A DNA stretch of 25,981 nt from a virus. Both the position numbers and the translations under genes were made by a program. The stretch is taken from positions 1 to 25,981 of IMG/VR virus record IMGVR_UViG_3300046758_000204. One strand, given 5' to 3'. Below the pieces are notes generated by a model. That model did no database searches. It worked only from the letters and a program-made list of their open reading frames with translations, and was not told where the DNA came from. This document shows positions 1 to 25,981 of the stretch, piece by piece. Within the stretch, counting starts at the first letter, position 1. Every line of letters starts with the position of its first letter.

Positions 1-19
1 TTTCATTAAATTTGCGCAT
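1..19 (-). CDS. gp17: Start of terminase large subunit gp17 (partial)
   Basis: Only the first six codons (MRKFNE) are in the window; the gene runs off the left edge. An ATG at 19 follows the gp16 stop by 21 bases and has an AGGAAA ribosome binding site about 10 bases upstream. The identity is inferred from position: in T4-like phages the large terminase gene 17 directly follows the small terminase gene 16 in the same direction. Nothing of the ATPase or nuclease domain can be seen, so the call rests on synteny. Confidence 0.55.
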
Positions 20-40
20 ATCAATATTTCCTATTATATG

Positions 41-547
41 TTATTTATCTTTATCAAGCCCTTTTAGCTTCTCTAATAGACTATTTCTGTCTGTGACAAC
101 GTAGCCTTCTCCATTAACAAAGTCAGTATCGCCCTTTTTACCTTTGTCAGAGTCAAGTTTTTCTTTCTTAAGTTGCAGTTCAACCATTTTTAGTTTTTTA
201 TCTAGTTTAGCAACTTTTGCATCTAGGTTAGTTTTTAACATTGTGCCGGCAACTTCAAACACTCTACCAGAATATCTGCTTTCAACATTCATACCTAAAT
301 CCATTAAATCTTCGTATGCTTGCATTGCTTTGTCTGACACTTCACTAAGTTCTTTGTCAGCTAAGTCGCCCAACCCTTTTACCTGAGGTAATGCTGAACT
401 TATTTTATCAAACTCTGCAATATCTCGCATAGTTTCTTTTTGTTGCTCAAGATGATAAGACTGCTGTTCAGTTTCCTGTACTTCAGCTTCTTCTATAATT
501 TCTTTGCTCTCAGGCAAATTTAGTAGGTCTTCTAGTTTCTTGGTCAT
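41..547 (-). CDS. gp16: Terminase small subunit gp16
   Basis: 168 aa, acidic at the N-terminus and lysine-rich at the C-terminus, predicted largely alpha-helical. The opening (MTKKLEDLLNLPESKEI), the central stretch around residues 80-100 (DLMDLGMNVESRYSGRVFEV) and the end (GEGYVVTDRNSLLEKLK) resemble gp16 of T4-like marine myoviruses as I recall them. Gp16 forms a ring that recognises phage DNA and stimulates the gp17 packaging motor at the portal. Residues 105-132 are heptad-like and charged, consistent with the coiled coil of small terminases. The ATG at 547 has an AGGA site 4 bases upstream. A GATAAATA late octamer sits 35 bases upstream, at the end of the preceding gene. The next gene downstream starts where gp17 is expected. 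Confidence 0.85.
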   Translation of the reverse strand: MTKKLEDLLNLPESKEIIEEAEVQETEQQSYHLEQQKETMRDIAEFDKISSALPQVKGLGDLADKELSEVSDKAMQAYEDLMDLGMNVESRYSGRVFEVAGTMLKTNLDAKVAKLDKKLKMVELQLKKEKLDSDKGKKGDTDFVNGEGYVVTDRNSLLEKLKGLDKDK

Positions 548-574
548 TTGTCCTATACCATTATATGCTAGTTT

Positions 575-582
575 TATTTATC
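575..582 (-). promoter_or_regulatory. T4-type late promoter octamer for gp16
   Basis: GATAAATA on the minus strand, overlapping the stop codon of the gp4 gene. If the octamer occupies -13 to -6 as in T4, transcription would start near 569, giving a 22-base leader that contains the AGGA site of gp16. The leader length matches that of gp19 and of the 82-aa gene. Confidence 0.6.
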
Positions 583-1018
583 TTCTTTTGCCTTGGTGGA
601 ACATATCTTGTTCGTTTATAATTCTAAAGAATATACCTTTTTGACTGCACCATGCTCTTGCGGCTTGCCATTTTGCTTGATTAATTACATAGTGTGCTTG
701 ATTATGTTTGCTACGTCCAACTTTTTCACGTAGCGTTTGATTAGCTGGTTTAACTTCAATAAGTTCTACACGCTTTTTGCCAATCTTATCACCGTATACT
801 ATAAAAAAATCAGGAACATAAATTGTGTTCTTTCCAGTTAGTGGATTTCTATAGGGGATCTTTATTGCTTCACTTGCCCATTGTTCTACAGATGTATGTT
901 CGTCGCAGAATCGCATAAAGGCAAACTCCCAACTGCTACGATATGTTGGGGTTTTATTTCCTACATACTTTTCAGGAAATTTTAGAGTATACTTTCCCTG
1001 AGCAAACTTTTTAGCCAT
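578..1018 (-). CDS. gp4: Head completion nuclease gp4 (TnsA-like PD-(D/E)xK fold)
   Basis: 146 aa, the usual length of T4 gp4 (also called gp50/4), which finishes the packaged head before tail joining. The restriction-like active site is visible: Glu31 in SSWEF, Asp70 in VPDFF, and Glu88-x-Lys90 in ELIEVK. This arrangement fits the TnsA N-terminal nuclease fold known for this family. The rest is basic, which suits DNA contact. The start is coupled to the preceding 124-aa gene: its TAA stop overlaps the ATG as TAATG, with a GAAGG site upstream. All catalytic residues are present, so the enzyme looks intact. The exact step it performs, possibly trimming of DNA ends, is family knowledge and not visible here. 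Confidence 0.85.
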   Translation of the reverse strand: MAKKFAQGKYTLKFPEKYVGNKTPTYRSSWEFAFMRFCDEHTSVEQWASEAIKIPYRNPLTGKNTIYVPDFFIVYGDKIGKKRVELIEVKPANQTLREKVGRSKHNQAHYVINQAKWQAARAWCSQKGIFFRIINEQDMFHQGKRR

Positions 1019-1392
1019 TACGAGCCTTCAAGTATGTTTCTTGATTCGATTGTTGTGTTAACTTTTTGTTTTCTAAAACCTACTACACTAGTTCTTTTTC
1101 TATTATAGTTAAGTATCTCTGCAACAACTGAACTTAGTTTAACACCGTCTAGTGTTTTTAGTGTATCAATTAATTCAAATATTTTTATATTTTCATTTTT
1201 TGCTTGTCTTAATAAAACAGTTCCAACTGCTACTGCCGCTGTTTTTTCAAACCCTGCTTCTTCAAAAAATGATATTACTACACTTAATTCGTTATCTAAC
1301 AAATTAATTTGAGTATTGTAATATGTATCAAAGAATAACTGTACACCTTTGTCAGATCTTTTTGATATATTTGGTATTGGTAAACTACTCAT
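1018..1392 (-). CDS. Conserved-looking unknown protein, 124 aa
   Basis: I do not recognise a characterised family. The protein is 124 aa, mostly helical by composition, with an N-terminal SLPIPNISKRSDKGVQLFFD segment and a central helix (residues 40-65) containing FFEEAGFEKTAAVAVGTVLL. No transmembrane segment, signal peptide or cysteine is seen. It lies between a tube-like structural gene and gp4 and is joined to both by TAATG overlaps, so it is translated as part of a late structural operon. A minor virion or assembly role is the natural guess. I have a weak memory of similar small proteins beside gp4 in marine T4-like phages, but assign no function. Confidence 0.75.
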   Translation of the reverse strand: MSSLPIPNISKRSDKGVQLFFDTYYNTQINLLDNELSVVISFFEEAGFEKTAAVAVGTVLLRQAKNENIKIFELIDTLKTLDGVKLSSVVAEILNYNRKRTSVVGFRKQKVNTTIESRNILEGS

Positions 1393-2627
1393 TATTCAGC
1401 GTCCTCTAATACTTTTTTCTTATATGATTCTTTTAATGTTGCTGGCAATGATGCCCATGCTGATTGTAAATTATTAACGCCGTCGCCGCCATTACTTAAA
1501 AAGTCTGCTAAAAATAATATCTTAGCTAAAGAATCTAATGCTTCCGGATTATTAGATAATTCGTCAAAACTTTTACTAGAACTAGTATTAGTAGATCTTG
1601 ATGTAATTTTACTGCTAGTTGCTGTAGTTACTGACTGTTGCCCGCCTGCTCCCCTTGTTTTAGGGATAATAATATCTTGTAATCCACTAATATTATCAAC
1701 ATTTGTTATTTGTGATATACTGCTGTATAAGCTATTAAATGCATCACTTAGGTATGTTAAAGGACCATTATCGTAATCAATGTTAGGATCATTATCACGG
1801 TATTCTGGAGAGTTTAAATTTGCTAATAGATCTGTATCTATAGATGATGCAAGTGGTACATTTAATGGACTTGGTTGTGTATCGTAATGTGCAACACCAA
1901 ACCCGGTTGGATTGCCATCTGCACCTACTTCAACAGATCCTCGACTATAATGAACAGCTTCGTATTGAAGCGTAATAGTATTTTGCATAAATGTACCGTT
2001 ATCTGCACTATCAACTTGATCGTGTTCCCAATTTGTAATTATTGGATTTACTAATGTATATGTAGTATATTGCGATCTTGATAATTGAGATATTTGTATG
2101 TTTCTAAAAAAAGGTACCGATAAACTATTGTCTAACCCATATCTAAACTGATTACGTTCTCTACCTTTATATGTATTGTCGCCATCACCGGCTTTGTTAT
2201 ATGCTCCTGCTTCATCGCCATACCACGCATCTGCATAATAATATCTATAATATGCTTCTAGTAATGCAGTTGTTACTCCGTGATTGTCATCATGAAATGT
2301 AATTGTAACAGGCTGATATTGAATTGCTGTTTGCATATGTTTTGTACGATTGTACTTTTTACGTGTTTCTACTGTAGCTTGAAATTTAGGTAAGTCAGCC
2401 ATTTTAACTAACAGTCCTATTTCAATACCATACTTTTCTACTAATGCTTGTATAGTATTACCTACATTAGGATCAATTGCAAAATATGTGTGATAAAGAT
2501 ATTTTGTTTTAGGTGCAAATTTTAAATTGCTACTAACAAATAGCCGCGAAGCATGATTGTAATCTGCTAGATTACCTTTAGGTCCGTTGTAGGCATTTAG
2601 GTTATTCGAATATGCATTAGTGGTCAT
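1392..2627 (-). CDS. Second tail-tube-like structural protein
   Basis: 411 aa. The N-terminal half (about residues 25-235) resembles the gp19 tube fold: a chain of beta strands including LLVKMADLPKFQATVETRKK, a YNR segment, and PVTITFHDDN, which parallels the VxLP...W.PVTL pattern of gp19. Known tube paralogues in T4 are gp54 and gp48, which start the tube on the baseplate, so this may be a tube initiator or specialised tube subunit; that is inference. The C-terminal third (from about residue 260) is low-complexity Asn/Asp/Ser-rich, then a short helix-rich end. The gene follows the gp19 terminator and has its own late octamer only 13 bases before the ATG, with no Shine-Dalgarno sequence. It heads an operon with the 124-aa gene and gp4. 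Confidence 0.75.
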   Translation of the reverse strand: MTTNAYSNNLNAYNGPKGNLADYNHASRLFVSSNLKFAPKTKYLYHTYFAIDPNVGNTIQALVEKYGIEIGLLVKMADLPKFQATVETRKKYNRTKHMQTAIQYQPVTITFHDDNHGVTTALLEAYYRYYYADAWYGDEAGAYNKAGDGDNTYKGRERNQFRYGLDNSLSVPFFRNIQISQLSRSQYTTYTLVNPIITNWEHDQVDSADNGTFMQNTITLQYEAVHYSRGSVEVGADGNPTGFGVAHYDTQPSPLNVPLASSIDTDLLANLNSPEYRDNDPNIDYDNGPLTYLSDAFNSLYSSISQITNVDNISGLQDIIIPKTRGAGGQQSVTTATSSKITSRSTNTSSSKSFDELSNNPEALDSLAKILFLADFLSNGGDGVNNLQSAWASLPATLKESYKKKVLEDAE

Positions 2628-2632
2628 ACTAA

Positions 2633-2640
2633 TATTTATC
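2633..2640 (-). promoter_or_regulatory. T4-type late promoter, leaderless geometry
   Basis: GATAAATA on the minus strand, then TTAGT, then the ATG at 2627. The first base of the octamer is exactly 13 bases from the A of the ATG. With the octamer at -13 to -6, the start of transcription would be the start codon itself. It lies just beyond the gp19 terminator, so it would restart transcription for the tube-like operon. Confidence 0.65.
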
Positions 2641-2660
2641 TATATCTTTTATGTACGTAG

Positions 2661-2690
2661 ATAATAAAAAAGGGGCACTAAGCCCCTTCT
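2661..2690 (-). terminator. Rho-independent terminator after gp19
   Basis: On the minus strand an AAGGGGC / GCCCCTT stem (loop TTAGT) is followed by TTTTTTATTAT. It sits 20-50 bases past the gp19 stop and would separate the abundant tube transcript from the tube-like operon downstream. Confidence 0.8.
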
Positions 2691-2710
2691 TTGCGTTATA
2701 TTAAAATAAC

Positions 2711-3337
2711 TTACGAACCGCCGCCTGTAATTAACGAGCCATTTTGTCTTGGTACACTTACACCAATGCCGCCATCAGCATCAGTTTGAATTGCGTTGTC
2801 ATACTGCATTTCTAGTGTAACAGTAACAGGTTCATTGTTTTGGTATGCTAGTGTATTATAGTTTGCATTTGTAATAAAGCAACCGTATAGTTCAAACGTT
2901 TCTAATACGTTTGGTTGATATACACCATTACCACCATCTAAGATTTCAATACGTGTAGTAAATTTATAATCTTGACCTGATACTGGACTTGACTGTTCCA
3001 TAAAGTCAAATTGCTTCTGTAACTGTTCGCCTACAAGTTTTTGTACAGCGTTATTAACATCTTCACGTAAGTTTAGTGTAATTGGCTGCCATGTATGCTT
3101 GCCTGCTAAGTATGCTTTTGAGTTGTATGCATGAATTTCCATTGGCTCAAAAGCAACAGTTGGACGAGTTACGTCAATAACTTGTTTGGTAAGTTCTGTT
3201 GTCGGAGTTGAAACACCAAAGTTTTCCAGCGACACTCTAAAGCGGTACTGGAGCTTCGGCATCAACAAGCCCTGGCTAGCGGCACTGTCTCCACTAGCTA
3301 ACGGAACTGTAATTTTCGATAATGATGAGATTGCCAT
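2711..3337 (-). CDS. gp19: Tail tube protein gp19
   Basis: 208 aa, somewhat longer than T4 gp19 (163 aa). It builds the inner tube of the contractile tail. Visible family features are the LQYRFRVSLENFG strand near residue 30, TKQVIDVTRPTVAFEPMEIHAYNSKAY (residues about 48-75; the VxRPxxxFE.xEVHxYNS pattern), then WQPITLNLREDVNN and EPVTVTLEMQYDNA near the end. The ATG at 3337 has an AGGAG site 8 bases upstream and a late octamer 34 bases upstream. It directly follows the sheath gene gp18, as in T4, and is followed by a strong terminator. Confidence 0.9.
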   Translation of the reverse strand: MAISSLSKITVPLASGDSAASQGLLMPKLQYRFRVSLENFGVSTPTTELTKQVIDVTRPTVAFEPMEIHAYNSKAYLAGKHTWQPITLNLREDVNNAVQKLVGEQLQKQFDFMEQSSPVSGQDYKFTTRIEILDGGNGVYQPNVLETFELYGCFITNANYNTLAYQNNEPVTVTLEMQYDNAIQTDADGGIGVSVPRQNGSLITGGGS

Positions 3338-3363
3338 TTAATTTGCTCCTAATTGCTTAATAT

Positions 3364-3371
3364 TATTTATC
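3364..3371 (-). promoter_or_regulatory. T4-type late promoter octamer for gp19
   Basis: GATAAATA on the minus strand in the short gap after gp18. The expected start near 3358 gives a 21-base leader carrying the AGGAG site, so tube protein can be made independently of sheath. Confidence 0.7.
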
Positions 3372-3374
3372 ATC

Positions 3375-6300
3375 TTATAAGCCTGCTATTTCGCCAGTAT
3401 TCTTAAGTCTTAACGGAATGTATATAAACTCAATTGATTTAACTGGTTCAATTGCTATATCAACATAAAGCTCATTACGATCAATTCTTGCTGGTGTGTT
3501 GTTTGTTTCATCACACACAACTAGGTAGTCATAAAGTGCTCTTTGTCCTACAAGTTCAAGTAATAAACTTTCAACTTGCTGTTTCATCTCATCACGTGTG
3601 ATCTTATCATTTGGTTCAAAGATATAAGGTTTGGCTAATTGATTTAGTTGTGAACGTAAGTACACTACTAGTCTTGCAACGTTAATTCTGTCTAATGAAC
3701 TTGCGCCTCTTGCACGAGTTTTTTGTCCAAAGTTAACAAGTCCTGCGCCTGTAATAAATGTAATTGGATTAACACTATTACTGTATAATGTGTCACGTTG
3801 TCCTTCGTTTAACGAAGTTGAAACAAATTCTCCTTCGCTACTAATATAACCTGTTGAACTTGCATTAGTAATGCCGCCACGTCTTGTTCCTGCTGGAGCA
3901 AACCATGGATAGCTAACTTGATCACTTAGTGCAATAGTACGCATCATCATATGACTTGGTGGAACTACAACATTATTTCCAAAGTTGTCACTTGTAAAGC
4001 CCCATGGATAAAATACGCCTAAGTATTCATCATTAGTAACAAGTCCGTTGTCGTTATCTTCAACAGCAGAGCGAACATTTGTTCCCCACTCATTAAGTGA
4101 AGTTGCATCTGGTTTTAGTCTTGCTGGGCTATCACCAACAACAAATGCTGTTAAGCCTCTGTCACTGTTTAATGTAGTTAACTCGCCAATTAGTTCTGGA
4201 TACCCAGGACATGCAATTAAGTTAAATCTACGTGCATCTTCGTTTCTAATTTCGTCATTACTATTAACTACTGCTTGTAATTTTTGTACAACAACTTTAC
4301 GCTGTGCTTTACGTCCAAAGCTACCTGAACCATCTTCGTTATTTGCTGATTCAGTAACCCAGCGGTCTGCCGCATATGATGTCATTTCTTCATCGTTAAA
4401 GCGTTTGTTAAGAGCAGTTTTATCAACATATCCAACTTCATAACGCTTAACGTTAAACCCACTTCTACGTGTGTTAAACAATAATGTACCTTTTGGATAT
4501 AATGCAGGATCAGGGCAATCAGGATCAACATAGTTCTTTGTTAATAATGTTTTAATTGTTGCCGCTGTATTTCCTTTTGCTCCACTTTCACCGTAACGTG
4601 CGTCAGCAAATACAATACCATTTTCAGTAGTTTGATCACCATTATCTACTAAGTCCCAACGGTCAATTAATGGACCTTTGTACTTGTAAATAGTTGGATA
4701 GTTTTCAATGTCGCTAGTATCAATCCAAAGATCGCCTGCTACTAATGCACTTGTACCGTCTGATTGTTTTGTTGGTTTTGTAGCTGAAACAATTGGTCCA
4801 TTTGCATCTGTACCGTTAACAGCACTATACACTGGACTAGTTGAATCTTTGTATCCAACCCAAACACTACCATTGTTGATCATAATATCAACTTCATCAA
4901 TTGTTGAGTTGTACCATAGCTGACCTTGTACTGCCGCATTAGACGGAGCATTGTTACTAGGTGTATAACTTAATACTTCCCAATTACTTGCTCTAAACTC
5001 TACTGGTGCAATATTATTGTCAACACCTGGTTCGTTAGCAATAAATCTTGTTCCTGAGCCAGTGCTAATATTATAAGGTGAAATGCCTAATGCATTTAAC
5101 GCTGGTGCCGCACTTGAAACATCGTCTTTAAGTTTCATTTCGCCGCCGTTGCTATGTTTTATAACTATACGATCCTGTGCATCTACACTTGCACTAACAT
5201 ATGGAATATTAGCACTTGTGATTGCAGTTGCTAAGTTATTAGCAGTATCTGCACCAGTTGCTGCCGCAAGCCATGTTATTGAATGTGCTGAGAACGTATT
5301 TGCTCCTGGCGATGTTGAACTAATTTCTAATTTATAAGTTAAACCGTCTGTAAAGTTAGCCGGTGTAACCGCACTAGTTGTTACTGTGGTTGCCCCAACT
5401 GCCGCTCTTTTAAATACTTTAAAGGTAGCAAGTGGACTTGCATCGCCGGCAACATTAGTTTGAATGTATAAATCACCAATTGCTAAGTTAGATCCGCCGC
5501 CTGTTTTATCAAGATCAACTAGCGCATCTTGTGCTGTTGGATATAAAGGCGATGATATTGAATCCCAAATTTTTGTTCCGTCGTTCCACTGTTTTACTCT
5601 CCAACGAGCACCTTGGTTTGGTGTAGTTGTTTTAATCCATATACTTCCTGTTGGACGTCCGTTATAAGCTGTTCCACTTTTAAATGTGTCTGGAATTTGT
5701 GTGTGTTTACTAATTTGTACTGCTGGAATTAAATACTGTTCTGCTGACAAGCCTAACCAAGTTAGTGCAGATGCATCTTCGTTTGGTCCTAATGTAAATG
5801 TAATTCTATCAGTTGCAGAACCATCATTGTATAGTGCTAGTTCACCACTAACTTCAGCTGCCGAAACACCTGATATTGCAAAGCCATTAATTGCTGATAC
5901 AACATCCGCTATTGAATCACCTGTACTTACTGTAACTGTAGTGCCATTAAGTAAAAATACTTCTGATCCGCTTTCTGACGAATCTTCACCGTAAGTTGTG
6001 CTTGTTTTAGAACTTGTTACAGTTGGAACAGAACCAATCCACTGTGACGATCCTACTTTAAGCCATCCGCTTGTAGATCTATACCAAATAGTATTAAGTG
6101 TAGTTACAGTAACAACGGCATAGTCGCCAACTGCACCAATTGATCCTAATGGTGTGTAGTCTGCATTGTCGTAATCAACTACTTGTGCTTGTTCTGTAAT
6201 TGCAAGTGGTATTTTATTAGTAAATGTTTGTCCGCCAGTAACTGATTCACTAGCATTATTCCATTCTTGAATACCGTAAACAGATGATGCAGTGTCTAAC

Positions 6301-6707
6301 CAATATGTACCTGCTGTTGGTGCAGAAGTTGGCACTGTTGAAGTTGGAGTAAGTTCTGCTAGATCTACATCTGCTCTTACTACCCATGCTCTGTTGCTTA
6401 CGCCTAAATATGAATATGCCGCTTGTAGGCCATACTCGTTTAGTTCACTTCCGTGAACTGGATTATTACTTGCATCAGTTTGGAAAACAGGGTCGCCAAA
6501 TGTTTCAGCTAAATCACGTTGCGATGTTAGCAAGTAAGGCTTCCCAGCATTAGATGCTAGTGTTCCTATTGCTGTGCCCGAAGCTGAAGCATTTAGTTTG
6601 TTTTCTTGAGATGCAACAAAAATTACTGGTACTGTACCTGGTTCAGCTGGAGTGTAGAAACTCTCATCTATTACGCTTACCTGTACACCTGGTGATGTCA
6701 ATGCCAT
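3375..6707 (-). CDS. gp18: Tail sheath protein gp18, enlarged by inserted modules
   Basis: 1110 aa; T4 gp18 is 659 aa. The N-terminus (MALTSPGVQVSVIDESFYTP) and the C-terminal core (about 700-1110, with LNQLAKPYIFEPND, LLLELVGQRALYDYLVVCD and a final beta strand IEFIYIPLRLK) are typical contractile sheath regions, including the C-terminal handshake strand. Residues about 130-690 are extra beta-rich sequence containing several copies of a G-x-LW-x-T...W module (near 133, 353, 412, 590 and 661), likely exposed on the outside of the tail. The ATG at 6707 has a strong AGGAGAA site 6 bases upstream, and a degenerate octamer (GGTAAATA) lies 49 bases upstream. The tube gene follows. Plus-strand open frames opposite it are shadows. 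Confidence 0.93.
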   Translation of the reverse strand: MALTSPGVQVSVIDESFYTPAEPGTVPVIFVASQENKLNASASGTAIGTLASNAGKPYLLTSQRDLAETFGDPVFQTDASNNPVHGSELNEYGLQAAYSYLGVSNRAWVVRADVDLAELTPTSTVPTSAPTAGTYWLDTASSVYGIQEWNNASESVTGGQTFTNKIPLAITEQAQVVDYDNADYTPLGSIGAVGDYAVVTVTTLNTIWYRSTSGWLKVGSSQWIGSVPTVTSSKTSTTYGEDSSESGSEVFLLNGTTVTVSTGDSIADVVSAINGFAISGVSAAEVSGELALYNDGSATDRITFTLGPNEDASALTWLGLSAEQYLIPAVQISKHTQIPDTFKSGTAYNGRPTGSIWIKTTTPNQGARWRVKQWNDGTKIWDSISSPLYPTAQDALVDLDKTGGGSNLAIGDLYIQTNVAGDASPLATFKVFKRAAVGATTVTTSAVTPANFTDGLTYKLEISSTSPGANTFSAHSITWLAAATGADTANNLATAITSANIPYVSASVDAQDRIVIKHSNGGEMKLKDDVSSAAPALNALGISPYNISTGSGTRFIANEPGVDNNIAPVEFRASNWEVLSYTPSNNAPSNAAVQGQLWYNSTIDEVDIMINNGSVWVGYKDSTSPVYSAVNGTDANGPIVSATKPTKQSDGTSALVAGDLWIDTSDIENYPTIYKYKGPLIDRWDLVDNGDQTTENGIVFADARYGESGAKGNTAATIKTLLTKNYVDPDCPDPALYPKGTLLFNTRRSGFNVKRYEVGYVDKTALNKRFNDEEMTSYAADRWVTESANNEDGSGSFGRKAQRKVVVQKLQAVVNSNDEIRNEDARRFNLIACPGYPELIGELTTLNSDRGLTAFVVGDSPARLKPDATSLNEWGTNVRSAVEDNDNGLVTNDEYLGVFYPWGFTSDNFGNNVVVPPSHMMMRTIALSDQVSYPWFAPAGTRRGGITNASSTGYISSEGEFVSTSLNEGQRDTLYSNSVNPITFITGAGLVNFGQKTRARGASSLDRINVARLVVYLRSQLNQLAKPYIFEPNDKITRDEMKQQVESLLLELVGQRALYDYLVVCDETNNTPARIDRNELYVDIAIEPVKSIEFIYIPLRLKNTGEIAGL

Positions 6708-6748
6708 TGTTTATTCTCCTATTGGAACTGTGTTCTGTTTATTAATTG

Positions 6749-6756
6749 TATTTACC
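6749..6756 (-). promoter_or_regulatory. Possible degenerate late promoter for gp18
   Basis: GGTAAATA on the minus strand, differing from NATAAATA at the second base. The predicted start near 6743 gives a 36-base leader with AGGAGAA. No better promoter is visible in the 117-base gap between gp18 and the HNH gene. Confidence 0.4.
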
Positions 6757-6811
6757 ATTTTAAATAAAAAAGCCTGTGCAAATACCATAGAAAAAGGGAC
6801 CAAAAAGGTGA

Positions 6812-6819
6812 GCTAAATA
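6812..6819 (+). promoter_or_regulatory. Late-type octamer before the HNH gene, leaderless geometry
   Basis: GCTAAATA followed by TATGT and the ATG at 6825, again exactly 13 bases from octamer start to ATG. A purine-rich AAGGTGAG lies further upstream (16 bases or more), too far for a normal ribosome binding site. Confidence 0.5.
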
Positions 6820-6824
6820 TATGT

Positions 6825-7160
6825 ATGCGTCCATTATGTAAATGCGGGTTAAGACCAGCGGCAATTAACTATAAAAAAGGTAACAAAGTTTACTATCGCA
6901 AGTTATGTGAAAGGTGTTCTCGTAATGGCTTAAATCACGGTGTACCTAAATGGAAACAACGAGGATACAAAAAACTTGATACGTGTGAGAAGTGCGGATT
7001 TCATAGCAAACATGAAGAACAGTTTAACGTGTTTCACATAGACGGAGACTTAGATAACTGTCGACCAGCTAATTTAAAAACCATATGTGCTAACTGTCAG
7101 CGGATTCTTCAAAAAGATGGAGTTGTTTGGAAACAGGGAGATTTAGTGCCTGATTTTTAG
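6825..7160 (+). CDS. Small HNH-like zinc-finger nuclease
   Basis: 111 aa and very basic. Cysteine pairs at 5/7, 28/31, 54/57 and 88/91 suggest two zinc sites. The C-terminal half has an HNH core: His71-x-Asp73 in FHIDGD, Asn78/Asn83 in DNCRPANL, then CANCQ, where the usual final His is Gln. Family knowledge: HNH proteins of this size act as homing or DNA-processing endonucleases in T4-like phages. Similar small proteins may be standard in marine T4-like phages, so it need not be mobile. It is the only plus-strand gene in its neighbourhood, and its last 71 bases overlap the end of the convergent kinase gene. Activity is uncertain because of the missing last His. Confidence 0.75.
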   Translation: MRPLCKCGLRPAAINYKKGNKVYYRKLCERCSRNGLNHGVPKWKQRGYKKLDTCEKCGFHSKHEEQFNVFHIDGDLDNCRPANLKTICANCQRILQKDGVVWKQGDLVPDF

Positions 7161-7653
7161 TAAGAATAGTTCGCATTAAGATATCAACATTTTTATGTAA
7201 TCTTGCAAGGTCTCCATTGTTATCAATAGTATAATCACACATCCATTGTTCAATACTCATCGAACTAGGGTCTTCTAAAGGCAAATGATCTGCTCTATCT
7301 ACCCAAATAGCATAATCAAATATTTTTTCATTTTGCATTGCAAAAAATTCACGCTTATTGCGCAACCCACAATAGATATCATGCTCAGCAAACAAATTAC
7401 GACCTAGTCGTGCAAGATCATCTTTACAGTAATTGTGTATCATATTATACCATTCGGTACGATGATTGTGCCGATCTGCATAACACTCTTCTTCGTTAGT
7501 ATATCCATACTTGTCTTTTAGATCATTAAAAATAAAAAGCTCAGAACAAAATTTACTTGATGATTGGAATGTATAACCGTATTTTTCTAACAGTTCGCAT
7601 ACAGTATCTTTGCCATGTCGACCGTGACCTACAATTAATAACTTAGGTAGCAA
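7090..7653 (-). CDS. P-loop kinase, probably deoxynucleoside monophosphate kinase (gp1-like)
   Basis: 187 aa. A Walker A motif opens the protein (GHGRHGKDT, residues 9-17), followed by a helix CELLEKYGY. Further typical nucleotide-kinase features are a basic, helical DRHNHRTEW segment and a strand FDYAIWVDR near residue 115, which resembles the phosphate-accepting part of T4 gp1 and related dNMP kinases. Gp1 phosphorylates dNMPs for phage DNA synthesis; T4 gp1 is longer (241 aa). The start is TTG at 7653, chosen because an AGGAG site lies 8 bases upstream and no in-frame ATG is available. It has its own consensus sigma70 promoter, consistent with early expression. Its 3' end overlaps the convergent HNH gene by 71 bases. 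Confidence 0.75.
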   Translation of the reverse strand: MLPKLLIVGHGRHGKDTVCELLEKYGYTFQSSSKFCSELFIFNDLKDKYGYTNEEECYADRHNHRTEWYNMIHNYCKDDLARLGRNLFAEHDIYCGLRNKREFFAMQNEKIFDYAIWVDRADHLPLEDPSSMSIEQWMCDYTIDNNGDLARLHKNVDILMRTILTKNQALNLPVSKQLHLFEESADS

Positions 7654-7682
7654 AAGGTAATCTCCTATATAATATACTTTAC

Positions 7683-7711
7683 ATTATATACGATATCTAT
7701 CTTTTTGTCAA
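7683..7711 (-). promoter_or_regulatory. Consensus sigma70 promoter for the kinase gene
   Basis: Minus strand: TTGACA (7711-7706), 17-base spacer, TATAAT (7688-7683). Both hexamers are perfect matches and the spacing is optimal. Transcription should begin near 7676, about 23 bases before the TTG start, leaving room for the AGGAG site. This points to host-polymerase (early) expression within a block of late genes. Confidence 0.85.
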
Positions 7712-7725
7712 GTATAATTTACAAA

Positions 7726-7974
7726 TTAATCGTAGTGTCCACCCAAAACAGCAACTTTTTTGATATCTTCGTTAAAAATTTCTGCTTCGCGTTCTTTCCA
7801 AGCCTTTTCAAACCCTGTTTCGTGGATATAACTTTCGTTATTTCCCCAAAGTCTTTTAAAGTATGAATCGTAGGTTTTTTCGACTTCTTCGTCGCTCCAG
7901 GATCTATCAATTAGTTTGCCTTTGATGATCCAGTTTAATCGGTTGGCTTCTTTACGTACAAATGGACTGCACAT
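7726..7974 (-). CDS. Small unknown protein, 82 aa
   Basis: 82 aa, not assigned to a family. It is charged and aromatic-rich (SWSDEEVEKTYDSYFKRLWG, FEKAWKEREAEIF), probably helical and soluble, with no membrane segment or metal motif. It is supported as a real gene by a strong GGAGGT site 6 bases before the ATG and a possible late octamer 34 bases upstream, the same spacing as for gp19. An overlapping 63-aa frame starting at 7910 lacks such support. It lies between gp13 and the kinase gene, both in the same direction. Confidence 0.75.
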   Translation of the reverse strand: MCSPFVRKEANRLNWIIKGKLIDRSWSDEEVEKTYDSYFKRLWGNNESYIHETGFEKAWKEREAEIFNEDIKKVAVLGGHYD

Positions 7975-7990
7975 TGTGGGACCTCCTATT

Positions 7991-8010
7991 GCTGTATATG
8001 TATTTACAGC
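7991..8010 (-). promoter_or_regulatory. Possible late octamer inside a short inverted repeat
   Basis: GCTGTA and TACAGC arms (6 bp, 8-base loop) enclose TGTAAATA on the minus strand (8008-8001), a degenerate late octamer. The predicted start near 7995 gives a 21-base leader ending in the GGAGGT-ATG of the 82-aa gene. The hairpin has no U-tract, so it is not a typical terminator. Confidence 0.4.
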
Positions 8011-8043
8011 ATAATAAGAAGTTAGCGTTAACGTGTGGGGGTT

Positions 8044-9018
8044 TTAGCCTATTGTGAATCCGTAGCCGACGCCGCCGCCTACTTGCTGTATTACTTCTTG
8101 ATCTAATTTTTCAATTTCCGCCATAGCTTCATTTTTAAGATCATTACCATTAAGAGTTGAGCCACCTTGCGGTCCTGCAATAGTAGCAAATTTTGAACGT
8201 GCTTCGCCTAGCATATATTTACATGTAGCAAGTGTATAATCTTTTACCCATTGATTGACTAAGTAATCTGACAATAGTTCGTCATCTGGTCTATAGTTAT
8301 AAGCATAAAGCATAATAGTTTCAGTTGCTCTAGGACGTTGCAACAGTGTTAATTTTTTAGTAGTATTGTTCCACTTAAATTCGATAAACGAACCAAACAT
8401 TCTTCCTACAAGTTCTTGATATTGACTAAACATATCGTATGTAGCTAATCCGCCCATATTTGAACTTGACAACAAATACGCATTTGTATATGCTAAACTA
8501 AACGGATCAAATAAACTGCCGCCGCCATTTTTTCCGTTTTCGTAAAGTTTTATACTTACAACATCGTTTAAATTTAAACCTGTATTAAAAGTAATGGTTC
8601 TTGAGTCGTTGTCAATTGCATAGGCAGTTGTTGTTATGCCATTTACAGTTACTACAACAGTTGCTATACTTGCTAGGTTATAATTTACATTAAATACCTG
8701 CTGTCCTTCTGTTGCTGTTTCGCCTGTTGAATATATTGGACCTCCAACTGCTGAAGTTCCTGGACGTGAGCCAATGCTTCTTCGAAAACATCTGCGAACT
8801 TCCATAACTTCCTTTGGAAGAGTATATTCATTAACATCTATACTAGTATCCATAAACAAGTATGATTCTTCAACTGCATTATCACTACGTTGTCTAAAAC
8901 GTGTGAGTGCTTTATTTAACGCTGTTTCGTAATGTACAGGATCTAACTCAACATCAATCATACCTCCGCCGAGCATAGCATTAACGTAGTCAAAAATTTC
9001 TTGTTTCATAGTGGCCAT
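8044..9018 (-). CDS. gp13: Neck protein gp13
   Basis: 324 aa from the ATG at 9018; T4 gp13 is 309 aa. With gp14 it seals the filled head and forms the platform for tail joining. Family features: the start MATMKQEIFDYVNAMLGGGM, then VELDPVHYETALNKALTRFR, DPFSLAYTNAYLL, YQELVGRMFG, and the C-terminal helical segment with VKDYTLATCKYMLGEARSKF. A TTG six bases upstream is possible, but GGAGA is better spaced for the ATG and the MAT start fits the family. It is transcribed divergently from gp14 from a shared double late promoter. Residues about 95-165 (Gly/Thr/Val-rich) look like an inserted beta region. Confidence 0.88.
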   Translation of the reverse strand: MATMKQEIFDYVNAMLGGGMIDVELDPVHYETALNKALTRFRQRSDNAVEESYLFMDTSIDVNEYTLPKEVMEVRRCFRRSIGSRPGTSAVGGPIYSTGETATEGQQVFNVNYNLASIATVVVTVNGITTTAYAIDNDSRTITFNTGLNLNDVVSIKLYENGKNGGGSLFDPFSLAYTNAYLLSSSNMGGLATYDMFSQYQELVGRMFGSFIEFKWNNTTKKLTLLQRPRATETIMLYAYNYRPDDELLSDYLVNQWVKDYTLATCKYMLGEARSKFATIAGPQGGSTLNGNDLKNEAMAEIEKLDQEVIQQVGGGVGYGFTIG

Positions 9019-9039
9019 AGACAAAGTTCTCCGTACAAG

Positions 9040-9058
9040 TATTTATCTAAGATAAATA
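9040..9058. promoter_or_regulatory. Divergent, palindromic pair of late promoters
   Basis: The 19-base block TATTTATCTAAGATAAATA holds GATAAATA on the minus strand (9047-9040, for gp13) and on the plus strand (9051-9058, for gp14), separated by only 3 bases. The gp13 transcript would start near 9034, with a 16-base leader containing GGAGA. The gp14 transcript would start at 9064, on the A of its ATG. Confidence 0.8.
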
Positions 9059-9063
9059 TGTAT

Positions 9064-10167
9064 ATGCCAAGACTTAGTTTATACAAACCCGAACGCGGCG
9101 CTGATTATAATTTTCTAGATAAACAAATTCTAGAAATGTTTACCATCGGCGGTACTGATCTCCATATATACAAATATATAGGAACCGACGACGGGACCAC
9201 AGTAAAAGATCATACACAAATACAAGACATGCTGTTTTTAGAAAATAGAGACCGCAAGTACGACAAAGATATTTACAGAATGAGAGGTATCTATAACGTA
9301 CAAGATAATGATTTTGATCTTAGTCAATTTGGATTGTTCTTAAGTAACGATACACTGTTTATGACCGTACATATAAGAAGTACTGTTGAAACATTAGGTA
9401 GAAAACTTATGCCCGGAGACGTGTTTGAGCTTCCTCATTTAATAGACGAGTATGCTGAAAATGATGCTAGTGTTGGTCTAAAAAGATTTTATGTAGTAGA
9501 AGATATTAATAGAGCCGCTGAAGGATTTTCACAGACTTGGTATCCACACTTGTATCGAGTTAAACTAAAACAAATATACGATGGTCAAGAATATAAAGAT
9601 ATTTTAGATTTACCTGCTGTAGAAGAAGATCCAGGTGGCGATAATTTAAGAGATATTCTTTCAACATATGAAAAGGAAATGCAAATTGCACAAGCCGTAG
9701 TTAGTGAAGCTACTACAGAAGTACAAAAATCAGGATACGACATTAGTCACTATTTTTCTCTTGCTGTTGACGATAACGGTATTGTTGAGTTAACTGAAAC
9801 TAAAGACTCTGCAGGTTTGTCGCAAATGGCACCACCGGATAGAGCAGGATATAGAGGCTATATAATAGGCGATGCAATATCACCCAACGGTGAAGCATTT
9901 GGCTTTGGAGTATCGTTTCCAGCCGATCCAGAAACTAATGATTATTTTTTAAGAACAGATTTTTTACCTAATCGACTATTTCAATTTAAAAATAACAAAT
10001 GGAATAAAGTTTATGACGTTAAACGTGCATTTGTTTACGGCGATGATAATACTAATACACAAAAAGGTGGCTTTATCAACAATACTGGTACAAACAATAT
10101 TGCAGGAGAACAAGTTCCTGAAAGACAGAGCTTGTCTAAAGCACTTAGACCTAAGGCGGATAACTAA
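9064..10167 (+). CDS. gp14: Neck protein gp14
   Basis: 367 aa from the ATG at 9064; T4 gp14 is 256 aa. The opening MPRLSLYKPERGADYNFLDK and the IGGTDLHIYKYIG segment match gp14 of marine T4-like phages as I know them. Gp14 acts with gp13 in head-neck completion. Further conserved-looking parts are MRGIYNVQDNDFDLSQFGLF and KLMPGDVFELPHLIDEY. An ATG at 9058 (adding MY) overlaps the promoter octamer and would lie upstream of the expected transcription start, so 9064 is preferred. No Shine-Dalgarno sequence is present. The stop overlaps the gp15 ATG as TAATG, so the two are translationally coupled. Confidence 0.88.
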   Translation: MPRLSLYKPERGADYNFLDKQILEMFTIGGTDLHIYKYIGTDDGTTVKDHTQIQDMLFLENRDRKYDKDIYRMRGIYNVQDNDFDLSQFGLFLSNDTLFMTVHIRSTVETLGRKLMPGDVFELPHLIDEYAENDASVGLKRFYVVEDINRAAEGFSQTWYPHLYRVKLKQIYDGQEYKDILDLPAVEEDPGGDNLRDILSTYEKEMQIAQAVVSEATTEVQKSGYDISHYFSLAVDDNGIVELTETKDSAGLSQMAPPDRAGYRGYIIGDAISPNGEAFGFGVSFPADPETNDYFLRTDFLPNRLFQFKNNKWNKVYDVKRAFVYGDDNTNTQKGGFINNTGTNNIAGEQVPERQSLSKALRPKADN

Positions 10168-11597
10168 TGCAACATTTTTATGACGGACAAATAAGAAGAT
10201 ACTTAACACAGATTATTCGTCTGTTTAGTCAGTTTAGTTATAAAGACGGACAAGGACGTTTAGTTCAAGTACCAGTCATGTACGGAGATCTAACTAGACA
10301 AGTTGGAAGTATTTTGCGTGATAATTCGGAAAATAAAATTCCTAGTGCTCCGCGAATGGCTGTATACATTACTAATTTAGAAATGGATACTGCAAGACTA
10401 GCTGATAGTAGTTATGTAAACAAATTAAATATAAGAGAACGAGCTTACGATGATTCTAATCAAGAATACTTAAATTCTTCAGGAAAAAATTATACTGTAG
10501 AAAGACTAATGCCTACTCCTTACAAACTTACAGTTAATGTAGATATATGGAGTACAAATACTGATCAAAAATTACAAATATTAGAACAAATCTTTATGTT
10601 GTTTAATCCTAGTTTAGAAATACAAACTACAGATAATTATATTGACTGGACTAGTTTAAGTGTTGTTAATATGGATAATATTAACTTTAGTAGTAGAACT
10701 ATACCAACCGGAACTGAAAACGAAATTGATGTTGCAACAATAACTCTTGATACACCAATCTTTATTAGCCCGCCAACTAAAGTTAAGAAGTTAGGCGTTA
10801 TTACTAAAATTATTACAGCCGTATTTGCCGATAATGGGCTTGAAGTGAACATAGATGAGAATGCATACACACAAAGTTTAGTTGAGCAAAAAATTAAAGA
10901 AAATGAAGAAACTACAAAAATTAATGAAGGCAAAAATCAAGCACTTACAAATGAAGATGCATTAGTTGTTACTACGTATCAAGATTACGATTTAGTGTTT
11001 ATTAATGGTGTTGCTAAACTAATGAAAAATGGTACTGTTGGCAATGAGTCATGGACTGCATGGATGATTGCACAACCATTTATATACGAGGCCGGAGTAA
11101 CTCAACTTAGACTGCAACGAGGAACAGGTTTAGAAATAGCTGGTACTGTTCAAATTAATACTGATGACGAAACTGAATTGGAAATAGTTAGCCTTGATGA
11201 AGATTCTTTACCATCAGATAGTGATATTACTGGCCCTAATGGTACTAGAGGAAGTGTAGAATATATTATTGATCCAACAAGATTTGACCCTCGTCAAATA
11301 CAAGATAGTTCATCTAATACAAGATTGTTATTGTTAGGTGACATTGGCAGTTCAAAAAATGTCGACGGCGCTGATGCTTGGAAAAATGAAGATAATACAG
11401 ATTTTATTGCAAGCGAAAACGACATTATTGAGTGGGACGGATTAAATTGGCACATTGTATTTGATGCAAGTACACAATCTAACGAAGCATTTGTAACTAA
11501 CCTTAATACACAAACACAATACAAATGGACTGGTGAAAATTGGATATTATCCTACGAAGGCGAGTATCCAAATGGCACTTGGAGAATGACATACTAG
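10167..11597 (+). CDS. gp15: Tail completion and sheath stabiliser protein gp15
   Basis: 476 aa; T4 gp15 is 272 aa. It caps the tail tube and sheath and provides the head-binding face. Family features lie in the first 230 residues: MQHFYDGQIRRYLTQIIRLF, VPVMYGDLTRQVGSIL, IPSAPRMAVYITNLEMD, YTVERLMPTPYKLTVNVDIW and a final PIFISPPTKVKKLGVI strand. The remaining about 240 residues are an extra C-terminal region, beta-rich and acidic, with WTAWMIAQPF and NLNTQTQYKWTGENWILSYEG; a similar extension is not in T4. It is co-transcribed with gp14 through a TAATG junction. Confidence 0.88.
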   Translation: MQHFYDGQIRRYLTQIIRLFSQFSYKDGQGRLVQVPVMYGDLTRQVGSILRDNSENKIPSAPRMAVYITNLEMDTARLADSSYVNKLNIRERAYDDSNQEYLNSSGKNYTVERLMPTPYKLTVNVDIWSTNTDQKLQILEQIFMLFNPSLEIQTTDNYIDWTSLSVVNMDNINFSSRTIPTGTENEIDVATITLDTPIFISPPTKVKKLGVITKIITAVFADNGLEVNIDENAYTQSLVEQKIKENEETTKINEGKNQALTNEDALVVTTYQDYDLVFINGVAKLMKNGTVGNESWTAWMIAQPFIYEAGVTQLRLQRGTGLEIAGTVQINTDDETELEIVSLDEDSLPSDSDITGPNGTRGSVEYIIDPTRFDPRQIQDSSSNTRLLLLGDIGSSKNVDGADAWKNEDNTDFIASENDIIEWDGLNWHIVFDASTQSNEAFVTNLNTQTQYKWTGENWILSYEGEYPNGTWRMTY

Positions 11598-11605
11598 CAT
11601 AATTA
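11598..11605 (+). promoter_or_regulatory. Possible late octamer before the Nudix gene
   Basis: CATAATTA differs from NATAAATA at one base and lies exactly 13 bases before the ATG at 11611, the same offset as at three other genes. It sits just past the gp15 stop. Evidence is modest because of the mismatch. Confidence 0.35.
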
Positions 11606-11610
11606 CTAGT

Positions 11611-12042
11611 ATGAAAGATATCGTTTGTAGTGGCGCACTACTTTATTCATTAGAAACAAATAGATTCCTGTTCTTACATAGAGCAAACGGAAAAAGAAAT
11701 AACGTTTGGGGATTAGCCGGCGGCGGCAATGAAGAAGGCGAAACTCCCTTTGAAGGTCTTAGTAGAGAAATCCAAGAAGAAATTGGTACATTAAATATTA
11801 AGAAAACAATACCTTTAGAAACATTTATATCTAATGATTCAAAATTTCATTTTCACACATATCTATGTGTAGTTGAAAAAGAGTTTTTACCAAAATTAAA
11901 CGGCGAACATGACGGATTTGCTTGGGTCGGTTTTGGTAAGTGGCCAAAGCCGTTGCACTCGGGTCTTATGAATACCCTTAATAGAAAGAGTAATATTACT
12001 AAACTAAAAACAGTTATTGATGTAATAAATTTACTTGACTAA
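11611..12042 (+). CDS. Nudix hydrolase
   Basis: 143 aa, a single Nudix domain. The Nudix box is complete at residues 38-60: G-x5-E44-x7-R52-E53-I-Q-E56-E57-I-G59, so the Mg2+-binding glutamates are present. Nudix enzymes hydrolyse nucleoside diphosphates linked to other groups, such as NDP-sugars, ADP-ribose, (d)NTPs or capped RNA; the substrate cannot be read from the sequence. WGLAGGGNEEGE and a substrate-side HFHTYLCVV strand are also present. It stands between gp15 and the heptose operon, and its 3' end contains the -35 hexamer of the hldE promoter. A link to nucleotide sugars is possible but inferred. No Shine-Dalgarno sequence precedes the ATG. Confidence 0.85.
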   Translation: MKDIVCSGALLYSLETNRFLFLHRANGKRNNVWGLAGGGNEEGETPFEGLSREIQEEIGTLNIKKTIPLETFISNDSKFHFHTYLCVVEKEFLPKLNGEHDGFAWVGFGKWPKPLHSGLMNTLNRKSNITKLKTVIDVINLLD

Positions 12043-12063
12043 ACCAACGGAGTATAGTATAAT
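12035..12063 (+). promoter_or_regulatory. Near-perfect sigma70 promoter for the heptose operon
   Basis: TTGACT (12035-12040), 17-base spacer, TATAAT (12058-12063). One mismatch in 12 bases, with optimal spacing. Transcription is expected near 12070, the A of the hldE ATG. The GGAG at 12049-12052 lies 17 bases before the ATG and upstream of the predicted start, so it would not be in the mRNA. Confidence 0.8.
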
Positions 12064-12069
12064 AAAATT

Positions 12070-13230
12070 ATGCAAGTATTAATCATTGGCGATATAATTA
12101 TCGATAGATATATTCACGGGACTACTACTAGATTAAATCCCGAAGCACCTGTTCCTGTTGTAAACGTTACTAAAGAGTATGACACGTATGGCGGTGCATC
12201 ATTAGTATTTAAAAACTTAGAGTCGTTAGGTGTTCACGTAACACAACTTCACTACGATGACGAGAAATCAATAAAAACAAGAGTTCTGAGCGATAATCAT
12301 TATATTACACGTATAGATCAAGACACTATTGCAAATGGTGATGATATTGCAAACGATGTTGAAGATCTTGATTTATCTAATTTTGATTATGTAATTCTAA
12401 GTGATTATAATAAAGGTGTGCTTGACAATGTACAAAGAATAATCAAGCATTGTAATAAGTTTAATTGTAAAGTCATTGTTGATCCTAAACGACATGCAGA
12501 CTATTATAAAGGAGCATGGCTTGTTAAACCTAATTCTAAAGAATTTAAAGAATTAGGGTTTGATAAATGGGACGGAAATATAATCATTACTAACGGTGGA
12601 AATGCATGTACAGCAGAATTAGATAATATTAGATATGTATCTAACCCAGATAAAGTTGAAGTATCAGATGTTACAGGTGCTGGAGATTGTTTTCTTGCAG
12701 GACTTGTGTATGGCCTAACTAACGAAATGAGTTTTCAAGAAGCCTTAGATGTTGCTGTTTCGTGTTCAACAGAAAGTGTAAAACATCACGGTACATATGT
12801 TCTTATGCCTAAAGATGTTAGGAAAAAAACAGTGTTTACTAACGGGTGTTTTGATGTATTACATACTGGTCATTTAACTCTTTTAAAAGAAGCTAAAGCA
12901 CAAGGCGATTATTTAATTGTAGGTTTAAATTCTGACGAATCAATACAACAGCTAAAAGGTAACAATCGACCATTTAACAACTATGCAATACGTAGGCAAC
13001 AACTTGAATTAATCCCTTATGTTGACGAGATTATTGAATTTAGCGAACCAACTCCAATTGAATTGATTAAAGATTTACAACCTAATTTAATTGTTAAAGG
13101 CGGCGACTATAAAATAGAAGATGTAGTTGGTCATGACATTGCTCCTGTATATATTGTTCCTACAGTTGAAGGACATAGCACAACAAATATTTTAAAGGCA
13201 CAAGATGAAAATACTAATAACAGGACATAA
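12070..13230 (+). CDS. hldE: HldE/RfaE: heptose-7-phosphate kinase and heptose-1-phosphate adenylyltransferase
   Basis: 386 aa, both domains present. The N-terminal PfkB-type kinase (about 1-245) has MQVLIIGDIIIDRYIHG, the NPEAPVPVV substrate loop, GGASLVFKNLESLG, LSDYNKGVL and the anion hole/catalytic DVTGAGD (200-206). The C-terminal nucleotidyltransferase (about 250-380) has FTNGCFDVLHTGHL with the HxGH motif at 265-268, then GLNSDESI, GGDYK and EGHSTTNI. It makes D,D-heptose 1,7-bisphosphate and, after GmhB, ADP-D,D-heptose. E. coli HldE has 477 aa, so the kinase domain is compact but no motif is missing. It heads the operon, and its end overlaps hldD by 26 bases. No usable Shine-Dalgarno sequence is seen; the promoter implies a leaderless start. 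Confidence 0.93.
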   Translation: MQVLIIGDIIIDRYIHGTTTRLNPEAPVPVVNVTKEYDTYGGASLVFKNLESLGVHVTQLHYDDEKSIKTRVLSDNHYITRIDQDTIANGDDIANDVEDLDLSNFDYVILSDYNKGVLDNVQRIIKHCNKFNCKVIVDPKRHADYYKGAWLVKPNSKEFKELGFDKWDGNIIITNGGNACTAELDNIRYVSNPDKVEVSDVTGAGDCFLAGLVYGLTNEMSFQEALDVAVSCSTESVKHHGTYVLMPKDVRKKTVFTNGCFDVLHTGHLTLLKEAKAQGDYLIVGLNSDESIQQLKGNNRPFNNYAIRRQQLELIPYVDEIIEFSEPTPIELIKDLQPNLIVKGGDYKIEDVVGHDIAPVYIVPTVEGHSTTNILKAQDENTNNRT

Positions 13231-14026
13231 AGGATTTATTGGACAAAATTTAACATTTTATCTACAAGACCATTATGAGCTATCAGGGTACGAATGGCAG
13301 CCTGATTTTTTGCCGGAGGTAGAAGGATTTGATTGGGTAATACATCTTGGTGCAATATCTGCTACAACAGAAAAAGACGTAGACAAAGTTATGCTACAGA
13401 ACTACGAATTTTCTAAATGGTTATATCATCAATGTAATACTAAAGGTGTAAACTTTCAATATGCTTCGAGTGCTAGTGTATACGGAACCAACTTAGACTT
13501 TAGCGAGGATGCTCCTAAGCAACCACAGAGTCCATATGCTTATAGTAAGTATCTTTTTGATAGATGGGTTTGGCATCAACATCAACACAATATTACAGTT
13601 CAAGGACTACGTTATTTTAACGTGTTTGGACCTTTTGAAGATCACAAAGATGATATGATGAGTCCGGTAAGCAAGTTTACTAAACAAGCTAAAGAAACAG
13701 GCACTATTACATTGTTTGAAAATAGTGATAATTATAAAAGAGACTTTATATCTGTTACTGATATTTGTGAAATACATTTACAATTATTAAAAAATAAAAA
13801 GTTAGGACTGTTTAATGCTGGCACTGGTGTAGCAACAAGTTTTCAAAAAGTAGCAGAGGTTATTGCTAAAAAGTATAATGCAAAAATAAATTACATACCA
13901 ATGCCTGCTAAATTAAAAGATCAATATCAAGAATACACATGTGCTGACATTTCTAAATTAAGTACAGTAACAAGTGGAATTAACTTTGAAACAGTAGAGG
14001 AATACATTAATGGAAAAAGCAACTAG
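13205..14026 (+). CDS. hldD: HldD: ADP-glycero-manno-heptose 6-epimerase
   Basis: 273 aa, an extended short-chain dehydrogenase. Visible are the NAD(P)-binding GHKGFIG (7-13), HLGAISATTE (47-56), the YASSASVYG strand with catalytic Ser, and YAYSK (Tyr111/Lys115). HldD-specific sequence includes RYFNVFGPFEDHKDDMMSP, LFENSDNYKRDFISV, GLFNAGTG, IPMPAKLKDQYQEYTCADIS; these parallel E. coli HldD closely from memory, which separates it from UDP-sugar epimerases. It converts ADP-D,D-heptose to ADP-L,D-heptose, the donor for GT9 heptosyltransferases. E. coli HldD is about 310 aa, so this is slightly compact. It overlaps hldE by 26 bases and the cupin gene by 17. Confidence 0.92.
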   Translation: MKILITGHKGFIGQNLTFYLQDHYELSGYEWQPDFLPEVEGFDWVIHLGAISATTEKDVDKVMLQNYEFSKWLYHQCNTKGVNFQYASSASVYGTNLDFSEDAPKQPQSPYAYSKYLFDRWVWHQHQHNITVQGLRYFNVFGPFEDHKDDMMSPVSKFTKQAKETGTITLFENSDNYKRDFISVTDICEIHLQLLKNKKLGLFNAGTGVATSFQKVAEVIAKKYNAKINYIPMPAKLKDQYQEYTCADISKLSTVTSGINFETVEEYINGKSN

Positions 14027-14396
14027 ATTAACTGGTGTAGTAGAAAAAGGTTGGGGTTACGAAATGATATGGGCTACCAATGAACACTACTGTGGCAAAA
14101 TTATGGTATTTAACAGAGAAGGTGCAAAAACTAGTATGCACTTTCACAAAGAAAAAGACGAAACTTGGTTTGTGAATAGCGGCAAGTTTAAAGTTGCATA
14201 TATTGATACTAATAATTCTACATTGTATGAAAAAGAATTAGGTGAAGGTGCAACATGGCATAATCCACCTTTACAGCCACACCAATTAATTTGTCTTACC
14301 AAAGAAGGAAGTGTTACTGAAGTTAGCACTGCTGATAGTGTTGAAGACAACTACCGAATTGGCCCGGGCGATAGTCAACAAATTGAAAGTAAATAA
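14010..14396 (+). CDS. ManC/phosphomannose-isomerase-type cupin
   Basis: 128 aa, a single cupin. Motif 1 is G38-x5-H44-x-H46-x4-E51-x6-G58; the motif 2 histidine is His91 in PPLQPHQL, so a 3-His/1-Glu metal site is likely. KGWGYE at the start and EVSTADSVEDNYRIGPGD at the end resemble the C-terminal cupin of bifunctional ManC (mannose-1-phosphate guanylyltransferase/phosphomannose isomerase). Such cupins interconvert ketose and aldose phosphates. Its place inside the heptose operon makes a sugar-phosphate isomerase role plausible, perhaps on sedoheptulose 7-phosphate; this is inference. The ATG overlaps the end of hldD, with GAGG upstream. Confidence 0.8.
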   Translation: MEKATRLTGVVEKGWGYEMIWATNEHYCGKIMVFNREGAKTSMHFHKEKDETWFVNSGKFKVAYIDTNNSTLYEKELGEGATWHNPPLQPHQLICLTKEGSVTEVSTADSVEDNYRIGPGDSQQIESK

Positions 14397-14397
14397 T

Positions 14398-15009
14398 ATG
14401 GAAATGCATGAAATATTTCCAGTCGGTATAATGCGGCATCATGTTGATAAAGAAATGGCCGACACAATGGAAACTGAGATAGTACCATTATTAGATAGAC
14501 TAGAACGCAATACACCTATATTAGATTCTGTTGGTGACGAGTATTTGTCAGTTGATACTATGTTTACTGATTTTTGGGACAACAAAATTCCAGTACACGA
14601 GATTGTTCCAGACTTTTGGAATGTAGTAAGAGAAGCCGCATATACATATGCTGATCAAACTAGTTATTTTATTAACCCTAATTTTAAAGTTCGATATTGG
14701 ACTCAAAACTATGTTGGCAGAGACAGACATGATATTCATCAACACGGTATAAATGGTATTAGCGGAACATACTTTGTTAGAGCAAATGAAAATGCAGGGC
14801 CTATAAGATTTTACAATCCTAATAATACAGCTGAATATGTTAGAGCTGGTAATCCGCTAAACAAGTATACACAAGGTCATCACGATATATGGCCAGAAAA
14901 AGGCTTACTGTTATTATTTCCGTCTTATATAAAACATGCTGTAGATTCTGGCAGGAACGAAGATGTTATCAGAACCTCAATATCATTTGATTGTTGCCCA
15001 GGAGTTTAG
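14398..15009 (+). CDS. Putative 2OG-Fe(II) oxygenase, tandem copy 1
   Basis: 203 aa. The C-terminal double-stranded beta-helix has the iron/2-oxoglutarate signature: H111-D112-x-H114-x-H116 in RHDIHQHG, a distal His180 in FPSYIKH, and Arg192 in RTSISFD for the cosubstrate. The pattern fits the 2OG-FeII_Oxy_5-like family frequent in marine T4-like phages. The substrate is unknown; a sugar or lipid in the same pathway is a contextual guess. The start at 14398 (MEMHEIF) follows the cupin stop by one base; ATG at 14404 is an alternative. An upstream in-frame start at 14311 lies inside the cupin gene and is rejected. It shares TDFWD-x-KI-x-VHE-x-VPDF with the next gene. Confidence 0.8.
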   Translation: MEMHEIFPVGIMRHHVDKEMADTMETEIVPLLDRLERNTPILDSVGDEYLSVDTMFTDFWDNKIPVHEIVPDFWNVVREAAYTYADQTSYFINPNFKVRYWTQNYVGRDRHDIHQHGINGISGTYFVRANENAGPIRFYNPNNTAEYVRAGNPLNKYTQGHHDIWPEKGLLLLFPSYIKHAVDSGRNEDVIRTSISFDCCPGV

Positions 15010-15576
15010 ATGTATAAAGATTTATTTTCAGTACCCGTTTTACACATAAAAATTGATGAAGCTGTTGCTAATGAGATGGAATATAAAATCATTCCTCTAC
15101 TAGATCAACTTGAAAGAGAAAATGATTGTGTATCTACAGATTTTTGGGATAGAAAAATTTCAGTACACGAATTAGTTCCAGATTTTTTTCAAATTGCAAC
15201 ACAAGCGGCTCTTGATTTTCAAGAACATTCTGGTATTGAAATAGATGAAGAACTTAGAATAAAATACTGGACGCAAGATTACAAGCCAGGTGATCAGCAC
15301 GATGTACATCACCATGGTATACATGGTATAAGTGGTACTTATTGGGTAAGAGCAAATCAAGATGCTGGATCTTTTAGACTGTATAATACAAATCCGTATA
15401 GTGACTTAGTAAAGCACAAAAATAAGACAGATTATACAGTTGCATACGAAGATTTTTGGCCGGAAAAAGGATCAATGTTATTGTTTCCTTCTTACATGAA
15501 ACATTGTGTAATGCAAAGTGGCAAGGACGCTATTCGCACTTCAGTTTCATTTAACTTTGGTTGTACTCATGTATAA
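15010..15576 (+). CDS. Putative 2OG-Fe(II) oxygenase, tandem copy 2
   Basis: 188 aa, a paralogue of the preceding protein: both share the TDFWDxKIxVHExVPDF region, the KYWTQDY/RYWTQNY strand and a WPEKG-x-x-LLFPSYxKH ending. Metal/cosubstrate residues are H97-D98-x-H100, distal His165 and Arg176. The gene starts immediately after the previous stop, with AGGAG overlapping that gene's last codons, so it is coupled. It lacks a segment of about 10 residues near position 40 present in copy 1, where that copy has an Asp/Glu-rich loop. The pair arose most simply by tandem duplication and divergence. The substrate is unknown. Confidence 0.8.
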   Translation: MYKDLFSVPVLHIKIDEAVANEMEYKIIPLLDQLERENDCVSTDFWDRKISVHELVPDFFQIATQAALDFQEHSGIEIDEELRIKYWTQDYKPGDQHDVHHHGIHGISGTYWVRANQDAGSFRLYNTNPYSDLVKHKNKTDYTVAYEDFWPEKGSMLLFPSYMKHCVMQSGKDAIRTSVSFNFGCTHV

Positions 15577-16249
15577 AATTAATTGGAGTACAGAAAAAAC
15601 TGAGTCAACAGAAAAATCTGTAAAAAATAATAATATACGTTATAGTACTGATGCTCCAACACCTTACTACAATAGTACAGATAATATTGCACCTAAAGTT
15701 GTTGTAGGATTAGATCGAGATGGTGTTATTAATATTGATCGAGGTGAATATACTTACAAAGTTAAAGACTTTGAACCTATTCCTAACAGTTTAGAAGCAG
15801 TTGCTAAAATAAGACGATTAGGACATAAAATTGCAATTATTACTAATCAAGGCGGTATTGCTAAAGGATTATTTACTGAAGCTGATGTAGACAAAGTACA
15901 CGACTATATGTTTGAATTACTCGGCGAAGCAGGCTGTCTAAGCATTGACGCATTATATTATAGTGCATCAAGTGTGCGTCATGACATGTATGCTAAACCT
16001 AATGTTGGTATGTTTAAAAGATGCGAGGACGAAAATCCTTTTATAAAGTTTAAGAAAGGATATTTTGTTGGAGATAAAATATCTGATCTAAAAGCCGCAT
16101 TTAAAATTGGTGCAACACCAATACTAGTGAAAACAGGTTACGGTTTAGAAACTATAAAAGAATTAAACAAATTTTCAAATCAAAAAATAAAAAAGAAAAC
16201 TCTTATATTTGATGATTTAATGTCTGTTGCTAATTGGTTGGAAAATTGA
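15569..16249 (+). CDS. gmhB: GmhB-like D,D-heptose 1,7-bisphosphate phosphatase (HAD family)
   Basis: 226 aa from the ATG at 15569, which overlaps the previous stop by 8 bases. HAD motifs are complete: D49-R-D51-G (motif I, VVGLDRDGVIN), T92-N93 (ITNQGGIAKG, motif II), Lys143 (YAKPNVGMF, motif III) and VGDKISD (167-173, motif IV). The DRDGVIN, TNQGGIA and KPNVGM combination is that of GmhB/HisB-type phosphatases; with hldE and hldD beside it, heptose bisphosphate is the likely substrate. The Cys/His zinc loop of classical GmhB is absent: YYSASSVRHDM replaces it. A Ser/Thr/Asn-rich N-terminal extension of about 40 residues precedes motif I. Its end overlaps the convergent gene by 20 bases. Confidence 0.85.
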   Translation: MYKINWSTEKTESTEKSVKNNNIRYSTDAPTPYYNSTDNIAPKVVVGLDRDGVINIDRGEYTYKVKDFEPIPNSLEAVAKIRRLGHKIAIITNQGGIAKGLFTEADVDKVHDYMFELLGEAGCLSIDALYYSASSVRHDMYAKPNVGMFKRCEDENPFIKFKKGYFVGDKISDLKAAFKIGATPILVKTGYGLETIKELNKFSNQKIKKKTLIFDDLMSVANWLEN

Positions 16250-16847
16250 GGCCAAAGTTAGCACTAATAGATACACGTATTTCTTCTGTTTTATTATACG
16301 TTACATAATGATCTAAGTTACTTGGAAAAAATACAATATCGCCTTCTTCCATTAAAGGATTAAACAATTTACCGTTATTTCCAGGACCATAAAATCTTTC
16401 AGTTAAGTGAGTCGGAAACCAATTCAATGCACTATTGTAAAACATAAACTGTCCACAATCGGGATTGTTATCTGGTAAGTCAAGTACATATGCACAACTA
16501 ACTAAATTATTACCGCTTCCATGCGAATGCACATCTTGATGTTGATATTGACTATATTTGTTTGCCCATGCACTTCCAGTTAGATGACTAAAGTCTTCTG
16601 GTTGCATTCCTAAATTTTGAAGATATGATTGTAATGGTCCTTGTACATTTTCAAAGAATATATCCCAAGGTAACTGATTATTTTCTTCATAGGAGTTGTG
16701 TGTAGTTTCACAATTACATTCCCAATGCGAACTACTATGTTTAAATGCTGTACTGTCTTGTATAAATTCTGTAAATTTAGATTTTATATCTTTATGTTCA
16801 GGCATTTTACATTTTAAAATTGGTGCTCCAAAAATACTATCTATCAT
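16230..16847 (-). CDS. Putative 2OG-Fe(II) oxygenase, third copy
   Basis: 205 aa, more distant from the two plus-strand paralogues. The signature is H103-x-D105-x-H107-x-H109 in YQHQDVHSHG, distal His180 in FFPSNLDH and Arg191 in RVSISANFG. The N-terminal region has several Cys/His residues (HWECNCETTH) not found in the other two. It ends the minus-strand operon: its ATG at 16847 overlaps the end of the carbamoyltransferase gene by 11 bases. The stop overlaps the convergent gmhB end by 20 bases, and no terminator is visible between the two operons. Substrate unknown. Confidence 0.78.
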   Translation of the reverse strand: MIDSIFGAPILKCKMPEHKDIKSKFTEFIQDSTAFKHSSSHWECNCETTHNSYEENNQLPWDIFFENVQGPLQSYLQNLGMQPEDFSHLTGSAWANKYSQYQHQDVHSHGSGNNLVSCAYVLDLPDNNPDCGQFMFYNSALNWFPTHLTERFYGPGNNGKLFNPLMEEGDIVFFPSNLDHYVTYNKTEEIRVSISANFGLNFPTN

Positions 16848-18639
16848 TTTTAATAGTTACTTTCACATTATGTTCTGGTAAGTACAAATATTCAATATCA
16901 CTGTTAGCAAGTGTTCTAAACGCATCATCTAATGTTTCTACTAAAGGTTCTCCGCCTAGATTAAATGACGTATTGAATATAATTGGAACACCAGTATGTT
17001 TATAAAAGTCATTAATTAAATCATAATAAACTTCATTTTGTTCTCTAGTTACTGTTTGTATACGACATGTACCATCGATATGAATAATACTTGGAATTTT
17101 TTCTGCTACACCTTCTTGACAATTCATTGCATACATCATGTGCGGAGAATCTTTCATACCACGCATGTCAAACCATTCTTCTGCATGTTCTGCTAATATT
17201 GTGCCAGCAAATGGACGAAAATATTCTCGACGTTTTACTAAGTTTACATGATCTTTTCCGTTAGGATCTGTTGGGTCATAAAGTATACTTCTGTTACCTA
17301 ATGCTCGTGGACCTGATTCTGAGCGTCCTTGGAACAACGATACAATATTTCTATCAGTAATTAATTTGACAATATCTTTGTTTTCTGCTGTAGTAACATC
17401 AGCATTATACTGTAAGGCTAACATTTCAACATCGTCTCTCGAATATGTTTTTTCAGGACCTAAATATAAACTTTCGCCAAACGGTCTTGTATTAGTATTT
17501 TTAGTAATAGAGTGCCAGCCCATCATAGCCGCGCCAATAGCAGTGCCAGCATCACTTGAAATAGGTTCAACGTATAAATTAATACCTTCGTCTTTTAACT
17601 CTTTAAGATAATGATAGTTTGCAACACAGTTTAAGCCATAGCCGCCACTTACTACAACATTCTTATGACCTGTCATTTCTACTGCTTTGCGTATTAAACG
17701 TAATACTTCATCTTGACTTTGTGTTTGTACAGCATATGCCATATCTCTTCTACTTTGCAATTTAGTTAAGTTGTCAGACTTTTCAGGTGTAACTAATTCG
17801 TTGTAACGACCTTCATTAACTATAGCTCCATTTGGATATGTAGGAATAATAAGATTCTTGTCAGATGTACGCCAGTCTCCTCCAGCATCAGTATATAATG
17901 GCGGAATTTTATCATTTGGCTTGCCATACGGAAACAACCCCATAGTTTTTCCGGCTTCAATATATTCAAACCCGCAATAACCTGTTACTGCTTCGTATGT
18001 CTTAACTATTCCGGCAGCATCATCAATAATAGCTTCATGTGTTTCACCGTCTTCCATAAACCATTCACTTGACATGTTAGGGTCTCTCATTGATACGTAA
18101 GGACCATTACCACCCAAGTGTTTGTATATTGTTTTAAAGTTATCAGGATATGCACATGTAAAAATTGATTCAAGTTCCCAAACAATGTCGTCATTACCGT
18201 TAACGTTCATTGGAATAAATGTTCCAGCACCGTCAACAATTACTGACACTGCTTCATCAAACCCACTACGATAAAATGCACACCCAGCGTGTAACTTATG
18301 ATGAATTTTTGATAAGTCAACAACTTGCGGATGATTCCATAAGTCTGTACCAGGTCCTCTTTCAATTAATCCTAATTTACGTGCCATACCAGTATATACA
18401 TTATCACCAGTAAAGTCAACGGTTGCGGCAGTTTCCTCTAAAGTTTGAGTATGTGCAACAAATATATAATCAAGTTTATCTGTATATTCTAAAATTTTTA
18501 CCATACTAGCAAAAGGACCACCATCATATTTTTGTCTACTTAGGCGTTCTTCTTCTACAGCAAAGACAATTTCTCCGTCTTTTAGTAAGCATACGCCGCC
18601 ATTATGGCCGCGTGTTATTCCGGCTATCCACTGACTCAT
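16837..18639 (-). CDS. O-carbamoyltransferase (NodU/CmcH/WapO type)
   Basis: 600 aa, full length for the family. The N-terminal Kae1-like domain shows GITRGHNGGVCLL (His12), AVEEERLSRQKYDGG, HHKLHAG (His113, 114, 117) and SVIVDGAG; a second part has VSGGYGLNCVAN (330-341) and SSDAGTAIGAA (361-371). The C-terminal domain has FQGRSESGPRALGNRS (436-451), FRPFAGTIL and NTSFNLGGEP (556-565). These enzymes activate carbamoyl phosphate with ATP and carbamoylate a sugar hydroxyl. WapO of Pseudomonas aeruginosa, of this family, is implicated in 7-O-carbamoylation of core heptose, which makes a heptose acceptor likely here. A strong AGGAGG site precedes the ATG, which overlaps the GT9 stop as ATGA. Confidence 0.9.
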   Translation of the reverse strand: MSQWIAGITRGHNGGVCLLKDGEIVFAVEEERLSRQKYDGGPFASMVKILEYTDKLDYIFVAHTQTLEETAATVDFTGDNVYTGMARKLGLIERGPGTDLWNHPQVVDLSKIHHKLHAGCAFYRSGFDEAVSVIVDGAGTFIPMNVNGNDDIVWELESIFTCAYPDNFKTIYKHLGGNGPYVSMRDPNMSSEWFMEDGETHEAIIDDAAGIVKTYEAVTGYCGFEYIEAGKTMGLFPYGKPNDKIPPLYTDAGGDWRTSDKNLIIPTYPNGAIVNEGRYNELVTPEKSDNLTKLQSRRDMAYAVQTQSQDEVLRLIRKAVEMTGHKNVVVSGGYGLNCVANYHYLKELKDEGINLYVEPISSDAGTAIGAAMMGWHSITKNTNTRPFGESLYLGPEKTYSRDDVEMLALQYNADVTTAENKDIVKLITDRNIVSLFQGRSESGPRALGNRSILYDPTDPNGKDHVNLVKRREYFRPFAGTILAEHAEEWFDMRGMKDSPHMMYAMNCQEGVAEKIPSIIHIDGTCRIQTVTREQNEVYYDLINDFYKHTGVPIIFNTSFNLGGEPLVETLDDAFRTLANSDIEYLYLPEHNVKVTIKNDR

Positions 18640-19604
18640 TTATTACCTCCTACTTGCAATAACGGTTTAGTGTTTTTTCTTCCTAATTTTTTTCTAATTG
18701 AATCAACTATTTGTTTAGTTTGTGTTTTGTTTAAATCCATACATTTATCATTTATTCTATCAGGTTCTTCTTCATTAGTAATTCTAATTGGACTATATAC
18801 TCTCATATCTTCACCTATGTCAAAAATTTCAACATTAGGATCATTTATATACGATGTATTGACCGGGTACGTGCTTCCAATCACTACAGTTGATTGTGTA
18901 TCAAGTGCTTTAGCAATATGTTGTCCTACGCTATCACATCCTAAAAAATGATCTGCGGCATTAATAACACCTGCCCAAATACGTATGTCTGGTATTTGTG
19001 GCTGTGCTATAGGTATGTTATCATCTTTTGAATTTTGCATATTTAGTTGTATTTCGCTCATTAAAATAACAGCATAATCTTGCTTTAGTTGATTTGCAAT
19101 TTCTAACATATCTTCAGATCTAAAACTTCTCGAAGTTACATCAATTAAATCTTCTTCAGTTGTGCGTCCAAAAGGTTGTATTACTACTACTTTGTCTTTG
19201 CCTGTTGTTTCTTTAACTTCTTTAATTACATTTTCGCCTTGTGCTTTTTCAATCTTATTAAGATATACTGAAGGAACTGATACATCACGTAATCCTTTGT
19301 TGTTAATTTCTATATCAAATGCCTGTGCTAAACTGCATTTTTGATTATAGTATTCCCACACTCTGTACGGCTCAGGTGAGACACAATTTCTGTCTTTTAT
19401 AAAAGATTCAAATAGCCCTTTGTGCCATGTATCATACGCACGTCGATGTAGTGTTGGATGTCCTTTATAAAAATCTGTGCCTGCTTCACAAACAATAATA
19501 AAGTCATCGTTTGGATTTTCTTTTTCGTATGCTTCGAATGCAGGTATCGAAGTTATAACACGGCCAGCGCCGCCATTGATAAAGAAAGCTGTTGATCTTG
19601 TCAT
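18636..19604 (-). CDS. GT9 (ADP-heptose:LPS heptosyltransferase-like) glycosyltransferase
   Basis: 322 aa from the ATG at 19604. GT-B fold features: an N-terminal acceptor-side motif FFINGGAGRVITSIPAF (7-23), a linker strand VVVIQPFG (139-146), and the donor-binding FLGCDSVGQHIAKAL (220-234) followed by STVVIGST, matching the D-S-x-x-x-H-x-A-x-A-L pattern of WaaC/WaaF/RfaF. With hldE, hldD and gmhB nearby, ADP-L,D-heptose is the probable donor. The acceptor (LPS core, phage glycan or other) is unknown. A GTG start 12 bases upstream is possible, but the AAAGGG site suits the ATG better. It is first in an operon with the carbamoyltransferase and an oxygenase. Confidence 0.85.
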   Translation of the reverse strand: MTRSTAFFINGGAGRVITSIPAFEAYEKENPNDDFIIVCEAGTDFYKGHPTLHRRAYDTWHKGLFESFIKDRNCVSPEPYRVWEYYNQKCSLAQAFDIEINNKGLRDVSVPSVYLNKIEKAQGENVIKEVKETTGKDKVVVIQPFGRTTEEDLIDVTSRSFRSEDMLEIANQLKQDYAVILMSEIQLNMQNSKDDNIPIAQPQIPDIRIWAGVINAADHFLGCDSVGQHIAKALDTQSTVVIGSTYPVNTSYINDPNVEIFDIGEDMRVYSPIRITNEEEPDRINDKCMDLNKTQTKQIVDSIRKKLGRKNTKPLLQVGGNK

Positions 19605-19618
19605 AGAATAATACACCC

Positions 19619-19636
19619 TTTAGTAAATTTACTAAA
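19619..19636. repeat. 18-bp perfect palindrome in the GT9 leader
   Basis: TTTAGTAAATTTACTAAA lies between the late octamer and the GT9 start codon and spans the predicted transcription start (about 19632). It could be an operator for a dimeric repressor or form a hairpin near the 5' end of the mRNA. The sequence alone cannot decide. Confidence 0.6.
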
Positions 19637-19637
19637 A

Positions 19638-19645
19638 TATTTATA
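19638..19645 (-). promoter_or_regulatory. Consensus T4 late promoter for the GT9 operon
   Basis: TATAAATA on the minus strand, the exact T4 late consensus and the best match in the window. Transcription should start near 19632, giving a leader of about 28 bases to the ATG. It implies late expression of the transferase operon, unlike the sigma70-driven heptose synthesis operon opposite. Confidence 0.75.
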
Positions 19646-19677
19646 GGTTGAATAGGATAGTAATAAAAGATCTGGCT

Positions 19678-19714
19678 GATAAAAAAAGGCTGTATAAACA
19701 TACAGCCTTTTAGT
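19678..19714 (-). terminator. Strong Rho-independent terminator after the tail-fibre module
   Basis: An 11-bp perfect stem (AAAGGCTGTAT / ATACAGCCTTT, 4-base loop) is followed on the minus strand by seven T in all, then AT. It closes the tail-fibre operon before the GT9 promoter. The plus-strand side has only a short T-run, so termination is mainly leftward. Confidence 0.9.
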
Positions 19715-19731
19715 ATTATTGTTAATATTGA

Positions 19732-20562
19732 TTATAACTCAGTTGGTGTTTTGTCTATTACATCACAGAATGGAAAACATGAATCTACAAATATTAATGG
19801 AACATTTGCTTCTTGCATTGCTGTCGGGAAGTCACGTAGTAATTGTCTATACACAACAAGTTTGTCCCACTTATCTTTGTCAATATCTTTCATAATTAAA
19901 AACAATGTGTCAGTAGACGCAAGTCTTTCATCACGTTCTGTACGTATTTCATCCCAAGTATTAGCTACACCAATTATGTCTTCATTTGTATGCTTATACA
20001 AATCTAACTCATTAGTTTCAAAGTTCCACTTACTAAGTTTTTCGTCATATAAGTCATCTGGATGAATAGGATATTCATATTCAAATGGCATATAGCCTTC
20101 TGGTACTGGTATTTTTTTAGTACCTGGAGTTTCTACCCATTCTTCTTTGTCTTTATAATTGTCATGATAGTCAGACATAACTTCTGCATCTAAAGGATGT
20201 TCTCTAGCATCTAACTTAACAATTACCATTTCTTCAGGATCTGGCATGTATTGCCAGTTGTCAGTTGACTCTAGAACTTCAAATTCTCTTTGTATATGTC
20301 GAATAAGGTTTGTTTCTTTTTCTACCCAAAGATATAAAAATTTAGGACCTTTATATACAGTATCAATAGTTTCAGTTTCTTCACCATCCATATAATTGTC
20401 TTTTGGACATTCATAAGAATAGTTTACTTCAACCCATTCAGTTCCGTGTTCGTCGGTCATCTCAATGTCTCTATAGTCAATTACTTCACTATCTAGTTCA
20501 TCTCGATCGTCGTCGATGTTTGGATTTACTTCGTCAATTACGTTTTCTTCTTCACTCATCAT
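19732..20562 (-). CDS. Tail assembly chaperone-like protein with long acidic region
   Basis: 276 aa and strongly acidic. Residues about 202-246 carry a pattern typical of phage tail assembly chaperones (Phage_tail_APC-like): NTWDEIRTERDERLASTD, then a W-D-K-L-V-V-Y-R-Q-L-L-R-D-F-P segment. Members of that family help fold or attach tail fibres. The first about 200 residues are unlike the short classical chaperones: Asp/Glu/Tyr-rich with WVEVNYSYECPKDNY and a beta-rich middle. The ATG at 20562 directly follows the stop of the Cys-rich gene, whose last codons supply the GGAG site; an ATG one codon later is equally usable. Its position last in the fibre operon fits a chaperone for the fibre or the Cys-rich protein. 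Confidence 0.7.
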   Translation of the reverse strand: MMSEEENVIDEVNPNIDDDRDELDSEVIDYRDIEMTDEHGTEWVEVNYSYECPKDNYMDGEETETIDTVYKGPKFLYLWVEKETNLIRHIQREFEVLESTDNWQYMPDPEEMVIVKLDAREHPLDAEVMSDYHDNYKDKEEWVETPGTKKIPVPEGYMPFEYEYPIHPDDLYDEKLSKWNFETNELDLYKHTNEDIIGVANTWDEIRTERDERLASTDTLFLIMKDIDKDKWDKLVVYRQLLRDFPTAMQEANVPLIFVDSCFPFCDVIDKTPTEL

Positions 20563-21426
20563 TTAACTCCAAGTTATTCTCATCATACCAGGATTACCAG
20601 GAGTACCTCTACAGTAAGATAGTGATCCGCCGCAGTACGATTTCATTGAATTTGATCCACCGCCTGATACTTGTCTAAATCCTCTACAACAGTTAGTACA
20701 ACCACAGTAAACAACTGAATTTTCAATATGATAAGTGTGTCCGTTACTAATTCCCCAAGATGCTGAAACTGATGTGTGTCTTGAGTTACAATCACAGTTT
20801 CCTCTTGATTTAATAAATGCTGGTTCGTCACCTAAGTCTACCCAGTCAAACTTTTGACAGAAACATAATCCGTTATTACACATGCCGTCTGTTCTGTTAC
20901 CTTGGTTATTACATCTGCAACTACAGTAAAGGTTATATCCGCCTCTACCACCTGTCATACACGTACAGCATAAACATCTTCCACTAAATCGTGTCATACA
21001 CCCTCTTGGTGCATCACAACATGCAGTATAGCAACCACATCCGTTGTTAGTAGTTCCGTTGCCGCCTGCGCCAATACACCAGCAATATATACAACCTGGT
21101 GCAAAACATCCGGCCTGTCTATATAGTGTTCTTCGACCGTAGTACCCACTCATTGCTCCACAACTAACCATATCGCACCAGCAGCCTTGACAACAGTGAC
21201 CTGCGCCAGCGCCGCCGCCGCTCCACATTTCAAATTGTACTGTTTGCGCACAATCAGGTACTGTCCAAGTACCTGTTCGCTGACAGTGTGATCTACATCT
21301 GTGTGGACCACAGCATACTAAACATGTGTTAAAGCAGGTACATGTACCACCTGGGGATCTTCCAGCAGTTCGCTGACAAGTCCCGTCTGGGTATTTCATA
21401 CCCGTACTAATTAGCTCAGTTGCCAT
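20563..21426 (-). CDS. Cysteine- and glycine-rich probable tail-fibre adhesin
   Basis: 287 aa with 41 cysteines (14%), many as CC, CxC or CxxC, and many glycines. It begins MATELISTGMKYPDGTCQRT and contains a WSGGGAGAGHCC stretch; apart from the cysteines this recalls the glycine-rich domains of T4-like tail-fibre tip proteins. No signal peptide or membrane segment is seen. Cysteines start at residue 17 and stop about 15 residues before the end. The frame is genuine: GGGAG site, 1-base gap to the fibre gene upstream, and a coupled gene downstream. Likely a virion surface protein, possibly disulfide-stabilised or metal-binding after lysis. I know no characterised homologue. Confidence 0.75.
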   Translation of the reverse strand: MATELISTGMKYPDGTCQRTAGRSPGGTCTCFNTCLVCCGPHRCRSHCQRTGTWTVPDCAQTVQFEMWSGGGAGAGHCCQGCWCDMVSCGAMSGYYGRRTLYRQAGCFAPGCIYCWCIGAGGNGTTNNGCGCYTACCDAPRGCMTRFSGRCLCCTCMTGGRGGYNLYCSCRCNNQGNRTDGMCNNGLCFCQKFDWVDLGDEPAFIKSRGNCDCNSRHTSVSASWGISNGHTYHIENSVVYCGCTNCCRGFRQVSGGGSNSMKSYCGGSLSYCRGTPGNPGMMRITWS

Positions 21427-21427
21427 A

Positions 21428-23650
21428 TTATGCGTCTCCCTTTAATGTATTTATTTCTTGTTTTAATTCTTTAATTGCTTCAACTAATAGCGGTATAATT
21501 CTTTCGTATTGTACCGTCATATAGTTTTCACCTGATGCACTATACTCTTCAAATATACCTGCTTCTTTGTCTTCATTTTGTGCAATGTCAAATGGTGCAG
21601 GTAACACTACTTCTGGTAGTACTGCTTGTACTTCTTGTGCTAGTAATCCTGCTTGTAATTCATCACCTTCAAATCCGTTTTCTTTAGCAAGCTCGTTTAC
21701 TTTGTAAATTACGCCATTTAAACTACAAACTTTTTCTAATGCGTTTTCAATATTACCTTGAACATCTTTTAAACGTGCATCTGAATAGTTTGAAACGATA
21801 TTACCTGTTGCACGTATTTGTCCAGCACTGTTTGGATCTGCTGTGTTAACACCAATACAACGTATACTTGTCATATTCTTAGATGCGTCAATAACATCTG
21901 AGCCGCCCATTCTGAATGCTCCAACGTTTATGTTACAGCCTACGTCATCTAAAATTTGGAACCAAACTTTATTGCTGTCTTCTGGCTCTCTAAAGTCTAA
22001 CCCTTCAGGAGTTGCTCTAATTTCTGCATCAACACCTGCGTCACTTGATCCGTTAAATGTAATACTTGGATTAGCAGTACCGTATAAATTAATAAGGCCT
22101 CGGTTAATATTTAGTATACCATTCATAGTATGTGTATCACTTGTAGCATTACCTAGTGTACCATTACCATTATAACTAAAGGTGCCGCTTGCACTTAGAG
22201 ATGTAAACGATCCACTTGATCCTGATATTGACATATTACTAATTGTACCACTGCCTGGGCTAAGTGTTAACGAACTAGCAGGTGAAATAGTAACTGTTCC
22301 TGTACCGCTTGGTGATAGTGTTACAGTTTTATTTGCTGGACTTAGTGTAACAGTATTGTTAGCGTCTAATGTTGTAAATTGTCCAGAAGCTCTTGATACG
22401 TTACCAATTGAACCTACAAAGCCGCCTCCTGAATAAACACGTTTAGCAATACTTGCACCACCTTCTACTCTTAAAATTCCGTTGTCACCGTTTGCACTTG
22501 ACGAATCTGTAGTACCTGTAATATCAACAACACCACTTGCTGTAACTGTAGTTGCTGTTACTGTGTTACTACTTACGTTACCAATTGGTCCTTGGAAACT
22601 TCCTGCATAAATTGCACCACTTGCACCAATGCCACCAGTTACAACTAGTGTACCTGTTGTAGTATTAGTTGATGCTGTGTTTGCAGTAAACGATGTTGCA
22701 CCACTTGATGTTAAAGATGTAAATGCACCAGTATTAGCGTTACCATTACCAACTGGTCCGTTAAGTGATCCTGCATAAATTGATCCGCCTACGCCAATAC
22801 CGCCAGTTACAACAACAGCGCCACTGCCTGTTCCTGAACTTGCAGTTGCAGAACTAAGTGTTGTATTACCACTTGCATTAAGTGTAGTAAATCTACCTGT
22901 ACCTGCTGTAGTAGCGCCAATGTTCATACCATCAATATTACCTGCTGAGTCTGAACTAATAGTTACCGTATCAGCTGATCCAATTACTACAGGCCCTTCA
23001 GGATCAATAGTTACTGAACTAGTTGCTCCTGTTGGTGATATATTAATTGACTGTCCTGCGGCAGTAAATGTTAAGTCTCCTGGAAATGCTGTTGGTTTAC
23101 CAGCTTCACCAAGTGTAATTGTTCCTGTTGATGATGCTAAAACTAAATCACCGGCCGGTCTAATAGTTGCAGTACCGCCTGGCTGGACGGCAACGGAGGA
23201 TTGAGGACTAATGTCTACTATACCTGTCCCGGTTGGTTTAATTTCTATGTTTTCATCTACTGGATTCAATTCAACTTTGCCATCTGCATTTAGCAAGTCG
23301 TTTGTTGTTAACGGAAGTTCAAATACTGTTGTACCTGCTAACGCACTTGTTAGTACGTAGTTTGCGCCATCTGATGTTAATTGATATGTTGAGTTTGTTG
23401 GAATATCTACTGATACTCCAAGTGTTACACCGTTACCTGTAATTTGACCAGCGGAGGTAGTCAGTGTAATCATACCGTCAGTTGCATTATAAAATGTTTG
23501 TCTACTGCCTGGAAAAAACACTGGACTTACCATTGTAACTTCGTACCCAGCTGTTCCAGTTAAACTAATTATGCCTCCAGTGAAAGCGTAAGTAAAATCA
23601 GTTTCTCCTGTTACTTCCAGTGTCTGCGGTGCTGTATTATAACGTGCCAT
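21428..23650 (-). CDS. Tail fibre protein with C-terminal S74 intramolecular chaperone
   Basis: 740 aa. Residues 1-110 form a likely attachment part (MARYNTAPQTLEVTGETDF). Residues about 130-500 are a long Ser/Thr/Gly/Val-rich beta shaft with short repeats (TVTISP, TLSPSGT) and three longer copies of a GxLxVTGGIGxxGxIYAGxxxGPIGN module. Residues about 620-740 are a Peptidase_S74 chaperone: the cleavage-site Ser623 in NYSDARLKD, LNGVIYKVNELAKENG, LLAQEVQAVLPEVV, YMTVQYERIIPLLVEAIKEL and a terminal coiled-coil-like helix. Such domains trimerise the fibre, then cut themselves off at the Ser. AGGGGA precedes the ATG. Confidence 0.88.
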   Translation of the reverse strand: MARYNTAPQTLEVTGETDFTYAFTGGIISLTGTAGYEVTMVSPVFFPGSRQTFYNATDGMITLTTSAGQITGNGVTLGVSVDIPTNSTYQLTSDGANYVLTSALAGTTVFELPLTTNDLLNADGKVELNPVDENIEIKPTGTGIVDISPQSSVAVQPGGTATIRPAGDLVLASSTGTITLGEAGKPTAFPGDLTFTAAGQSINISPTGATSSVTIDPEGPVVIGSADTVTISSDSAGNIDGMNIGATTAGTGRFTTLNASGNTTLSSATASSGTGSGAVVVTGGIGVGGSIYAGSLNGPVGNGNANTGAFTSLTSSGATSFTANTASTNTTTGTLVVTGGIGASGAIYAGSFQGPIGNVSSNTVTATTVTASGVVDITGTTDSSSANGDNGILRVEGGASIAKRVYSGGGFVGSIGNVSRASGQFTTLDANNTVTLSPANKTVTLSPSGTGTVTISPASSLTLSPGSGTISNMSISGSSGSFTSLSASGTFSYNGNGTLGNATSDTHTMNGILNINRGLINLYGTANPSITFNGSSDAGVDAEIRATPEGLDFREPEDSNKVWFQILDDVGCNINVGAFRMGGSDVIDASKNMTSIRCIGVNTADPNSAGQIRATGNIVSNYSDARLKDVQGNIENALEKVCSLNGVIYKVNELAKENGFEGDELQAGLLAQEVQAVLPEVVLPAPFDIAQNEDKEAGIFEEYSASGENYMTVQYERIIPLLVEAIKELKQEINTLKGDA
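22400..22858 (-). repeat. Three diverged copies of a fibre-shaft module
   Basis: Encodes fibre residues about 265-301, 325-357 and 386-417. Each has a T/S-G-x-x-V-V-T-G-G-I-G segment, then IYAG (YSGG in the third) and GP(V/I)GN or GSIGN. Spacing is about 60 residues. Copies one and two are close; the third is more diverged. Confidence 0.75.
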
Positions 23651-23669
23651 TTATAGTTCCCCTGTCTAA

Positions 23670-23990
23670 TTATGTTGTCGAAGTTTCGATGCCGTATACT
23701 GTAATACCAACGTCATTAGAGTTTACATTTGCTACTATATTTAGTCCGCCTTGCATTACTAAGCCAGTACGTTCAAACACACCGTTTGGAATAATAACTG
23801 TATTCCATTCAATCCATTCTTCCGCAGTTGGCGTTGCTGTTGTTGCCATTGCTAGTTTCATCGAAATTGATGTTGTATTTCTGTTTGTAATTGATACATT
23901 CGCTACGCTATACGTTCCTACCGGTACTGTGTAAACAGTGGTATCTGTATTAGCTGTTAGATCCTGTACTCCTAATCTTCCTGTTGCCAT
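23670..23990 (-). CDS. Small beta-rich virion protein
   Basis: 106 aa, no named family recognised. The sequence alternates hydrophobic and polar residues (TVYTVPVGTYSVANVSITNR, GLNIVANVNSNDVGITVYGIE), typical of a beta-sandwich, with no cysteine or membrane segment. Similar small proteins occur in tail-fibre operons of marine T4-like phages, to my knowledge without known function. The ATG at 23990 has GGAG 10 bases upstream, formed at the end of the previous gene 15 bases away. A fibre connector or decoration protein is a reasonable guess. Confidence 0.75.
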   Translation of the reverse strand: MATGRLGVQDLTANTDTTVYTVPVGTYSVANVSITNRNTTSISMKLAMATTATPTAEEWIEWNTVIIPNGVFERTGLVMQGGLNIVANVNSNDVGITVYGIETSTT

Positions 23991-24005
23991 TTTGTTTTAT
24001 CTCCG

Positions 24006-25981
24006 TTATCTGCTTAAGAAGTATCCAAGTGCTACGGGTGCTCCGTCAATACCACCTGTAAAGTTCATTTTCGCTTTAATATTTAGCTGTCCGCCGCTTG
24101 TAGTTGTTATTTCATCGTTTGCAATGAATACAACACCCGCTGTTAGTGTGTTAACGTTCAGGCTACTTTGTCCACCACCAATCTGTGCGGTAATGTACGA
24201 TTTAATTGCTCTTTGTGTTGGAACAATATTATCACTGTTTTCAGTAAAGAATGGATCTGTACTAAACTGTGTAATAACTGCCGAGCCAATACCAACAGCA
24301 ATACCACCAAGTTGCAATGACTGCAATCCTGCTAAGTTAAATGCGTCAGCATCCAATGTCGCAGTACCAGTGGACTGCTGAACACCAAACAAACCGCCAA
24401 CGTTAAAGTTACCATCTTGGTCAGTACTTGTAAAGAATACTCGTCCGCCACTTGAACTAAATTGCTGAGCCGCAATACTAGCAGTTGTAATGTCAACAAA
24501 TGGATAGTTTGTTTTAGCTTGGTTACCAGTACCAATATACAAGAAGTCATGTCCTGTTAGACGTACTTGCGAGTATTTGTTAGTTGTAGTAATTAATGTT
24601 CCATCTTTTGGAGCATTTAATACTGTTAATCCTGGACTAACTTGGAATGTTGCTGTATAACTGCCTGCTTGTCCAATAACATTACTAATTGTAACTAATT
24701 TATAGTAACTACCGTCAATGCCAGCAAATTCAACATTTGATCCAGGTTCTGGTAATTCAAACAACCCTTTTACAGCAATGAATGTGCTTGGCTGATACAA
24801 GTCTGCGTTACCGTCGCCTGCTAGTTCTGCTGTTGCTGTTGTATAACCAGTTCCTCTATTAGTAAATGTTGGGTTACTTAACGCACCACTTCTAATTCTA
24901 GGATTAATTGCCGCATCAATTGTTGAATTTGGATCTGTAATAGTTACTACTGGACCTGCTTCAAATGTTACAGTTCCAATATTATCTGTTGAAACAGTTG
25001 TAATATCAAAACTTGCGCCACCTGATGTCAAACTTACTTCAATGTCATCTCCTGACAATGCGCTAATATAGTATAGTGTTTCACTATCTAAACCAATAGT
25101 TTCTAAAGTAGTGCCATCAAATGTAATTGGTTGTCCAACATACATGTTTGTTGTATCACTTAAAGTAATAGTGTTCGATGCTGTTGTACTTGCAACAGTT
25201 CCTATTGGGTAACCGTTTCCTGGTTCTCTTAAGGTTAGTGTTGTAATAGATCCATCTGCAATATATACTCTACCAATTGGCGTTGCGCCAGTTTTAATAT
25301 ATGCCGTTGCATTGTTTGCGCCATTTGATGCACCTATCCAAAGCGGATGTCTATTAGGACTACCAAATGCAAATGCTTTGTAAGTTTCTGATCCACTTTC
25401 AAATCTAGGCTCCCATAATAAACCATCTTGCGATGATGCCCAGTCACTAGTACCTGCTCTTGATGCAAGGAATAATCCTTGACCATATTCGATACTAGTC
25501 CAATCTGATGTGTACATGTTTGCTAATGTTGTACCTTCTGTTGCCCATGTTGCGCCTTCGTCAACACTTACTGCATAGTCTCCACTAGCACTAATTGCAA
25601 CAAATCTACCGTTACCATATGTTATATCTAACCAATCAGTTGAACTACCTGGTAAACTACCTCCAGCGATCCAAACAATACCGTTAGTTGATGTTGCTGT
25701 AAATCCATTATCATTCAATGCACAAAACTTTGTAGCGCCATATGCTAGTGCAACAAAGTTGCCTGCCGCTGGTGTTGTAATATCTCTTGAAACCCAAGTA
25801 GATCCATCAGTTGACGTTGCCGCACCTCCAGTGCCGCCAGCGCCACCAACTACAGAATAAACTCCGTTACCAAATGCAATGTCAGTATATACTGAACTTG
25901 GTAATGCTGTACCTGCTGTCCAAACTGCATTATCAGCTGCCGATAATGGCAAGTAAGCATTATTAGTTGACCCTACAGCTA
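24006..25981 (-). CDS. Tail-fibre-like structural protein with Asp-box repeats (partial, N-terminus off window)
   Basis: The frame is open to the right edge; a TTG at 25952 is not accepted as the start because reading continues upstream (AVGSTNNAYL before it). About 657 residues are visible. The right part carries four Asp-box (BNR-like, SxDxGxxW) motifs about 40 residues apart: STDGSTW, STNGIVW, SVDEGATW and SQDGLLW, each followed by a YGNGxFVA-type strand, suggesting beta-propeller blades like sialidases or binding propellers. The C-terminal part (from about 470) has FFTSTDQDGNFNVGGLFGVQ, LGGIAVGIGSAVITQFSTD and SDNIVPTQRAIKSYI. Role: probably a host-binding fibre or baseplate appendage. 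Enzymatic activity is not evident. Confidence 0.8.
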   Translation of the reverse strand, partial: AVGSTNNAYLPLSAADNAVWTAGTALPSSVYTDIAFGNGVYSVVGGAGGTGGAATSTDGSTWVSRDITTPAAGNFVALAYGATKFCALNDNGFTATSTNGIVWIAGGSLPGSSTDWLDITYGNGRFVAISASGDYAVSVDEGATWATEGTTLANMYTSDWTSIEYGQGLFLASRAGTSDWASSQDGLLWEPRFESGSETYKAFAFGSPNRHPLWIGASNGANNATAYIKTGATPIGRVYIADGSITTLTLREPGNGYPIGTVASTTASNTITLSDTTNMYVGQPITFDGTTLETIGLDSETLYYISALSGDDIEVSLTSGGASFDITTVSTDNIGTVTFEAGPVVTITDPNSTIDAAINPRIRSGALSNPTFTNRGTGYTTATAELAGDGNADLYQPSTFIAVKGLFELPEPGSNVEFAGIDGSYYKLVTISNVIGQAGSYTATFQVSPGLTVLNAPKDGTLITTTNKYSQVRLTGHDFLYIGTGNQAKTNYPFVDITTASIAAQQFSSSGGRVFFTSTDQDGNFNVGGLFGVQQSTGTATLDADAFNLAGLQSLQLGGIAVGIGSAVITQFSTDPFFTENSDNIVPTQRAIKSYITAQIGGGQSSLNVNTLTAGVVFIANDEITTTSGGQLNIKAKMNFTGGIDGAPVALGYFLSR

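Follow-up and report, generated by a model that had tools for sequence, protein, structure and literature searches.

The question raised by this locus was whether late genes of a T4-like phage can be transcribed from promoters set so close to the start codon that the mRNA would begin on the AUG itself. The window, meaning the whole stretch of DNA analysed, is a 25,981-base IMG/VR viral record (IMGVR_UViG_3300046758_000204:1-25981; 36% GC, 64% AT), and its genes place it in the structural-gene region of a jumbo-type, T4-like myophage. It encodes gp13-, gp14-, gp15-, gp18- and gp19-like proteins, a head-closure protein (TnsA-like) and a 411-aa tail-tube-like protein, along with HNH and Nudix genes and then a block of sugar/LPS-type genes. 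The closest cultured relatives, Sinorhizobium phage Phosso, Agrobacterium phage Atu_ph07, Salicola phage SCTP-2 and Pseudomonas phage PA5oct, are distant (protein identity 32–49%); closer relatives are found in hundreds of uncultured contigs.

In T4, the late octamer spans −13 to −6 relative to the transcription start (PMC1524935), and by this rule the predicted +1 was placed 13 bases from the octamer's first base. Spacing was measured in a comparison set of 94 related viral contigs (1.65 Mb, ORFs called mechanically) from TAAATA to in-frame ATGs near ORF starts, with identical contexts counted once. Distances are given as k, the count of bases separating TAAATA from ATG, k = 5 corresponding to an octamer start 13 bases before the ATG (spacing 13) and k = 4 to one 12 bases before it (spacing 12). 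Features of the window are collected in Table 1.

Table 1. Promoter elements, a terminator and associated genes in the window, in order of position (SD, Shine–Dalgarno sequence)
Feature	Position	Strand	Remarks
Octamer GATAAATA of 168-aa gene (ATG 547)	575..582	-	35 bases upstream; weak SD TAGGACAAATG
411-aa gene, predicted leaderless first gene	1392..2627	-	PHROG tail tube protein families
Late-promoter octamer GATAAATA of 411-aa gene	2633..2640	-	starts 13 bases before ATG 2627
Intrinsic terminator GGGGC-TTAGT-GCCCC-TTTTTT	2666..2686	-	25 bases before 411-aa octamer
Octamer GATAAATA of gp19 (ATG 3337)	3364..3371	-	34 bases upstream; 21-nt leader with AGGAG
Late-promoter octamer GCTAAATA of HNH gene	6812..6819	+	starts 13 bases before ATG 6825
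HNH-domain gene, predicted leaderless	6825..7160	+	conserved N-terminus MRPLC
Octamer TGTAAATA of 82-aa gene (ATG 7974)	8001..8008	-	34 bases upstream; SD AGGAGG
gp13-like gene, leadered	8044..9018	-	PHROG head-tail adaptor Ad2
Octamer GATAAATA of gp13-like gene	9040..9047	-	starts 29 bases before ATG 9018; SD GGAG
Late-promoter octamer GATAAATA of gp14	9051..9058	+	starts 13 bases before ATG 9064
gp14-like virion structural gene, predicted leaderless	9064..10167	+	PHROG 11591; conserved N-terminus MPRLS
Variant octamer CATAATTA of Nudix gene	11598..11605	+	13 bases before ATG 11611; directly 3' of gp15 stop
Nudix hydrolase gene, probably leaderless	11611..12042	+	
Sigma70-type promoter TTGACT-17-TATAAT of HldE-like gene	12035..12063	+	6 bases from -10 box to ATG 12070
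HldE/RfaE-like gene, predicted leaderless	12070..13230	+	named by reading sequence only

The earlier note on this DNA had placed the octamers of the 411-aa, HNH and gp14 genes exactly 13 bases before the ATG, and these coordinates proved exact. The Nudix octamer, described there as fitting with one mismatch, represents a conserved variant (of 44 distinct ortholog upstreams, 43 have TAANTA at k = 5), and none of the four genes has a usable, properly spaced SD, as had also been stated. The start codons of gp14 and HNH are considered correct because the N-termini that follow from them are conserved. TAAATA occurs in the window at a frequency of 0.0006 per position, and three occurrences at one given spacing among 27 starts correspond to P ~8e-7, a value not corrected for the spacing having been chosen. 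As predicted from its sequence, the terminator at 2666..2686 sets the promoter of the 411-aa gene apart from gp19 transcription. An SD had been claimed for genes with an octamer about 34 bases upstream, which holds for gp19 and the 82-aa gene; the third, named gp16, has its octamer at 35 bases and a weak SD. That name was not borne out either, the gene meant being most likely the 168-aa ORF at 41–547, whose sole match is a PHROG family of unknown function.

TATAAATA-like octamers precede late and structural genes, namely gp13, gp14, gp19 and the tail tube-like and terminase-like genes. Within the 45-base intergenic region 9018–9064, the octamers of gp13 (leadered, with SD) and gp14 (predicted leaderless) diverge, and 48 of 50 distinct gp14 upstreams of relatives retain this divergent pair. 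The HNH octamer is directly preceded (6790–6811) by a repeated, conserved element of AAAAAGGGRCC-AAAAAGGTGAG type, also present in orthologs from about 40 contigs; this element falls outside any octamer-initiated mRNA.

Across the 94 contigs, spacing was bimodal, with a sharp peak at 13 and 12 followed by a broad hump at octamer starts 24–36 bases upstream in SD genes. At k = 5, 92–94 distinct upstreams from 19–20 gene families were counted (20 families against a background near 3), and at k = 4, 37–41 distinct upstreams; each k from 8 to 15 held 1–7 and k = 16–28 up to 29. Peaks at 13 and about 34 had been anticipated genome-wide: that at 13 is present in two pelagimyophages as well as in the lineage and is missing from T4 and Syn9, and in place of that at 34 there is the hump. 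Under the T4 +1 rule, the implied leaders in the lineage are about 0 or at least 11 nt long, with few of 3–10 nt. Measured leaders in Lactococcus cremoris, which is rich in leaderless genes, likewise avoid 4–14 nt (PMC10986495), and we propose that leaders of about 3–10 nt are avoided because they would be fit for neither the leaderless nor the SD mode.

The +1 rule was checked independently on leadered promoters, as the ATG is not used in that test. From −1 to +1 at the expected offset, purines rose from 47 to 74% in the clade (45 families), from 45 to 74% in T4 and from 54 to 92% in Syn9, and C was almost missing at +1. The jump is supportive, short of proof, because the SD keeps leaders purine-rich downstream.

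We consider it highly probable that this T4-like marine phage lineage has a dual leadered and leaderless promoter layout with the full mechanism proposed here. What the sequences show directly is the architecture of these promoters and its conservation; for transcript 5' ends, octamer recognition by gp55 and leaderless translation in the host we infer the following course. A gp55-type late sigma, encoded in relatives, would bring RNA polymerase to N(A/C)TAAATA-type octamers, and, as in T4, the first transcribed base would lie 13 bases from the start of the octamer. In the leaderless class that base would be the A of the ATG or, now and then, a neighbour one or two bases away, and the mRNA would be translated from its 5'-terminal AUG without an SD; in the leadered class at least 11 bases with an SD would lie between start and ATG. 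Some genes under sigma70-type promoters, such as HldE, would share the leaderless layout. The coexistence of two such classes, as the earlier note had it, gains support from SD content, the scarcity of short leaders, the exclusive use of AUG, terminators, divergent gene order and orthologs that switch class by insertion at +1.

Alternatively, transcription might start 1–5 bases before the ATG, so that the mRNA has a very short leader and initiation is nonetheless independent of an SD. Transcription starts can wobble, and orthologs with spacings of 12, 14 and 15 exist; however, most families have a peak a single base in width, the purine jump at +1 of leadered promoters falls exactly on the offset that corresponds to the A of the ATG, and leaders of 3–10 nt are avoided, which makes this alternative improbable. 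A start on the A of the ATG is preferred, with small deviations. At spacing 12, a rigid 13-base rule would put the start on the T of the ATG, so the rule has to be allowed one base of play; in this class, and in the few orthologs at 14–15, the start may lie one or two bases off the A.

A properly spaced SD was present in 18 of 136 members (13%) of the k = 4/5 class versus 158 of 201 (79%) leadered ones (Fisher P 2e-34, in a test in which orthologs are not independent), and families with any SD member numbered 3 of 21 versus 34 of 43. All 18 SD-like sites lie upstream of or overlap the octamer and thus outside the predicted transcript. Apparent SDs of the HNH family were rejected, being GGTGAG-type sequence upstream of or touching the octamer and absent from an octamer-initiated mRNA. 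The start codons at k = 4/5 comprised 135 ATG, 0 GTG and 0 TTG, as expected if a 5'-terminal AUG is required.

Genes of the k = 4/5 class were divergent from their upstream neighbour in 81 of 135 cases (60%), compared with 79 of 913 (9%) for genes without an octamer, and co-directional genes followed an intrinsic terminator in 22 of 53 cases versus 10 of 825 otherwise. In several terminase-like orthologs (named by reading sequence), T-run, octamer and ATG are nearly contiguous (TTTTTTTGAGTAAATACTGTATG), and at some loci the octamer's last base lies just 9 bases from where the T-run of the terminator ends. This arrangement bears on a second alternative, in which the AT-rich octamer would work in the RNA of longer transcripts, for instance as an S1-binding translation enhancer, and not as a promoter. 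AT-rich stretches 5' of start codons can help SD-less initiation. Against such a role stand the enrichment of the class at divergent gene starts and directly after terminators, the occurrence of the same octamer farther upstream in SD genes, and sigma70-type promoters that follow the same spacing logic; we regard it as very unlikely.

The sigma70-type layout, absent from the earlier note, tests the leaderless idea independently of the octamer. In the HldE-like gene, +1 is predicted on the ATG from the 6 bases between the −10 box and ATG 12070. Clade promoters of the form TTGAC-N16/18-TANNNT lie at one of two distances from the ATG, 5–7 bases (40 cases, HldE orthologs for the most part, plus eight other families) or 20–34 bases, with few between, and a box at 5–7 bases would put +1 on or adjoining the ATG. 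In HTVC008M, no enrichment of leaderless-spaced sigma70-type promoters was found. The HldE protein was also used to search bacterial genomes for the host, and no relatives were found there.

Spacing was well kept among orthologs. Of the 76 gp14 orthologs whose start could be identified, 71 have the octamer at k = 5, four have it at k = 7 and one lacks it; HNH orthologs are mostly at k = 4, the window copy being at spacing 13. In the 411-aa family, spacing 13 is found in most orthologs, and SD-leader variants occur in contigs G012, G014 and G010. These SD leaders consist of an insertion right at the predicted +1, GATAAATATTAGT directly followed by ATG corresponding to GATAAATATTAAT followed by ATAGGAGAAACAAT and ATG. 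In a gp14 subclade (L054 and others), ATC replaces the ATG, and AACAATAGGAGA with a new ATG is inserted at the predicted +1. For gp14 of L054, L062, L066, L073 and L075, the ancestral start codon position reads ATC at good SD spacing, and the ATG two codons upstream lies just 1 base after AGGAG; a non-AUG start is conceivable in these five.

Outside the lineage, Pelagibacter phage HTVC008M has 11 genes at k = 5 (SD in 0 of 12), among them those for DNA end protector, head closure, tail tube cap, baseplate wedge and tail completion, and Pelagibacter phage Mosig has 6 genes at leaderless spacing (SD in 0 of 6). Judged by octamer spacing, the layout is common to the window lineage and these pelagimyophages, which differ in belonging to another T4-like family (Kyanoviridae) and in being cultured on Ca. 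Pelagibacter ubique. PA5oct has two octamers at k = 4 or 5, none was found there in T4 or in the marine cyanophage Syn9, and phiM12, phiM9 and Cr30 gave no match to the k = 5 pattern. A general T4-like trait was rejected on these counts for T4, Syn9 and PA5oct and because pattern counts were near control in most other cultured T4-like or jumbo phages checked. Chance or misannotated start codons, suggested by the AT-rich genome and the simplicity of the hexamer, have a negligible probability, since dinucleotide shuffles of the upstreams gave a mean of 4 at k = 5 (maximum 15 at any k; observed 94), other AT-rich hexamers outside the octamer showed no comparable peak, reversed-pattern controls and the spacing and ortholog tests likewise spoke against chance, N-termini are conserved, and 11 of 12 HTVC008M pattern matches within the annotated stretches examined sit exactly on deposited CDS starts.

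The leaderless-spaced class includes virion genes (tail tube-like, gp14, terminase-like), and we lean towards the broader view that a large share of virion genes is expressed from truly leaderless mRNAs with gp55-directed AUG starts, that an SD cassette at +1 acts as an evolvable switch, and that the arrangement arose more than once in marine phages.

A gp55-type late sigma was detected in the three largest contigs (G012, G014, G017; E 7e-75 to 1e-82) and in PA5oct (E 7e-75 to 6e-83 over all four); it was not found in the window, itself a genome fragment. Searches for gp33 and gp45 (PF16805, PF02916) gave no match in the clade contigs with models that are insensitive, PF02916 being sub-threshold in HTVC008M despite an annotated clamp and missing Syn9. 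The ribosomal protein bS21 takes part in translation initiation and was sought as a link to it. It is encoded by HTVC008M (91228–91431; L224) and by PA5oct (near 171000; L225); the clade contigs, incomplete as they are, yielded no match.

With T4 late promoters (gp55/gp33/gp45) the lineage has in common the TAAATA core, a predicted start 13 bases from the octamer's first base, a purine at the predicted +1 and, in relatives, a gp55-type sigma. T4 and Syn9 differ in lacking octamers at leaderless spacing, and in T4 the commonest TAAATA–ATG distance is 28 bases, mostly with an SD. The lambda cI mRNA is leaderless, from a single phage repressor gene. Leaderless cellular genes have been described in which a TA-like −10 signal precedes the start by about 12 bp (Zheng et al. 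2011, PMC3160421). Both resemble the present class in a promoter element at about −10 from the start codon, the lack of an SD and the use of AUG; the cellular genes have a host sigma70-type −10, whereas here a phage late-sigma octamer would serve many virion genes. L. cremoris is similar in having leaders near zero or of about 15 nt and more, with none at 4–14, and differs in being a bacterium with measured 5' ends, whereas leaders of the phage lineage are deduced from sequence (PMC10986495). The open-access literature searched contained no description of T4-like phages with leaderless late transcripts, an absence that is no proof.

In the prevailing view, the virion mRNAs that T4-like phages make late have leaders and depend on an SD, and T4 and Syn9 conform to it; in a widespread marine lineage and in cultured Pelagibacter phages, numerous structural genes appear to be leaderless. 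This matters for the annotation of gene starts, for the competition of such phages for ribosomes in late infection and for translation in the host. Behind the same promoter, some orthologs have an SD cassette inserted at +1 and others have none, which constitutes a clean natural experiment, and HTVC008M on Ca. Pelagibacter ubique HTCC1062 is a directly testable system.

Two further proteins of the window were conspicuous. The tail sheath (3375–6707, minus strand) has 1110 aa, with a similar length in Phosso and Atu_ph07; T4 gp18, at about 660 aa, is far shorter. A 287-aa ORF (20563–21426, minus strand) is exceptionally Cys/Gly-rich, resembles a 324-aa protein of contig G017 and is possibly a virion adhesin.

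Follow-up and report, generated by a model that had tools for sequence, protein, structure and literature searches.

The genes for ADP-heptose synthesis are not new to large marine phages. The cyanophages P-SSM2, S-SSM7, S-CAM3 and Sf-FS3 carry the same heptose gene set that we describe here, in an 'LPS' cluster (T4-GC 302-308) which adjoins the fibre genes in P-SSM2 and occupies the fibre-to-neck interval in the other three. Sullivan et al. reported in 2010 that three phages share T4-GC 304, 305, 307 and 308, and raised the question of whether such genes are functional or "stuffer DNA" (PMC3037559). According to the record notes, these four clusters are the C-half of HldE, the N-half of HldE, a cupin and HldD, respectively. 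In bacteria, TibC transfers heptose from ADP-heptose onto an adhesin, and the protein heptosyltransferases of the BAHT group to which TibC and AAH belong carry an iron finger of four cysteines (PMC4358343). The other relevant systems are the LPS heptosyltransferases WaaC and WaaF with their HldE-GmhB-HldD pathway, and the O-carbamoyltransferases NodU, TobZ and GdmN.

The window, a 25,981-base virus fragment from IMG/VR, has the neck, tube, sheath and gp15 genes of a myovirus, and its source is a marine jumbo phage. The best matches of its gp15 and gp18 are in the jumbo phages PA5oct, Atu_ph07 and Phosso, which rules out a cyanophage origin; the backbone is PA5oct/Atu_ph07-like, unlike the cyanophage backbone of the T4-GC 302-308 carriers, and no psbA was found in the large relatives of the window. 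Between gp15 and the fibre genes lies an island of two convergent operons that overlap at 16230-16249. The features are given below, the plus strand in gene order and the minus strand from the fibre side.

11611-12042, plus strand: NUDIX protein
12070-13230, plus strand: HldE, fused bifunctional heptose-7-phosphate kinase/heptose-1-phosphate adenylyltransferase, 386 aa
13205-14026, plus strand: HldD, ADP-heptose 6-epimerase, 273 aa
14010-14396, plus strand: cupin (PHROG 7851, labelled 'cysteine dioxygenase'; Cupin_2 above gathering)
14383-15009, plus strand: 2OG-Fe(II) oxygenase 1 (PF13759, E=7e-15; PHROG 81)
15010-15576, plus strand: 2OG-Fe(II) oxygenase 2 (PF13759, E=3e-15)
15566-16249, plus strand: GmhB-like heptose-1,7-bisphosphate 7-phosphatase (PRK08942)
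20563-21426, minus strand: Cys-/Gly-rich, adhesin-like fibre-tip protein of 287 aa with 41 Cys (14.3%), the proposed acceptor
19732-20562, minus strand: tail-fibre assembly chaperone (PF16778 Phage_tail_APC, E=9e-8, above gathering; PHROG tail fibre assembly)
19684-19711, no strand: perfect hairpin with a 12-bp stem, separating the fibre genes from the GT9 operon
18636-19616, minus strand: GT9-fold glycosyltransferase (PHROG 8954); relatives suggest a start Met at 19604
16837-18639, minus strand: NodU/TobZ-type carbamoyltransferase (PHROG 1601), 600 aa
16230-16847, minus strand: 2OG-Fe(II) oxygenase 3 (PF13759, E=4e-13)

An earlier note on this DNA had described two convergent operons, lying between gp15 and the fibre genes, with five enzymes (HldE, HldD, GmhB, the GT9-like protein and the carbamoyltransferase). 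All five are there, and every reading frame of the island is intact; the cupin and the three oxygenases are further members that the note had passed over, as it had the neighbouring chaperone and the cysteine-rich protein. The NUDIX gene was rejected as an island gene and is counted as backbone, because it also stands beside gp15 in Pseudomonas jumbo phages.

HldE, HldD and GmhB each have their own family as best model, with scores that fall below the NCBI equivalog cut-offs partly because the proteins are shortened. HldE does have both of the domains ascribed to it: PfkB and CTP_transf_like each exceed the Pfam gathering score, and the motifs NPEAPVPVV, TGAGD and HTGH were found by reading. 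Among NCBIfam models it scores best with HldE (271 bits, equivalog cut-off 521), it matches HldA in the PDB (4e84), and its length, set against the 475 positions of the HldE model, marks a shortened phage form. The best model of HldD is TIGR02197 (252 bits, slightly under the cut-off of 274.6); the protein is 41% identical to E. coli HldD across the alignment and matches 1eq2 (E=3e-49), and its Y111, K115 and K148 align to the catalytic Tyr/Lys positions and are invariant in 32 relatives. The GmhB-like protein scores best with GmhB (133 bits, equivalog cut-off 178), matches GmhB structures 4pnh, 3l8e and 2gmw and carries the HAD motif DRDG; the zinc-binding cysteines of GmhB were not seen in it. 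The cyanophage clusters differ in that HldE is split and a small HAD protein stands in place of GmhB. On these identities, the kinase domain of HldE would convert heptose 7-phosphate to heptose 1,7-bisphosphate, GmhB would yield heptose 1-phosphate, the adenylyltransferase domain of HldE would produce ADP-D,D-heptose, and HldD would epimerize this to ADP-L,D-heptose. The claim that the island covers the steps from heptose 7-phosphate onwards is borne out, as are the enzyme identities, with the HldD catalytic residues conserved and the GT9 fold confirmed (see below). That such a near-complete pathway is unusual must be toned down, since the same synthesis genes occur in several cyanophages and in many viral contigs.

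The first enzyme of the complete pathway, the isomerase GmhA, is absent from the window, itself a fragment, and from all 15 module-bearing records searched, four complete phage genomes among them; the S. elongatus control also lacked it. The entry isomerase might be supplied by the host or might be the cupin. The latter accompanies HldE/HldD in 30 of 33 loci, and its relatives match D-lyxose isomerase (9/9, best 3e-4) and, in part, mannose-6-phosphate isomerase (4/9, best 2e-6). Lyxose and mannose-6-phosphate isomerases catalyse an equivalent ketose-aldose reaction, and this resemblance, weak as it is, makes the cupin a candidate for the missing GmhA step. T4-GC306, annotated as 'phosphoheptose isomerase', was rejected for that role: it is a HAD phosphatase-like protein of about 110 aa that is nearly mutually exclusive with GmhB (GmhB in 53 loci, T4-GC306 in 9, both in 1). 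Since the two replace one another, T4-GC306 is probably the phosphatase of the pathway.

The GT9-like protein, annotated as hypothetical in the cyanophage clusters, falls squarely in PHROG 8954 (E=4e-132) and reaches 16.9 bits with Pfam GT9 (PF01075, E=0.004), below the gathering cut-off of 22. Its structure was predicted because a PDB sequence search with its profile gave no match. The AF2 model, built from a 44-sequence alignment, is confident (pLDDT 87), and since its top Foldseek matches in the PDB are all GT9 proteins (3tov, E=3.5e-10; TibC, 4rb4/4rap; WaaC, 2gt1; WaaF, 1psw), the model confirms a GT-B fold of the GT9 type. Together with the family models, which fit HldE, HldD, GmhB and the carbamoyltransferase, this upholds the enzyme assignments made from reading the sequence. 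The protein nonetheless differs from TibC and AAH: it is shorter, has no detectable sequence similarity to them, shows on reading no CxxC in its 326 aa and hence no four-cysteine iron finger, and apparently does not keep the position of their catalytic Asp. Its family is essentially restricted to phages, with relatives in at least 525 viral contigs of IMG/VR and in 7 contigs of GTDB genomes, each of the latter with phage-like neighbours.

WaaC Asp13, in the N-terminal GD motif, is the proposed catalytic base. The profile comparison with WaaC and WaaF is weak (probability 1.9%), and only the clear motifs at the two ends were used: the C-terminal donor motif of the D-x-G-x-x-H type is kept (D228-S-V-G-Q-H233 against D261-T-G-L-S-H266), whereas Asp13 aligns with Arg19, which is invariant among the GT9-like relatives. 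The earlier note had made its proposal hinge on active enzymes. HldD keeps its catalytic positions, but in the GT9-like enzyme catalysis must differ from that of WaaC, or its donor may be something other than ADP-heptose. Although fold, donor motif and pathway enzymes are shared with the WaaC/WaaF systems, the window also departs from them in lacking GmhA and in being linked to fibre rather than LPS genes. We infer ADP-heptose as the donor from fold and gene company. The enzyme could instead take another nucleotide sugar, the ADP-heptose genes being a separate pathway in a shared insertion region. Besides the exchange of Asp13 for Arg, this would account for the presence of HldE, HldD and cupin in other glycan clusters that have no GT9 (S-SM2, P-TIM68, S-T4) and for minimal modules with nothing nearby save adhesins, GT9 and carbamoyltransferase. 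We regard it as unlikely: ADP-heptose enzymes are among the top structural matches, and HldE is present in 18 of the 24 GT9-positive records examined (8/9 and a further 10/15) and in none of the eight GT9-negative records that had not been selected for having HldE. HldE was not found in five shorter GT9-positive contigs, and it is not always near GT9.

What is new here is the context, in which a phage-restricted GT9-like enzyme and a carbamoyltransferase are tied to a cysteine-rich fibre-tip protein. The comparison of neighbourhoods, which the earlier note had proposed for marine phage contigs, covered 93 loci, which share ancestry and are therefore not independent counts, with a recurrent order of the Cys/Gly-rich protein (1-3 copies), usually the tail-fibre chaperone, GT9 and carbamoyltransferase. 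The cysteine-rich protein lies upstream of GT9 in all 81 loci with enough flank; in the remaining 12, GT9 lies less than 1.2 kb from the edge of the locus. A reciprocal scan seeded with the cysteine-rich protein found GT9 in 27 of 37 loci, and of the 10 others eight end within 165 bp and two are cut 1.2-1.8 kb downstream. Control relatives without the cassette were picked with gp13 for the cyanophage type and with gp15 for the window type; the protein was found in none of their 29 and none of their 22 GT9-less loci with adequate flank, respectively. Searches of 20 whole records gave GT9 in nine, with the cysteine-rich protein in 9/9 of these (one recognised by composition) and in 0/11 of those lacking GT9. 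INPHARED has 16 records with a homologue of the protein, and every one of them belongs to the 26 that match GT9. No paper on an adhesin-GT9-carbamoyltransferase module was found in the open-licence literature searched.

The cysteine-rich relatives form one family (PHROG 4205 in 37/37, PF21722 Gly_rich_2 in 18/37) and contain 9-15% Cys; outside the module, the Gly-rich ORFs of control loci reach 3.3% at most. The model of the window protein has a pLDDT of 65 and was for this reason used for fold class only; its viral Foldseek matches are to the Gly-rich domain and to tail proteins, including Syn9 Gp38. About 10-14 of its 41 cysteines are invariant or nearly so, as sites for metal binding or disulfides would be, and cargo is known to gather in fibre regions. 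The cysteines might therefore bind metal or form cross-links, in which case the enzymes would be functionally unrelated passengers of a fibre hot spot. We think this very improbable, since the other cargo of the fibre region varies among loci while GT9 and carbamoyltransferase do not, and the linkage stands in two phage backbone lineages. In the GT9 tree the backbone labels are largely separate, with two changes and long branches, and we therefore make no claim of transfer between backbones.

For such a linked unit the acceptor could plausibly be either the adhesin or the receptor that it binds on the host. Modification of receptors by phages is common, and linkage to the adhesin would also result from enzymes that act on its receptor. 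They could reshape a glycan of the host surface, be it LPS or another, during infection and mask the receptor of the linked adhesin, which would bring about superinfection exclusion or keep progeny from re-adsorbing. A receptor-adhesin pair fits this reading, as do the inclusion of WaaC and WaaF in the GT9 fold and the occurrence of heptose genes in larger phage glycan clusters. However, the cysteine content of the adhesin, so high only where GT9 is present, is left unexplained by it. In addition, the LPS of Synechococcus WH8102 contains neither heptose nor Kdo (PMC4515613), yet Sf-FS3, a phage with the cassette, was isolated on this strain. We therefore see host-glycan remodelling as possible but on the unlikely side.

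The adhesin is favoured as acceptor because its extreme richness in cysteine goes hand in hand with the enzymes, because TibC, a structural relative of the GT9-like enzyme, heptosylates a bacterial adhesin, and because of the LPS of WH8102. We propose, with about even confidence, that the island is a virion-decoration module which would attach, in the manner of TibC, a carbamoylated sugar derived from ADP-heptose to the phage's own cysteine-rich adhesin. The GT9-like enzyme would transfer heptose to the fibre-tip protein encoded just upstream, the NodU-type enzyme would carbamoylate the sugar (or the protein), and the 2OG-Fe(II) oxygenases may ready or tailor the acceptor. Such a modification could serve fibre stability, receptor binding or evasion. 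Of the roles that the earlier note had offered, host LPS remodelling is thus weakened and virion decoration best supported, since transferase and carbamoyltransferase are locked to the fibre-tip protein. The 'LPS' genes and a host-recognition protein appear to make up one conserved unit, which offers a concrete and testable answer to the question raised in 2010 for large marine phages (PMC3037559). If the adhesin is the acceptor, the module would be a phage counterpart to bacterial adhesin heptosylation, and the reading of marine-phage carbohydrate genes would change as well, many of them being catalogued as means to modify the host.

The carbamoyltransferase, which adjoins the adhesin-GT9 pair and belongs to a phage family, shares with NodU, TobZ and GdmN both domains (Carbam_trans_N and Carbam_trans_C, each above gathering) and the conserved His/Asp set, with H113, H117, D136 and D363 invariant in 88 relatives. 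Its PDB matches are 7xb6, GdmN and TobZ, and it is 65% identical to the S-SSM7 homologue. By analogy with NodU and TobZ its target would be a hydroxyl group of a sugar. The many cysteines of the adhesin make S-linked chemistry attractive, and one may speculate that they are themselves the modified residues, bearing S-linked heptose or S-carbamoyl groups on the fibre tips, with the non-canonical phage GT9 as transferase and the cupin replacing GmhA as sedoheptulose-7-phosphate isomerase; as a whole, this extended scheme is a long shot.

A promoter scan of the window gave matches no more frequent than in shuffled sequence. The hairpin at 19684-19711 is a possible terminator, judged by its match to the consensus.

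A cupin accompanies HldE and HldD in 30 of the 33 loci, and the copy in the window is weakly similar to isomerase cupins. It is a candidate replacement for GmhA, the pathway-entry isomerase. A GmhA identity was rejected for T4-GC306 (HAD306) of cyanophages, despite its annotation, since these are HAD phosphatase-like proteins of approximately 110 aa. GmhB and T4-GC306 are nearly mutually exclusive.

Window 14010-14396: cupin, PHROGs label 'cysteine dioxygenase'
L003 (S-SSM7) 23055-23390: cyanophage T4-GC306, annotated 'phosphoheptose isomerase'
L002 15312-15656: the same
L004 19421-19747: the same

In S-SM2, P-TIM68 and S-T4 (L293, L294, L295), the HldE/HldD/cupin/HAD306 genes belong to another kind of glycan cluster, which has glycosyltransferases of its own but neither GT9 nor the Cys-rich adhesin. 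Some modules have additional tailoring genes: S-SSM7 encodes a tryptophan halogenase and one more carbamoyltransferase (L003:17390-20998), and AG-345-O18 a sulfotransferase (L005:4469-5305). On L090, binned to a euryarchaeal MAG but probably a phage contig, one carbamoyltransferase lies between two GT9-like copies (3034-3984 and 5784-6740).

Because a NUDIX hydrolase likewise adjoins gp15 in Pseudomonas PA5oct-like phages, the following is a backbone gene.

Window 11611-12042: NUDIX hydrolase adjoining gp15

At 1110 aa, the sheath protein of the window is of unusual length for its kind, on the long side. Adjoining its gene, inserted on the opposite strand, is a Cys/His-rich ORF of 111 aa (6825-7160, +) whose sequence reads like an HNH-type endonuclease. 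The ORF at 7090-7653 (-), which starts MLPKLLIVGHGRHGKDTVCE and has a P-loop-like motif, is possibly a nucleotide kinase. Two adjacent tail-tube-like proteins (1392-2627 and 2711-3337, -) differ greatly in length.

What the first reader, a model, noticed from the sequence alone, without database searches (positions are those of the whole stretch)
20563..21426. Phage structural-operon protein with 41 cysteines
14% cysteine with many CC/CxC/CxxC pairs is exceptional for a tail protein made in the reducing cytoplasm. It may fold around metals, or form disulfides after lysis to give a very stable adhesin. The glycine-rich stretch hints at a modified fibre-tip domain. The gene is tightly coupled on both sides, so it is not a spurious frame.
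Basis: seen in the sequence. Interest (0 to 1): 0.78.

Follow-up and report, generated by a model that had tools for sequence, protein, structure and literature searches.

The report
Cysteine-rich phage tail tip beside glycosyltransferase
A marine virus of bacteria makes a tail-tip protein in which every seventh building block is cysteine, and because unrelated cysteine-packed tail proteins in other viruses sit beside the same sugar-attaching enzyme, the cysteines may be anchor points for sugars, which would be an unknown way of coating a virus.

Summary
In detail: a 287-aa gene (20563-21426, minus strand) encodes 41 cysteines (14.3%) under purifying selection. It belongs to phrog_4205, an unannotated marine T4-like phage family (6-15% Cys in more than 300 full-length relatives). 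The AlphaFold model matches the receptor-binding tail fibre gp24 of cyanophage Pam3 (TNF-like plus glycine-rich domain, Z 14.9). As in Pam3, a tail assembly chaperone gene follows. So 'fibre tip' is well supported.

Disulfide and metal readings gain no support: Cys counts show no even/odd bias, Cys positions are not gained or lost in pairs, and few are invariant. The new clue is a neighbour, a GT9 (heptosyltransferase)-like gene (18636-19616, phrog_8954). It follows the family in 144 of 145 loci with room. In phages without the family, the same enzyme sits beside unrelated Cys-rich tail proteins: beta-roll/S74 fibres, an N4-like tail tip, others. The window also encodes HldE, HldD and GmhB homologues (ADP-heptose synthesis). 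Syn9, a cyanophage without the enzyme, has the same fold with 2 Cys.

Best explanation (about 50%): the cysteines are acceptors for S-linked sugar, probably heptose, added by the adjacent enzyme. No chemistry has been shown. Some diverged enzyme homologues have no Cys-rich neighbour.

The parts
20563..21426 (-). Cys/Gly-rich tail-fibre tip protein, 287 aa, 41 Cys (phrog_4205; Pam3 gp24-like fold)
19732..20562 (-). Phage tail assembly chaperone-like protein, partner of the tip (PF16778 above cut-off)
   Evidence: 32.2 bits, cut-off 26.6; a homologue follows the tip in 152/152 family loci with room
18636..19616 (-). GT9 / heptosyltransferase-like protein (phrog_8954, T4-GC302), proposed modifier of the cysteines
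   Evidence: linkage
16837..18639 (-). Nol/NodU-like carbamoyltransferase; may carbamoylate the sugar (inferred)
12070..13230 (+). HldE-like bifunctional heptose-7-phosphate kinase / heptose-1-phosphate adenylyltransferase
   Evidence: NF008454 E 1.5e-80, below the equivalog cut-off
13205..14026 (+). HldD-like ADP-heptose 6-epimerase
   Evidence: TIGR02197 E 7.5e-75, 252 bits against cut-off 274.6
15569..16249 (+). GmhB-like heptose-1,7-bisphosphate 7-phosphatase (HAD-IIIA)
   Evidence: NF006506 E 9.8e-39; HAD-IIIA above cut-off
21428..23650 (-). Tail fibre with C-terminal S74 chaperone domain, directly upstream of the tip gene; only 3 Cys
23670..23990 (-). 106-aa fibre-associated protein, conserved in the cassette
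24006..25952 (-). Large tail fibre protein (phrog_9851)

Best explanation
The gene encodes the receptor-binding tip of a tail fibre of a marine T4-like phage, built like gp24 of cyanophage Pam3 (TNF-like beta-sandwich plus glycine-rich bundle, probably trimeric) and folded with the help of the chaperone encoded next. Its 41 cysteines are best explained as acceptor sites for a post-translational modification made in the reducing cytoplasm: S-linked glycosylation by the adjacent GT9-like enzyme (18636-19616), probably with heptose from ADP-heptose that the phage helps to make (HldE, HldD, GmhB), perhaps further carbamoylated. Shown by computation: the gene, the fold match, the chaperone pairing, selection on Cys, the GT9-like sequence, the ADP-heptose genes, and the linkage of the enzyme to unrelated Cys-rich tail proteins. 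Inferred: trimer, presence in virions, Cys as acceptor, heptose as the sugar, effect on receptor binding or stability.
For: Fibre tip: AF2 model pLDDT 73.6, pTM 0.77; best PDB match Pam3 fibre gp24, Z 14.9 over 203 residues, Foldseek E 1.2e-4; chaperone homologue downstream in 152/152 loci, matching Pam3 gp24-gp25 (PMC9608196). Cys as substrate: (1) the GT9-like gene follows the family within 2.6 kb in 144/145 loci with room, and every named record with the family has it. (2) In phages with the enzyme but no hit to the family by the standard search, its neighbours include Cys-rich tail or unassigned proteins of other kinds: AG-345-O18 758 aa/73 Cys and 290 aa/31 Cys, AG-345-P14 282 aa/26 Cys, Vibrio N4-like SBP1 tail tip 925 aa/41 Cys (a relative, L275, 760 aa/58 Cys), beta-roll S74 fibres of 1032-1291 aa with 57-73 Cys, a 167-aa protein with 20 Cys. 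(3) In six of eight records scanned piece by piece the most Cys-rich ORF of 150 aa or more lies within 2 kb of this enzyme (13 bp in SBP1 and G033; top two of 165 in P-SSM2); in O18 two of the top three do, in HJ05 the third-ranked lies 16 bp away. (4) The enzyme family is GT9-like: the SBP1 member passes PF01075 (25.4 against 22), hhalign to E. coli WaaF/WaaC E 1.2e-4 over the donor-binding domain, top PDB matches LPS heptosyltransferase 1, E 0.1. (5) ADP-heptose genes occur in the window and in five cyanophages but not in SBP1 or HJ05. (6) Syn9 lacks the enzyme and its PF21722 proteins have 2 and 7 Cys. (7) No even/odd bias (167/170) and no paired Cys gain/loss.
Against: No chemistry or virion proteomics was available. 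The window's own enzyme scores below the PF01075 cut-off (16.9 against 22). Of 80 diverged enzyme loci, 12 with 2.5 kb or more upstream show no Cys-rich neighbour within 5 kb, and extended stretches of some still show none (L355, L356, L359), so the link is strong but not universal. With all filters off and no composition correction, the 'unrelated' proteins score against the family profile (down to E 8e-13); I read this as shared Cys/Gly composition, but distant homology of some is not excluded. Some Cys are family-wide invariant (C117, C132, C156 in 93/93), which fits structure as well. One relative pair gains two Cys together (L002, L003). Known GT9 protein glycosyltransferases act on hydroxyl groups (PMC8498110).
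Confidence: 0.5

Rival explanations
1. The cysteines form a dense disulfide network after lysis in oxic seawater and make a very stable adhesin. The GT9-like enzyme is unrelated or sugars other residues.
For: Disulfide networks exist in virions: phage Milano structural proteins average 2.1% Cys with many intra- and interchain disulfides (PMC10811340). Strong selection on Cys. Nine Cys positions are present in 86 or more of 93 members.
Against: Cys counts are as often odd as even (167/170); no significant paired gain or loss among 378 column pairs after allowing for multiple tests; Cys content is high in several unrelated fibre types that share only the enzyme neighbour.
Confidence: 0.24
2. The cysteines bind metal (Zn, Fe or Cu) and the tip is a metalloprotein, for example to use iron-uptake receptors as in the Ferrojan Horse idea.
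For: Marine phage tail fibres are proposed to carry iron through HxH motifs (PMC11705849).
Against: Cys number (17-43) and positions vary widely and few are invariant; CC and CxxC spacing are at chance in this protein; several unrelated folds with different Cys patterns. Metal does not account for the linkage to a GT9-like gene.
Confidence: 0.09
3. The linkage is hitch-hiking: a tail-tip plus sugar-modification cassette moves as a unit, the enzyme acts on host or phage glycans or on Ser/Thr of the tip, and Cys richness has another cause.
For: Tip, chaperone, GT9-like and carbamoyltransferase genes form one conserved cassette; some enzyme homologues lack a Cys-rich neighbour.
Against: In SBP1 and HJ05 (not T4-like) the cassette reduces to the enzyme beside one Cys-rich tail protein 13-16 bp away. 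The neighbours are unrelated, so shared ancestry of the tip cannot explain Cys richness.
Confidence: 0.16
4. Spurious frame or compositional artefact.
For: None found.
Against: Purifying selection, synonymous Cys codon changes, a large conserved family and a confident fold.
Confidence: 0.01

Closest known systems
Cyanophage Pam3 tail fibre gp24 with chaperone gp25 (PDB 7YPX, 7YFW; PMC9608196)
   Same: TNF-like beta-sandwich plus glycine-rich receptor-binding bundle, fold match Z 14.9; chaperone gene directly downstream; myophage.
   Different: The paper mentions neither cysteine nor disulfide. The chaperone model gave no significant match to gp25. Some relatives have three tandem paralogues with one chaperone.
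Salmonella phage S16 gp38-type polyglycine adhesin
   Same: Glycine-rich tip for receptor recognition (as described in PMC9608196).
   Different: Different companion domain; not among the matches listed for this model.
BAHT autotransporter heptosyltransferases (TibC, Aah) that O-heptosylate TibA and AIDA-I (PMC8498110)
   Same: Heptosyltransferase encoded with the adhesin it modifies, many sites per adhesin.
   Different: Acceptors are hydroxyl side chains, not Cys; bacterial surface proteins, not phage tails; sequence relation to phrog_8954 not tested.
Glycocins (sublancin, glycocin F): natural S-linked glycosylation of Cys (own knowledge; sublancin paper PMC6391423 seen)
   Same: Sugar on a Cys thiol.
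   Different: Small bacteriocins with one or two sugars and (own knowledge) GT2 enzymes; here dozens of Cys on a virion protein and a GT9-like enzyme.
Agrobacterium phage Milano disulfide-rich virion (PMC10811340)
   Same: Virion proteins enriched in Cys.
   Different: 2.1% Cys with defined disulfides in sheath, tube and baseplate, against 6-15% here in tips only.

Membership tests
phrog_4205 (phage family, function unknown) | Match to the family profile over its length | tested here: met
   E 4.8e-5, residues 37-287 against 34-285/287; 93/93 members of alignment A4 match
Pfam PF21722 Gly_rich_2 | Score above the curated cut-off (24.3 bits) | tested here: not met
   Window protein 14.7 bits; several relatives pass, 25-34.5 bits
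Pam3 gp24-type fibre tip | TNF-like plus glycine-rich fold | tested here: met
   VIA Z 14.9, 203 aligned, 3.5 A; Foldseek E 1.2e-4, on a model of pLDDT 73.6
Pam3 gp24-type fibre tip | Tail fibre assembly chaperone encoded next to it | tested here: met
   PF16778 32.2 bits, cut-off 26.6; 152/152 loci with room
Pam3 gp24-type fibre tip | Chaperone with the gp25/Tfa fold | tested here: inconclusive
   Model pLDDT 85.1 but no significant PDB match
Pam3 gp24-type fibre tip | Trimer, present in virions, binds receptor | not testable with these tools
   -
GT9 glycosyltransferase (gene 18636-19616) | PF01075 curated cut-off (22 bits) | tested here: inconclusive
   Window protein 16.9, SBP1 homologue 25.4; hhalign to WaaF/WaaC E 1.2e-4
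GT9 glycosyltransferase (gene 18636-19616) | Conserved donor-site region (D...H) near the C-terminus | tested here: met
   Asp and His invariant in 12/12, aligned to the WaaF/WaaC region
BAHT heptosyltransferases | Iron-binding Cys motif, dodecamer, autotransporter substrate | not tested
   No BAHT alignment was built
S-glycosylated proteins | Sugar on the Cys thiol | not testable with these tools
   -

The most novel reading that the evidence does not exclude
Phages carry a dedicated system that S-glycosylates (probably S-heptosylates) dozens of cysteines on receptor-binding tail tips. A GT9-like transferase, with phage-made or host-made ADP-heptose, acts on several unrelated tip folds that have each become rich in Cys.
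Probability: 0.45. Interest if true: 0.88.

Novelty: new variant of a known kind. Interest (0 to 1): 0.74.

Why it matters
It would explain two puzzles of marine T4-like phages together: why some carry ADP-heptose and carbamoyltransferase genes, and why their tail tips are packed with Cys. It would give a GT9 enzyme a thiol acceptor and a protein substrate on a virion, and a way for phages to put sugars on the surface that meets the host. One mass-spectrometry experiment on an isolated phage can decide it.

Tried and rejected
tblastn of the window protein against named phages found nothing, and a relative at E up to 10 gave only weak fragments; family profiles and diverged relatives were needed. 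Profile searches of PDB sequences with the tip families found nothing, nor did a Cys-poor relative. Zinc-type spacing: rejected. Paired Cys evolution: none significant. Prokaryote genome scan: 4 loci; three (L188-L190) are marine MAG contigs that I take for phage sequence, the fourth (L191) a Cys-poor Gly_rich_2 protein. Three paralogues as three universal orthologous groups: t1, t2 and t3 are not monophyletic over the whole tree, so only lineage-wise groups. Literature: no report found of phage Cys glycosylation or of this family (open-access papers only). Virion proteomics of S-SM1 is published (PMC3037559), but whether S-SM1 has this family was not checked. Cys-poor Gly_rich_2 phage proteins by tblastn: no match.

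Full report
WHAT IS THERE. The ORF at 20563-21426 lies on the minus strand: 287 aa, 41 Cys, 47 Gly, abutting the downstream gene and 1 nt from the upstream S74 fibre gene. It is under purifying selection (dN/dS 0.08-0.13), keeps 41/41 Cys in close relatives while 8-9 Cys codons change synonymously, and keeps Cys better than other residues in relatives at 62-65% identity. The window is a 25,981-base virus record with T4-like structural genes (sheath match).

FAMILY. It matches phrog_4205 over most of its length. Scans of viral contigs gave 361 distinct relatives, of which the full-length ones have 17-43 Cys, 6-15%. Named carriers are Kyanoviridae cyanophages: S-SSM7, S-SSM6a, Sf-FS3, S-CAM1, S-CAM3, P-SSM2, P-SSM5, plus marine single-cell viral contigs. 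A scan of prokaryote species genomes gave three marine MAG contigs with the family, which I take for phage sequence, and one Cys-poor Gly_rich_2 protein. Pfam Gly_rich_2 is matched by 58/93 members, though the window protein is below its cut-off.

FOLD. AlphaFold2 with 93 family sequences gave pLDDT 73.6, pTM 0.77. The best solved match is the fibre gp24 of cyanophage Pam3 (Z 14.9 over 203 residues), then a Bxb1 tail-tip protein (Z 10.5) and ALK/LTK glycine-rich domains (Z about 8). Predicted viral structures give S-CAM3 and P-SSM2 relatives, many phage glycine-rich proteins and Syn9 Gp38. Pam3 gp24 has a TNF-like and a glycine-rich receptor-binding domain and needs chaperone gp25 (PMC9608196). 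Only 8 of 41 Cys lie in predicted strands; most lie in the connecting Gly-rich segments. The residues before about 26 are predicted poorly.

GENE ORDER. The cassette is fibre, 106-aa protein, structural protein, tip gene(s), chaperone, phrog_8954, carbamoyltransferase. In 58/58 loci with enough context a family tip gene is present: a single copy as in the window, or three tandem copies before one chaperone. Another clade alternates tip, chaperone, tip, chaperone. The chaperone follows in 152/152 loci with room. Three tips with one chaperone suggests heterotrimers in those phages and a homotrimer here (inference).

WHY CYSTEINES? The family offers no sign of dedicated pairs: 167 even against 170 odd counts, and no significant co-gain or co-loss among 378 column pairs. 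Three Cys are invariant in 93/93 members and about six more nearly so; the rest shift between clades.

THE CLUE. The phrog_8954 gene (window 18636-19616) is GT9-like. Its SBP1 homologue passes PF01075, the family aligns with E. coli WaaF/WaaC over the donor-binding region, and its best PDB sequence matches are LPS heptosyltransferases, at a weak E of 0.1. Every named record with the tip family has it, and 144 of 145 contig loci with room have it within 2.6 kb; the exception has 2,648 bases of room. Records with the enzyme but no family hit by standard search carry other Cys-rich proteins beside it: AG-345-O18 (758 aa, 73 Cys; 290 aa, 31 Cys), AG-345-P14 (282 aa, 26 Cys), Vibrio N4-like SBP1 (tail tip, 41 Cys), Aeromonas HJ05 (559 aa, 23 Cys). 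A scan for diverged homologues added beta-roll-repeat fibres ending in an S74 domain (57-73 Cys), an SBP1-like tip with Cys-rich repeats (58 Cys) and a 167-aa protein with 20 Cys. In records read piece by piece the most Cys-rich ORF of 150 aa or more lies within 2 kb of the enzyme in six of eight (P-SSM2, SBP1, G030, AG-345-P14, G033, G029); in AG-345-O18 two of the top three do, and in HJ05 it ranks third, 16 bp from the enzyme, behind a probable zinc-finger ORF and an antisense ORF. The neighbours share Cys richness and tail location rather than a recognisable fold, which points to Cys as what the enzyme needs.

SUGAR SUPPLY. The window has HldE, HldD and GmhB homologues (all below the strict equivalog cut-offs, as divergent phage enzymes may be). 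Five cyanophages carry HldE and HldD homologues while SBP1 and HJ05 carry neither. From own knowledge, marine picocyanobacterial LPS lacks heptose whereas Vibrio and Aeromonas make ADP-heptose, so this is the pattern expected if the enzyme uses ADP-heptose. GmhA was not identified in the window.

CONTROL. Cyanophage Syn9 has no phrog_8954 match but three Gly_rich_2 matches; its gp38 (same superfamily, found by fold) has 2 Cys in 266 aa and gp39 has 7 in 392. A Chitinophagales MAG relative has 2 Cys in 236. The fold does not require Cys.

LIMITS. Of 80 diverged enzyme loci, 58 have a Cys-rich protein (at least 10 Cys and 4%) within 5 kb; 10 of the rest are cut off within 2.5 kb upstream, 12 are not. 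Of those 12, one longer stretch (L354) shows beta-roll fibres with 3.4-3.6% Cys, two (L296, L312/L358) end in fragments of the L311-like fibre that are themselves only 1.6-1.7% Cys, and several show nothing (L355, L356, L359, L329). The loci are not independent of each other. The Cys-rich neighbours that I call unrelated do score against the tip profile when composition correction is switched off, so distant kinship of some cannot be excluded, although the beta-roll/S74 and N4-like tail-tip proteins carry other recognised domains. The chemistry is entirely inferred. The Sullivan 2010 cyanophage proteome (PMC3037559) does not decide it.

VERDICT. Fibre tip: about 85%. Cysteines modified by the adjacent enzyme: about 50%. 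Disulfide network: about a quarter. Metal: under a tenth.

Noticed in passing
L089, L211-L269 and named cyanophages L016-L018, L187: The tip gene occurs as exactly three tandem paralogues with one chaperone in all multi-copy loci of the cyanophage-type clade that were used for the tree (42 sets); positions group by order within lineages but not across the whole tree. Suggests heterotrimeric tips.
   Followed up: partly
L012, L020, L022, L025, L129, L142, L157: Another clade alternates tip-chaperone-tip-chaperone; L157 has tip, two chaperone-like genes, two tips, chaperone.
   Followed up: partly
window 15010-15576 and 16230-16847: 2OG-Fe(II) oxygenase genes (PF13759) inside the sugar cassette; substrates unknown, could act on tail proteins or sugars. 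The gene between 14397 and 15009 looks similar by eye.
   Followed up: no
window 14010-14396: Cupin/WbuC-like protein next to the ADP-heptose genes; homologue in P-SSM2 and S-CAM1 cassettes.
   Followed up: no
L311, L313: Fibres of beta-roll 'NIAIGxxAL' repeats ending in an S74 domain with a Cys in most repeats (57 and 73 Cys), two to three genes from a GT9-like gene.
   Followed up: partly
L354-L356, L359: Large phage glycosylation islands (several glycosyltransferase-, sulfotransferase- and carbamoyltransferase-like ORFs by eye) with phrog_8954 homologues but weak or no Cys enrichment nearby; L355 has fibres with RCC1-like WGWG repeats.
   Followed up: partly
L391 (AG-345-O18, record 20075-20713): A third Cys-rich protein (213 aa, 23 Cys) 5 kb from the GT9-like gene.
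   Followed up: no
window 6825-7160: Small plus-strand ORF with an HNH-like Cys/His pattern between structural genes.
   Followed up: no
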